DNA of 64,000 nucleotides from Hippopus hippopus (Eukaryota > Mollusca > Bivalvia > Cardiida > Cardiidae). The notes beneath the pieces are model-generated. The model saw nothing but the letters and a program-made list of their open reading frames with translations, was not told the origin of the DNA and ran no database searches. Within the stretch, counting starts at the first letter, position 1, and each line of letters begins with the position of its first letter. Below, piece by piece: positions 1 through 64,000 of the stretch. The DNA lies in the NCBI GenBank assembly GCA_946811185.2, contig OX328112.1, forward strand, positions 124,001 through 188,000, written 5' to 3'. A program made the translations under genes and the position numbers.

Positions 1-579
1 GTCTAAGAACTTCGTACAATATACAGCTGAATCCACTATGTACCATATGTTACTGTATGTTATACCACTGTATTAATGATTAAGCAGTGATTTCTATTCC
101 TTTCAACAATATTTTTGAAAACATGAGTGGCATCCATAAATTTCTTATAAATATTGATATTATATTATCATTATATTATATATGTTAATCATGCCAATAT
201 CATTTATTATCCTATGGCCGACTCGCCCAGAAAAAACCAGAGATAAAAACTACAAGTAGAAAAAACTCTGGAAACCTGTGCCCATTTGTCAACGTCTAAT
301 GCCATGGAATGTTGGGCCTCATTCAATGAAATGGATTTGAAGCTTCCAAAACAAATTTCAAGGAATTGTTTTATTATACTAAGAAACACCCATATAAATC
401 GAGGATAACTTTTGGAAACAGCTTGTCTGTTTCAAGAGGCATTTCTGCTAGGAAATAACAACACAGGTACAGAGCTGCAGTGTTACAGTAGTGTATCGCC
501 AGGTACCTCCACTTAATTTTACAAAAGAAAAAATGTCTGTCTGTGTCACCCTCTCAAAGCTGATAGAACCTTGTACTAA

Positions 580-637
580 CTACGAAGACTTTTTTCTGGT
601 ACAATGATGAGGGAGTCTGAGTGCTGGTGGAAAATTT
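580..637 (-). CDS. Candidate last exon
   Basis: A very good acceptor (attattttttccttcag) at 638-654 precedes AAATTTTCC. In the phase left by exon 5269-5405 it adds about 20 residues (KNFPPALRLPHH, then CTRKKSS) and stops at TAG 582-580. Other frames are also open here, so the assignment is tentative. A second acceptor (ttatttcctag) lies at 448-458 and reads EMPLETDKLFPKVILDLYG in another phase. Confidence 0.3.
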
Positions 638-3600
638 CTGAAGGAAAAAATAATATAAAATTGAGATTCTAGAGGCCTAAGATTTCACCACAAGACAAAA
701 ATGTAGACTTGTCAAACTTGAAAGTTTTTGCAGACAACAATTTACTTGTGGTTCAAACGACAGAATTTAATTTTGAAAGAGTAGAAAACTTTGTGGGAAA
801 AGAACAAAATGCTGCTTACCAGCATTTTCTCCAGTTTCCACAATGCTTCCAATAGCCTTATTCATTGAGGTCATTAGATTGTAGAATAAAGGGTTAATAC
901 TGGACATTTTCAGCTGACAGTTTTTTAAAAACACCCTTATACAATTTTGTTAACTCCTTACCAAACCACAAAATTTTAGGCTTATCAAAAATATGAAAGC
1001 ATTTGAAGACAATATAAATAGGATCTGACATGAGTTTTGTTCGATATAAAAATTTTATTAAAAAAGTCTAGGAATAATTTTATTAAGCGAGCCTTTGGCG
1101 TGCTAAATAACATTCTTTCTTGACAAGTTTAATAAAAATTGTATCTCATTCGCCAATGAATGTCAGATTCTTTTTATCACATAACGATATTTCACAAACT
1201 GTAAATCAGAATATGCAAAACCATCTATTGATGCACCTGTGGTAATATACATAAAACCTATTAGCTTCTATGAAATTCGTACAAAAATGATGTCAAAAAT
1301 GACGTCACACAATTGTGAGATTGTGTGTTTAACCCTTTATCAGATGACAAAATTTTAGCCTTGTCCAAATTGAAAGCATTTGCAGACGACAATTCCAGTG
1401 TGGCTCAAATGGAATAATCTTTCTTTGATTGGGTAGAAAAAATTGTGGGAAAAGGAGAAAATGCTGGTTACCAGCATTTTCTCCTTTTCCCACAATGTTT
1501 TCAAAAGGCTTCTTTCTCAAGGTCATTAAAAGTCGAGATTGTGTGGTAATGGGTTAAGGGTCAGTTCTGTTTTTGACAGTATTGCAGTTGTTCAACAGCA
1601 GAAACTTATTTATGCCATTTCAGGGTCCCCCAAACACTGTGATCGGTTCATTGTATTGTTTGATGTAATCCTGTTTTACACCACTTCTAACATTATTTCA
1701 GTCATATCACAGGGCCAGCAGATATATTAATATATGACTTGGGTTTCATCAGCACTAGGTTATGGTTCCAAAGTGTCTTGCCAAAACAACCAAGTGCTTT
1801 TAGTGAGGTTCAAACCTTGGGCTTCCACATTGCAAGTCCTAAACTTTACCACTAAGCCATGCACTACACCATACTGTGTTGGGATTCTGCAGTATCTTGC
1901 CTAAGGTTACTACTATGTGACCAGACCCACCATCAGGAACAGATCTCAAGATTTCATGACGGCAAACTTAACTCCTTAACCCTCTATCACACAATCCCGA
2001 CTGCTAACAACCCCGAGGAAGAACCATTTTAAAAACATTGTAGGTAACCAACATTTAACCCTTATCCTGCTAAATAACATAAACAATACCTTCAAGTCAA
2101 TAGTAAAATCCCAAGGCTATTCTGGGGATGATAAATATCTCCTAATCGGACAGTGTAGATCAAAGATCAGACTGCATATTCTGTGCAGTCTGATCTTGAT
2201 CTACAATGTCCGCAAAAGGTCAGTGAGTCGGACCAGTCTAACATTTTGTTGTCTGGTAAAGAGTTAATTTTTAGCAGATGACAACACTTTAGACTTCTCC
2301 AAACTGAAAGTTTTGCAGAAGGTAAATGTGTTTGAAATGACAGGATAATGTCCTTAACTCTTTACCAAACAAAACACTTGTAGACTTGTCCAAATTGAAA
2401 GCACTTGCAGACAACAAAATACATGGGACTCAAAAATTAAAATTTGATATGGGAAGGGTAGAAAAAATTGTGGGAAAAGGAGAAAATGCTGGTTACCAGC
2501 ATTTTCTCCTTTTCCAACAATGTTTTTAAAAGGCTTTTTTCTCAGAGTCGTGAAATCCCATGATTGTTTGGGAAAGGGTTCACCTCACAATCCGTAGTTG
2601 TAATGACCCCAAGGAAGAAGTCTTATGAAAAAATTGTTGGGAAAGGAGAAAATGCTAGTAACCAGCACTTTCTCTCATTTCCACAATGTTTACTATCCTA
2701 TCAAAGACAGAATCATCAGATCAGCCGCATTTAATTTTTTGTCAGAAAATGCTTTCAATCAACCCAGTCCAAAGTTTTGTCGTATGGTAAAGAGTTAAAA
2801 GGATAGATTGATTGTACGCCGTTTTCAACATTATTTCAGTCATATCGCGACAGCCAGTGCACCCATCCACGCTTTCCTGGAATTTCTTCTTACCAGTACT
2901 CCACACAATATTCTTTCCAAGGCACTGGCTGCTTTCCCACATAACCATCATCTAGACAATGGTCAGCGGTGGGATAGGAATGAATCCTGTTGGAATGACT
3001 ATCATCAATCTTCGGAAAGAAATTGGCCGTGCCAGGGATCCAACCTACGACCCAATGATCTCAAGTCCTGCATACTATCGACTGAGCTAGCAGGGCTCGG
3101 CTTAAAATGATAGAAAATATTGTCTGAAAAAGAAAAAATGCTGGTTAACAACACATTCTCCACTTCCTATAGACTTCCATGTGGTTCAGATTGGTTAACC
3201 CCTGAACCATGAACAAAAAACATTGAGACATAATGACAATTTTTTACCTTTGGGAAATCTCCTGGTGGGGGGGGGGGAATCTTTTGGTATGTGTCTGTCT
3301 TTGGAAGCTTCGGTGGGGAAGAGACTCTGGAAAAAACAAAACAAAATAAATAAACTGTGAGAGTTTTTAGCCTTTAATTTTGTTGGCTACTTTCATTTTC
3401 ATATGTTTAACCCTTGACCTAGCAATCAATTGTCAATTGTTTAACTCTTTATCAGACCACAAAACAGACTTGTCCAAATGAATGCATTTGAAGATGATAA
3501 CATTAAATGTGACTCAAAATTATGGAATTTGTTTTCGGAAGGGTAGAAAACATTGTGGGAAAAGGAGAAAATGCTGGTTACCAGGATTTTCTCCTTTTCC

Positions 3601-6600
3601 AATAATGTTTTTCAAAGGCTTCTTTATGCAGGTTGTTAAAAAAAAGGGATTGTGTAGTAAAGGGTTAAATAACTCGAGGATAAAAGCTTTTGGAACCTAG
3701 TGGGAAATGGACAAAATTGGGAGAACCAGCATTTTATCCTATCCCCACATTGTTTTCTATCTCTAAGAATAAATCCCATCATGTGATCCACATGATTTTT
3801 ATAGTCTAACATTACTTTCAATTTGGAGAGATCTAAAATTGTCTTTTTAGCTAAATAGTTGATAATAGTCACATCAGGATTCTTTATTCTTTCACTTTTG
3901 AACATTGCTTTGGTAATATTTAAGTGTGGTTGATTGATTGTATGGTGTTTAACGCCGTTTTCAACATTATTTCAGTTATATATCGTGGCAGCCAGTGCAC
4001 CTATCCATGCTTTCCTTGAGTCTTTTTTACCAGTACTCTGCACAGTTTTCCTTCTAAGCCACTGGCTGCTTTCCCACATAACCATCATCGAGATAATGGT
4101 CAGCGGTGGGAGAGAAATGAATATCCTGTCGCAATGACTATCATCAATCCTCTGAAAGAAACTGGCCAAGCCAGGGATCGAAATATTTATGTGTGGAAAA
4201 GCAGCCAGTGGCATTTGCTGAAAGTTGTGCAAAGTACATGGAGGAGAAAGTCAAGGAAAAAATGAACAACATAACTAGAATTATGTGTAACTATTCATCA
4301 ATTCTCAAACATTTGGTTGATCTAGGAATTGAGCCAGCAACCTCACGGTTTCAAACCGTATACAATACCCACTTAGCTACCAGCTTCAGCTCTTTCTTGG
4401 TTCGTGGAAGAGGTTGCTTAACTCTTTACCAAATGATGAAATTTTAGACTGGTCCAAATTGAAAGCATTTGCAGACAACAAAACAAAGGTGACTGAAGAA
4501 TTGAAATTTGTTTTGGGAAGGGTAGAAAACATTGTGGGAAAAGGAGAAAATGCTGGTTACCAGTTACGAGTAATGTCCCTTGACGGTAGGACGCATGATG
4601 GGTATAGAGAGAAACTATGTAAATAATATCGAATTAAATTAAGTCTATACCTGAAAATTATGATTTTGAGATATCTTTGGCCATCAGGATCTAATTCCCA
4701 ACATTACCATAAATTTTTCAAGCTGTAATTATTCATGCAAAATCAAATGGAGTAGAGTGCAATCATGGGACAAACAAGCCCAGAGACTAACTGGTTTTGG
4801 AACGAACAAGCCCGGAACCAAAGCGGTCAGTAGACAAATTTTGTATATATCATTGCGCCAATAGAGAGCTTTGAGGGAGTGAAGCTATTTTCAATCAGAA
4901 AGAAGTATTTCCACGATTGATGGCCTAATGCAGTTTATTTCAATACGCCATTATCAGTTATATATCCGAGTGCTATCGAAAAACTCATTTATCTGAGAAA
5001 AATTGAGTTTAATTGGGTTTATTTCCTTCGGCTTTGCACAAAATACGATACATGGTCTTCAAAATTCAATACTGAACATTCATTATTGAACTCATAGTGG
5101 CACTGTCTTCGACAAATGCCACAAAAAACTCAACAGGTGCAGGTTGCTTGGCACAACGTATCAAGGAGATGCATTGAACTTCATATTGCCAGATCATGGC
5201 AGAAATACATATGACAAGTTTTTACGATGAAAAAACATGAAACTATCATCAGTAAATAAATGGCTTACTTTATGGAATCTTCTCCATCATATGAAAACTC
5301 TGGTTTCACTTTGAGATCTTTGTGGAGGAGTCTGAAGTAAAGAATAAACTGTAAACCAGAACGCAGAGTTCTAAAAAAGACAGATGGCTTAATAGGTCCT
5401 GGAATCTGAAAATTTTAACTTTTTGTGTTTTCATACATTACCAAAGAATAACATTCTGGACTGGTCAAAAATTAAAAGCTTTTAAAGACAACAAGTTATT
5501 GATCATTTGTATCGGAGTTTGACAGCATTTTAACAGCATGACAACAAAGAAAATATGGCTTAAATATTCGATTTGTGTCTGAAAGGTTACAAAACATTGC
5601 TGGCTACCAGTATTTTCTCTGTTTCCTACAGTGTTTTCAAAAGTCTTTTTTCAATTCACTGATTGATTGTACGGTCTTCAATGCCATTTTCAACATTATT
5701 TCAGTTATATCGCGGCAGCAAGTTCACCTATCTGTGCTTTCCCGGAGTCTTTTTACCAGTACTCCAGACAATAGTCTTTCCAAGCCACTGGCCACTGGCT
5801 GCTTTCCCACATAATCATTGTCGAAACAATGATCGGGGATTAGAGAGGAATGAATCCTGTTGCAATAACTATCATCAATCCTTGGAGAGATATTGGCCGA
5901 GCCGGGAATTGAACAAGTAACCCCCTGTTCTTGAGTCCTGTAACTACCAACTTCTACAGGGTTGTTGAAATTTTGTATTGTGTAGAATTGAGAAAACTTA
6001 GAATTGTGTGGGATTGGGTTGATATGGATAGAAATAACGAAAAATATTTTCACAACCTATTCCCTCTTTTTCTTAATTGTTTTGTTTATTGTTGTGAAGT
6101 GAACTTCTAAATTAAAAAAAAATGTAATTTAAGATAAATCATATTTTTGAACCTTACCTGTTAATCTAAATTATTGTCAAAAAAGAAACAGCTGCTGCTA
6201 AAATTTATGTGTGATAAATGAGTCCCCAAATAGGCCAGCAGGGGACACTGAATAAACATGTCCACATTCAAAACAAGCAATGCATTCATTGCAGTAGCGT
6301 TAAAATGCATTTAAATATCAATCATACCATTTAAAAGTATGGAAAATATTGTGAAGATGCTACTCTGTTCTTGGTAGCTGGTCCAAGTGTAAGTTGCTGA
6401 CAGAAAAATGAATTATAAAAACAGGCAAAAAGTAAACAAAAGATTGAGTGACCTAGCAACTTTTCACCTATCTTGTACTTCAGAAATAAAATTTTCTGCC
6501 AGCAACTAACACTTCGACTGACAGTACAATAACAGATTGCCATCTTTACAATAATTTCCGTACTTTAAAATTATTTTTACTTTTGGCAGCTGTAGTTACT

Positions 6601-9600
6601 TTAACCAAGAGCAAAATACTATTCATCTATTCTCATACAGCTATAACAAGAAGTAGGTCAGAAGCAAGAATAGTTAGCCGAGCTGAAAACTATGCAGTTG
6701 TGATACAAAATGTATTTCATGGACCTAAAATTATGTGACGACTTGCTCGGTATCAGGCATCACACAGTTGTATTAAAACCCCTTTTGCCAGAGCATGGTT
6801 CAATTGTCCATATGAATTGATTAGTTCCAAAATTGACAAAATAGGCTATAGTGCAAAAACACAGATTTTTGACAGTCTCAGAATACAAGATTTTTGACAG
6901 TCTCAGAATACAAGAAATTTGTTGATCTCTTTTAAAATTGTTTCAATGCACTTCCCTGGACAATGTAGATCAAGATCAGACTGCACAGAATGTCCAATCT
7001 GATCTAGGATGTCAAACGTCAGATACATGGGGATATTTCATATTTCTTGGCTAATTACCAGTATAGTCTCAAAAATGTGACGCTATGGTGATTGTTTTCA
7101 TATTTGGACATTTATTGTGCACCGTTCTGCCTCAAGCCCATCGTAATTTTCTGGTAGCAAAGATAAGAGTGCTTTAATGACTGTTTCGTCAGTTTAAACT
7201 GTATTGCATCGAAATGCAATTCACTTTCAGTAACAAACATGACCACAAATTATTACAACCTTTCATCACCTTAAAAGCTTGTAGAAGTCGTTTATAACAT
7301 GTAAATCTCAGAAAACAGCCGACAAAATTTATCTTGTGTGGCGGCCATTTTGTGTGTTTTTGGGAACGTAAACAACTCAAGTAACAGATGAAATGAACTG
7401 TTTTTTCTTATGTTAAGGGTTTCAATTGAAAATATTTATACTTCAAATGAAGGGTAATTGAATACACTAGCAACAGGTATTTTTAAATTCGAATTTTGTG
7501 CTCCATTTGTGAAATTGTGAGAGTTCAAACTGGCGCACAAAATCTGTGCAGAGATTTCAACGGTTTTTGTCTTGATCGTCTCTGTACCCAGAGGCGACCA
7601 GTCAAAAAGTAATATTGCCTTTGGGGACAGTTATCTGCACTAATTTACTAGTTATGCCTTTAAATTGTAAGTATGATAATGGATTCTCACCTGTGATGTT
7701 TCCAAGGTATATAATGATTCCTTTCCACTGGACAACCACGGTACAACACGCTGAACCATTCCACCAAATTGACCATGCTGAAACGCAATCTTAGGCAACC
7801 AAGCAAATGATCACCTTCATTATGCATTTATGTTCATGAGTATTTATAGCTTTTCTGTGTCTGCTCCATGTTCTCAATATGTAAATGCTCATATTCACAC
7901 TCATAGAAGTATGTAATATTAGTCAATACAAAAAATAGTACTGGTAACTAGTTCAATCCACTGTTCAATCAAGCATTGTGAGCAAAATAGTTTTACTGAG
8001 CTGCCAGTTGAATGAACAATTCTTGATTCAATACATGGCCTGGTCATATCAACCCATGTCTGAGAGACTGGAAAAAGCCTTCAATTTGACTATGGCTTCA
8101 TGTGTGTGTTACAAATCATGGGCAAAAGTGAGTAATCATACACCTGTAAGCCCCTTAGTACTGGCAAAGTAAAACTGTCATATCTAGTAGTATTTTTGTG
8201 GAGCTGCAATTACATGACTGTATGGCTCAATACATGGCCCGGTCATACCAAGACCAAAGACTTTACAAAATGCCATCAACTACGGCAAATAAATATATAC
8301 ACCAATAGGCCCCTAGGTACTGGCAAAGTGAAATTTATTCCGACTAGAAATATTTTTGCAGAGCTGCAACTTAATGACAGAATGGTTCTATCCATGGGCT
8401 GGTCATACCAATAACTGGGAAACTGTGGTGGTCTTCAACTTTGACATTATAGTTTATTGTGCATGTGTGAGTGACAGTTACAGTCTTGAGTACTGGTAAA
8501 ACTTTCATCTTTGCATTAAATTAAGGGATTGACTTCCAGGAATTTTAGGCTGTTACTGTCATCAAATAATTCTATTAACTGAATATGTAATTCTTAATTT
8601 TCATCTCATACTTTGTTATAATTTGACTTTAGTTTCTGTAGATGCATGCTATTTTAAGATTTTAAAAGCAGAGTGATATGTTACCTTTGCCGTAGACCAG
8701 TATCTTTTCATCGATTCTGCAAGACAGATTAAATTACAAGAGCAAACTACCGTAATAATGACTGAAATTGAGGCAAAGAGTAATGACATCAGCAATTCAT
8801 AACTCACTAAGCTTATTTCTAATTCTAGCAGTAGATTCCATATACTAATCAGTAAGCCAAAGACGTCCTAAAATAGTTCTTTTTGGTATACGTGAAATAT
8901 GCTTATTCTTAGAGGTTCTCAATGGAAAAACAAAATGTCCACACTGTGGATGTAATCTGTTAATTTCAAATATCCAAAATCCAAAAGATCAAAAATGTAC
9001 TTTTCAAATGGAATCTACTGTTCTCTTAATCCTAGCACCTTAAACCCAGTCTTTGGCTAACCAAATAACCTTAACAGGATGGCAACAAATAATGACAAAA
9101 AGGTGGATGTGCTAACACACAGTTACTGGACAAAAATCTCTGACACTACAGTTTCCAACTCCCTTCACCTTCAAAACTGCAAACATAACAGAAAACTGCT
9201 TAAGGCTATAGCAAACTTGTACTCCATTTGGCATTTTCATGGACTTATTTTAGCTTGTTAAACAAAGGTTTAAATGAAACCATTCACAAGCTGAATGGTC
9301 TATCACAAAGCACAAAGGTGATAGCTCCTAATATCAGCCAAATGTGACATAAAAGTCCCACTGGTATAACTGCTGATCAAAGTTATCAACACTAACCCAA
9401 AAGTGTCAGAGGCATTATTCATTTTTAAACCTACACAATAGGCACCTGACTGTGAAGAAGAATGGATCAGATTGCTCTGTTCCATATCATTAAATTATGT
9501 ATCTAATTTTCTCATACTTGTAAGGATCTTGTTGCCATCCGTACAATTCCTAAAAACCTTAACTCTTTACCAGACAACAAAATTTCAGACAGGTCCAAAT

Positions 9601-12600
9601 TGAAATCATTTGCAGATGACAATTGAAGGTGGCCTGTATGACACAGTTTGTTAGGATAGAAAGCATAATCTCCTTTTTCCACAGTGTTTCAAGAAGCTTT
9701 CTTAGTCAGATTTGTTATAAATCAGCATTATGTGGTAAAGAGTGAAAAAAAAAAATAGGCTAAGTTCTTAACTCTAAATTATCTTATTCTAAGTAACAGT
9801 AAACAATGACCCCCAGTGTTCTGCCAGGGATTTTAAAAGTAGAGACAAATGTCTCAATCATCCAGAAAAGTTTGAGATATTTCTTTAAAATTCAGGGACA
9901 AAATTTCGTAATACAATGAAATTGTTTAAACTGTAAGACCTGTGGTACAGGTATTTTTTACTATCTTCTGCCAATGTTGATTGAATTTGAGGGGTACTGG
10001 GCATCAGAACATTATCAGACTTTCAGCTCTGATTGTTGGTATGCTTTGGCTGACCATTGAAACTTAGGATAAAACCTGGCTTTTTTGCCGTGTTGACAAA
10101 ACCATTTTCCGACTGAGATTGCAGAAGATACTACGTTGTGACAGTATAATACACAATCAATACTTGGTTGATGTTTTCGGTCCAATCAAATTTCATTTGC
10201 ATATAGGCACCTTCGGTGCCCATGAAAACACTAAATTGTAATAGTTACACGGCTGATTGTGCAATTTTTGATACGCAACAGAAATCACCTTTTACTGATA
10301 TTTTCTGCAACATTTTGAATTTTTTAGCGAGAAAATTGCAAATACATGGGCTCGGCAGAACACTGATACCCTCAATCTCTCTCCTAGGTAAGCTAGCATG
10401 TTTATATGTGTAACCAGTGTGCATATCTGTATATCTACAAGAAGTCCTCCAAATCCTCTTCCTCTTTCCCTCCTTCGAATTTCTTCTTCCTCATTCCCCT
10501 CCTCCTCTCTTCCTATTCTTCCTCCTCATTCTCCTCTTTTACTGACCACCATCTCCATCTCCTCTCTGGACCATTGCTGTCTTCTGCTCTTCTGACCATC
10601 ATCTCTTTCTCCTCTTCATCTTCACTTTCTGTACTAGTGGCTGTTGCAGCCGGCTACATTGACCACTGTCTCTATCTCCTATGCACCTCAATCCTATCTC
10701 CGCCTCCTCTTCTGATAACTGTATCTGCCTTGTATCTCCTCCTCTACTTATCAAAGTCATCTATCCCCAAAACACATCAGTGAAAACATGTATTTTTGCC
10801 AATTTGAAGGCACTTGCAGACGACAAAGAAAAGTTGACTCAAAAATTTGAATTTCTTTCAGAAATTGAAAGTATTTGCAGATGACAAATTGAAGGTGGCC
10901 CAAATGACAAAGTTTGTTAGGAGAGAAAACATTGTGAGAAAAGGAGAAAATGGTGGATATCAGCATTTTCTCCTTATTCCACAGTGTTTCTAGAGGCTTT
11001 CTTAGATTTGTTGTAAGTCAGCATTATGTGTAAAGAGTAAAAAAAGAGAGCCATTTCTTAACTCTAAATTTTTACTGATCCTACTCTAAGTAACAGTAGA
11101 CAATGACTCCCTCAATCTCTCTCCAAAGTAAGCTAGAATGTTTATTTGTATAAACAGTAAGCATATCTTATTCTCCTCCTCTACATTTCAGAGTCACTAT
11201 CTTCACCAACTCTCTATATTTCGGAGTCACTATCTCCACCAACACTGTACATTTCGGAGTCACTATCTCCACCTTCACTGTACATTTCAGAGTCACTATC
11301 TCCACCTTCTCTCCACATTTTGGAGTCATCTATCTCCACCTATTCTGTAGATCTCAGAGTCAGGCTCATGGGTATATAATAACCATCTATGGCATAGTCT
11401 CTTGGCCTGAGACTGTGGTAGTTGTCAAGAACGGACTGTGAAGCCATCAGTATGTTCGGTGTGGCCATTGGGTGTACCACAGGAAGATAAAGGAGTGTTG
11501 TCAGTTGCATACATGAAGACCTAGGGTTCTTTGATCCAAGAAGTGTCTAAAGAAAAGTGCAGAACTGCGGATTCCATCATGATTTATCCTAAGGCCTAAC
11601 AAAATTCAAAAAAAAAAAAAAAAAAAAAAACCAAAGGCATTTCAAAAACCTGCAAGTCCTGGTCAAAATGCAGATTCCATCATACCTTATCCTAATGTGT
11701 TAAATTTTCTATTTCCTAGTAAATACTAGTACTTGAGGAGTAAAGTTCTATATGATATACAAGCAAAAAAAAAGAGGAAAGAAGCAAAAAAAATCTGTCT
11801 CTAAACTACAGAGACCTAACCCTACCCCCACTCAACAACCTTAACCTCTGCCTATTTACCACCATCTCCTTATCTCCTTCTCCTCAACAAATCAAAGTTA
11901 ACTATCCCTAAAACACATCAGTGAAAACATGCATTTTTGCCAAATTGAAAGCATTTGCTGATGACAAAGTAATTTTGACTCAGAAAGTTAAATTTCTCTT
12001 GGAAAGTGTAGAAGACATACATGTTACATGCATTTTCTCCTTTTCACACAAAGTCATCAAAAAGATCCTGCCATCAATACCTTTCCTTTATGCCTAACAA
12101 AATAGGAAAAATAAAAAACTAAAGGCATTTCAAAAACCTGCAAGTCCTGGTCAAAATGCAGTTTCCATCATGCCTTATCCTAACACCTAACAAAATTGAA
12201 AAAAAAATAAAGAGACCTCTCTACTTCCACTCAACAACCTTTACCTCTACCTCGTCTTTTTACCACCATCTCCTTATCTCCTTCTCCTCAACGAATCAGT
12301 CAACTATCCCCAAAACACATCAGTGAAAACATGCATTTTTGCCAAATTGAAAGCATTTGCTGACGACAAAGTAATTTCGACTCAGAAATTTAAATTTCTG
12401 TTGGAAAGTGTAGAAAACATACATGTTACATGCATTTTCTCCTTTTCACACAAAGTCACCAAAAAGATCCTGCCATCAATACCTTTCCTTAATGCCTAAC
12501 AAAATAGGAAAAATAAAAAAACTAGAGGCATTTCAAAAACCTGCAAGTCCTGGTCAAAATGCAGTTTCCATCATGCCTTATCCTAACACCTAACAAAATT

Positions 12601-15600
12601 GAAAAAACTACAGAGACCTCTCTACTTCCACTCAACAAACTTTACCTCTACCTCGTCTTTTTACCACCATCTCCTTATCTCCTTCTCCTCAACGAATCAA
12701 AGTCAACTATGCCCAAAACACATCAGTGAAAACATGGATTTTTGCCAAATTAAAAGCATTTGCTGACGACAAAGTAATTTTGACTCAAAAATTTAAATTT
12801 CTCGTGGAAAGTGTAGAAAACATACATGTTACAAGCATTTTCTCCTTTTACCACAATGTTTTCACAAGGTCCATTGATTAGGGTTGTTAAAACTCAGAAT
12901 TGTGTGGTAAACAATTTACCTATTTCATTGGATAAGGCAAGAGAACACATTAGACTAAAAAACTTTTGAAAACTTACAATGTTTGTTCATCAAGAACTTT
13001 TGAAAACTTGAACCATTTGCAATGTACTGCCATCTTTCAACTGATGAGATTCTGAAAACTTACGTCTGCAACTGACAAACTTTTGAAAACATTTAGTAGT
13101 ACACCCAGTCCCCATACCTATCAGGCCGACAGCTACGGCGACCACTGTGGGTGACTACCACTGGCTCTGACTCAACAGCAGGTGAACAAGAACTCTGTTC
13201 AACAGAACAGAGTTCTAGTTCGCCTCCCTGACCAATGGAGAAAGAGTCTAAACACAGCTCAGCCTCTTCTCCATCAGCCAGGCCAACAAAATCCTCGCTT
13301 GTCTGCAAAGCGTCCAAGTCCAATGCAGGGAGGACAATGAGGTGTAACTTAGCTCGACAGAGCTAATTTCTACCTCACAGTCTTCCTCTACATCTCTGAA
13401 GAGCTCCCTCTCCATGTCATCCAACACCTTGGTCTCCCCACATGATGTAGAGCTGAAGGAATGGTCCATAGCATTCCATTCCTCCATCTCCTCATCCTCT
13501 ACCACTGACCAGAAGGAGGCAGAACCAAACTCATCAAAGCTCAGTTCTTCCTCCTCCTCAATGAAGGCAATCCTGAGGGCCTCAGTCGGTAAGCCATTCC
13601 ACATCTCAGTTGATGTGGATATGAGACTGAGATCCATACAGATCTCATCCCCCATATCCACATCCTCCACTGTGGAGAACAGGGAGGAACAGCTTAGCTC
13701 AAAAGAGCTAACCTCTTCCTCCAAGTCCTCCTCAGCATCGAAACAATCCCACGTCATGGAGTCCCCCGCAGTTCCTTCGTCGACCAATGTGCCTTCATCC
13801 ATGGAGACGTCAACAGAGTCTCCTTCATGGTCACCGAAGTCAGATGGGGTGGCTGTGTCAGCCTCCACCAACTTCTTCTGTGCCCATGACAGAAGATCAG
13901 CAGTATAACCAATTGCAGATACTATAAGTGCAACCATTGTAAATAATACTTAGCTTAAATCTGGAATCCTCCTGTACCTGAAGAGAGAAAGAAGAAAAAG
14001 AAAATAAGAATTTTCATTAACCCTAGTCATGCTGAAGCCAGATTTACTTGCTTATGCTAAGAGTATAGATCAAGATTGGACTAAACAGACTTTGCAGTCT
14101 GATCTTGAATCTACAAAGTCTTGTTTTATGCCAGATGTTCTGACAAAAGCAGCTTTGAAATTTATCATCTGCAGTTATAGGACTGAGGTTGTCCATTACA
14201 TCAAAAACCCATTTACACATTTTGAGCAGTTTGATCTTGATCTGCCCCATCAGATTGATTGATTGTATGGTGTTTAACACAATTTCAACGATGTTTCAGT
14301 TATATCGCAGTGGCCAGTGCACCTATCCATTCTTTCCTGGAATTTCACTTACCAATACTCTGCATAATATTCTTTTCAAGCCACTGGCTGGTTTCCCACA
14401 TAACCATCACCAAAGCAATGGCCAACAGTGAGAGAGGAATGAATCCTGTTGCAATGACTTTTATCAATCCTCGGAAAGAAATGGCTGAGCTAGGGAGCAA
14501 ACCAGCAACCCCGTTCTCAGGACCTGTATGCTACCAACTGAGCTACCAGGGCTTGTATTTGCCCCATTAGAAAAGGTGTCAAAGATGTTTAATGGCAAAA
14601 CAAAATGCTGTCAAAGATGTTTAATGGCAAAACAAAATAGTACTTTTTTCCTGCTCTTTTGCGTTTGTTTTTCAAACTAACAAACACTACATATATTTCC
14701 ATTCTTTCACATATACAGCAATTCGCAACTGAATTGATGACAGCCTCTAGAAGTGTTATTGGGGGGGGGGAGAAGGAAATTATTCACACCCATTCATTTT
14801 GACCTATGAATTTAAGAAAAATGAACCTCTACTTCTCAGACAAAGGGTCACAAGGACCCTAAATAATGTTTTAGAAGAAAATCCTGGGTAAGATTTAAAC
14901 GGTATTAACCTTTAGGCTGCTAAACACAACTCACTGACCTATTGCAGGCAGTGTAGATCAAAATCAGACTGCACAGAACATGCAGTCTGATCTTGGATCT
15001 ACACTGTTTGATACAGAGACATTTTTTTCCAAAAAATAAATTTGAAAATAGCATCAATCGGGTGTTTGATATCGGCTTGAAAGTTTTAATAAATCCATTA
15101 TGGGACTAAGAGGAAATACTGATTAGAAAAGTATTTTCTCCTTTTTCCATGACATTTTTTAAGTTTTCTCCCTCAAGGTTATAAAATTTTCTTATTAGTT
15201 TTCCAATTAGAGTGCCATGCACAATTTTAGTTGCTGTTTAAAACTTTGTAGTGCGGATAAAGATCAGACTGCATGATATAGAGTTTGTCACAGATCATTG
15301 CTTTTAGTTATTTCATGTAAAATTTTGGATGGAACAGTTAAGCTGTCATTCTAGTCATTTGGCATTGGAGGGTATATACCTTAACTCTATATTAAACAGG
15401 TCTGAACTGGTCCATTTTCAAAGCATTTACAGACAAAAAACCAATGTGGCTCAAATGAACGAATTTGTCTGTGAAATGTTAGAAAACATTGTGGGAAAAC
15501 AAGGTTACCAGCATATTCTCCTTTTCTCACAATGGCCTCTAAAGCTTTCTTTTTCAAGGTTGTGAAAACTCGGGATTCTGTGGTTAAGCGTTAACTCTAT

Positions 15601-18600
15601 ATCAAACAACAAAATTTTTGACCGATTCATTTTTTAAAGCATTTACAGACAAAAAATTAAATGTGGCTAAAATGATGGAAGTTGTGAGTGAAAGGACAAA
15701 AAAACACTGGAAAAAGCAGAAAATGCGGGAAGCTTCCAACAATGTTTTCTAAAGCCTTCTCTGCCACGGTTTTCAAAACTCAAGATTGTGTGGTAAAGGG
15801 TTACAGATAGCTATCTAGTTTTTATGCTGTTAAGTCAGAACTTCTTATAAGATCTAATTTTCCTTCATATTCATACAAACTTGATCTCTATATTCAATAC
15901 AAAGGTGAAATTTTTAAGATCTTAAATAACAGGAAAGTTGTTTCTCAATTATTGGTAACTCTAATTTTCATGACATCAGATATGACATCATCATATATAT
16001 TAATTTGAATACACATCCTCCTAATTAATGTGTGTCACTGATCATGTGACACTCTCACAGGTCTTCATGAAACTAGTGCACAAATGAAACATAGTAAAAT
16101 AAACTAGAGCCATCACTAAACGTGATTATATCCCCCACCAGCTCCTTGTCACAAAACAGGTCTTTGTAACAGAATGCAGAATGGTTTAGTACAAAAGTAA
16201 GAGTTGAAAAAAGTTCAAGGGGAGATAATTCCACATCAAATCGCAACAGGGTCATGGAAATTGCACCTGTGCAATTTCGTACATGTAGGAACACTGTGTG
16301 TAAATTTGAGTTAAGTATCTGAAAAACTGTCGGAGTATTTCGCCGGACAAATTTGTGTCTACCGACAGACGAACAGACAGACAGCAATGGCGATCCCAGT
16401 ATACTTCCCCTCCACTTTGTTGTGGGGGTTATAACAAAATTAGAAGACCTAATTCCCTTGTTGCAAACCAAGCATCCTTGCCTCATGGGCAGCAAGGTAT
16501 TTTCCTCATGTATTTAATCCATGGTGCTTTTGTAAACCAACCATCCTTGCCTCATGGGCAGCAAGGTATTTTCCTGAGGTATTTTACTCTTATAGTGCTG
16601 TTCCAAATCAAGCATCCTTGCTTCATGGGTAGCAAGGCATTCTCCTGATGTATTTCTATCCTTTACTCTTTACCAAACAACAAAATTTTAGACTTGTCCA
16701 AATTGATAGCATTTGTAGATGACAAAATAAACGAGAATCAAAATTTGAAACTTGACTTTAGAAGCGTAGAAAACATTGTGAGAAAAGGAGAAAATGCTGG
16801 TTACCAGTATTTTCTCCTTTTCCCACAATGTTTTCAGAACGCCTCTTAGTCTGGGTTGTAAAAACTAGGGATTGTTTGGTAAAGGGTTAAAGTGCTACTG
16901 CAAAGTGAGCAAGCATCCTTGCCTCATGGACAGCAAGTCACTCTCCTGACATAATTTATCCTTATAGTGGTAAATACATAATTTATCCTTACAGTGGTAA
17001 ATAAATAAGATCGTTAAATAAATGAGATGTATGTTCTCAGTACTAAAGATGTTCCGTTTCAAAGCTTTTTTTGTTGTCAGAATACTGGCAAAGAAGCAAA
17101 CAGTGTGAATCAAGCAACAGACATGTTCTGAGTGGTCTGATCCTGGTCTATACAGTCTGCATAAGTAATTAAATTCTGGTTCAGCACTAGTGCACAATCA
17201 TGCATTCCTACCTTAAAGGTTCAAGAGTGACCAAAAGTGAACAATGTGGAGGTCAAATGCCAATAAATTTCAATCCTACCATTATAAAGTATGGAACTTA
17301 ATGTGTATATGTTATTGTATGATTTGTCCAAGTGTTAGTCACTGTCTGAAAAATGAATTTTGAACCTAGGTCAAAAGTCGCCAGGTTAAAGCATATACAA
17401 TGTACAATCTTTCACCATCTTTCAAGAACTTTGGTGAAAAGCCTTATGGATCAAGATATATGATATAAAATGTGACATATGACGGTTGTGAAAACACAGG
17501 ATTGTTTGGGAAAGAGTTAACTCCTTACCAAACGACGAAACTTCATACCTCCAAATTCAAAAACATTTGCAGACAACAATATAAACAAAACTCGAAACTT
17601 TAAATTTCTTTAGGGAAAGGTAGAAAAGAGAAAATGCTGGTTACCAGCATTTTCTCCTATTCCGACAATGTTTTCAAAAGCTTTCTTTTCAGGGTCATCA
17701 AAGGTAAGTATTATGTGTTAAAGAGTTAAAAGATCTTATAAAATGCTGTAACATGCTATCAAAACATATACATGTACATCTAATATGCTATGATATGCTA
17801 TTATGATTTGCTATAAAATATAAAATAAAAAGGTGAAGTTTCATCTCTTCTTTAATAAAATATGAATACATTTCATGCAGGACAAGGGAACATCACAGTC
17901 CATAATCACCAACCATTCTTGATAACATTCTATGTCCAATTTTCAAGAATTTTCAACATTCAAAAGTAACAAAAGTTCTGATTGGCCTTCCCAAATAGGT
18001 TAGCCAATCAGAACTGGCTTTACTTTCTAAATCAAGAATTAGACTAAGAAGAATGCTCAGCTTTTGAAGCCTTTGCAATGAGGGTCCTTCATGGATCAAA
18101 GGTACTGTGTAGGACTTACTGTTTCACCAATAGCAATGGATTTTTTGGGCAGGACATTTAAGAGCCCAAACCTAGTACTTGTGACACCCAGGACATATAC
18201 ATGAATATGCAAACTTTTGCTGTAACATGACAGAAATAAAGTTTGCAGTGGTGTAAAAACACAATTCAATCTACATGCCATGTTTAATGCCATTTTCAGC
18301 ATAATTCCACTTAAATCACAGCAGCAAGTGCACCTAAGAATGCTTTCCTGCAGATTCTGTTACAAGAACTCCCAAGCCACTGGCTGCTTTCCCACATAAG
18401 ATGATGACCAGTGGTGAGAGAGGAATGAATCCTGCTGCAATGGCTATCATCACTCCTAGTGAATAAGTTGACTGAGCTGAAGATTGTGCAGCAATCCCCC
18501 GTCCTCAAGTCCTGTACGCTACCCACTTCGTACTGCGGCTTGGCAAAGGAAAATGAGAAAAAGGCTGAGAACCAGCATTTTGTCCTGTCCTCAAGATGTT

Positions 18601-21600
18601 TTCTACCCTTTGACAAAAAATTGTCATCTGCAAGTACTTTCAATTTGGATCAGTCTAACTTTTATGGTCCGAGTTCACTGGCAATGGCAAGATGGCAACA
18701 TTCAAAGATTTTCCAAAAGGTGTAGATAGACATTAGATTACATGGACAGTTCAGCCTGATTTTGAATCTAAATGATTCACTATCTCATACTGAACTATCA
18801 CCAAGCTTGTATTCAACTGCAGAAGATGAAAGCTACTATTTCTATGCCTCAAAAAGCTAAGAAACTAATTGAAATACATACAAAGAAACTTGAAAACGTT
18901 TCCAAAACTATATTAGAAATCCAGAGTTTTAATGACGTTGATGAATAAGGCATTTGAAAACACTATGGTTACCAGTATTTTTACTTTTTCCTTCATGTTT
19001 TCTACTCTGTCAAAGAACTTTAATATATATGTACCACTTTCAGATTTATCATCTGCAGATGCTATCAGTTTGGAAGAGTCCCCAGTTTGTTGTTTAATAC
19101 AGGGTTAATCTTTGTGGTGCTTAATATATGGAGTGGACATTCACAGTAAGTAGTTACTCTTTATCCCAAACAACATTTTAGAAGGTCCAAATTCAAAGAA
19201 TTTACAGAAGACAAAATAAATGTGACGCAAAAACTTGAAATTTGTTTTTGAAAAGGTAGAAAAGAATTGTGAGAAAAGGAGAAAATGCTGGTTACGAGAT
19301 TTTTTCTCCTTTACCCACGATATTTTAAAAAGGCTTGTTCCTTAGGGTTGTTGAAAGACGGGATTGTGTGGTTAAATATGCAGACATTGCAATTTCAGGG
19401 TTGTTTTTGTCAGAGTATCCGACAAAGTAGTGGACAGTGAAGATCTAAGATCAAACTGCATGCTCTGTACAGTCTGATCTTGATCTACACTGTCCACACA
19501 GTAATTAACTCCAAGTTCAGCAACAGTTACAAATAGTTCAGACTCTTGCACAACTTCTATAGATTCATATAGGATTTTATCCATATTATTTCACACCTTT
19601 CCATAAGTACTTTTAAAACTTCCTATTTTTGCCGTCCCAGTCTTAAAAATGATAATTTCTAGAAAATTTGGAAAAGATAAAAGAATCATTTAGAGCTATT
19701 TCTGTCCAATTATATCAGTGAATAACCACATACTGAATTATTAATTGTAATATGCAATAAGCATACTGTCAAACCAATATCAAATGAAAAAGTAAAAGAT
19801 AAAAAAACAAGAGGGCCATGATGGCCCTAAAGTCGCTCACCTGAGTCTTTTGACCAAACATGACCCATTTTCAATCTCTTTTGAGATATCATGACAAACA
19901 ATTTACTAAGCTTTCATAATTATTGGACTGAAAATTTGGCCTCTAGCATATACACAAGCTTTTTCTAGAATTTCTCTCAGTGACCTACTTTTTATCCAAC
20001 CATAGCCAATTTTCCCATTGGAGATATTATCAAAACAAAGATCCCGACCACCTTTCATATGTATTGGACAGAAAATGTGGCCTATAGAGCATACACAGGT
20101 TTTTTCTAAAATTTGAACTACTGACCTAGTTTCTGACCCAACATGACCAATTTTCGAAGTCATGTGAGATGTCATCAAGTAAAACATTCTGATCAACTTT
20201 CAAGAAATTTGGACTGAAACTGTGACCTCTAGAGCGTACACAAGGTTTTTTTTAAGATTTGACCCAGTGACCTAGGTTTTTGCCTGACATGACCCATTTT
20301 CAAACTTGTCCAAGATATCATCAAGAAAAACATTCTAACCAAATTTCAAGAGTTTTGGACCAAAAATGTGGCCTCTAGATTGTACACAGGGTTTTTCTAA
20401 GATGTGACCTTGTGACCTACTTTTTAACCAGACATGACCCATTTTAGAACTTGTCCGAGATATCACAAAGACAAACATTCTGACCAACTTTCAAGAGCAT
20501 TGGACTGAAAATGTGGCCTCTAGAGTGTGCACAAGGTTTTTCTAAGATTTGACCTAGTGACCTAGTTTTGGCCCAGCATAATCAATTTTCGAACTCGTCC
20601 GAGATATCATCAAGACAAACATTCTAACCAAGTTTCATGCCTATCGGACTGAAAATGTGACCTCCAGAGCGTACACAAGGTTTTTCTAAGATTTGACCTA
20701 GTGACCTAGTTTTTGACCCAACATGACCCATTTTTGGACTCGTCCGAGATATCATCGAGACAAACATTCTGACCAACTTTCATGAGTATCAGACTGAAAA
20801 TGTGGCCTCTAGAGCGTACACAAGGTTTTTCTAAGATTTGACCTTGTGACCTAGTTTTTGACCCGATATGACCCATTTTCAAACTCGTCCGAGATATCAT
20901 CGAGACAAACGTTCTGACCAAGTTTCATGACTATCGGACTGAAAATGTGGCCTCTAAAACGTACACAAGGTTTTTCTAAGATTTGACCTAGTGACCTACT
21001 TTTTGACCCGACATGACCCATTTTTGAACTCATTCAAGATATTATCGAGACAAACATTCTGACTAAGTTTCATGACTATCGGACTGAAAATGTGGCCTCT
21101 ACAGCGTACACAAGGTTTTTCTAAGATTTGACCTAGTGACCTAGTTTTTGACCCAAGATGACCCATTTTCGAACTCGTTCGAGATATCATTGAGACAAAC
21201 ATTCTGACCAACTTTCATGAGTATCGGACTGAAAATGTGGCCTCTAGAGCATACACAAGGTAAAAGTTGATGATGGACGACGAACGACAAACGACAGACG
21301 ACGGACGCCTGACACAGTACGATCACAAAAGCTCACCATGAGCACTTCGTGCTCAGGTGAGCTAAAAACAGGATTTTTTCCACATAAAAATATAAAAGTT
21401 TCAATCCTTAACCACAAAATTTAGATTTTTAACAACCCTGCAAAACAGGGCTTTTGAAAATATTCTGGGAAAAGGAGAAAAATGCTGGCGAGCAGCACAA
21501 TGTTTCTGACCCTTTTAACCAAAAGTAGCATCAATGCACCATATTAAATCTTTACCAAACAACTAAATTTTCACTTGATTGAATTGAAAACATTTTCCGA

Positions 21601-24586
21601 CGACAAATTGAATGTAGCTCAAATGGTGATTTCTGTCTTCAATAGAGTAGAAAACCTTGTTGGAATTAAAAAAATGCTTCTTTCCCACAATGTTTTCAAA
21701 AGCTAAATCTTTCATCTATAATTCAGGATTGTGTGATAAAGAGTCAAGTGATCCTCTGGAAATGCTTTAACCCTTTACCAAACAAATCCTGGTTTTCACG
21801 ACCCTGAATAACAAGCCTTTTGAAAACATTGTGAGAAAAGGAGAAAATGCTGGTAACCAGCATTTTCTCCTTTTCCCACAATGTTTTCAACCTTTCCAAA
21901 ACAGATTTCAATTTTTAAGTTGCACTAATTTTGTTGTCTGCAAATGCTTTCAATTTGGACATGTTTAAAATTTTGTCGTTTGGTAAAGGGTTAAATTGGA
22001 TAGTTCTAACATTAGGTTTTTTTGGGTAAAGAGTAAAATAATTTTTGGGACAAAATACCATGAATTTTATGAGAAGGAAATAAATTCATATTACTCACAA
22101 GACAAACCACTTACTTGTTAACTGGACAAAAACATACAACTTGTGTTTTACTAAACTAAACATTTGTGCAGCATCTCCACCAATGCAAGTATCCTGCAGC
22201 AAGACACTCTGGTCATCAATATGGACACCTGAAATTTTACATTGAAATGACTCATCATTAACTCTTTCACACATGACTGAATTCTAGATTTGTCTTAATT
22301 GAAAGCATTTCCAGACAACAAATGAAAATGTAGCCAAAAGCATGTTTTTTATCTTAGAAAGGGAAGAAAACATTGTGGGAAAAGGAGAAAATGCTGATTA
22401 CTAGCATTTTCTCCCTTACCCACAATATTTTTAAAAGGCTTCTATTGAAAATGGTTCACTCTTCGCAAATTGATAAAATTCTGGAATCATCCAAATTTAA
22501 AGCATTTGCAGATAACAAATTTTACTTCATGCTTTTAAATAGTTTATGGTTTGATATTTTATGGTTACGATGACCAGTGAAAAATAAGATTTCCTATTTT
22601 CTGACTCTTCAATTGAAGGCGCAAACAGTAGTTCCTGCTCACTAGTCACCTAGTTAACGGCGGATACCATTCAACCAGAGGAAAATATGATGTAATTTAT
22701 GCAAATTTACCCTACATTTCTTGTGCTTTTCATCATATTGAGGGTTATGTCATGAGGGAATTACCCAAAACAACTGTACTGGATTTTGACAAAAGTCCCA
22801 ACAGAAAATGGGTTAAAAGCATGAAACAAATAGAATATTTGGTTTTTTTTTTTTGGGGGGGGGGGGGGAGGGTTAAAGGTTGAAATATCTCATAAATATA
22901 AGTGGTTATATTTTCATTTGTGGCTGTACCACTCATGAAAATATTACCAATGATGTTCAAAGAAATAAACTTCCATCTTTCTCCAAAAAAATATAGCACA
23001 AATGCCAGTGTGGGTATCACAGAATAGCATTTAATCCTTTTTCCACAATGATTTAAAAAGCATTGGATTGTTTGGTAAAGGTTGGACAGGGAAATTTCAA
23101 ACTTGTCCAATTTGAGAAGATGTGTGGATAACAAATGTAGGTATAGTGGTGGAATTTGTCGATGAATAAGGAGAAAATATTGTTGGAAAAGGAAACAAGA
23201 GCACCACATGCAGGTGTCAACTCTCAATTGAAGTTGCTTGATTTTCAGTGAAAATTCAAAGTTGAAAAACAGGCATAACTGTGTCAGAAATGCTTTGATG
23301 ATTACCTGCCCTTGTTGTATGGGTTTTCCTTTTGATAGTGAACAACTTGCCCAAGTTTGAAGAGGTAAATATCTTCAGTAATGACTGAGATATTACAAAA
23401 AGTCAAAGTTTTTGAAAATGTCCAAGTTTTTGCATGAAACATGGGCAACAAGAATACCTCAATGTTTTCTTCGAAAACAGCCGAGTAGATATGCTAATAA
23501 ACAGTATTTTTTCCTTTTCCCACAATGTTTTCAGCCATTTCCCACAGGGCAGTAAAAGCACAAGATTGTTTAGTCAGGGGTAAACTAACAACAGATACTT
23601 AATAAATAGACCTGCTCTAAGTTTAACCCTTTACCAGATGACAAAATTCTTAACTTGTCCAATTGAAAGCATTTTCAGATGACAAACATTACTTAAACAT
23701 GGTGTTTCTTTTTCAAATGGTAGCAAAACATTGTGGGAAAAGGAGAAAATGATAGTACGAACCAATTTTTTAATGGTTTTTTTTATTTCAACCCTTAACT
23801 CTTTACAAATTGACAAAAATGTCAACTTCAAGATTGAAAGTATTAGCAGACGACAGTTTAAATGGCACTGAAATGATGTGGTTTGTCTATCATAGAGTGG
23901 AAAACACTGTTGGAAAAAGAGAAAATGCTGGTTACCAGCATTTTCTCTTTTTCCTACAATGTTTTCAAAAGGCTTCTTTCTCAGGGTCGTTAAAACTCAG
24001 GATTGTGTGGTAAAGGGTTAACCTGTTAAATATGTGAAACCTTTCAGCTGATAGTAAAAACCTGCATGTTACTATTTCAAAGGTATATTTTGGAGGAAAA
24101 ATATTTCCTTATTGGACAGTGTAGATCTAAGATTAGACTGCACATCCTGTGCTGTCTGATCTTGATCTAAATGGTCCCCAACAGGTTCTTGACCTGTCTT
24201 AACAGCTTAGGTCACAATCAGGCGGTCAGTGCAACTACGTATATGTTTCCTGGCTTTCTCACACAAGTACTAACACAACTTTCTGTCCAAATCACTGACT
24301 ACTTTTCCCACATGCATCAGGTGAGAGGTGGAAAATCACTTGACAAAAGCAAATAAAATAACTGAGAACATTGTTTACATTTAACCTTTTACCACACAAT
24401 CCTGACTTTTATCGACCCTATGGTAGCTTTTTTTAAAAACCTTGTAAAGACCAAATGTGTCATTTGTCATAAGCCACCATTAAGTCGTCTGCAAAATTGT
24501 CCCAATTCAGACATGTCTGATATTTTGTCCTATTGTAAAGGGATAACACAACAACATGACCACTGTAATCGGTCCTTACCTTTCAT
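580..24586 (-). CDS. Unrecognised multi-exon gene (overview)
   Basis: A minus-strand spliced gene inferred from splice sites and reading phase. Exons 24580-24586, 22115-22228, 19597-19658, 18791-18816 and 18120-18219 join in one frame to 309 nt (103 codons, ATG first, no stop), with phases agreeing at all four junctions. Exons 9518-9549, 8685-8716, 7691-7777 and 5269-5405 form a second in-phase block. At least one exon linking the blocks (entering in phase 0, leaving two bases over) is missing. A possible last exon is 580-637. Introns are 0.5-9 kb and filled with MITEs and SINEs. I see no motif that names the protein; exon 5269-5405 has a hydrophobic stretch (LQFILYFRLL). Splice sites and frame are seen; that this is one transcript is inferred. 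Confidence 0.55.
695..896 (+). mobile_element. TH1 MITE, diverged
   Basis: Contains the left body (GACTTGTCAAACTTGAAAG), an imperfect central hairpin (GCTTACCAGCATTTTCTCC) and ends AAAGGGTTAA. The left TTAA is lost. Confidence 0.7.
949..1030 (+). mobile_element. TH1 fragment (left half)
   Basis: TTAACTCCTTACCAAACC start and body to about GAAGACAATATAAAT, then unrelated sequence. Confidence 0.6.
1329..1557 (+). mobile_element. TH1 MITE, full length
   Basis: TTAACCCTTTATCAGATG at left and GGTAATGGGTTAA at right, TTAA at both ends. The central hairpin GGGAAAAGGAGAAAATGC / inverse is intact around the orientation-specific centre GGTTACC. Confidence 0.85.
1637..1866 (-). mobile_element. tRNA-derived SINE, subfamily B
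   Basis: Read on the minus strand it starts with a tRNA-like head (box A TGGCTTAGTGG, box B GGTTTGAACCTC). It ends in the shared body (inverse of AACATTATTTCAGTCATATC). The middle differs from subfamily A and matches 36188-36402. Confidence 0.6.
2055..2233 (-). mobile_element. TH2 MITE nested in a TH1 copy
   Basis: TTAACCCTTATCCTGCTAA at the left, hairpin CAGACTGCATATTCTGTGCAGTCTG, and truncated after GGTCAGTGAGTCG. It is flanked by the two halves of a reverse TH1 copy (1975-2054 and 2234-2265), so it inserted into TH1. Confidence 0.65.
2354..2580 (+). mobile_element. TH1 MITE, full length
   Basis: TTAACTCTTTACCAAAC start, complete hairpin, end GTTTGGGAAAGGGTT. The right TTAA is mutated to TTCA. 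Confidence 0.8.
2584..2798 (-). mobile_element. TH1 MITE, reverse
   Basis: Reverse orientation shown by the centre GGTAACC-like TAGTAACCAG and the right end CGTATGGTAAAGAGTTAA. The hairpin arms have diverged. It directly abuts the SINE at 2801. Confidence 0.7.
2801..3104 (-). mobile_element. tRNA-derived SINE, subfamily A
   Basis: Minus-strand head GAGCCCTGCTAGCTCAGTCG carries box A. Box B is weakened (GGTTGGATCCC). The body ends with the inverse of GTCATATCGCGACAGCCAG. About 300 bp. Confidence 0.7.
3441..3667 (+). mobile_element. TH1 MITE, full length
   Basis: TTAACTCTTTATCAGACC to GTAGTAAAGGGTTAA with TTAA at both ends. Central hairpin present with a few mismatches (CCAGGATTTTCTCC). Confidence 0.8.
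3670..3860 (-). mobile_element. TH1 MITE, decayed reverse copy
   Basis: Recognisable only by GAGAACCAGCATTTTATCC and the body inverse (ACTTTCAATTTGGAGAGATC); both ends are lost. Confidence 0.5.
3929..4395 (-). mobile_element. SINE subfamily A, interrupted
   Basis: The body from TTGATTGATTGTATGGTG to GGGATCGAAAT is standard. The tRNA head is displaced to about 4322-4395, where GGTTTCAAACCG and TAGCTAC remain. The intervening 130 bp repeats part of the body (AAGCAGCCAGTGGC). Confidence 0.5.
4418..4563 (+). mobile_element. TH1 MITE, 3' truncated
   Basis: TTAACTCTTTACCAAATG and the left half up to the hairpin centre GCTGGTTACCAG, where it breaks off exactly at the palindrome axis. Breakage at the hairpin tip is plausible. 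Confidence 0.7.
4564..5268. other. Intronic or downstream unique sequence
   Basis: About 700 bp with no repeat family and no convincing exon beyond 5269. GAACAAGCCCGGAAC-like wording at 4795-4815 recurs loosely near 31750-31800. Confidence 0.4.
5269..5405 (-). CDS. Internal or last exon, 137 nt
   Basis: Acceptor (aaattttcag) is followed by 45 codons, IPGPIKPSVFFRTLRSG then LQFILYFRLLHKDLKVK and PEFSYDGEDSI, ending at donor GTAAGC. Only this frame is fully open. If the donor is not used, the next codons are AAG TAA, so the exon could also be terminal with stop at 5267-5265. It lies in unique sequence between a SINE and a truncated MITE. Confidence 0.6.
5656..5965 (-). mobile_element. SINE subfamily A, diverged head
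   Basis: Body TTGATTGTACGGTC and TCAGTTATATCGCGGCAGC, then GGCCGAGCCGGGAATTGAAC (box B decayed) and a degenerate head. Confidence 0.6.
6300..6420. repeat. Dispersed repeat, pair with 17255-17400
   Basis: CATACCATTTAAAAGTATGG ... GTCCAAGTGTAAGTTGCTGAC ... AAAAATGAATT matches the order of words at 17255-17400. Class unknown. The surrounding 6060-7190 shows no gene. Confidence 0.45.
6957..7030. mobile_element. TH2 hairpin remnant
   Basis: GTAGATCAAGATCAGACTGC with an imperfect inverse; terminal parts absent. Confidence 0.5.
7691..7777 (-). CDS. Internal exon, 87 nt
   Basis: Acceptor attgcgtttcag and donor GTGAGAA enclose 29 codons: HGQFGGMVQRVVPWLSS, then GKESLYTLETSQ. All three frames are open. 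This one is preferred because it enters and leaves in phase 0 and joins the long open exon 5269-5405. Confidence 0.55.
7975..8420 (+). repeat. Short tandem array, about three units
   Basis: GAGCTGC..TT..ATGA then ATACATGGCC(T/C)GGTCATA recurs near 8000, 8200 and 8360, with TAGGCCCCTAGTACTGGCAAAGT-type spacers. Short frames here follow the repeat and are not genes. Confidence 0.55.
8421..9510. other. Intron, no recognisable content
   Basis: Apart from exon 8685-8716 I see no repeat family or exon. The 60-residue frames here look random. Confidence 0.4.
8685..8716 (-). CDS. Internal exon, 32 nt
   Basis: Excellent acceptor (aatttaatctgtcttgcag) and donor GTAACAT. In the favoured frame it encodes SMKRYWSTAK and ends in phase 0. 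The alternative frame IDEKILVYGK is also open. Confidence 0.5.
9518..9549 (-). CDS. Internal exon, 32 nt
   Basis: Acceptor aaggtttttag and donor GTATGAG. In the frame that agrees with the downstream exons it encodes NCTDGNKILT, with one base left over at each end. A second frame (ELYGWQQDPYK) is also open and would join directly to exon 18120-18219, so the frame is not settled. Confidence 0.45.
9559..9743 (+). mobile_element. TH1 MITE, shortened
   Basis: TTAACTCTTTACCAGAC start; most of the central hairpin is deleted; end GTGGTAAAGAGT. It begins ten bases upstream of the acceptor of exon 9518-9549. Confidence 0.65.
9814..10365. mobile_element. Non-autonomous hAT-like element, 552 bp
   Basis: Starts CAGTGTTCTGCC and ends with its inverse GGCAGAACACTG. 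It interrupts the duplicated block: the paralogous site at 11101-11115 runs straight through without it. Flanks ATGACCCC and ATACCCTC approximate an 8-bp duplication. No transposase frame inside. CAGTG termini and 8-bp target duplications are typical of hAT. Confidence 0.65.
10440..10790. repeat. Pyrimidine-rich low-complexity tract
   Basis: About 350 bp of CTCCTC/TCTTCC runs. The minus strand shows short GAG/GAA-rich stretches such as TESEDEEEKEMM broken by stops. The plus-strand frame of 125 residues is Ser/Leu/Phe low complexity and is not a convincing gene. Confidence 0.5.
10795..11036 (+). mobile_element. TH1 MITE, rearranged
   Basis: Left body present twice (GAAGGCACTTGCAGACG, GAAAGTATTTGCAGATG), hairpin with GGTGGATATCAGC centre, end ATTATGTGTAAAGAGT. 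Confidence 0.6.
11163..11514 (-). pseudogene. Decayed acidic repeat-protein fragment
   Basis: On the minus strand ATG 11514-11512 opens 29 codons (MYATDNTPLSSCGTPNG...). After small frame breaks a 30-bp tandem repeat follows, reading GGDSDSEMYS in successive units, with two TAG stops where TAC is expected. The period is a multiple of three and the amino acids are kept, so it looks like former coding sequence of a Ser/Asp/Glu-rich protein on the same strand as the acidic ORF 2 kb upstream. Confidence 0.35.
11609..11630. repeat. Poly-A tract
   Basis: Twenty-two A residues within a decayed repeat unit; related units at 12110 and 12195 carry shorter A runs. Confidence 0.8.
13093..13937 (-). CDS. 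Acidic single-exon ORF, one frameshift
   Basis: From ATG 13937 a 229-codon frame runs to 13248. The coding character moves to another frame near 13323-13330 (SLSSLH..., continuing as DLDALQTSEDFVGLAD) and ends at TAA 13095-13093. Joined across one base it would be about 280 residues. The start MVALIVSAIGYTADLLSW is mildly hydrophobic. The rest is very rich in E, D and S, with three loose repeats beginning EEEVSSFELS, EEEELSFDEF and EISSVELS. The tail RPDRYGDWVYY resembles ends of retroelement polyproteins, from memory of the pattern only. A strong acceptor (tttctctcttcag, exon from 13977) and an in-frame stop upstream suggest a 5'UTR intron. It could be a young gene, a domesticated fragment or a pseudogene; the frameshift could be an assembly error. 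Confidence 0.5.
13938..13995 (-). promoter_or_regulatory. Splice acceptor before acidic ORF
   Basis: On the minus strand a long pyrimidine tract (tttttcttctttctctcttcag) ends at 13978, so an exon begins at 13977, 40 nt before the ATG. In phase 0 this exon would also read VQEDSRFKLSIIYNG, so it could instead serve the surrounding split gene. Confidence 0.5.
14255..14555 (-). mobile_element. SINE subfamily A
   Basis: Body from TTGATTGATTGTATGGTG; minus-strand head GCCCTGGTAGCTCAGTTGG matches box A. The box B region is GGTTGCTGGTTTGCTCCC, partly decayed. Confidence 0.7.
14905..15085 (+). mobile_element. TH2 MITE
   Basis: TTAACCTTTAGGCTGCTAA, ACTCACTGACC, then hairpin GATCAGACTGC / GCAGTCTGATC around CACAGAACAT. 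The right end is not clear. Confidence 0.65.
15381..15594 (+). mobile_element. TH1 MITE
   Basis: TTAACTCTATATTAAAC to GTGGTTAAGCGTTAA; hairpin partly deleted (GGTTACCAGCATATTCTCC). It shares its right TTAA with the next copy. Confidence 0.75.
15591..15803 (+). mobile_element. TH1 MITE, tandem to previous
   Basis: Begins at the same TTAA that ends the preceding copy and ends GTGGTAAAGGGTTA. The hairpin is nearly erased. Confidence 0.7.
16103..16437 (+). mobile_element. Hairpin-ended element D, 335 bp
   Basis: 5' part CTAGAGCCATCACTAAACG contains a small stem (ATCAC/GTGAT) followed by ATCCCCCACC. The 3' part has a GACAGACGAACAGACAGACA tract and a terminal stem CCCTCCAC..TT..GTTGTGGGGG. Same architecture as 19807-21367 and 50738-51363, with a different arm sequence. 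Confidence 0.55.
16465..16980 (+). repeat. About 75-bp tandem repeat split by a MITE
   Basis: CATCCTTGCCTCATGGGCAGC recurs near 16469, 16546, 16612 (varied) and again at 16911. The fourth unit is separated from the third by the TH1 copy 16662-16890. Confidence 0.8.
16662..16890 (+). mobile_element. TH1 MITE, inserted in tandem array
   Basis: TTTACTCTTTACCAAAC to GTTTGGTAAAGGGTTAA. It lies inside a tandem repeat unit whose uninterrupted versions show the target. Hairpin nearly intact. Confidence 0.85.
17085..17190 (-). mobile_element. TH2-related remnant
   Basis: GGTCTGATCCTGGTCTATACAG and GTAATTAAATTCTGGTTCAGC match the arrangement at 19430-19540; the left hairpin arm is decayed. Confidence 0.45.
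17517..17729 (+). mobile_element. TH1 MITE
   Basis: TTAACTCCTTACCAAACG to GTTAAAGAGTTAA with TTAA at both ends and a good hairpin. An older TH1 right end (GATTGTTTGGGAAAGAGTTAA) directly precedes it and shares the TTAA. Confidence 0.8.
18120..18219 (-). CDS. Internal exon, 100 nt
   Basis: Acceptor ttctgtcatgttacag and donor GTAAGTCC flank one base plus 33 codons; only this frame lacks stops. It encodes KSLHIHVYVLGVTST, then RFGLLNVLPKKSIAIGET. It ends in phase 0. The exon is unique sequence just before a SINE. Protein family not recognised. Confidence 0.6.
18277..18530 (-). mobile_element. SINE subfamily A, diverged
   Basis: GTTTAATGCCATTTTCAGC, GCAGCAAGTGCACC, CCAAGCCACTGGCTGC and a damaged tRNA head near 18500-18530. 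Confidence 0.6.
18791..18816 (-). CDS. Micro-exon, 26 nt
   Basis: Strong acceptor (agctttcatcttctgcag) and donor GTATGAG bracket 26 nt encoding LNTSLVIV plus two bases (CA). It enters in phase 0 and leaves two bases, exactly what its two neighbours require (CA+C = His). Confidence 0.5.
19156..19375 (+). mobile_element. TH1 MITE, diverged
   Basis: CTCTTTATCCCAAACAAC to GTGTGGTTAAAT, hairpin GAGAAAAGGAGAAAATGC with damaged right arm. Confidence 0.7.
19430..19510. mobile_element. TH2-type hairpin
   Basis: GTGGACAGTGAAGATCTAAG ... GCATGCTCTGTACAGTCTG ... TGATCTACACTGTCCAC forms a long imperfect stem. Confidence 0.6.
19597..19658 (-). CDS. Internal exon, 62 nt
   Basis: Polypyrimidine tract and acceptor (ttttccaaattttctag) precede 62 nt ending at donor GTGTGA. 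Two bases complete the codon left by exon 22115-22228 (A+AA = Lys). Twenty codons follow (IIIFKTGTAKIGSF, then KSTYGK after the first Ile pair), ending in phase 0. Confidence 0.5.
19807..21367 (+). mobile_element. Hairpin-ended element A with 145-bp tandem array
   Basis: Starts ACAAGAG plus stem AGGGCCATGATGGCCCT (19812-19828) and GCTCACCTGAG (19835-19845). It ends with a GACGACGAACGACAAACGAC-type tract, then a double stem GCTCACC..GAGCAC-TTC-GTGCTC..GGTGAGC (21331-21362) and CTAAAA. The interior is about ten units of about 145 bp (AACATTCTGACCAACTTTCA, AAGGTTTTTCTAAGATTTG). Because 145 is not a multiple of three, the minus-strand frames of 60-96 codons are staggered by 145 bp and are not genes. 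Confidence 0.75.
21407..21520 (-). mobile_element. TH1 fragment, reverse
   Basis: TTAACAACCCTGCAAAACAGG and GGGAAAAGGAGAAAAATGC; breaks at the hairpin. Confidence 0.55.
21548..21745 (+). mobile_element. TH1 MITE, diverged
   Basis: AAATCTTTACCAAACAAC to GTGTGATAAAGAGTCAA with a reduced hairpin. Confidence 0.65.
21767..21994 (-). mobile_element. TH1 MITE, full length reverse
   Basis: TTAACCCTTTACCAAAC / GTTTGGTAAAGGGTTAA are exact inverses (17 bp). Hairpin GAGAAAATGCTGG-TAA-CCAGCATTTTCTC intact; the centre GGTAACC marks reverse orientation. Confidence 0.9.
22115..22228 (-). CDS. Internal exon, 114 nt
   Basis: Acceptor tgtaaaatttcag and donor GTAAGTGG flank 114 nt. Only one of three frames is open: it encodes VHIDDQSVLLQDTCIG, then GDAAQMF and a KLYVFVQLT end. 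The other frames hit stops. Two bases at the start and one at the end belong to split codons, matching both neighbours. The sequence is non-repetitive between MITE copies. Family not recognised. Confidence 0.65.
22259..22435 (+). mobile_element. TH1 MITE, 3' altered
   Basis: TTAACTCTTTCACACATG and hairpin GAGAAAATGCTGATTACTAGC. After the hairpin a second TH1 left body starts (22470-22530) instead of the normal right end. Confidence 0.6.
22840..22872. repeat. T-run/G-run
   Basis: A run of 14 T followed by 14 G then AGGG; likely slippage-prone and a sequencing risk. Confidence 0.8.
23623..23755 (+). mobile_element. TH1 MITE, 3' truncated
   Basis: TTAACCCTTTACCAGATG to GGAGAAAATGATAG; breaks at the hairpin tip, like 4418-4563. 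Confidence 0.65.
23796..24021 (+). mobile_element. TH1 MITE, full length
   Basis: TTAACTCTTTACAAATTG to GTGGTAAAGGGTTAA. The hairpin carries AAAAAGAGAAAA on the left and its exact inverse TTTTCTCTTTTT on the right, a variant present in both arms. Confidence 0.85.
24112..24181. mobile_element. TH2 hairpin
   Basis: GGACAGTGTAGATCTAAG ... GCTGTCTGATCTTGATCTAAATGGTCC; ends not found. Confidence 0.5.
24207..24340 (-). mobile_element. SINE fragment
   Basis: GCGGTCAGTGCAACTACGTAT, TTTCCTGG and CCAAATCACTGACTACTTTTCC follow the SINE A body order; no tRNA head. Confidence 0.4.
24380..24545 (-). mobile_element. TH1 MITE, deletion copy
   Basis: TTAACCTTTTACCACAC at left, CTATTGTAAAGGGATAA at right, hairpin lost. 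Confidence 0.6.
24580..24586 (-). CDS. Start exon (coding part), MK + 1 nt
   Basis: ATG at 24586-24584 is followed by AAAG and a strong donor GTAAGG (24579-24574). It contributes Met-Lys and one base, exactly the phase that exon 22115-22228 needs (G+GT = Gly). G at -3 gives fair start context. A possible acceptor (tttttaag) lies nine bases upstream of the donor, so this may be a second exon with the 5'UTR elsewhere. Upstream ATGs with short frames occur between 24600 and 24680. Confidence 0.45.
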
Positions 24587-24639
24587 GACTTAAAAATTGG
24601 TACATTCATCATCAAGGTGTCCACAGTGATAAGTCAAAG

Positions 24640-25215
24640 TGAATAGCAGCACTTCTGCATGGTGGAGATTCTTTAGACAACATGAAAGAGCTTTTAACTG
24701 CAAATACAAATATCTAGAGGCAGTAAAACAGGAATTTATGTACTATGTATCTATACAATTGGCATCTTTCGAGAAAAATATGACCAAATCATTGGCAAAT
24801 ACGATGTTCATTCATTTGTGTCACTAATAGGCCTCCATACCACATGACCAGTGTTGTGCCTTGGCCGCGCCATTACAGGATTCCCACAATTTTTTTGAAA
24901 ATGTCCCCGCCAAATTACATAAGTGCGGGCTGTAAGTTGCACATCAGGCGCACTCAAATTCTTAATTTTCTCACTGCTTTGTTTGATATTACTCCATTCC
25001 GTTCTGTTCTAAAGTGGATAGTCCCCTAAGATTTTACCCAGGGGGATACTGGTGTCCCCCAATATTTTTGGCCTAGGAACAATGCTGCATGACCATTTGT
25101 ACCACATGGAAATAATGGTATTTTCACAAGCAAGTCGTTTTGAATAATGGCACGAAATTTTATTTTGATAGGTTCATAAGTAGGTGCAGTCATACACACT
25201 GGCTACTATACTGAA
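24640..25215. promoter_or_regulatory. Possible upstream region of the split gene
   Basis: Repeat-poor sequence just upstream of the start exon with a GC-rich patch (CTTGGCCGCGCCATTAC, 24862-24878). No TATA box or initiator can be assigned with confidence. Confidence 0.25.
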
Positions 25216-25221
25216 TGTACA

Positions 25222-26256
25222 ATGAACCCAAAAGCAAAGCTTGAAATTAGGGCCTATATCAAAAGTCATGTTAGTCTAATTATTTCAGCTTCACAAATAT
25301 TCAGTGAATTATGTCAGACACATGGGGCTTCCCCAGTATCAAAACAGTCAGGTTTCAGTTAGTATAAAAAATTTAAAGATGGTAGAACTTACTTAAAAGA
25401 TGTCCCCATTCTGGTCAAACCAAAACTGCAGCTTCCCAAAAAAAAAAATGTTGTTGCTGTGGCAGATTAATTAAGCAGGATGCCAGGTTTACAGTGAAAA
25501 AAATAGCTAAGACAGTTGGTATATCACCAGCTTCAGTTCATAAGATTTTGACCAAGAAGTTAAAACTTCGTAAGATTTGTGCTCCATGGGTCCCCCACCT
25601 CTTTACAGATTAACAAAAGGCCACTCATGTAAAAATGGCCAAAGTTTTTCTTAAAAAGAACAAAAATTGTGACAAAACGCAGAATATCAGAACTGTTCAC
25701 AGGTGATAAAACCTGCATTTATTATTTTGAGCCCCAGAGACGCATCAATAATAAACAGTGGCTGCACAAAGACCAAGCTAGGCGGATCATAGCAAAAAGA
25801 ATAAAAAGCGTGGGAAAAGTTTTATATGCCATCTTTTTTAATTCAGACGATCCAATTGCTCAAATTCCTGTACCGAACGGCTAAATGATTACAGGCAAGT
25901 TTTACAAGAACAAACACTGTGAAATATGGAGACCTGGAACCAGATTAAGGGGCCTGTGCCTTATTCATGACAATGCAGCTGCTCCCAAGTCTGCATTTGT
26001 TCAGAATTTCCTGGAAATGGAAAAGGTGGTACAGCTTCCCCATCCACCCTTTCCACGACCTAAGCCCATTTTGACTTTTTTCTCTTTCCTTTATTGAAGA
26101 AAACTCTCTGGACCACAATATTGCTCTAAAAGTGCTTTAGGAAGTGCCATTTTTTCAGTGTCTGTTAGGTATTCCCAGAAAAGCCTACTTTGCAGCCTTC
26201 ACAGGCTGGATTTCAAGACTTGAAAAATGTATTTCTGTCAAGGAATAATATTTTGA
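25222..26256 (+). pseudogene. mariner-family transposase relic
   Basis: A mariner (DD34D-type) transposase with stops and frameshifts. Fragments in order: MNPKAKLEIRAYIKS, then IFSELCQTHGASPVSKQS (N-terminal HTH region), then FTGDKTCIYYFEPQRR (first catalytic Asp), KVLYAIFFNSDDPIAQ, LIHDNAAAPKSAFVQNF (second Asp) and LPHPPFPRPKP, where the third Asp of the usual PHPPYSPDLxPCD is lost. The C-terminus (SAIF..., WISRLEKCISVKE, YFEG) is present to 26256. Near full family length (about 345 residues). Terminal repeats were not identified. Dead copy. Confidence 0.85.
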
Positions 26257-26639
26257 AGGGATGATATGAACCAAATATGTGCATTGACCCTTAGGAAATA
26301 TAGGAAAAATATGAGAAATTATAAAAAATGTAAGAAAATTCTATACTAAAATTAAAAAAAAGAGCATGTTTCTTTTCACATAGCTATATTCTATTGGCCA
26401 TAAACATTTAACACATTTAACATGTAAACCATGTGATGCAGGGATGTTTGTCTATCAAATGACGGGTCAATATGGCCACTGTTTGCTTAAGTTTTGCATA
26501 ACACCAAAACATAAATGTTTTGCATGATATGCCCGTGCACTGTCTGAACAAATATAGAGCTGGTAAAAGAACATCAATACTTTCTTCCATGTCCTTAGAG
26601 AAGGAAAAAAAGAAAACTTTTTCACTTTTTTGAAACTTG

Positions 26640-28200
26640 TAGTGCCTCGACTTTCTGAACGCCAACTTACTGAAGCACTAATGATACTTAGTCGAGATGA
26701 TTCTATCAATGTTGTCACACAGGCATTTAATTCCCATAGAAACACAGTAAGTAATGTTTGTTTAAGGTTTCAGTAAGCTGCAATGGTTTCTAAACATCCT
26801 CAAAATGGCAGGCCTTGTGTAACTGATGGCAGGTTAGACTGTCATTTATCACATAAAACCTCCCCCGGCAACATATATAATTTTGATAATACACTAGCGT
26901 ATTATTGCTTTTTGGGTCCCGGTTCTGATCAATTTTCAGTCATAAGCACATGAAGCTTGAGAAACCAACCACAGTTAATGCTGGATTTGTACTCCTACGC
27001 CATTTTGCGAAAGAATGACATCATTGTTGCTAAGGTGTATATGTATGCGCAGTTCTTGATGTTCTTGTTTAATGAAAAGCAAGAAATGCAGCAAAATCTT
27101 TCTAAAAACAACAAATGTGCTGAATTAGTTGCATTTACCCCATCTAGAAACTGTTTTATTCTACTTGGTGTAAATGTCATGGAACTATCTACTTGTGTAT
27201 GTACACATTTGAACCGAACTACGACTGTAAACATGGACCCCTGATCAGTACATAGTCAATAGATGATGATGCAGGATATTTTTGTCTGTTATTCGTATTA
27301 TGTGATAAACAGAATCTCACATTTGTGTTTATGTATTATCATTTTCATCAAACTTGTTGACTAAAATGTATTTGATGCTCGGGTCATACAATTTTAGTCA
27401 ACTTGTTTGATAAAAATGATAACACATAAACACTCATGTTAGATCCTCTATTTGGAACTGACGCGATACCATTGGTTATAAGCAGAGACACAGTTCTGAG
27501 GCATCTGGGTCACTATGTGGGAACCATAAGACCTGTGTAAGCCATATGTGGTATACATGTTCACATGACTTCATCATGTTGCTTGAATGAGCTGGGCATG
27601 ATAACATTTACATTGGCATAGGCATCAGTGGAACTGAGTTGTCTCTTCTGACAAAACAGGATTTAATCTAAGCCACCATGAGGGGAGGCTGAGGGTGTTC
27701 TGAAGAAGAGAGGAGAAATTTGCAGACTCATATGTAGTACAAAGGAGGAAGTTTGGTGGGGGTAGTGACATGGTATGAGATGGAATTATGGGAAATCTGA
27801 TCTGGTCATTGTGAATGGCAATCTCAACACAGTTGAGTACATAAATCAAGTCTTGAGACCAGTGGCTGTTCCGTTTATTGACTTGCATGCTTCCATCAGA
27901 CTGATGCATGACAATACACATCCGCAACCTGCACAGCTTACTCGGCAATATCTGAATGCAAACAGCATAGCTGTCTTACCTTGACCAACCATTACTCAAG
28001 ACCTGAACCAAAAAAAAAAGCATGTTTGGGATCTGCTTTGGCCTAGAGTAAGGTTCAGGCATGTTGTCAATAATTTAAAGATGTAACAAATGATCTACAG
28101 GCAGAATGGAACATCATTCTTCCATGTGTCATGCAACATTGTGTCAATTCTAGGAGACATCATATTTTACAGGTAATACAAGCCAAGGTCATACCTGATA
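26640..28200 (+). pseudogene. Tc1-like transposase relic, interrupted
   Basis: The N-terminal HTH part is at 26640-26835 (LSERQLTEALMILSRDD, NTVSNVCLRFQ, GRPCVTDG). The C-terminal part is at 27630-28080 (FNLSHHEGRLRVF; GKSDLVIVNGNLNTVEYINQ; LMHDNTHPQPAQLTRQYL; HVWDLLWPRVR), the layout of Tc1 DD34E transposases. The Glu of NPIEHVWD is replaced by Lys-rich sequence, and the middle is missing or replaced by 26870-27455. Several stops. Not active. Confidence 0.8.
27308..27450. repeat. Long imperfect inverted repeat
   Basis: Left arm 27308-27369 (TTTATGTATTATCATTTT, GTTGACTAAAAT) pairs with right arm 27389-27450 (ATTTTAGTCAAC, AAAATGATAACACATAAA). It lies within the sequence interrupting the Tc1 relic, probably part of an inserted foldback or TIR element. 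Confidence 0.65.
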
Positions 28201-28209
28201 TTAAGGACG

Positions 28210-29020
28210 TTTTCCAGTTTTAATTCTTCCATAGAATGATTTTTTTGTTTTCACATATGTAATGTAAAATTTTATGCTGAATACAAAAATGAAATGAAAA
28301 TGATATGTTGATGTATTCGTTCAATTGTTAAATGCTTGTTTCAATGATAACAGTATACCCACAAAAATTAAAAGAAATTCAGACTTTTGCTTGAAAATGA
28401 TAATTACATTATCAGACAGCTTTGGTCATATAATTCAAGAAAAGTCAGAGATAAATATTTGTATATCTTTATCTAACATTCTGAAAATTTGATTTCATAT
28501 GACTTTTGGTTGAAAGGGTCATTTTATTGCAACTTTGTATCCACAAAAAGCCGATTAATTCTTTAAGTAAAACTGGGTTAATCAAAAATACCATTCCATA
28601 GATTTTGTCCAATTTTTCTGTATAGAACCCTTGGAATATCTTCTATTTAGATTTAACATAAAAACAATAGGCTGATATGTTAAGTTTCTTACAAATTACA
28701 GTTTCCATGGCAACCTTAACAAATTTTCCCACAAAAATTCCTAGTTTAACTGAAAAGTGACTGCGCAAAATTATTTAAAAAAATACAAGCATAGTCATAT
28801 ATTAGTATGATGAAACATTTAATAAGTAAAATCTAAGTGATAATTCAGCTTTTATCAAGGACCGCCCATAAGTGGAGAAAGGTTCGGGTAAACAGGTAAA
28901 TTTGCAAATTTATTTCAAATGAGGACTGGTAAAATATTTGAAGTATATGAGCTGGTTATAATATGCATTACTTAAAGTCAGGTAAGTACCCTGAATAAAA
29001 AACACTATTTTACCCTTTCA
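28210..29020. other. Unique AT-rich sequence
   Basis: No repeat family, exon or hairpin stands out in these 800 bp. Confidence 0.4.
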
Positions 29021-29029
29021 GCCCCATAG

Positions 29030-29106
29030 GCAAAAACAGGGGCTTTGGCAGATTGCAAAGATCAAGATCAGACTTCACAGATTATGCAGTCTGATCTTGG
29101 ATCCAT
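29030..29106. mobile_element. TH2 hairpin remnant
   Basis: AGATCAAGATCAGACTTC with TGCAGTCTGATCTTGGATCC inverse; flanks degenerate. Confidence 0.5.
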
Positions 29107-29390
29107 AGCAACCACTTGTTTAATCAAGTCTGTAGGCTAATAATTCGACTTAGGCTCTAATTCGACAACCGTTTTTCCATGACTCATTCTTTGATACCGA
29201 TTTCTCATTGTGAGAGTACATTTCTGTATACTTGGCATTACAAGAAGTGGGTGGGGAGCTGACAGTGACCTTCACTTCTTCTGCCCCACTAGTTATATGC
29301 AGTCAGTAATTCTTGTATAATTTCCTTGAAACGCAAACTAAATCCTTGAAATACAGTCTAATTTAGATTTCCTCGCAAAATGTCGTTTAA

Positions 29391-31571
29391 AGGGCAACTA
29401 CAGCCCAAAGCTACTTTTGGATATAAGAATCCTTAGAAGAAAACAAACTTATAATTAAAAACCATATTTCAATGTCTTTCATAAAAAGGGAGTTACAAGC
29501 GTAAATGTAGTTTGCACACCTGTGCAAGTTTGTGAAATCTTCAATAAACCGGATGTGACGTAGGAAGTGTGACCCACACATTTATTTCGGCTTCTGTGTA
29601 CTGTTAATTTGCTCTGATACCGACTTTTTTTCTCACAGCCTTACCCTCATGTCAGGAGACGATTTTTTTTCGTCACAAAAATCCGTCGTATGCCGGGTAG
29701 CATGTTTAAGCACTATTTCAAGCCAGGAGGTGACTATTTATTCGTCAGTCTACTGTCTGTCTGTCTGTCTGTCTAAACCGAATCATGTGGCTTTATATCA
29801 GATTCACAATTAATCCTCAACAGGTTAAATAAACCTTCATTGCTAGTTTTTGGAGATGGACACCTCCGTATCAGACACTGTACATAAGATCAGACTGCAC
29901 GTTCTGTGCAGTCTGATCTTAATATACACTGTTCGCAAAAGGTCATTGAGTAATGTTCAGCAGCATCGGAAATTTAAATGGGGCAAGAAATCAATGGTAA
30001 ATTCACTGTTAATTATCCATCTCTTTCATATTACTGAGAGAGAGAGAGAGAGAAAGAAAAAAGAAAGAGAGAGAGAGAGATGGAGGGTAGATAAAATAAA
30101 AATTTGACAAGCAGATTATGTTTTTTTTTATTAAAGATCGTATGAATGAGGAAAATACAAAAGTTATGACATTAGACTTACCCATTCAACCTGTGTAAAA
30201 TTCCAAATTCCATTTACATTTAATAAAAAAAAAGGGTTCCAATATGGTCGTGAAAACAAAAGAGTACTTGTACATGACATGTTCATGACACATGCTTGTT
30301 AACCTCCAGCTGCAAGCCAGGTAAAAAAATATGTGAGACCACGACGGTGCGATACTAACATCAAACAGGCGCCGAATTAACCCTCTGCCCCTTTACATTG
30401 ATGTAACACACAATTCTTTTCTTAAAAAAAAAAAAGGTTGGCACACTAAACTTTTGTGTAAAGTTTGTAAGGAGTTATCAAATTTTTAATTTAAGCTGCA
30501 TTTTTATGGTCAGCATTCTGTTATCTCAGACATGATTACAGCGAGAAATACGAAAAAGGAAAGTTACATAATTTTTGTCCGCGTTGGTATAATTTCTTTG
30601 AAATTTTATGCCTAACATGTCTCAGTATATAGGAAATGGACTGAACCTGTATTTTGCAGACGATCAAACACGTTTACTGCATGATATGGAGGGCAGGAAG
30701 GCAGGAGGCAATTCAGAAAATGTTTCATCATTGTGGTTGATGAAAGAGACAAATTTGAAATTGTGAAAATAACACAGAGGAAAATAAATGAAGATTAAGT
30801 GAAAAAAATGGGTTTAACTTTAACAGCAAATTTTGGATGTGTGCTGGATTTAATGTTGTTTGTGAATGTTAAAGAGAGGACACGATTTCTAAGGTAGATC
30901 AAGGCTTTTAATTTTTCCCACGCTGAAGGAGACATGTAAAATGCTGACATTGATAGTGTAGATCAAGATCAGACTGCGCTGGATGTGTAGACCGTTCAAT
31001 GATTGGCAGTGTCCTATATTTGGTAGAAAAAGCCTTAGAACTGAACTCAAATGATTTCCTTTACACACTGCAATGTTCCTTCTACCACTTAGTAGAAGAG
31101 ACTTTTGGCATGTTTCAACTATCTTGTTATTATTTCTTTTTTATGTTTATCTATTAAAATTCATTAATGAGGCAGTGGTATAATTGAAATAACTTCAAGA
31201 AATAAATTTCAAAATAGTTTTGTTCCCCACTAGAAGAATAACTTTTCATAAGTACTATCTCCACTAGGTTAATTCTTTCAAAATTTTCCTATGATTGTAG
31301 TAAGACGTAAGAGCCATAGAGACTGAAATTTTGCAGTACACAAGTGATTGAAACATGCTAAAGCGATTTATATCTTTACAAATTTCATGCAGTTTTCTGT
31401 GCTAGTTCATATATATAGCAACAATATCTTCTCACACTTAGCGACTTTCAGACAGGTGAAAACCCAAAGTTTAAACCCTGTATCTTGTGAAGTAAGCATC
31501 ACACAATGCTAAGATTTTTTTGTTAATATATTCCAGAATAGTTTTATCCAATTTTGGTCTGAAGTTACGCT
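29391..31571 (+). mobile_element. 2.2-kb TTAA-flanked element, copy 1
   Basis: Starts TTAA|AGGGCAACTACAGCC and ends GGTCTGAAGTTACGCT|TTAA, so termini are loose inverses. The copy at 52765-55748 carries the same blocks in the same order inverted (TTCGTCACAAAAATCC; the (GA)n tract; GTGCGATA; CCTCCAGC; TTCAGACAGGTG). No transposase frame. Internal hairpin GATCAGACTGCACG at 29885 is at the same place in both copies. TTAA on both sides fits piggyBac- or Kolobok-type integration. Confidence 0.75.
30032..30080 (+). repeat. (GA)n microsatellite in copy 1
   Basis: GAGAGAGA with AAGAAAAAAGAAAG interruption. The homologous spot in copy 2 (55041-55080, inverted) is a cleaner (CT)n. Confidence 0.8.
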
Positions 31572-31866
31572 TTAAAGTGAAACATATTAACACTATTTAT
31601 GATTTTGCGCCTTACGTTGAAACTATCTGAGTATTACTCAACTATTTCCTTCATGAAATCAAATATCGTCCTTTATACTAATATGCCTTAAAGCTCTTAA
31701 AGATACAAATCTGATTTGAAAAGAAATGAGAACATTCAAATGGACGAACACTCCAGGACAAATGAGCTCTGATGAACAAGCTCAGACAAACAAGCCCTGG
31801 GATGAAAAAGCTTGTTCCAATGCACACTAGGTTGCACAAAGGAAACCCCCCCCCTGAAATGTTAAT

Positions 31867-32177
31867 GATTGATTGTATTGTATGATGTTTTTAACGTTAT
31901 TTCAGTTATATCACAGCAGCCAGTGCACCTATCCATGCTTTCCTGGAGTCTCTTTTACCAGTACTCCCCACAATTTTCTTTCCAAGCCACTGGCTGCTTT
32001 CCCACAATCATCGTGGAAACAATGGTCAGGGTTGGGAAGGTTGAATCCTGTCACAGTGACTATCATAAATCTTTGGAAAGAAATTGGCTGAGCCAGGGGT
32101 TGTAGCCAGGGATCAAACCCACAACGCCCTGTTCTCAAGTCCTGCATGTTACCAACTGAGCTACCGAGGCTCGGCAC
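31867..32177 (-). mobile_element. SINE subfamily A, well preserved
   Basis: Minus-strand head CCTCGGTAGCTCAGTTGGTA has box A (TAGCTCAGTTGG); box B is GGTTTGATCCC near 32112-32122. The body ends at TTGATTGTATTGTATG. Confidence 0.8.
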
Positions 32178-32654
32178 ATTGTTCATGACAAAATCACATA
32201 TAGGTCATAAAGAGGGTCAAAAATTGTAATGCAATCACAAGTAAAATCCCTGAACACAGTTTGCATATTTTTAATTTTGACCCCTACCACTTTCAATCCG
32301 TTCTCTCTCGCTAGATAGCATTCTACAAATACAAATCTATCTAAATTGGGCATTCTAGGTATGGAACTGGACTACTTTTCAAAACGACCACCGTTACTTT
32401 GAATTTCAAAATAAAATAAACGTTTACTTCATAAAACGCTACCTGGTGCGATTCATTCAGCTATGATCAGCTAGCATGTAACCTATGCACCGGCCATTTA
32501 TCAAAACCGCCCATACAGGCTTTGGTAATAGCTTCGGTATAAGCCCTACTTTTCCCTTGTAAATGGAATTGGTGTTGTGTCATAGCAGACAGGTCGAATC
32601 TTCGAAGAATATGACATGCGCAGACAACGACTTTTAATCTACAAAAGCAATTGT

Positions 32655-32920
32655 TTTTTGATTACGGTAAACCTGTAAAACACAATCCCAAATTTTAACA
32701 ATCCTGAGATAGAAGGCTTTAGAAAAAATAGTTGGAAAAGGAGAAAATACTGATTTCCAGCATTTTCTCCTTTTCTCAAAATGTTTTCTACCCCATCAAA
32801 CACATATTGCTTCGTTTTAGTTGCATTTAATTTGTCATCTGCAAACACACTTCGTTTTAATTACATTTTATTTGTCGTCTGCAAACACATCTGATTTGGA
32901 AAAGTCAACATTCTTTTTTC
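32655..32920 (-). mobile_element. TH1 MITE, reverse, partly duplicated
   Basis: AAACACAATCCCAAATTTTAAC, hairpin GGAAAAGGAGAAAATACTG / inverse, then the left body twice (TTTGTCATCTGCAAACACAC, TTTGTCGTCTGCAAACACAT). Confidence 0.65.
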
Positions 32921-32934
32921 CTCCAGCAGGGACC

Positions 32935-34289
32935 CTGTTTTCAAACTTGTCAGATATTATCAAGACAATTATTCTGACCAAGTTTCAAGAGTATCAGGCT
33001 GAAAATACGGCCTCTAGAATGCACACAAGGTTTTCCCAACATTTGGTCCCTTGACCTACTTTTTTAACTGACATGACCCAATTTCAAACTAGTAGGAGAT
33101 ATCATCAAGACAAACACTCTGACCTAGTTTGACAAGTATCAGCCTGAAAATGTGGTCTCCAAAGTGCACAGGGGTGTAAAATTCCACTCATCTGCTCGTA
33201 TTGACGAGTAACATTTGGCTTCGGGCAAGTAGAAAAAATGCCAAGCTCGTCCTGTCAGACGAGTATATTTTAAAACTATTGAATTCTAAATTTGTCAAGT
33301 AAAATTCAAATTACAGGTTATTTCACGGCGAACACAAAACGAAAGTAAAACTGAAATTTCAAAGCATCTCTTCAATCACGATACAGGACGTTTATGTTTA
33401 TTATGCATGCGCATCTGTAAAGTGCTTGACGGGTTTTCTGTTCACGGCATCGTTAGACTAGTATACCTTTACGATCTATGCTACAATTCCTATATTGTTA
33501 GATCGGGACAGGTTTACCAGTCAAGCCACCGGAAAAAAATAAGTATTAAACATCGTCTACTTTGTTTATATTGACACTGTAGTATATGCAGTAGAAATGG
33601 TCATTCAAGTCCGCAAGTTGGGACAAGTGATAGTGTCATAAGGACGAGTAACTTTTTCTACCCACTCGTCCTACAGGACAAGTAGACAAAGAAAAAATTT
33701 TACACCCCTGGTGCACACAAGTTTTTTTTAAGGTTTGGTTTAACTTTTTGACCTACATAACCCAATTTCAATCTTAATTGAGATATCATCAAGACAAACA
33801 CTCTGACCTAGTTTCATGAGTATCAGGCTGAAATTGTGGCCTCTCAACTGCACACAAACTTTTTCTAAGATACGGCCCAGTTACCTACTTTTTGACCTGA
33901 CATGACCCAATTTCAAACTTGTCAAGGACATCATGAAGACAAACACTCTGACCTAGTTTCATAAGTATCAGGCTGAAATTGTGGCCTCCAGACTGCACAC
34001 AAAGTTTTGTAAGATCTGGCCCTGTGACCTACTTTTTGACCCCACATGATCCAATTTTCGAACTTGTCCAAGATTTCATCAAGACAATAATTCAGACCAA
34101 GTTTCATTAATATCTGACCAGAGCACACACAAGGTTTTTCAAAGATCTGGTACCTTGACCTAGCTTTTGACCTTACATGACCAATTTTTAAACCACCAGT
34201 ACCCCAAGATATTGACAGGACGAACATTCTGACCAAGTTTCATGAGTATCTGACTAAAAATGTGACCTCCAGAGCATACACAAGGTCAG
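32935..34289 (+). repeat. Degenerate array of the 145-bp family
   Basis: Phrases AAACACTCTGACCTAGTTTC, ATCAGGCTGAAA.TGTGGCCTC and TTTTGACCTGACATGACCC recur about eight times, related to the interior of 19807-21367 but more diverged. No hairpin termini seen. Split by the insertion 33169-33710. Confidence 0.75.
33169..33710. mobile_element. TIR element, 542 bp, 5-bp target duplication
   Basis: Exact terminal inverse CAGGGGTGTAAAATT / AATTTTACACCCCTG. Flanked by GTGCA on both sides (33164-33168, 33711-33715); removing the element plus one GTGCA restores the array reading AAAGTGCACACAAG. Subterminal ACGAGTA/ACTCGTC words repeat inverted. No frame. Termini are hAT-like. Confidence 0.85.
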
Positions 34290-35507
34290 CGTTCCCACGG
34301 CTTTTTAAGACAAGGGGTCTTTGTCACCCCATAGATTAACAAATTTGAAAAACTTGGGGTTTTCTGGAACAGTTGGGGATTTCACTCTATTTTTACCAAT
34401 AAATGATTAAAAACAGTGTACTGTAGTCATCATCAATTTAATGCTCATGTAGACCTTGCTGTATTATTTCATTATATCATTTATGCTGAATCTTAATTAC
34501 GTAATACATGACAAGCAATCTTAATGAATTAAATTGTCTCTTTTGATCAATTAAGTCATTTAGATATAGAATAACTCTGTTGTGTCATGGGTATTCACAT
34601 TTTTTTGTGATCTATTTTTCAATTCATTTGAATTATGGAGAAGTGTTAAACATGACTTGATATGAAACTGTCATTTAGGGTAGAGGTTACTTTAAAACCT
34701 GTCATTTTACACCCGAAAAACAGATTAACACCTTGACCACCTTTTCATAGATGTCTCGCCAGCTTGATTACCCATGATAAACGGAGCTGTGTGCATCCTT
34801 CAAATCTAATACTGATTGTGTTTACTGAAGTCCATATTTCTACCTGGCATACATGAGCTAATTTATATGAAGCTTTAGCTGATATCATAAATCAGATTGA
34901 TGCTTAGGTAGATTTTTTTTTGAGCACGAAGAACGGGTCATTTCCAAGCATCACATCCCGGGGTCCAGGAACAAAAGAGAACCATGACTGTCTTGCTTGA
35001 ACTACGAGTCTTATTACAGATTATAATGTTTACTCAATCATTGCTTTAGAATCATATTTGAAACTTCATTGAAATAAATTCCCCAAATATGGAAATATTC
35101 ATGTACTGCAGTTCCAGGGCCCTGTTTTACCAAGGCAGTTATGCACAAAGTTTTTATTAAGTTTTTACGTAACTCTAAAGAAAATGCGTAAGCACATTAT
35201 GCTAAAAACGTTCTTAACTGAGTCGAGCGTAAGTTCTTGCTTAACTTTATGAACAAAAAACCCTGTCTTAACTTTTGCGTAAGTGTTGCTGATATCAGAG
35301 GGGGTTGGAACTGGTTAGAATAGTTAAGCGAGAAACAATGAAATAAAAATACGGATCAGTGAAGTACAGGATTCAATTGAATAAGATCGTCCTGGATGAC
35401 ATCTAGCTCTGATTAAGGCATTTTATGCAGCTTTTGAACACTATTTTCTCACTGTTGCATGAAGGTCATGGCACACTTGCGGGTATTTCAAGTGTTTTGT
35501 CATCACT
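34290..35507. other. No gene recognised
   Basis: About 1.2 kb. 35115-35290 (GGGCCCTGTTTTACC, several TTAACTTTxTG words) looks like an old dispersed repeat; otherwise unique. Confidence 0.4.
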
Positions 35508-35520
35508 GGGCTAGAGCCCA

Positions 35521-35842
35521 TTGATCGATTGTATGGTGTTTAACGCCGTTTTCAACATTATTTCAGTTATATCACGGCGGCCAGTGCACCTATCCATGCT
35601 TTCCTGGAGTCCCTTCTACCAGTACTCCGCACAATTTTCTTTCCAAGCTACTGGCTGCTTTCCCACATAATCATCGTCTAAACAATGGTCAGCGGTGGGA
35701 GAGGAATGAATCCTGTCGCAGTGACTATCATCAATCCTCGGAAAGAAATTGGCCGAGCCAGGGGTCGTAGCCAGGGATCGAACCCTGGACCCTGTGTGTT
35801 CTCAAGTCATGCATGCTACCGACTGAGCTACCGGGGCTCGGC
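35521..35842 (-). mobile_element. SINE subfamily A, intact with 13-bp TSD
   Basis: Minus-strand start GCCGAGCCCCGGTAGCTCAG; box A TAGCTCAGTCGG and box B GGTTCGATCCC are exact, so it could be transcribed by RNA polymerase III. It is flanked by perfect direct repeats GGGCTAGAGCCCA (35508-35520, 35843-35855). 322 bp. The youngest SINE in the window by completeness. Confidence 0.9.
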
Positions 35843-36187
35843 GGGCTAGAGCCCAACGATGCCTTGTGACAGAAAATTTTACATTAACGGTGAGTCCATT
35901 AAGGATCGAACCCAGAAACTCTCAATTAAAAAAGGAATCCAACAATACATAAGTATGGAGCCTCGGTCAGACGAAGCTCCCGATGTTGCTGGTCAACAAT
36001 TATATCATTTTATATGATTTTTTCAATACATCTATACCCTTTCCCTTTATATCACGAATTAGACAAAATTAGACCAAATTAGCCTTTGACTAAAGAAAAG
36101 ACTAGAGATGCAGAAGGTCATTCGTTACTATGGAACTATCTTCACGTATTAAGAGAGATGTAGCTAGAAGTTTATAGAACATATTTA

Positions 36188-36402
36188 GATTGATTGATTG
36201 AACGGTGTTTTCACATTTTTAGCATTGTTTCAGTCATATCATACTTATGTGTGTCCTGGGTTTCACAAGTGCTAGGCTGCGGCTCTGAAATATCTTGCCA
36301 AAGGACACTCCCTCAAAAGATCCAGTGGTTCAAGTGAGGATCAAACTCGGAACTTCCTGGCTACGAGCTCTACACTCTACTACCAAGCCATGCAGGAACC
36401 AG
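36188..36402 (-). mobile_element. SINE subfamily B
   Basis: Same end (TTGATTGATTGAACGG, GTTTCAGTCATATCATA). The middle TGTCCTGGGTTTCACAAGTGC and head CATGGCTTGGTAGTAG agree with 1637-1866. Confidence 0.65.
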
Positions 36403-36419
36403 AGCACTTTCTAATCAAT

Positions 36420-36564
36420 TTCTTTGACAAAATAGGAAACATTGTGGGAAAAGTAGAAAATGCTGGTTACCAGCATTTTCTACTTTTCCCACAATGTTTT
36501 CTGAAATTAAAGTGGCCTCTACCTAAGGGTTGTTAAAACTCAGGGATGTGTTGTAAAGGGATAA
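36420..36564 (+). mobile_element. TH1 MITE, 5' truncated, mirrored hairpin
   Basis: Arms 36437-36466 and 36470-36499 pair perfectly over 30 bp although both differ from the family by the same mirrored base (AAAGTAGAAAA / TTTTCTACTTT). Confidence 0.8.
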
Positions 36565-37313
36565 AGACTAACAGTGACTGTCCGTTTGAACTTGGTCATT
36601 GGACCTTAAACAAAATATTAATTTGTAATTGAGGTGTCAGCTTTCACACTGATTTTTAATGGCATTGTATCCTGCATTTTCAGATCTCTGTTGTATTTAG
36701 GTATGTTTTAAGTCTGTTGTGTTTTTAATATTTCTAATATTGCGGTCAGTTTTTGCAATAGTATGCTCTATCTTGGAACGAATTCATAAATATACATTAT
36801 CACTAGCAGCTAGCTTTTTGATTGCTGTGTTAACATGTCATTACATAAAAAATCACCCTCAGACAAAAAAATGAAGGATGAGGCTTGCCACGAGAAAATG
36901 GGCTTTCTTTACAGTATTTCCATACATGCATCTTTATCATTACTGAAATAAAAATAACTCAAGACCATTCTCAACTTGTCATGTCAAGTACTGTGTATTT
37001 AGCTTTAGATGACATTCTCTTCCTAGCAATTCCAGCAAGAAATCAAAGTGTCAGGTTCATATACCTAAAATTGGAGAATTACGAAAATTATACTCAGAGG
37101 CAAAAGAAAGTATGCACCTTTCAATTTTGGCTGTTTTGGCAAAACAGTTAAAGCTAAGCTCTTGCAATCTTTTTCTTGTGATAGTCCAGTAATTTTTACA
37201 TGCCAAAAACAAACAAAAAAATGTCAGAAATACACTGATCTCAACAAAAAAAAAAAACAAGGGGGTTATTTGTTAAAAGTCAGCGAAAGACTTTTTATTA
37301 CGACGGGAGTTTT

Positions 37314-37790
37314 CAATGGTTGATGGATTAAATGGTGTTTCACGTCGCGCTCAACAATATTTGTCATATCACGACATTAGCTCACTTCAGCCAACTTATT
37401 TATGTTCATCCCGAGTTTAACTCTTTACCAAACGACAAACTTTTCGACTTGTCCAAATTGAAAGCATTTGCAGACGACAAAATAAACGTTGTCCAAATTG
37501 AAAGCATTTGCAGACGACAAAATAAACGTGACTCAAAAGTTGAAACTTGACTTTAGAAGGGTAGAAAACATTGTGGGAAAAGAAGAAAATGCTGGTCACC
37601 AGCATTTTCTCCTTTTCCCACAATGTTTTCTGAAGGCTTCTTCCTCAGGTTCGTAAAAACCAGAGTTTGTTTGGTAAAGGGTTAACCAATCTACTATAGG
37701 GCCCTAAAATGTTTTGCCAAAGGAAACACATGAAATTGGAACACCTCAGGTCGGGATCGAACTCTTTACTTATAAGTCATTCAGGACCCT
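37314..37790 (-). mobile_element. SINE subfamily B split by TH1
   Basis: GGTTGATGGATTAAATGGTG ... CATCCCGAG lies left of the TH1 copy 37417-37685. CCTAAAATGTTTTGCCAAAGG ... GGGATCGAACTC lies right. Together they follow the SINE B order. Confidence 0.6.
37417..37685 (+). mobile_element. TH1 MITE with 40-bp internal duplication
   Basis: TTAACTCTTTACCAAACG to GTTTGGTAAAGGGTTAA. The segment from TGTCCAAATTGAAAGC to AAATAAACG is present twice in a row (37451-37530), making this copy 269 bp. Hairpin centre GGTCACC. Confidence 0.85.
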
Positions 37791-37799
37791 ATTTCTGTT

Positions 37800-38690
37800 A
37801 AAGACAAGCAAATGTTTCCATTTTGATCTGTAAAAGTATTGTCTGACCCAATTTCCTTTAATAATCAGGAACCTGGTTGGGTATCTGTGACAAGTTAACT
37901 CTCTTTGGCATACTTTTTAACCAGTTCCATCGAATTTCCAAACACTTTCATGTGATGTTACCAAACCTCATTCCCATCTATTGATTGCAGATATCAAACG
38001 GTTCAAAATTATGTTCATGGCTTTGACTTTGACTAAGTCTGATTGAGTGCAGACACTGCACATCACCCTGATTAATTTTCACTTAAGTGATTCACTAGGA
38101 CCTCGCAATGTTGATTCCATGCAATCATTCCACCCCAAACCCCCGATGTACCGGTCTTACTTGACACGGTTACTTTATGTCAACCAGAATGGCACTTCCT
38201 TCAATCTATAGCACCTTCACAGCTGATCAACCGTGACTTGTGTACATTGCGACAAACAAATCACAGAACGGCCTTGAACGACCAGCCTGCACAATTTTAA
38301 TGACACAATTTCAATCGGCTTCTGAAAGCCGTTCCATTGTTCGGTAGAAAAAAGAAACTGCTGTGCATTTTTCAGATTATCAACTTAGAAACCAAATGCT
38401 GATTTACAGCGATATATTGATTGTCCAATAGGTTGTAGGTGCAGATATGCAAAATCAGCATGTACCTGCACTGTAGCCAGTCAAGTGTGTCAATATGTAA
38501 ATTAATGACAGAGTATCATTTCAAACTTAGTAGAAATATGTTTTTAAGGATTTCAGGTCAAAAGCATGAAAAATGAGAAAATTATGAGAGATCAAAAACT
38601 GTATACTTTCTTTTGCCTTTGAGTATATTTATGAAAATACTTACACAAGCTTTGTAAAACGCACATAAGAATTTCGTCACATTTGCGTAA
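37800..38690. other. Unique sequence, no gene seen
   Basis: About 900 bp of relatively GC-richer, repeat-free sequence with no convincing exon. TACTTTCTTTTGCCTTTGAG near 38605 is inverted relative to CTCAGAGGCAAAAGAAAGTA at 37093. Confidence 0.4.
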
Positions 38691-38698
38691 GTGAAAAC

Positions 38699-38923
38699 TT
38701 AACTCTTTACCACACAATCCCGACTTTTAACAACCCTGAGAGAGAAGCCTTTTGAAAATATTGTGGGAAAAAGAGAAAATGCTGGTAACCAGCATTTTCT
38801 CTTTTTCCCACAATATTTTCTACCCTATCTTAATCAAATTTCAATTTTTCAGTCACATTTTGTCATCTGCAAATGCTTACAATTTGGACTTGTTGAACTT
38901 TTTGTCGTTTGATAAAGAGTTAA
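38699..38923 (-). mobile_element. TH1 MITE, reverse, doubly mirrored hairpin
   Basis: TTAACTCTTTACCACAC to GATAAAGAGTTAA. Arms 38754-38785 and 38789-38820 pair perfectly over 32 bp even though each arm has two changes from the family (AATATTG for AACATTG; AAAAAGAG for AAAAGGAG). Confidence 0.9.
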
Positions 38924-39368
38924 GAAAAAAAATAGGTAAATATTAGTAAAACATGGACCCAGGTGAATTAAAAGCTTCTGAAATTACTGATGTGGTCTCG
39001 CATGGCAATGTTACTTTTGGAGCTCACACATGAACAAAAACCCATGCAAAATTATTGAGGCCATACAGATTGCTAGTACATGCACTATCCATTGGAATTT
39101 CCGATTTCTGAAAATAATCCTACTCCCCATAGAAGGTTGATTTCAGTCAGTGTTTTGATTCACAACTTTCAACATGCACTTATATAATTGGACAAGTTTA
39201 AAATTTTATGCCGCACTTTATTACTTCTGCTGTGCATGACATGCACATCTTTTTGGACTCTACTGGGGCTTTAAAAAGTGATTCAATGCTGCATAAAGTA
39301 TAGTACTGACAGGCAAAATATCAGTAAAGAAGGACAAAATTTAGAAAAAAATAGTTTTCAGTGCTATT

Positions 39369-39642
39369 TATATATGAGCCATGCTCTGTGAAAAGGGGTC
39401 TTAATGCATTTGCGAAAATTATCGACCCATGTCGGCCTGCGCAGTTGGCACAGGCTGACATGGGCCGAAATTTTTCGCTATCTTTAAATTTTCTGCATGG
39501 CAAAGGATCATTCTACCTCATGATTCAGTCAATTGTTTGACAGAAAAGGGTTTTATGGAGCCCTAATTAGGTGACGTCTTCCTTGCTATAATGCATCACA
39601 GAGATGCATTAAGCCCCCTTTTGCCAGAGTATGGCTCATATT
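39369..39642. mobile_element. TIR element, GAGCCATGCTCTG family
   Basis: TATATGAGCCATGCTCTG.. AAAAGGGGTCTTAATGCAT at left; ATGCATTAAGCCCCCTTTTG..AGTATGGCTCATA at right. Internal palindrome CCTGCGCAGTTGGCACAGG. Two more copies at 49369-49880. Confidence 0.8.
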
Positions 39643-39644
39643 CA

Positions 39645-39880
39645 TATGACAGCAGCCTCTACAACTATCTATGCTTTTCTTTCACCGGTATTTGCACAAT
39701 TTTCTTCCAAGCCACACGAATCTATCAACCTAAAAAAATCATTCAAACAATGTTCAGCGGTGAGAGAGGAATCCAGTCACAATTACTATTATCAATCCAC
39801 AAAAAAACTTTGGCCTTTGGGTATTCCAACCCAACTACCCTGGTCTCAAGTCCTGTACAATACCAACAACCAGTCTGCCG
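39645..39880 (-). mobile_element. SINE subfamily A, decayed
   Basis: ACAGCAGCCTCTACAACTATC, TTTTCTTCCAAGCCAC, GTCTCAAGTCCTGTACAATACC follow the SINE order. Confidence 0.5.
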
Positions 39881-40447
39881 ATATACTAGATATACGAGAG
39901 ATACCTCAAGAGAGATTCACATTTTAACCTGCAGTCCACTTTCGAAAGCATTGTGGCAGAAAGAGAAATTGCTTGTTAGGGGTTATTTTTCTGCCAGTGT
40001 GTTCACATTTTTACAATAACCTCAGGGGCATGTACATGTTTTCACAGCTCATCAATTTCAAACTCTCCTAGGTACACAATGCTTGTTCACAGAAAATTGC
40101 ATGCACCCTCAAGGCTAAAAGGTACACAATTGGGTATTGTGAAACTTGAAACATGCTAAAACAACACTCTGACCCCAACCCAAGCCAAGAATTTGACAAC
40201 ACAGTATACATGTTGCAAAAATCCAAGTTTTATAGCCACACCCATTTAATACCTGTACTCATTCCCTTTTTGAACCAAACAAAACAAAAATCTTCTCTCA
40301 TCTGATATTATTTGCTGATGTTACATCAAGTGAGACTAAAAGATAGGATTTGTTTTTGAAAGGGTAGAAAACGTTTGTAGTAAAATGGGAAAAATGATGG
40401 TTACCACCATTGTCCCATTATTTTCAGTAGCCTTCCAGTTGCCATGT

Positions 40448-40864
40448 TACACTTAGGATGCTAAGCGTGACTCACTGACCTTTTGCGAAAAGTGCAAATC
40501 AAGATCAGACTAATCTTTGATCTACACTGTTTGACAAAGGCATATAATTATTTTCAAAAAAAAAAAACCCTTGAAATAGCGGAATTTGGGTTTTACTATC
40601 GACTTAACCCTTTACCAAACGACAAAATTTTGGACTGGACCAAATTGAAAGCACTTACAGAAGACAAATGTTACTAAATTAATAATTTCTTTCTGTGGTA
40701 GGGTGGAAAACATTGTGGGAAAAGGAGAAAATGCTGGTTACCAGCATTTTCTCCTATTTCCACAATGTTTTCAAAAGGCTTCTTCTTTGGGGTCGTTAAA
40801 ACCAGTGATTGTTTGGTAAAGGGTTAATGGTTTCATTTTACTTATTTAGCGGGTGAAGGGTTAA
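40448..40864 (+). mobile_element. TH2 MITE split by a TH1 copy
   Basis: Left part ACACTTAGGATGCTAAGCGTG, ACTCACTGACCTTTTGCG, TGATCTACACTG to ACTATCGAC. Right part TTTCATTTTACTTATTTAGCGGG and GAAGGGTTAA (ends 40864). The TH1 copy 40604-40826 sits between, at a TTAA. Confidence 0.8.
40604..40826 (+). mobile_element. TH1 MITE, full length, nested in TH2
   Basis: TTAACCCTTTACCAAACG and GTTTGGTAAAGGGTTAA; hairpin good with one-arm change (CTCCTATTTCC). Confidence 0.9.
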
Positions 40865-41030
40865 AAGCATATTATGAGAGGAGCTTTGGGTTCAAAGAGT
40901 AACTATAAAGTTAGTTCTTGAATAAAACCCATGTTATGGGTACTGAATTATCTCATTGAGAGAGTTCTAATGAGTGCCCATAACATAGGCTTCAGCGAAG
41001 ATATTAATATCATAGGATCCCTTAACTCTC

Positions 41031-41230
41031 CTGAACTCTTTATCAAACAACCAAAATTTGGTATTCAACCAAGTTGAAAGCTTAATGATTGCTGTCTTTG
41101 AAACGGAAGAAATCACTATGGAAAAAGGAGAAAATGCTGGTTACCAGCATTTTCTCCTTTTTCCACAATGTTTTCAAAAGCCTTCTTCGTCAGAGTCATT
41201 AAAACCGGGCATTGCATGGTAAAGGATCAA
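41031..41230 (+). mobile_element. TH1 MITE, mirrored A-run
   Basis: GAACTCTTTATCAAACAAC to GCATGGTAAAGGATCAA. Hairpin arms share an extra base, GGAAAAAGGAGAAAATGC and its exact inverse. Confidence 0.75.
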
Positions 41231-41511
41231 ATAAATCATTAAGCAATAGGACCTCGACTAATTTACAATGCTCCTCAGATCTGCAACAGAAATATATATC
41301 AAAAAAACTTTTTACAGTGCTGCAGTGGGAAGCTTTGGAAAACTCTGTGGAAAAAGGGTTTACCTACCCTACCTAGAAAATGCTGCCGACCCTAAATTTT
41401 TTATACTACGACTGAAAAAAAAAATGTGTCTAGTGCGATTTCAGTGCATGGTCCATGTAAAAAGATTCTGGGGGAAAAAAAAATCCGTACCTACCCTACC
41501 CACTGCATCTC

Positions 41512-41768
41512 AAACCAAATGACAAAATTATTTCAGACTTGTACTAATTGAAAGCCTTTTCAGAAGAAAAATGAAATGTGGCTGAAACAATGGGATTTGT
41601 CTTAAAATCACTGTTGAAACACTTGGTTGGAAACAATGTGGGAAATGGAGAAATGCTGGTTACTGATGTTTTCTCTATCTTCCACATTGTTTTCAAATGC
41701 CTGTAATAATTTTGTGATTTGAATAAGTTCTCTGCTGGTTTCACAATAGCCTGTGTAGTCACAAGTTA
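41512..41768 (+). mobile_element. TH1-like, strongly decayed
   Basis: CAAACCAAATGACAAAATTATT, GGGAAATGGAGAAATGCTGG. Right end replaced. Confidence 0.5.
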
Positions 41769-41960
41769 AACGCCACATTTAAGGTCACTGAGTAGATGGA
41801 CAGTTCCAACCAAGAAACAAAAAAATATAATATTCCATTTTCAAGTTTGTTTAGCGAGAGTATTTCACAACATGGCATGTGGTGGTAGATCTAAGATCAG
41901 ACCGTTTTCAATACATAAATGATAATCAAACTCTACAATTTATTCATTACTTATTATGGT

Positions 41961-42188
41961 TTAAATCTTTATCAAACAATCCCTGGTTTTTACGACCCTG
42001 AGATAGAAGCCTTTTGAAAACATTGTGGGAAAAGGAGAAAATGCTGGTAACCAGCATTTTCTCCTTTTCCCACAATGTTTTCTACCCTGCTGGAAACAAA
42101 TTTCACTTTTTGAATTACGTTTATTTTGTCGTCTGCAAGTGCTTTCAATTTGGACCAGTCAAAAATTTTGCCATGTGGTTAAGAGTTA
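41961..42188 (-). mobile_element. TH1 MITE, reverse
   Basis: TTAAATCTTTATCAAAC to CCATGTGGTTAAGAGTTAA. Perfect hairpin with GGTAACC centre. Confidence 0.85.
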
Positions 42189-42409
42189 AATCTACCAGAT
42201 AACAAAATTCTAGACTTGTCAATACTGAAAGCATTTGCTGACTACTTACCAATTAATACTCAAAAAACCTGTTTACTTTAAAAGGGTAGAAAACATTGTA
42301 GGAAAGGTGAATATGCTGGCTACCAGCATTTTCTCCTTTTCCCTCAGTGTTTTCAAGAGCTGTCTTACTATTGGTCATTAAAGAACACAATTCTTTGGTA
42401 ATACATTAA
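42185..42409 (+). mobile_element. TH1 MITE sharing TTAA with previous
   Basis: Starts at the TTAA that ends 41961-42188 (head against head) and ends TTTGGTAATACATTAA. Confidence 0.75.
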
Positions 42410-42603
42410 CTCAGCACAGATCAGACTACACAATATGCAGTGGGATTTATGATTTACACTGTCTGCTCCAGGGCTGTTTCATCAATCTTATTTCTTTGTC
42501 ATAACTCTTAATTCTAAGACAAGCAATCTGATTGGGTGAGAAAAAAATATCTTAAACAACACGATGACTAGTCTTGGAATTTACAGTCAGCGCTGGATTG
42601 TTT

Positions 42604-42816
42604 TTAACTCTTTCACTGTCAAATAAGTAAATTGGCCCTCTTTTGATAGCTATAAATTCGTTCCATTGAAGTTTACAAAGATTTTGATTGTATAGGCTTG
42701 ACTAAACAGGCACACGGTATGGATCAAAGATCAGACTGCATGTTCTGTGCAGTCTCATCTTGATCTATGCCGTCCGGAAAAGTCACTGTTTTTGCCAATG
42801 GTGCCAAATGGGTTAA
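42604..42816. mobile_element. TH2-related MITE with distinct ends
   Basis: TTAACTCTTTCACTGTCAAA at left, CAATGGTGCCAAATGGGTTAA at right. Hairpin CAAAGATCAGACTGCATG / inverse. Bounded by TTAA on both sides. Confidence 0.65.
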
Positions 42817-42848
42817 TGGTTTGTAAATACTGCAAGAGATTTGTTCAT

Positions 42849-43076
42849 TTAAACCCTGTACCAAACAACAAAGTTTCAGGCTATACCAGATTGAAAGCAT
42901 TTGCAGACGACAAATTAAGTGTGATGTAAACAATGACTTCTGTCATTAATAAGGTAGAAAACATCGTTGGAAAAGGAAAAAATGCTGGTTACCAGCATTT
43001 TCTCCTTTTCTCACAATGTTTTCAAAAGCCTTCTTTTACAGGGTTGTTAAAACCTGGGACTGTGTGGTAAAGGGTT
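42849..43076 (+). mobile_element. TH1 MITE
   Basis: TTAAACCCTGTACCAAACAAC to GTGTGGTAAAGGGTTA; hairpin well preserved. Confidence 0.85.
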
Positions 43077-43079
43077 ACA

Positions 43080-44245
43080 GCCAGTACTTTCTAGGCTACG
43101 CCTTAGCCTACCAAACAATATAACTCAATATTACACAAAGGGCAAACACTTTCAAGAAGGAATGAACAATTATCTTTTCTAACATTATGTAAACATTGTG
43201 ATAAAGAGAGCAGTTACTTCTTGTTGCAAGAAATTGCTTCTTTGCACACAACATTCCCTTGTTTTCCTCCAAACAATATTTTTCCATGCTGTTCCAATTT
43301 TTCTACTGTCTATCCTGACAGTGCAGTCGAGATCAGCATGCTCTGTCTACTCGTAGAACTTAAACTGTAGACCCATTCATATTGAACAAATATGCAGCTA
43401 CATAATGAATTAGGCTCAATGATCAGGTTTCTGTTTGAATGGATAAAGGGTAAATTGCCTGGAAAAAAGTGCTGATTGTCATTTTTTTTTTTTATTCCAA
43501 GTTCCACAATGTTTTGAAGAGCCCATTTTTTCTTTGTCATATAAACATACAAATGTTTAATAAAAGGTTATTTGGGCCTTAAACCGACTTAAAATAGGAA
43601 TACTAGTGGAGTGACAAGAGAACGGCGGCGGTCTCCAATGTTAGTCGTTTTCATACTTTTCTTTTTTTAATCTAAAAGAACAAATAGTTGATTTCTAACA
43701 CACACTGTTTAAATGCAATTTCTTTCAACCACATGTAGCAGGAAATATGCAACGGTGAAGGGAATGTAGATTTTGAAATTGGTCAGGTCAAAATGGAATG
43801 GGCCAAAATGGCGGGCATCTGCCTGCTGAATACGACTCAACCGGAAATTTTCAAACATTCACGTCTAATTCACAACATATAAATAACATGATGAGGAATA
43901 CGATAAATAGCACAATTATAATAAAAGGTGTACTTACAGAAGGAACAAAACAAAAATACAGTGAAACACAAACACAAGATATGGCTATCTCAAAAAGCTA
44001 ATGGCGTCTTAACACTAAGCAAGCTAGCAAAAGACTGGACAGAGCAAAGGTACTTTTTTGGTGAAGTTACATGCCTGAGGTACCTTTGGGGAAATTCAAT
44101 TAGGGGTGCTTTGTAAAAAGCTGATTTCATACGCCTGTAAAAAGTATCGACTTATGTCAGCCTGCGGAATCTGCGAAAACTGACCTGAGTCGAAACTTCA
44201 TTCAGATTGTTGGGCAAATGGGTCCATATGATGTAAAGATTTGCT
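43080..44245. other. Repeat-poor sequence with possible promoter motif
   Basis: Contains CCAAAATGGCGGGC at 43803-43816 (YY1-like CAAAATGGCGG) and a minus-strand donor CT|GTAAGTACACC near 43935. No coding exon could be confirmed. Short frames such as MKTTNIGDRRRSLVTP on the minus strand near 43650 are not supported. Confidence 0.25.
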
Positions 44246-44248
44246 TTT

Positions 44249-44330
44249 AACCCTTAAAGCACCTTTTACAAGCTATGGTTGTTTTTGCGGCCAATGTAGA
44301 TCAAGGTCAGACTGATCAACTCTGGACTAA
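44249..44330. mobile_element. TH2 remnant
   Basis: TTAACCCTTAAAGCACC, GCGGCCAATGTAGATCAAGG, CAGACTGATCAAC; right half eroded. Confidence 0.45.
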
Positions 44331-44601
44331 GGCAACCCTTAAACTACAATTTATTATCTAGGTCTTATTTCTAAAGTATCGATTAGGTTTTTCCGGCCCT
44401 ATAAGGGATCATGCGTTACGAAGATGCTTTTTTTCCGGAGTGCCGCTGAAGTAATCTACTTTTTGGTAAAAAAATCATACATAATGGGCTGTACAACGGA
44501 CTTTGCAATTTGGAAGACTTGTATTTTTCAACCATTTCGTTTAACCAATCGGAAATTGTGACACTTTCAAATTTAGAAAATGCTTTAGACTAAGACCGTT
44601 C

Positions 44602-44828
44602 TTAACTCTTTACCAAACGACAAAATTTTAGACTTGTCAAAATTGAAGCATTTGCAGACGACAATATAAATGTGACTGAAAAACTGATATTTGTTTTGGG
44701 AAGGGTAGAAAACATTTTGGGAAAAGGAGAAAATGCTGGTTACCAGCTTTTTCTCCTTTTCCCACAATGTTTTCAAAAGGCTTCTTTAATAGGGTCGTTA
44801 AAAGTCGGGATTGTGTGGTAAAGGGTTA
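44602..44828 (+). mobile_element. TH1 MITE, full length
   Basis: TTAACTCTTTACCAAACG to GTGTGGTAAAGGGTTAA with the consensus-like body; a good representative copy. Confidence 0.9.
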
Positions 44829-45257
44829 AGGAAGTAACACTTGCGGACACTTTGCAATAGCTTCTACGATTTAAAAAATTTCTTGGAGGGCCCCAAGAGG
44901 CCAAGACCCTCCTGGAACCCCCGCCCCCCTACACTTCCCGCCTGGTATACCTTCGATATTTCTTTTGTATATACTTTTGGACAGCTACACCACTAGTAAT
45001 GGTTGGTGAATACGGACAAGCTGCTCTGGCAGGCTGGAATTTTCATTGGAAACAATGTTCTGTTTCTACACAACGTTGCTCTTTATAATATCAACCTAAT
45101 ATCTAAGAAAAAAATAATTTTACAGAGTGAAAAGTGCTAACTGTGAATGATTCGTCTCAGGACATTCTCATCACTGGAAAACCTCAGCTAGTAGTGACGA
45201 GCACCTGGTAAACTTGCAGCGTGGTAAAATAATCATAATGGGAGGCGTATCATAAAC

Positions 45258-46225
45258 GTTTAGATGTTACTGACACCCACAAACACTTATTGATTTTTAG
45301 CGACAACTGTAAATGACATAAACACATAGATAGTAACGTTATTATTCTTTCAGCATCGAAGCTCTCAGGAATTATGCGTAAGCTAAAATTTACTGTTTGT
45401 CGTAAATCACTAAATCAGATATATGTTTCTTTCCCAAGACCAATTCTCGAGTACGCCTCTGTTGTTTGGGACAACTGCACTCTCAATAAAAAGGACAAAT
45501 TAAAAAAAAAAAAATCAAATTGAAGCTGGAAGAATTGTTACTGGACTGACGCGTTCAACCAGTTTGTATAATCTTTTTCGTGAAGTATGCTGGCTAACAT
45601 TATCAGGGAGACGTAAATATCAAAAGCTTGTTCTTGCCTTCAAAATCACTCATGATATGGTACCGCATTATCTAAGTTCTCTTTTCCCACAAAACGTTGG
45701 CAAAGTAACTCTGTCAGTTATAATTTGAGAAATAATAATGATTCTGTGCTTCTCCCATGCCGCACTACGCTGTTCGAAAACTCGTGTGTTCCATCTTTAC
45801 TCCCCCTCTGGAATCAACTTCCTCTGAACTTCAGACATTTACCTAGAACTGTATTTCATCCTTCAGGCGAGAAATTTCTGACTAAATGTTTCAATTAAAA
45901 AATGTCCCGTCATATTTTTCCCATGGAACGCAATATCATTCAGTAATTCATGCAAGAATACTAAACAATTGTACTTAAAAATTATCTGTTTTTAAACCAC
46001 ATATCTTTCGAAAATAGTTGTGCCTTTTGTGACGAATGTGAGGACGCTGAGAATTATTTCTTCAAATGTTCCAGATATCAAACTGAACGCCATCAGTTAT
46101 CTAATACTTTAAGACATCTTCATCCCTTGTACTGTCATCTTTTATTACATGGTAACACTGAATTACCTTTAGGAGCAAATATTCTATTTTTTGACACTGT
46201 ACATAACTACATTGCAACAGGGCGC
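45258..46225 (+). pseudogene. LINE (non-LTR) ORF2 3' fragment
   Basis: C-terminal end of a Jockey/CR1-like reverse-transcriptase polyprotein. Fragments in order: KLSGIMRKLKFTVCRKSL, RPILEYASVVWDNC (conserved RPxLEYAxxVW), IEAGRIVTGLTRSTSLYN, LSGRRKYQKLVLAFKI, VPHYLSSLFP, then LLPLWNQLPLNFR and a CxxC-type end CAFCDECEDAENYFFKC with HNYIATGRF. At least two frameshifts (one in an A-run at 45502) and stops. The catalytic FADD core is absent: a 5'-truncated dead copy. Confidence 0.8.
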
Positions 46226-46248
46226 TTCAGGATGGTTAATTGACCCTA

Positions 46249-46502
46249 TATGGCTTGCAACACGCGAAAAGGGGCATTCGGACATTTGCGTAAAGTGTCG
46301 TCTCGGATCAGCCTGCGTAGTCCGCGCAGGCTAATCCGAGACGGCACTTTACGACTACATTAGATTTTGTGCTACAGTAGACTTGCGCAAAACAGAGAAT
46401 TACATAAAAACGGAAAGTGTCGTGCGCGGAGTACGCAGGCTGATCTGAAACGACACTTTACGCAAATGTACAAATGTCCCTTTTCGCGTGTTGCAAGCCA
46501 TA
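46249..46502. mobile_element. TIR element with about 80-bp arms
   Basis: TATGGCTTGCAACACGCGAAAAGGG at left has its inverse at right, and pairing continues through TTTGCGTAAAGTGTCGT and CAGCCTGCGTA. A secondary stem CTGCGTAGTCCGCGCAGG lies inside the left arm. 254 bp. Directly abuts the LINE fragment end. Confidence 0.85.
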
Positions 46503-46868
46503 TTTTCTGAAAAGAGTAGAAACAGATCTGAGTCACGCATTCCCACTTCTCTGTCTCATATACTCCATATATTATGCCATATATTTGACCCTTTATATAT
46601 GTATTTTTTCACTCAGTTCTTCCTTCGACTTAACAATATTCTTATATTATTATCATTATTATTTCTTTTCAATTAAGACAACGTTTTATTGTCAAAAATG
46701 GTTCTCTGCCATATAGTAAAGTATGTTATTTCATGATCTATAGGGAGAGCCGTAACTAAGTTTTTGAACTTGTGGCTCGACCCATTTGCCGTTTTTTTTT
46801 GGGGGGGTTTTGTTAATATGTATTGTGCACATACATGTATATAATACATATAACCTGTCAAACTGGTA

Positions 46869-49330
46869 TTTTTAGCTCCACTGGCTGAAGGCAAGCGGGC
46901 TTATGTCATGGCCCGGTGTCCGTCATGCGTCCGTGCGTGCGTGCGTCCGTGCGTGCCTGCGTTAACTCTTATTTCAAACATCTTCTTCTCTGAAACTACA
47001 AATCCAGTTTCGATGAAACTTCACAGAAATGATTCTGCCATGGTCCTCTTCAGAATTTCTTGAAAGAATTTGATTCCATCAAAAACTCTGGTTGCCATGG
47101 CAACAAAACTGAAAAATATTGAAAATCTTTGAAAATCTTCTTGTCTGAAACCATAAGGCCCAGGGCTACCCAATTTGGCATGTAGCTTTATCTACAGAAC
47201 CTCTACCAAGTTCCTTCAAATTATGGACCTGGGGTCAAAATTGATCCCGCCCCAGGCGTCACAAGTTTTACAAAGGCTTATATAGTGAAAAATTTAGAAA
47301 TGTTCCTGTACCTAGCCATAAAGCTTAAGGCTACCAAATTTTGCATGTAGCCTTATCTAGTCAGCCTCTACCAAGAGTGCCAAAATTATAGCACCGTGAT
47401 CAAAATTGGCCCCTCCCCCGGGGGTCACAAGTTTTACATGGGCTTATATCATGAAAATTTAAGATATTGAAGCGAGCCAGACTGTGTTACGCCTACGATC
47501 GCTAAAGTGACTTTACTATTCCCCCTTTTATCACGTTTATTCTACATTTAACAGTTTGACATTTACATTTTGACTCGTTAAATTCATGTTTGTTCGTTAT
47601 TTACTAACCTCAAGTCATTCATTTCTCCTATGCATCATTTATTGCTGCGTAGTTATTGATTTATCGGCATTCGACTTTTTTTTCTACCTCAGCGTCAGCC
47701 ATATTTGTTGTCACTTTCCGTATGCATTCTGGGATAGAATTGATGACGTCATTGACTTACGTATCAATTCTACCCCCTTTGCAATATAGCGCCAACTTTG
47801 AATCGCCGACAAATCAGAAACTACATTTTAAATTCATTATTTAGGTAAAGATGAGAAGTGTTTGCATCTATTGGTCCGTACCATGCAGTTTCGTTCTTTT
47901 AGAGTCGTTTTACCCTGGATTCTTAGTACCTACAGCATCTCGCGCATTGATTTTCCAACAAATTTTCTTGCTGGAATTATTTCCCACAGATTTTTCTGTT
48001 GGAAATCCAACCAGAAAAATTGTTGGAACCGGCACTATAAAAAGCCATGTTCCGACACTTTCTGGGACTTCAGATTTGATTTTTTCGTAGGAAACCTCCG
48101 TTATTTTTTTATTTGAATTTTTCTTATTTTAATATTAGCCTAAGTTAAATTTTTACTTTATTTAAGCTGAGATTTTACATTTGGTTATTTCTTAAATCAG
48201 TTCGGGTGATTTATTTATTTTTTGAAGGGCGTAAATCCTGTCATTTTGTGACGATTTCACTCAGGTCATTTTTTGGTTTTTCGCATTAGAAATTATTTAT
48301 TAATTTCTTCTTTTGTCTTTGGCTACATTGAATTCAATTATCTATTTTAAGTTCCGTTAACTATAGGGCTTTTATTTTTAGGAACACTGTCATCTTAATA
48401 TTCATTCTTATTGGTCATGTACATCATCATTGTTATTGTTAAGGTATTAGATCCAACTGATATTTGTTAAGGCATTAAATCTAATTCATTCTTTAAAGCA
48501 TATCTCATTATTTGATACATAAAACTCATGTGGATCTTTTAACTTAATTAAATTATCATTGATTAAGTGAATTTCTGGAATTTGTTCATTATTTCATTTT
48601 CCTAAAAGTAATATTTTTGTCTGAAGTCCACTCCCCCCTTTATTCCCACCTGTGCGCCCTTTCTACCTATGCGAAGAAGTTCGGTGACAAGTGGCTCGCA
48701 ACAATATTTTCCTGTAGCTAGCCATAAGGCCTAGGGCTACCTAATTTTGCATGGTAGCTTAATCTAGTGGGCCTCTACCAAGAGTGCTCAAATTATAGCC
48801 CTAGGGTCATTTTTGACCCCGCCCGGGGGTCACAAGTTTTACATGGGCTTAGATAGAGAAAACTTGAAAAATTTCCTACCTAACCATAAGGCCTAGGGCT
48901 ACCAAATTTTGCATATAGCTTTATCTAGTGGGCCTCTGCCAAGAAGGCCCAAATTACAGCCCTGGGGTCAAGTTTGGTCCAGTCCAGAGGTCACAAGGTT
49001 TACATGGGTTTATAAAGTGAAAAATTCAGAAATCTTCTTGTTACTAACCAAAGACCTAGGGCTACCAAATTAGGCCTGTCTCATGGGTCTCATGTTTTAC
49101 AGGGTCTTTTATTGAGCAAACTTTGAGAACCTTCTTGTTTTTAACCATACATTCTAGACCTGTAATATTTGGTAAGGGGCTTTATCTTGTGGACCTCTAC
49201 CATGATTCAAGTAACTATAGCTCTGTGATCAAAAATGGCTTTGCCCAGAGGTCATAATTTTCTCGTGGGATTTTATAGAGAAAATTCTTTATGTCTTCTA
49301 AGTTAAAACCAATTGGCTAAGTATTGCGTA
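46869..49330 (-). mobile_element. Hairpin-ended element C with about 170-bp array
   Basis: Read on the minus strand the end is a GGACG-type tract (inverse of CGTCCGTGCGTGCGTGCG), CCAGTGGAGCTAAAAA. The interior has about six units (CATAAGGCCTAGGGCTACC, GGGGTCACAAGTTTTACATGGGC). Interrupted by the LTR 47468-48703. The far end near 49330 is not defined. Confidence 0.6.
47468..48703 (+). mobile_element. Candidate solo LTR, 1236 bp
   Basis: Begins TGAAGCGAGCC and ends GGCTCGCAACA (TG...CA, with short inverted ends GCGAGCCA/TGGCTCGC). Flanked by ATAT on both sides (47464-47467, 48704-48707), and it splits a unit of the surrounding array. A TATA box TATAAAAAG is at 48036-48044. No PBS, polypurine tract or gag/pol. 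The overlapping 79-84-codon frames at 47851-48116 sit over the promoter and are not considered genes. Confidence 0.65.
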
Positions 49331-49368
49331 GGATTTATACTTATAAGATTCCAAATAAATGTCGGAAT

Positions 49369-49610
49369 ATATATGAGCCATGCTCTGGAAAAAGGGGGCT
49401 TAATGCATCTCCGTGATCAATACTACCATGCAAGTCATCACATAATAATAGATCCATGATACCCACTATTTTAGAAACCAACTTTATCACGAGACTAACT
49501 AGGCCTTGGATATACAGAAAATTGACCAAAAGCGAAAAGTTTCGGCCCAGGTCAGCCTGCGCAGTTCGCAGATGCATTAAGACCCTTTTCACAGAGCACG
49601 GTTCATATAT
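49369..49610. mobile_element. TIR element, GAGCCATGCTCTG family
   Basis: ATATGAGCCATGCTCTGG..GGGGGCTTAATGCATC / GATGCATTAAGACCC..CAGAGCACGGTTCATAT. Confidence 0.8.
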
Positions 49611-49880
49611 AAGAGCAATGCTGTGGCAAAAGGGGAATTAATGCATCTCCGTGATACATTATACCAAGAAAGCTATCACGGGATTATGGATCAATAAGAT
49701 CCATTTTGACTGACAAGCGATTCGATCTGGGGGTAGAATGGTCCTTTGCCATGCAGAAAATTGACCAAGGGCAAAAAGTTTCGACCCATGTCAGCCTGCG
49801 CGGACTGCGCGGGCTGACCTGGGCGGATACTTTTTGCAGATACATTTAGCCCCCTTTCTAAAGAGCATGGCTCATATATA
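49605..49880. mobile_element. Same TIR family, tandem neighbour
   Basis: ATATAAGAGCAATGCTGTGG..TTAATGCATC at left, AGATACATTTAGCCCCC..GAGCATGGCTCATATAT at right. Shares ATATA with the preceding copy. Inner palindrome GCCTGCGCGGACTGCGCGGGC. Confidence 0.75.
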
Positions 49881-49937
49881 CTGTGCTAAATGCATAATTT
49901 AATTTCTGTTCGATAATCCCGTATTTTATCTTCACCA

Positions 49938-50110
49938 TTAAAAGCTGCTAAGCGTGACTAGCTGACCTTTTGCGGGCAGTGTAGATCTTAGATCTTTTGC
50001 GGATCAGTGTAGATCGGGCAGTGTGGATCAAGATCAGACTGCATAGAACGTTCAGTATGTTACACGAATCCCCTTAGGGTGCCCATCTTTAAGCAGTATA
50101 AGGGTTTAAA
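49938..50110 (+). mobile_element. TH2 MITE with internal duplication
   Basis: GCTGCTAAGCGTGACTAGCTG, then GCAGTGTAGATC repeated three times before AAGATCAGACTGCATAG; end AGCAGTATAAGGGTTTAA. Confidence 0.6.
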
Positions 50111-50139
50111 GCGGAAATTCAAAAGAACAAGGCTTGTAA

Positions 50140-50310
50140 GGCTTGATTATGGCCAAATTTAACATAGCATTTGCAAACAACAAATAATTGTTGATGTAAA
50201 GAAATAGCTTGTCTTTACAAGCCTAGAAAACACTGTGGGAAAAGGAGAAAATGCTGGCTACCAGCATTTTCTCCTTTTCTCACAAATGTTTTCAATTACT
50301 TTTCATTTTG
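50140..50310 (+). mobile_element. TH1 remnant
   Basis: ACATAGCATTTGCAAACAAC and hairpin GGGAAAAGGAGAAAATGCTGG-CTA-CCAGC with both arms; ends lost. Confidence 0.65.
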
Positions 50311-50513
50311 AGGTTTAGCCAGTCAGAATTTATGCTACTTTCAATTTTAGAAAATCTTGAAGAGTCATGAAGACTAAGAATACTCTTAAGAATGGTTGGT
50401 GAATACAGACACTAGATCTCTATGATCATGATCCGTCCACCACCCACCTTCCCCCCCGCGTTCTTCGAGTATATAAAGTATTATCTAAGAGTACTTTTCA
50501 ATAAACCTGTTAC

Positions 50514-50536
50514 CTCTCTCTCTCTCTCTCTCTCTA
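50514..50536 (+). repeat. (CT)n microsatellite
   Basis: About eleven CT units after ATAAACCTGTTAC. Confidence 0.85.
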
Positions 50537-50737
50537 CTTTTTTCATTCTTTGATCGGAAAGGAGCCCGAGAGTCATCCAACACTGCTTCGTTAAAAAGCG
50601 TAATGTCTTCAATGTAAGACATTTGACACACTCGTGAACTTCAAAAGATGTTTCACTTATAAGTTATTTAACCGTTTTTAGACTAGCTTCGCTAGTCTAT
50701 AGGCATCCAGATTGACTCAGATGCAATGTAAACAAAA

Positions 50738-51363
50738 AACTAGAGGCGCTTGAGCGCCTGTATCGCTCCACAGGCCTAATATTTCTATAATGGCGAAAGG
50801 AAGTTTTTAACAATTATCATTCAATCCTGCATTTTAGCTCACTGAAGAAAGAATTTGGTAGACAACCACCATAGGAACTTACCTGCAAAACAACAATGAA
50901 ATCCAATGAATAGTTTTAGAGAAGAAATTTTTCAAAGATTTTACTTTATACCATAAAAGGAAAATGAGTCTCCCATAAAAGCCATGTTTTTTGACAGATC
51001 TTTTTTTTTTTAAGGAATTCTGTAAACCTGTATCTAAGGAACATTCCTGCAAAATAATAATGCTATCCAAAGAGCGGTTTGGGAGGAGAAGATTTTTAAA
51101 GGTTTTTTACTTTGGTTGCCATGGCAATCAGAATTCTTCATGGAACACAATTATTTGAAGGAATTTGAAAGAGGACCACCAAAGGAACATTCCTGTGAAA
51201 TTTGGTAAAAATCCAGTCAATAGTTTCTGAGAAGAAGATTTTTAAAGAAAAAGTTTACGGACGCACGCACGGACGAACGGACGGACGGACGGAAGGACGG
51301 ACGCACGACGGACACAACGCCATGACAATAGCTCGCTGGCCTTCGGCCAGTGGAGCTAAAAAA
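50738..51363 (+). mobile_element. Hairpin-ended element B, 626 bp
   Basis: 5' ACTAGAGGCGCTTGAGCGCC stem then ATCGCTCCAC. The interior has two similar halves (ACCACCATAGGAAC and ACCACCAAAGGAACATTCC, GTTGCCATGGCAA). 3' CGGACGGACGGACGGA tract, stem CTGGCC-TTC-GGCCAG (51336-51350), TGGAGCTAAAA. No protein. Confidence 0.7.
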
Positions 51364-51800
51364 AACCCCACAGTTGCCAAATACTGCCTCACAGAAAAAT
51401 ATAATTCTTTGTTAGCTATCTTAATTCTGTCATATATGAAAATTTTGACAAAAACCACAAAATCTCTACCTTCCCGATTTGAATATGTTCACTTAAAAAG
51501 TAATAGACTGAACGATATGGCACTGATAAGGGACAAGATGTTTGCTTATATGTAAATTAAGTGACCTATGCAAATCAGGCTCAGACACATACATGTATTC
51601 CTACAACACAGTAACGTTATCGATGAATCTAAAAATAGATACACCTAGGTAACTTGTAGCAAATCCCAGCTACATTACGCTCACTGGACAGGGAACCCGT
51701 GCCATTCCTTCAGTCATTCATTATCAAGATCATTGTGTAAAGCGAGAATGATATCTTTAACTGTTATTTTACGTCTCTGTATATTAAGTGTACCATGCAA
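51364..51800. other. No gene recognised
   Basis: Unique sequence; a plus-strand frame running from element B to 51555 begins inside the repeat and has no support. Confidence 0.4.
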
Positions 51801-51802
51801 TC

Positions 51803-52009
51803 ACAAGTTTTAACAAAACTGGGGAAGATACCCCGAGAAACCATTGCGGGTAAAGCAGAAAATGCTGATAACCAGCATTTTTTCCATTTCCCACATTGCT
51901 TTCTGCCCGTTTAGAATCAGGTTTCATCTATTGAGCCACATTAACCTTTATAGTTTGGAACAGCTTTGAGTTTGGACGAGTGAAAATTTTTCGTTTTGTA
52001 AAGAGTTAA
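51803..52009 (-). mobile_element. TH1 MITE, reverse, diverged
   Basis: AAGTTTTAACAAAACTGGGG, hairpin AGAAAATGCTGATAACCAGC, end GTAAAGAGTTAA. Confidence 0.65.
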
Positions 52010-52129
52010 ATAGTTTACATCTTGTGCTGTTGATTAACTATATAATCCAGTTTAAGTTTAATACTTAAACTGCAAAAAAAATCAAGCTGATATTAAAAAC
52101 CTGAATATTACTATTTCAAAGTTATACTG

Positions 52130-52220
52130 TACAGAAAAAAATATACTTATATCAGACAGTGTAAAACCAAGATCAGACTGCAGTCTGCGCAGTCTGATCT
52201 TAATCTACATCGTCCATCTG
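52130..52220. mobile_element. TH2 hairpin
   Basis: AAGATCAGACTGCAGTCTGC and GCAGTCTGATCTTAATC with GACAGTG/CATCGTCC flanks. Confidence 0.55.
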
Positions 52221-52709
52221 TCTGTTCTTCCGTCCGGACATATATCTTCTAAAATCCTTAAAAAAATGGTGAAACGTTTTACATGTGTTCTTTTAGATAG
52301 TCCACCGATATAATTATTTTTTCAATTGATGCTGTGTCATGGAAAAAGGGGGCTTGATGTATATTAACTTTACGGACCAATATCTCTTTAATATGGTGGC
52401 ATATTTCTGCCGCGAGATACGAGATAGCTATCATGATAATTTAAGAGAATTATCGTGATAAAACAAAAAAATTCACGATAAAAATATCACAATAATGCAA
52501 ACTCTTATCATGATTTTTTTTGCTTTCGTGCCCACAACTGACATTCATGATACCTATAATTAGATACGGTTTCGGAATACTTTCGTATACAACCTTATGA
52601 ATTCTCCTTTCCCCTGTACGGTTTCAAAGTTGTTCGTAGGAGGCATTTCGAGTCGTCTTTGTGATTTTACAGGTCTCTATCATTCGGGCATTGTCAAAAT
52701 TTACCAATT

Positions 52710-53130
52710 AAGCTACAATTGTTAATTTGATGTTTCGAAATTTTACTGACTGCAATCTTATTAAAGGGTAACTCCACACCAAAATTTTCATTTCAAAATC
52801 GGATAAAACGACACTAGAGTATGTTAACAAAAATCTTGTTAACGTTCTGTGATGCTTACTCCACGAGATATAGAGGTTTAAACTTTCGGATTTTCACCTG
52901 TGTGAAAGTCGCTAATTGAAAAGCTACAATTGTTAATTGACGATTCGAAATTTTACTGACTGCAATCTTATTAAAGGGTAACTCCACACCAAAATTTTCA
53001 TTTCAAAATCGGATAAAACGACACTAGAGTATGTTAACAAAAATCTTGTTAACGTTCTGTGATGCTTACTCCACGATATATAGAGGTTTAAACTTTCGGA
53101 TTTTCACCTGTGTGAAAGTCGCTAATTGAA
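52710..53130 (+). repeat. About 211-bp tandem duplication over the element end
   Basis: AAGCTACAATTGTTAATT through GTGTGAAAGTCGCTAATTGAAAA occurs twice (52710-52920 and 52921-53130), including outside flank, TTAA and the first about 160 bp of the element. Nearly identical, hence recent. Confidence 0.9.
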
Positions 53131-53300
53131 AAAACCGTGACTTCCGGTAGTTTGCCGTGATCTCACAAGTGTGAGAAGATAATTATAGTCGCTATATATG
53201 AACTAACACAGAAAATTGAGAAAACTGCATGATGTTTATAAAGATATAAATCGCTATTTCATGTTTCAATCACTTGTGTACTGCAGAGTTTCAATCTCTA

Positions 53301-53790
53301 TAGCCCCCGTCACACCAAACTAGGTCTTACAACGTCTTAACCCGTCCTGACATAATCGGAAAACGGGTTACGGTCGGGGATGAACGTATAATTTTGGCCT
53401 GATAATGGCTGAAGCCCCCTATCTCACCAAACCTATTCCCAGAAAGTCTTAACCCGGTCAACAAAATCGAAAAACTGGCTGGGATAGGACATGTAATTTC
53501 GGTCGGTAAAATGCAAACGCACTGCAGGTTATTGCCCGACCGCACTGCGTCTCTAATAGGATCGAAGTACAGCAGTTCCGTTCGTAGTAAGTCCATCTCG
53601 CTTTAAGTACGTTGTTACTCCGTCTAATCACAGGACGGGATGGATGGCAAAAAAATTTGAGCAGGCTCAAAGTTCTGGAGCACCCTTCGTAAAAGGATAC
53701 TAATACGCCCACTTCTTCTGAAGACAGTTTCAGTCCGATCAGCAAAAAAATTCGGAACAGAGTGAGAACGAGTTTGGCGTGACGGGGGTA
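53301..53790. mobile_element. TIR element inserted in copy 2, 490 bp
   Basis: TAGCCCCCGTCACACCAAAC at left and GTTTGGCGTGACGGGGGTA at right, flanked by TA (53299-53300, 53791-53792). Copy 1 has the empty site, where AGTCTCTATGGCTCTTAC (inverse of 31312-31329) runs straight through. TA target fits Tc1/mariner-type mobilisation. No frame (the 89- and 118-codon minus frames are chance). Confidence 0.9.
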
Positions 53791-55040
53791 TATCGCTCTT
53801 ACATCTACAATCAAAGGAAAGAAATTTTGAATGAATTAGCTTAGTGGAGAAAGTACTTATAAAAAGGAATAGTTATTCTTCTGGTAACGAACATAAATAT
53901 TTTGAAATTTATCTCTTGATGTTATTTCATTTGTACCACTACCTAATCAACGAGTTGTAATAGATAAATATAAAAAAAGAAATAATAAATCAAGATAATT
54001 GAATCATGCCAAAATTCTCTTCTACTAGGTCGTAGAAGGAAGAAGGAACGTTGCAATGTGAAAAGGAAATCATTCTAGTTAATTTCTAAGGCTGTTTCTA
54101 CCAAATATAGGACACCGTCGATCATTTAACGGTCTACAAATCCTGCGCAGTCTGATCTTGATCTACACCATCAGTGTCAGCATTTTACGTGTCTCCTTCA
54201 GCTTGGAAAGAATTAAAAGCCTTGATCTGCCTTAGAAATCTTATCCTCTCTTTAACATTCACGAACAACATGAAATCCAGCACATATCCTGAATTTGCTG
54301 TTAAAGTTAAAAAAAATTTTTTTCACTCGATCTTCATTTATTTTCCTACGTGCTTTTTTTTCATAATCTCAAATTTGTTTCTTTCATCAACAACAACGTT
54401 AAAAGATTGTCTGAATTGCCTCCTGCCTTCCTGTCCTCCATATCATGCAGTAAACATTTTTGTTCGTCTGCAAAATACAGGGTCAGTCCATTTCCTAAAT
54501 ACTGAGACATGTAAGGCGTACAATTTAAAAGGAAATACCAACGTGGACAAAAATTGTTTAACTGTCTTCTCCCGTGTTTCTCCCCGTAATCATATACGAG
54601 ATAAGAGATGCTGACCATACAAGCAGCGTAAATTAAAAATTTATAACTGCGTACAAACTTTACACAAAATTTTAGTGCGCCAACCTTTTATCTTTAGAAA
54701 AGAATTGTGTGTTCCATCCATGTACAAGGACAAAGGGTTAATTCGGTGCCTCTTTTGTGATGATATCGCACCGTTGTGGTCTGACATATTTTTTTTTACC
54801 CAGCTTGCAGGTTGAGGTTAACAAGCACTTGTCATAAACATGTCATGTACAAAGTTACTCTTTTGTTTTCACGACCATATTGAACCCTTTTTCGTAAATA
54901 ATGTAAATGGAATTTGGAATTTTACACAGGTTAAATGGGTAAGTCGAACGTCATAACTTTTGTATTTTCCTCATTCATACGATCTTAAATTAAAAAAAAA
55001 AAAAACAACGCATAATCTGCTTGTCGAATTTCTTTTCTAA

Positions 55041-55080
<40 letters not shown>
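55041..55080 (+). repeat. (CT)n microsatellite in copy 2
   Basis: About 20 CT units; homologous to the interrupted (GA)n in copy 1. Confidence 0.9.
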
Positions 55081-55082
<2 letters not shown>

Positions 55083-56179
55083 GAAAGAGATGGATAATCA
55101 ACAGTGAATTTACCATTTATTGCTTGCCTCATTTAAATTTTTGTGGGGCCCCAAGGCTGCTGAGCGCAACTCAATGACCTTTTGCGAACAGTGTATATTA
55201 AGATCAGACTGCAAAGAACATGCAATCTGATCTTATGTACAGTGTCCAATGCGGAAACATCTATTTTTGTTTCTCCAAAAACTAGCACTATTCAAAATTT
55301 TGCAATCGGCATGAAGGTTTATTTAACCTTTTGAGGATTAATGGTAGATCTGATATTAAGCCATGTCATTTAGTTCAGACAGACAGACAGACAGCAGACT
55401 GACAAATAAATAGTCATCTCCTGGCTCGAAATAGTGCTTAAACTCGGCACCCGGCATACGATAGGGATTTTTGTGACGAAAAAAGTCGTCTCCTGACATG
55501 AGGGAGGATAAGGCTGAGAGAAAAAAAGTCAGCATCAGATCAAATTAACAGTACACAGAAGCCGAAATAAGAGTGGCATCACATCCGGTTTATCGAACAT
55601 TTCACAAACTCACACAGGTGTGCAAACCACATCTTAGCTTAAAACTCTCTTTCTACGATAGACATTGAAATGCGGTTTTTCTATTTTAAGATGGTTTTCA
55701 TTTAAGGATTCATATGTCCAAAAAAGAGATTTTGGCTGTAGTTGCCCTTTAAGTCAAAACTACCGAGTTCATCCAAATGATGAATTTTCTATTTATAGAT
55801 ATCGAGAAACGGATAAAACTATCACAATAATTTTATCTCGCATGTCAGCTTCGAGCACGGTGGAGAAATTTTGCGATAAAATATTAAGTTTATCGTGATA
55901 TTTTTATCATGAAACTTTTCACGATCTTGATAAGATTTCCAGGAAACTTTTAATTTATCGCGATAATTTACCAAAATTATCATGATAGCTATCTCGTATC
56001 TCGTGGCAGAAATATGCCACCATACTTTAACTAGATCTACTGGTCAAAATTTTATGAACCTTCATATTTATATTGTTTATTATAAACCATAGACAAGCAT
56101 TATTTGTTATCATTTAATGAAATGCCATGTTGTGATAAAAGGGGTCTTAATGTAAAATTTTGTTGTGGACCAATAACAA

Positions 56180-56540
56180 AAAGGCCACGTGTACATGCAA
56201 AACGCGATACCTCTTGCATGTTTCTATCAAAAAAGTCTTTTATTTGGCGGGAGATATCATTTCAACGAATATCTTGTTTTCAATGAAAGTTAACAAACAA
56301 GGTTTTCATAGTTTTTCTTATTTTCCCAAGTTAGTAGTCAAGTGCGTTGGGTAAAATCAATGGATTGAACTGGATGCAGATTGGACTTGATAACCGGAAT
56401 CAGCCTGTTGTACTGGAATGGACTCAAACCTTAATTTTACAATTTTGCTTAAATCTTGTATAAACCAACCAAGTTTTATCTTTACTACTGTTACGGCAGA
56501 CCACCCCTTCATGCATGGCTTCGCCCGATTTAAAGACAAT
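56180..56540. other. No gene recognised
   Basis: Short frames only; no repeat family noticed. Confidence 0.4.
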
Positions 56541-56561
56541 TCCTAACGACTGCGTTAGGGA

Positions 56562-56657
56562 GATATCTCTTTAGCTTAGTGGTTATGGTGTTGGTCTTTT
56601 AAACCTCGAAAAACGAGGATATTTGTCCGCACGGGTTCGAATCCCGCCAGGTGCGGT
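56562..56657 (+). tRNA. tRNA-like sequence (pseudo-tRNA or SINE head)
   Basis: Box A TAGCTTAGTGG (56572-56582) and a perfect box B GGTTCGAATCC (56634-56644) within T-arm CGGGTTCGAATCCCG. Between them is a long arm with stem CTCG-AAAAA-CGAG (56605-56617), as in class II tRNAs. An acceptor stem cannot be paired convincingly and the anticodon stem is weak (TTT loop). More likely a tRNA pseudogene or SINE promoter than a functional tRNA. Confidence 0.4.
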
Positions 56658-56699
56658 TTGTAGTTCAGCTATGCATTTGTTGCGAACTTTCATGTTCGT

Positions 56700-57035
56700 A
56701 AGAACTACAGCCACTTATTTCAAATTCGCTAGTCTGTAAGTACTTTCAGTACTTTGATTATTATATTACAGCGATTTCACCGTTAATAACAACACTAGTG
56801 ATGATAAATACGGTATTCAAATTATCACTAGTGACGATATAGTGTTAGAATATTTGCCGGAACTACTTTTTTGCTCATATTGTACCTTTCTTGACAATAA
56901 TGAAAATAAAAAAAAGGTAAATTAGGATTAAAATAAATTGGATAATCAACAGGTTGTGTGTGATATTAAAAATCTGTAACTAAAATGCGGTTTTCATGCG
57001 GTTTTTTTCTGTCACTTTCCATTTTTGGGGACGAA
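56700..57035. other. No gene; small inverted pair
   Basis: ACACTAGTGATGATAAATACGG and TATCACTAGTGACGATATAGTG form an imperfect inverted pair near 56790-56845. Confidence 0.4.
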
Positions 57036-57610
57036 CCCGAGTATAATTTACGGGTCTCCCTACGAGTATAATTTACGGGTCTCCCTAAAAAGCGTCTACA
57101 AGCATCTACAAGTATCTACAAGCGTCTACAAGCCTCTAGTAGGTTTTTTAAACCAAATTTACATAAAAAGTGTTAAGATACATGACTTCAATCACATGCT
57201 GCCCACTTTCACATTATATTTTACATTTAAATGGGCATTGTACGTAAGAATATTGGCCGGTGTGCGTACGTTTTACTATGAAGCAAAAACTACAAGCGTC
57301 TACCAGCGTCTACAAACGTCTGAAAGTCTCTAGTAGGTTTTCTTAACCAAATGTGCATAAAAAATATAAAAATACACGTCTTAAATTAAATTCTGCCCAC
57401 TTCCACAGTAAATTTCGACATTCAAATGGACAATATTCGCAGCAATACTGGCCGGTGTGCGTACGTTTTACTACAAAGCAAAAATCACGAACGTCTACCA
57501 GCGTCTACAAACGTCTAAAAGCCTCTAGTAGATTTTCTAAACCAAATGTGCATAAAAAATATACATGTCTTAAATTAAAGCCTGCCCACTTCCACAGTAG
57601 ATTTCGATAT

Positions 57611-57839
57611 TTAACACCTTACCAGACGACAGTATTTTAGACTGGTCCAAATTGAAAGCACTTGCAGGTGAAAAAATAAACATAACTCAAAACTTGAAAT
57701 ATGTTTCCAGCAGGGTAGAAAACATTGTGGGAAAAGGAGAAAATGCTGGTTACCAGCATTTTCTCCTTTTCCAACAATGGTTTCAAAAGGCTTCTATCTC
57801 AGGGTCGTAAAAACCAGGGATTGTTTGGTAAAGGGTTAA
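57611..57839 (+). mobile_element. TH1 MITE with readable empty site
   Basis: TTAACACCTTACCAGACG to GTTTGGTAAAGGGTTAA. The parallel unit at 57405-57430 reads CGACATTCAAATGGACA where this one reads CGATAT-TTAA-[MITE]-TTAA-ATGGACA, so one TTAA-like target was duplicated. Confidence 0.9.
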
Positions 57840-58209
57840 ATGGACATTATACGTAGCGATTTTGGCCGGTATGCGTTCGTTTTACTATAGAACAAAAATC
57901 ACGAGCGTCTGCTAGCGTCTACAAATACATGCAAGGGCTACAAGTCTAAAAAAAAAAAAATCATTGCGCTTCTTCAAGGAAATTATTTCTTTGCGGTTTT
58001 GAAATATACGATGCGATTTTTTGTTATTCAATTCAACTGACTAGAAAATTTTTGATGCTTTTGTGGAACACGACTTATTGTTTAGGCACTAGCATTGTGG
58101 GAAAAGGATGAATTGCTCATTCAGATGTAATGTATTCTTTTTGTTGCATTAAATTTCGATGTCTATATAATAAACGATAAAACGCCAATTCTTATGTATC
58201 CTTATACTA

Positions 58210-58400
58210 CAGTGACTTTAGAAAACTAGTCATAGCTGCATTATCTCCTTTTCCCAAAATGTTTTGGAAAGGATTCTTGCCCAGGTTCGTTAAAAGTCTG
58301 CATTATGTGGTAAAGGGTTAAAATATCATGATTTATCTTAGACGGGACAGGGTCTGCATTATGTGGTAAAGCGTTAAATATCATGATTTATTTTAGAGGG
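58210..58400 (+). repeat. TH1 right ends, duplicated
   Basis: CTCCTTTTCCCAAAATG to GTGGTAAAGGGTTAA, then GTCTGCATTATGTGGTAAAG occurs again 60 bp on with ATATCATGATTTAT. Confidence 0.6.
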
Positions 58401-59034
58401 GACAGGATTTGAAATATGTCACTCGTATCTTCCGAAGTACATATAAGCCTACTTCAAGAATATTCAGCTTTGTACACTTGTAGGCGCTTGCAGGTATTTG
58501 TACACGCTGGAAGACGCTGGTATTTTTTGCTTCATAGTAAAACGTACGCACACCGGCCGATATTGCTACGTATAATGCTCATTTAAATGTCAAAATTTAC
58601 CGAGAAGGAGGGCAAAATTTGATTTCAGTCATGTATTTTTAAAATTTTTATGTACAATTGGCTTAGAAAATCTACAAGAGGCTTAAAGACGTTTGTAGAC
58701 GCTGGTAGACGCTCGTTGTTTTTGCTTCATGGTAAAACGTACGCACACCGGCCAATATTGTTACGTATAATGCCTACTTAAATGTCAAAATATACTGTGG
58801 AAGTGGGAAGAATTCAATTAAAGTCATGTATTTTTATATTTTTTTATGTACATTTGGTTTAAAAAACATACTAGAGGCTTGTAGACGCTTGTAGACACTT
58901 GTAGACGCTGTTTAGGGAGACCGTTTAAAAATGTAAAATGATTTTTTTTTAATGAAATGTACATCAAAAATGTAAAACGAAACATTTTTTTTAAGCAATG
59001 TAATATACATCATAAGTTACAAAGTGTAAATGAA

Positions 59035-59267
<233 letters not shown>

Positions 59268-59892
59268 TGGTATTAGGGAACTTTGTCAAAAATGTGGCTT
59301 CTGGGAACTACTCTTTCCAGGGAATATATAGTTCTTTTTCTACAATTATTTTATGTTCCCTGTTATGTAGACTATAAATATAGAAAGACATAAATTTCCT
59401 GAAATTTCAATATGAGAACAAATATGTAAACATATGCACTGCTTGATATACGAGGACATTGTCGGACTTATATACTCCTAAATACCTATGGTCCCATATG
59501 TCTCAGTGTTCCTATATATCTATGACAAACGTTTATATTTGTTAATTGCTTAACGTACTTTTCAGGTAAAAGAAAAATGTTTTCTTAAATTCAAACGTTA
59601 AAAACACAAAATAAATAAATAGCATCACATCCCTCCAACGTTAACAGTCGTTTAATTATTGAGCCGAAATAGCAGAACACAACGATGCACATCGGGTAGA
59701 ATAAATGCGATAACCTGATTGGTCAAATATCGATTTCCACGGATCCATGTATAAGCCGGTTTTATTATAAAGTTTGAAGCAAACATCTTTTGAAAAGTTT
59801 GGGACGAGATTATATTAATAACAAGAAAAAAAATCTCCCTTTTGCTTGTACTTTGATCTGTAGTGTGCAGATACATGTAACTTCATGTTGCT

Positions 59893-60412
59893 GAGCCTTT
59901 GTAGTGCAGTCGGTACCTAGCAATGCAGACTTGTGATTCAGGTGTCCCACCTTACACTGATTTAACCCTTTACCAAACAATCCCTGGTTTTTACGACCCT
60001 GAGATAGAAGCCTTTTGAAAACATTGTGGGGAAAGGAGAAAATGCTGGCAACCAGCATTTTCTCCTTTTCCAACAATGTTTTCTACCCTGCTGGAAACAA
60101 ATTGCAATTTTTGAGTTATGTTTATTTTGTAGTCTGCAGGTGCTTTCAATTTGGACCAGTCTAAAATTCCGTTGTTTGGTAAAGGGTTAAACCCCGGCTC
60201 GGCCAAATTTCTCTCCGATGATTGATGAAAAAGTGACCAAATTCATTTGTTTCTCACTGCTGGACTTTTGAGGAAGCAGTTCGTGGATTGGAAAGAATGT
60301 GTACTGTTGAAAAAATGCCAGGAACACATTAAGTGCACTGACTGCTGCGATATAACTCACAAACTGTTGAAAACATTGTTAAATACCAATCAATAAATCG
60401 ATGAAGTTTGTT
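59893..60412 (+). mobile_element. SINE split by a reverse TH1 copy
   Basis: Head GAGCCTTTGTAGTGCAGTCGG (59896 on) is left of TH1 59962-60190. ACCCCGGCTCGGCCAAATTTC ... GCACTGACTGCTGCGATATAAC and GTTGAAAACATTGTTAAATACC are right. Here the SINE is on the plus strand, unlike most others. Confidence 0.7.
59962..60190 (-). mobile_element. TH1 MITE, full length reverse, in SINE
   Basis: TTAACCCTTTACCAAAC / GTTTGGTAAAGGGTTAA exact 17-bp inverse ends. Hairpin GGAAAGGAGAAAATGCTGG-CAA-CCAGC. Confidence 0.9.
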
Positions 60413-60419
60413 AGTGTGA

Positions 60420-61380
60420 AGGCAACAATTGACAAACTATGCGGTGATCGAAAATTAGGGTATTCGCGTGACAATCCTCTCACATTTGTAGCGAGGCATC
60501 TTCGGGTCAAGGGATAGGCATTATCCTTTCTCTAAACCAAGGGTTACCATGTCATTCAGTAATATCAAGATGAAGGGATCAATACTAGAAACGAACTCGT
60601 GGCCCGAATCTGTATGAGATAGCAGTCAGTGGCTTCGAAAGGCTGTATCTTGGTCTTATGATTTGGCAGAAGAAGATTTTTGAAAGATTTCCTTTATAAC
60701 TCTAATGTTAATCATGTGACGCCCCCCCACCCCCCCACCCCCCTCTACCGCGGGGAGGGGCTATTTTTGACTCCAGAGCCATAATTTTTGCAATCCTGAT
60801 ATAGATTTATTGGTTGATACAAAATATTTGCCAAAGTTCTGAGCCTTAAGGTTTGCACAAAAAGGTTTTTGAAATGTTCGCTATATAACTATATAAAAAA
60901 TATAACCCCCGGGCTCCGCATTTTCTCATTAGCTGTAGGTAATACATTTTTGAAAATAACTGCATGCAATAAACAAATGGAAACAACATTGCAAAGACTC
61001 TTTGACATAGATAAAAGAAAAAACCCATTTGACAAACTGTGAAGTGAAACATTATGGTAGGTGTTATACTGTTTTTTTTGGAATTTTTGGTAAATCATAT
61101 ACGCCACGGTACTGGTATGTCAAACCAGAATTCGATCCATTTTCATAGGACTTTCTGGTATGTTTATGGAATTGCAACACTACGTAATGTGCTTTTAAAG
61201 ACTATTGTTGCAATATCAGCACCGTTATTTACTAGTATATAATAGTTATCGCACAACCATAAAATGCAAAAAGAGAATACATTCCCATATGATGTATATG
61301 AAAAAGGTGCGTAATATGGGAACAACCCCGTAAGTACCCATATATACAATATGGTATTTTAAGAACATAAATGTCTTCAT
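60420..61380. other. No gene; old repeat traces
   Basis: 60630-60890 has AGAAGATTTTTGAAAGATTT and GCCATAATTTTTGCAATCC wording like the arrays at 46.9-49.3 kb. A C-run/G-run block is at 60720-60765. The 60-75-codon frames have no support. Confidence 0.45.
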
Positions 61381-61386
61381 ATTTCT

Positions 61387-61597
61387 TTAACCCATTGGCT
61401 GCTAAGTGCGACTCACTGACCTTTTGCGGACAGTATAGATCAAGATCAGACTGCACAGAACGTGGAGTCTGACCTCTGATCTACACTGTCGCCTAAAGAG
61501 ATGTTGATCCCGAAAACGTAACTTTGAATTAGCAATATTTGGGTTTTAACTATCGAAAGGAAAATTTCACTTTAGTTACTTAGCAGGATAAGGGTTA
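61387..61597 (+). mobile_element. TH2 MITE, most complete copy
   Basis: TTAACCCATTGGCTGCTAAG at left and CTTAGCAGGATAAGGGTTAA at right, TTAA on both sides, 211 bp. Hairpin AGATCAAGATCAGACTGCAC / inverse in the first half, after ACTCACTGACCTTTTGCGG. Confidence 0.85.
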
Positions 61598-61599
61598 AT

Positions 61600-62530
61600 A
61601 AATATTTCTGAAGACTTAGTCATGAATAGCGAAAGTCATCAAATGAGTTATTTGTCATTTACCAGCGGACTGCAAAGTCGAGGTGACAAAGCAGACAGAG
61701 GGTTTAAAGGATATACGGAGTACTGATAAGAAGAAACGCATGGGCAAGTACGCTGTCCTCCCAACTTAACCATAAAAACAACACGAAATCAAATAAATAA
61801 GATAGATAATTGTGCACTAGTCTGACGCTTTCATGTTGTACCTGCTTGCAGGGGCGACATAGCCGTATAACTGTCCTTTCGACTGTAAGTCAATCCTTCC
61901 ATAATCTCATTAATATACGTTTTTGAAAATCTTGAAAGTTGTTATTATCTCAAATTCAACTCATGATAGATGCTTTGAGAGCATCATTATCCCAGAATCA
62001 TCTCTAAATATATGCTTGGAAAATCACAGGGAAATTAGTGACTATAATAGGTTCCCATTCTTGATCTGCTTTTTCTAAATAAAAATTTACATTCTTTTGA
62101 GTAATTGTTCTAAACATTTCTATATATACGCCGACATGCATTACGCCAGGTGTGATACTTCTGTGGAGTTTTTAGTAATCCATTTAACTTTCGGTAGAAC
62201 AGTAAGTTAACTTATGATATTTTATCATTACTAAAGTAAACAATGTAAAAGCAGTCGAAGATGAAGTACTCTTCTTCTTTTTTTGTCCTTCATATGAAAG
62301 CATTCGCAATATGTATTTTTCACCACATTGGCTACGAATTCGAACTAAAGAATCTTTTTGTCGAATCATGGCTTCACAAACTAATGATTGTATATATCGA
62401 GTTGCCTACTTCCTGTATAATGCCTTTCAGTATCGTAGAGAATTTCTGAAGGACATTACATAGAAAGTATTGTAAAATACTGTATATAAGTTATGAAATA
62501 TATTATGCCTTCCACAAAAACCCATGTAAA
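61600..62530. other. No gene recognised
   Basis: AT-rich unique sequence without a supported exon or repeat. Confidence 0.4.
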
Positions 62531-62539
62531 ATTGTGTAT

Positions 62540-63360
62540 GTTACACCTTTTATAAAAACCCATTTATATGTATGTTCAAGCGTACGATATGGATTCGGGA
62601 TCAGAGTGCACGATATATGCTGCCTTTTCTTGGTCTATGTCTTCCTCAAAAACCTACGTTTAATTGTGTACATTCAGTGCAGTCTGATCTTGAACTATGC
62701 CTTTTACAAAAGCTCATTTATATGTATGTTGAAGCGGAGCGCACGATATATGCTGTCTTTTCTTGGTCTATGTCTTACGCAAAAACCTACGTTTAATTGT
62801 GTACATTCAGTGCAGTCTGATCTTGAACTATGCCTTTTACAAAAGCCCATTTATATGTATGTTGAGGTGTACGTTATAGATTCGGGATCAGAGCGCACGA
62901 TATATGCGGTCTTTTCTTGATCTATATCTTCTGCAAAAACCAACGTTTAATTATGTACATTCAGTGCAGTCTGATCTTGAACTATGCCTTTTACAAAAGC
63001 TCATTTATATGTATGTTGAAGCGTACGTTATAAATTCGGGATCAGAGCGCACGATATATGCTGTCTTTTCTTGGTCTATGTCTTCCGCAAAAAGCCCATT
63101 TATATGTATGTTCAAGCGTAGGTTATTGATTCGGGATCAGAGTGCACGATATATGCGGTCTTTCCTTGGTCTATGTCTTCCGCAAAAACCTACGTTTACT
63201 TGTGTACATTCCGTGCAGTCTGATCTTGAACTATGCCTTTTACAAAAGCCCATTTATATGTATGTTGAAGCGAACATTCTAGATTCGTGATCAGAGTGCA
63301 CAATATATGCGGTCTTTTCTTGGTCTACGTCCTCCGCAAAAGCCTGTGTTTAATTATGTA
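62540..63360 (+). repeat. About 155-bp satellite, five to six units
   Basis: Units contain CCTTTTACAAAAGCCCATTT, ATATGTATGTTGAAGCG, TTCGGGATCAGAGCGCACG, ATATATGC..TCTTTTCTTGG and TTCAGTGCAGTCTGATCTTG. The last phrase is one arm of the TH2 hairpin. Unit lengths vary (132, 156 bp; one short unit near 63092). Confidence 0.85.
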
Positions 63361-63424
63361 TATGCTATACATAAAATATACTATTTAATAGTCACTCTAA
63401 ATATAATGTCATTTCAGATTTTTT

Positions 63425-63495
63425 TGTATTTTGGGCCGGTGGCCTTATATATGCTGAATAAACTATTTGAATTTGAACTTGAATTTGAAATTATA
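63425..63495 (+). mobile_element. Possible LINE 3' tail
   Basis: GCTGAATAAACTATTTG followed by GAATTTGAACTTGAATTTG microrepeats is the usual look of non-LTR 3' ends; no coding part is attached. Confidence 0.35.
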
Positions 63496-63499
63496 AATA

Positions 63500-64000
63500 A
63501 TTGTTATATATATGTATGATGTTTTGCATTGTATATCATGTAGAGAGTGGAAATAAAGTTTAAAAAAAAGTTACGCACAGGTATATGTATGTCAAAGCAG
63601 CAGTTTCGATCTATGATCATAACACCTACCGTTATACTAGTAAAGAAATAGCAACACTGTATATGTGCTTGACAAGGCTGCTATCGCAGCATAAATACCT
63701 ATATATCTGTTATTTTGCAGCCACAATACTGGAAAGTTGAACATGCTTGCCTCCATATGTCTTGATACATATGTATAAAGGATGAGAAATATGGAACGGG
63801 TTGTATATAGTGCCCAGATTCAATATATAGGTATTGTTTTATGAACATACTTGTCTTCATGCCTCATAAATTGCAGCATTTGTACCTATATGTGTATTTC
63901 TCGTATATTGCAACGATAGATAAATACGGTATGAAATATGGGAACGAATAAACTGGGAACATATACCCCGAACCGTACCCATATATATAATATGACGTTT
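63500..64000. other. No gene recognised
   Basis: AATAAAGTTTAAAAAAAAG at 63551 resembles a polyadenylation site, but no upstream gene is seen. The rest is AT-rich with ATATGT words. Confidence 0.35.

What the first reader, a model, noticed from the sequence alone, without database searches (positions are those of the whole stretch)
38754..38820. Mirrored mutations in both arms of the MITE hairpin
Several copies differ from the family by changes present in both arms at paired positions. 38754-38820 has two such pairs, 36437-36499 one, 23910-23955 one, and 41118-41163 a paired extra A/T. Thirty-base arms stay perfectly complementary although the flanks have diverged. This suggests arm-to-arm correction (templated repair or replication at a cruciform) or strong selection for pairing.
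Basis: partly seen in the sequence, partly recalled or inferred. Interest (0 to 1): 0.75.

Follow-up and report, generated by a model that had tools for sequence, protein, structure and literature searches.

The report
Self-copying hairpin in a common transposon
A small mobile element, present hundreds of thousands of times in this animal-like genome, carries a DNA hairpin; some copies have matching changes in both arms or a flipped centre, as expected if DNA replication sometimes copies one arm from the other, although most changes hit one arm only.

Summary
The four copies are as described, apart from details, but are not typical. In 163 copies without deleted arm positions, changed pairs are 801 single-arm, 59 mirrored, 47 double non-complementary. 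Of 123 hairpins free of indels, 7 are perfect; the only non-consensus one is the flagged 38754-38820 copy.

Still, mirrored changes exceed a null that keeps copy and position totals (123 clean hairpins: 40 vs 20.1, 0 of 1500), while non-complementary doubles do not (24 vs 27.3), nor do 32 shifted pairings.

Genome-wide, the 36437 variant occurs 180 times mirrored, 434 and 507 single-arm, 74,474 unchanged; independence predicts about 3. Ten fetched carriers show no shared flank ancestry (P 0.50); 2 of 10 have a flipped centre. Centre bases in consensus-armed copies: T 13,298, A 1,923, C 301.

Arm homogenisation plus spacer inversion is the published signature of template switching between inverted-repeat arms (PMC8604942). 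I judge recurrent template switching, on a minority of copies, most likely. It does not explain overall arm conservation. Against it: no clear mirrored indel, mixed age trends, limited power against subfamilies.

The parts
38699..38923 (-). Complete 225-bp copy of the element carrying the flagged hairpin, TTAA at both ends
   Evidence: TTAA plus terminal repeats at both ends; profile hit 38690-38927 minus, 227.4 bits
38754..38820 (-). Perfect hairpin, arms 38754-38786 and 38788-38820, centre 38787; mirrored differences at 38759/38815 (C>T as read in the arm) and 38772/38802 (G>A); the only perfect non-consensus hairpin among 123 indel-free ones
36435..36501 (+). Hairpin with mirrored G>T at 36454/36482 and one unpaired change; 5' flank does not match the element, 3' flank and terminal repeat do
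   Evidence: same variant counted genome-wide
23795..24021 (+). Complete copy with TTAA ends; hairpin 23900-23966, mirrored G>A at 23918/23948, one unpaired and one double non-complementary pair
41032..41230 (+).
41961..42189 (-). Reference-like copy: both arms equal to the family consensus
   Evidence: arms without any change, TTAA at both ends, fold -38 kcal/mol
44602..44829 (+). Low-divergence copy (flanks 0.10 from consensus) with two unpaired single-arm changes: the ordinary pattern
57611..57839 (+). Low-divergence copy with two unpaired single-arm changes
59962..60190 (-). Low-divergence copy with three unpaired single-arm changes

Best explanation
The feature is the central near-perfect palindrome (two 33-base arms, one-base centre T) of a very abundant TTAA-flanked, roughly 229-bp non-autonomous DNA transposon (a MITE). 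Shown: mirrored changes are in excess, and the centre is A far more often than C in consensus-armed copies. Inferred: when replication passes the palindrome, the nascent strand sometimes switches template between arms. A switch to the nascent strand's own first arm copies any mismatch into the second arm and gives a mirrored pair; a switch across to the other strand and back also inverts the centre (T to A). Each event also erases some mismatches. Events hit a minority of copies: the centre is A in about 13% of consensus-armed copies (A over A plus T), and the mirrored excess is about 0.08 to 0.16 pairs per copy. Ordinary single-arm point mutations dominate and the hairpin still decays. Conservation of the arms relative to the flanks is mostly set before insertion, at source elements. 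A smaller share of mirrored changes is inherited by subfamilies.
For: (1) 163 copies without deleted arm positions: mirrored 59 vs 35.5, 0 of 1000 shuffles; double changes that do not pair, the built-in control, 47 vs 46.2. The 123 of them with no indel: 40 vs 20.1, 0 of 1500; control 24 vs 27.3. (2) Pairing-specific: z 3.57 at paired positions; the other 32 offsets range from -2.3 to 1.94, mean -0.12. (3) Without the window: 51 vs 30.7 in 138 copies, 35 vs 17.3 in 101 indel-free ones. Later-fetched copies, 19 of 20 used: 3 vs 0.66, P 0.02. (4) Not just a few subfamilies: after dropping 5 close relatives, 30 distinct mirrored types vs 22.2 (P 0.015), 17 vs 9.8 (P 0.003) in the less diverged 126. 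(5) Genome-wide exact counts for one variant: 180 mirrored, 434 and 507 single, 74,474 unchanged; product rule 2.95. (6) 10 of those 180 fetched: flanks no more alike than random copies (P 0.50), and 2 of 10 centre-flipped. (7) Centre: T 13,298, A 1,923, C 301 with flank-defined orientation; in sampled copies T>A 15 of 146 at the centre vs 75 of 2940 at arm T columns, Fisher P 1.4e-5, and A-centred copies do not cluster by flank (P 0.58). (8) The A share rises with flank divergence, 7%, 17%, 17%, 20% by quartile (one-sided P 0.036, correlation P 0.07). (9) The same pair of signatures is published for yeast inverted repeats (PMC8604942, abstract and one section read).
Against: Indels: 96 of 281 copies have indels in one arm only and 55 in both; of 266 compared, 4 were flagged as sharing one, three being one-base gaps at an arm end and one a 4-base deletion starting two bases apart in a badly damaged copy, so no clear mirrored indel where a few would be expected. 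Age: over 163 copies the mirrored excess fits a constant per copy (log-likelihood -103.3) better than one proportional to single-arm changes (-106.8), pointing to an origin at or before insertion; with flank age over 147 they tie. Types seen exactly once are not in clear excess (15 vs 14.4 over 158; 12 vs 7.9, P 0.07 over 126). Same-variant mirrored carriers are weakly more alike in flanks (P 0.09), and two copies share three mirrored changes by descent. Copies with three or more mirrored pairs exceed the null (5 vs 0.9), as tract copying predicts, but two of the five are that group. Centre: in the sampled indel-free oriented copies it is T 101, A 8, C 6, G 1, so A over C is not clear there and rests on the genome-wide counts; flank T columns show T>A at 514 of 6677, not far below the centre, and 11 of them exceed it. 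In the later-fetched set non-complementary doubles were also above expectation (2 vs 0.8). The product rule assumes copies of similar age.
Confidence: 0.66

Rival explanations
1. Inherited subfamilies: mirrored changes arose rarely in source elements (kept paired by selection during transposition) and were multiplied; new mutations fall in single arms.
For: Single-arm changes dominate, 801 vs 59. Two copies share three mirrored changes. The mirrored excess fits a constant per copy over 163. A second hairpin family in the same genome shows mirrored differences fixed between subfamilies: 65 mirrored, 70 single, 3 non-complementary in one 56-copy flank cluster. Arms lag flanks most on internal branches (ratio 0.135 vs 0.376 terminal, 22 copies).
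Against: Ten carriers of one mirrored variant share no detectable flank ancestry, and the nearest flank neighbour lacks the change in both arms for 33 of 45 mirrored sites. Distinct mirrored types are in excess. It does not predict a T-to-A change of the centre. A subfamily marked by fewer than about three flank sites could be missed (my estimate from the spread).
Confidence: 0.2
2. Interlocus gene conversion: palindrome tracts are copied between elements, in either orientation, spreading a mirrored variant and flipped centres over many flank backgrounds and keeping arms more alike than flanks.
For: Arms are less diverged than flanks (intercept -0.06). Mirrored variants are scattered over flanks. 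Inverted-orientation conversion would flip the centre. Not tested directly.
Against: It would spread single-arm variants equally and so does not create the mirrored excess by itself; the homologous tract is only about 70 bp between flanks that mostly differ by 20 to 40% (pairwise distances).
Confidence: 0.08
3. Chance plus recurrent hot positions: mirrored pairs are coincidences at mutable sites.
For: In the window alone mirrored pairs are not above the null (12 vs 9.8).
Against: The null keeps position and copy totals and is exceeded with more copies; genome-wide 180 vs about 3.
Confidence: 0.03

Closest known systems
Template switching between inverted-repeat arms in yeast (PMC8604942; abstract and the section on spacer inversion read)
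   Same: Arm homogenisation and inversion of a short spacer between perfect arms, recurring independently
   Different: There: events in coding genes (39 genes; ten spacer inversions) with strains and reconstructed ancestors. Here: one palindrome repeated hundreds of thousands of times, with no allelic data
Template-switch origin and maintenance of RNA hairpins (PMC8794818; abstract, first part of Results and Discussion read)
   Same: Compensatory changes in both stem halves explained by copying one half from the other
   Different: There selection on RNA structure is present, loop inversions are rare, and single compensatory changes are not enriched over simulation while multiple ones are. 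Here no RNA function is known and the centre is often inverted
Quasipalindrome template-switch mutation in E. coli (PMC7202029 seen only in a search listing; the wider literature recalled)
   Same: Imperfect inverted repeats are mutation hot spots through template switching
   Different: Bacterial laboratory system; inferred here from genome copies
MITEs with TTAA target sites, piggyBac-like (recalled)
   Same: Short, non-autonomous, TTAA at both ends, short terminal repeats starting CYCTTTACC
   Different: Large central palindrome; the mobilising transposase was not looked for

Membership tests
MITE (non-autonomous DNA transposon) | Short terminal inverted repeats and a duplicated target site | tested here: met
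   TTAA and matching terminal repeats at both ends of several window copies, e.g. 38699-38923, 44602-44829, 59962-60190; decayed ends in others. An empty site was not examined
MITE (non-autonomous DNA transposon) | High copy number, no coding capacity | tested here: met
   372,286 core matches within 3 mismatches in 1.07 Gb, reversed-pattern control 1; an element of about 229 bp is too short to encode a transposase
piggyBac superfamily | TTAA target site | tested here: met
piggyBac superfamily | Mobilised by a piggyBac-type transposase | not tested
   No transposase search was made
Template-switch (quasipalindrome) mutation | Paired changes in both arms beyond chance | tested here: met
   and genome-wide counts
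Template-switch (quasipalindrome) mutation | Inversion of the spacer | tested here: met
   T 13,298, A 1,923, C 301; weaker in the 116 sampled indel-free oriented copies with a centre base (A 8, C 6, G 1). The G-centre count and a control T>A elsewhere in the arm were not obtained genome-wide. A one-base spacer cannot tell inversion from T>A mutation in a single copy
Template-switch (quasipalindrome) mutation | Several adjacent differences copied in one tract | tested here: inconclusive
   5 copies with three or more mirrored pairs vs 0.9 expected, but two of the five are one inherited group
Template-switch (quasipalindrome) mutation | Indels copied as well as substitutions | tested here: not met
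   266 of 281 copies compared; 4 flagged, three at arm ends and one unclear in a damaged copy
Template-switch (quasipalindrome) mutation | Event seen between known ancestor and descendant | not testable with these tools
   One assembly; the search tool states that no relatives of this genome are held

The most novel reading that the evidence does not exclude
The mirrored changes and centre flips are made during the transposition cycle itself: the excised element's central hairpin is copied fold-back, parvovirus-like, so each jump can re-copy one arm from the other and flip the centre. The palindrome would then be actively renewed by mobility, which would explain why the mirrored excess fits a constant per copy and why source-level arms stay nearly perfect while flanks drift.
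Probability: 0.12. Interest if true: 0.85.

Novelty: new member of a known kind. Interest (0 to 1): 0.58.

Why it matters
How often animal germline replication switches template at a palindrome, within or across strands, is hard to measure because events are rare at any one locus. A single palindrome repeated hundreds of thousands of times, with an orienting flank, a one-base centre that reports cross-strand switches and arm mismatches that report copying, is a ready-made reporter; with a second individual or a sister species the rate and type of switching become directly countable. In the titles and abstract beginnings listed by my searches I saw no paper that used a MITE palindrome in this way; the library lacks most subscription papers.

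Tried and rejected
Rejected: (a) that mirrored changes are the rule in this family (801 single-arm vs 59 mirrored); (b) one inherited subfamily as the sole cause; (c) pure coincidence (and the genome-wide counts); (d) post-insertion selection for pairing as the main cause of arm conservation: arm divergence rises with flank divergence at slope 0.73-0.82 and intercept about -0.06 to -0.08, although a slope below 1 and a terminal arm/flank ratio of 0.38 leave room for mild protection or for bias from keeping copies without deleted arm positions.

Led nowhere: Rfam (no hits at gathering score); exact patterns in viral contigs and genome contigs, no matches; literature on MITE palindromes. A first analysis of two other hairpin families merged related families and was replaced. 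In one search two of ten carriers were aligned in the wrong orientation; one search corrects this and supersedes its flank statistic. One search stopped with a script error and was redone. Rows dropped: one search left out 3 of 25 window copies with flanks that could not be aligned; of 281 two-armed copies, 118 with deleted arm positions were left out of the main test; the remaining 163 still include 40 with insertions or a missing centre, which removes (123 left); of 163, 147 could be oriented well enough for flank tests; 31 sampled copies were chosen through a perfect 25-base core (136 without deleted arm positions remain after leaving such copies out: 56 vs 35.0 mirrored).

Full report
What is there. 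The window lies in a 1,068,471,763-base assembly of 34 contigs (C17:124001-188000). The 18 contigs sampled are 36 to 82 Mb long; the nineteenth has 30,698 bases. The repeats look like those of a bivalve mollusc to me; that is recalled, not tested. The finding concerns the centre of a TTAA-flanked element of about 229 bp with short terminal repeats (TTAACYCTTTACCAAAC...). Its middle is a palindrome: two 33-base arms around a single T. A 25-base core of it occurs 372,286 times within three mismatches, against 1 for the reversed control, about one per 2.9 kb. Within the window 28 centres lie within three mismatches of a 23-base core, and 43 profile hits reach both arms.

Check of the observation. 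The cited copies carry the cited paired differences, with the corrections given in the observation check. They were picked by eye from a family in which single-arm change is the rule: in the window 214 single-arm, 12 mirrored and 10 double non-complementary pairs. A null that keeps the number of changes of each copy and of each position and base gives 9.8 mirrored pairs (P 0.27). The 16 least changed copies show 5 mirrored vs 1.4 expected (P 0.003), while the 24 copies with at most 10 changes show the same 5 vs 3.3 (P 0.21). The window alone therefore could not decide.

More copies. I fetched 19 ten-kilobase stretches from 18 contigs at round coordinates; 30 three-kilobase loci had come with the pattern search. 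Together with the window, 329,200 unique bases gave 377 profile hits, 281 with both arms, 163 of them without a deleted arm position. In the 163 there are 381 left-only and 420 right-only changes, 59 mirrored and 47 double non-complementary pairs; the null gives 35.5 and 46.2, and 0 of 1000 shuffles reach 59. Forty of the 163 carry insertions or lack the centre base; the 123 indel-free hairpins give 530 single, 40 mirrored and 24 non-complementary pairs against 20.1 and 27.3 expected, 0 of 1500 shuffles reaching 40. The non-complementary number is the built-in control: double hits that do not restore pairing occur about as often as chance predicts. Sliding one arm against the other gives z 3.57 at the true pairing; the other 32 offsets lie between -2.3 and 1.94. 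The excess remains without the window (51 vs 30.7, 138 copies), in the ten-kilobase stretches alone (35 vs 20.2, 86 copies) and without the clearly inherited pair (53 vs 35.0, 161 copies; all), and in 19 of 20 copies fetched afterwards, one dropped for gaps (3 mirrored vs 0.66, P 0.02; non-complementary 2 vs 0.8).

Genome-wide counts. For the mirrored change of the 36437 copy (G>T at the twentieth arm base from the outer end) the exact 39-base frame occurs 74,474 times unchanged, 434 and 507 times with one arm changed and 180 times with both. The product rule predicts 2.95, so 16% of the counted hairpins carrying the change carry it in both arms. Left and right here are defined relative to the centre T, so a flipped copy counts on the other side. 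Ten of the 180, on nine contigs, were fetched. Their flanks are 14 to 33% from consensus and no more alike than ten random copies (P 0.50), and two of the ten have the centre flipped relative to their flanks. The power of that comparison is limited: by my estimate a subfamily marked by fewer than about three flank sites would be missed.

The centre. A switch across strands inside a palindrome inverts its centre, here T to A. With orientation fixed by the left flank and the covered arms equal to consensus, the genome holds T 13,298 times, A 1,923 times and C 301 times. In the sampled copies A is 15 of 146 at the centre against 75 of 2940 at T positions in the arms (Fisher P 1.4e-5), A makes up 0.65 of centre changes against 0.42 at flank T columns (P 0.019), and the A-centred copies do not cluster by flank (P 0.58). 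In 45 unselected copies with perfect inner arms A is 6, against 6 of 627 at outer-arm T sites of the same copies (P 4e-5). Against this, flank T columns as a whole show T>A at 514 of 6677 and 11 of them exceed the centre, and in sampled indel-free oriented copies A is 8, C 6 and G 1 against T 101; the case for inversion therefore rests mainly on the genome-wide counts. The A share rises from 7% to 20% across flank-divergence quartiles (225 copies, one-sided P 0.036, correlation P 0.07), as expected if flips accumulate after insertion.

Mechanism. Arm homogenisation together with spacer inversion is the published signature of template switching between inverted-repeat arms (PMC8604942, abstract and one section read); the same process is proposed to create and repair RNA stems (PMC8794818, abstract, part of Results and Discussion read). 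A rough estimate of mine, not a tool result: if about 0.15 switch events hit a copy, each spanning half an arm, with about 2.3 mismatches per arm pair, then about 0.09 mirrored pairs per copy are expected; the observed excess is 0.08 (fit), 0.14 or 0.16. The two signatures are therefore compatible with one process. That the switching happens at ordinary replication rather than during transposition is inference.

Against it. No clear mirrored indel was found: of 266 copies compared 4 were flagged, three with one-base gaps at an arm end and one with a 4-base deletion starting two bases apart in a badly damaged copy. The mirrored excess fits a constant per copy better than one proportional to single-arm changes over 163 copies, with a tie on flank age over 147. 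Types seen only once are not in clear excess. Part of the signal is inherited (two copies sharing three mirrored changes), and in a second hairpin family of the same genome mirrored differences are fixed between subfamilies. So source-level paired evolution exists too, and I give it 0.2 as the main cause.

What is not explained. Arms are less diverged than flanks, with terminal branch ratio 0.38 and internal 0.135 over 22 window copies. Arm divergence rises with flank divergence at a slope of 0.73 to 0.82, so most of the difference looks set before insertion. The rate of switching inferred here is too low to keep arms alike.

Verdict. A real and recurrent excess of mirrored changes, with frequent centre inversion, in an otherwise ordinary, very abundant MITE: a new instance of a known mutational mechanism with unusual statistical power, not a new system.

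Noticed in passing
window 2163-2228, 19447-19512, 24129-24194, 29886-29951, 42727-42792; loci L042, L043, L036, L032: A second hairpin family (arm core GATCAG[A/C]CTGC[A/G]C, 5-base centre) in which mirrored differences separate subfamilies: 65 mirrored, 70 single, 3 non-complementary in a 56-copy flank cluster.
   Followed up: partly
G000 C1:6534331, 6534556 and 6534781: Three exact matches of the element's 54-base core spaced exactly 225 bp, about the length of the element: it may form a short tandem array.
   Followed up: no
window 11927-12870: Three units about 400 bp apart, each carrying a copy with the same arm deletions, so probably duplicated after insertion; such arrays could date arm changes without transposition.
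   Followed up: no
window 19878-21270 and 32886-34286: Two arrays of a roughly 145-bp tandem repeat.
   Followed up: no
window 27311-27447: Inverted repeat with 57-base arms, 86% complementary, unlike the MITE palindrome by eye.
   Followed up: no
window 62554-63338: Repeats of 249 bp at spacings of 133, 154 and 249 bp, with open reading frames running through them.
   Followed up: no
window 36315-36435: The 36437 copy has a recognisable 3' half but no recognisable 5' flank up to the palindrome: perhaps a breakpoint at the palindrome.
   Followed up: no
arm positions 16-20 of the family (e.g. window 38770-38774): The mirrored excess is largest in the middle of the arm: 14 vs 4.6 expected, with smaller excesses in the other blocks (7 vs 6.3, 8 vs 5.3, 15 vs 11.4, 5 vs 2.1, 10 vs 6.1); unexplained.
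   Followed up: no
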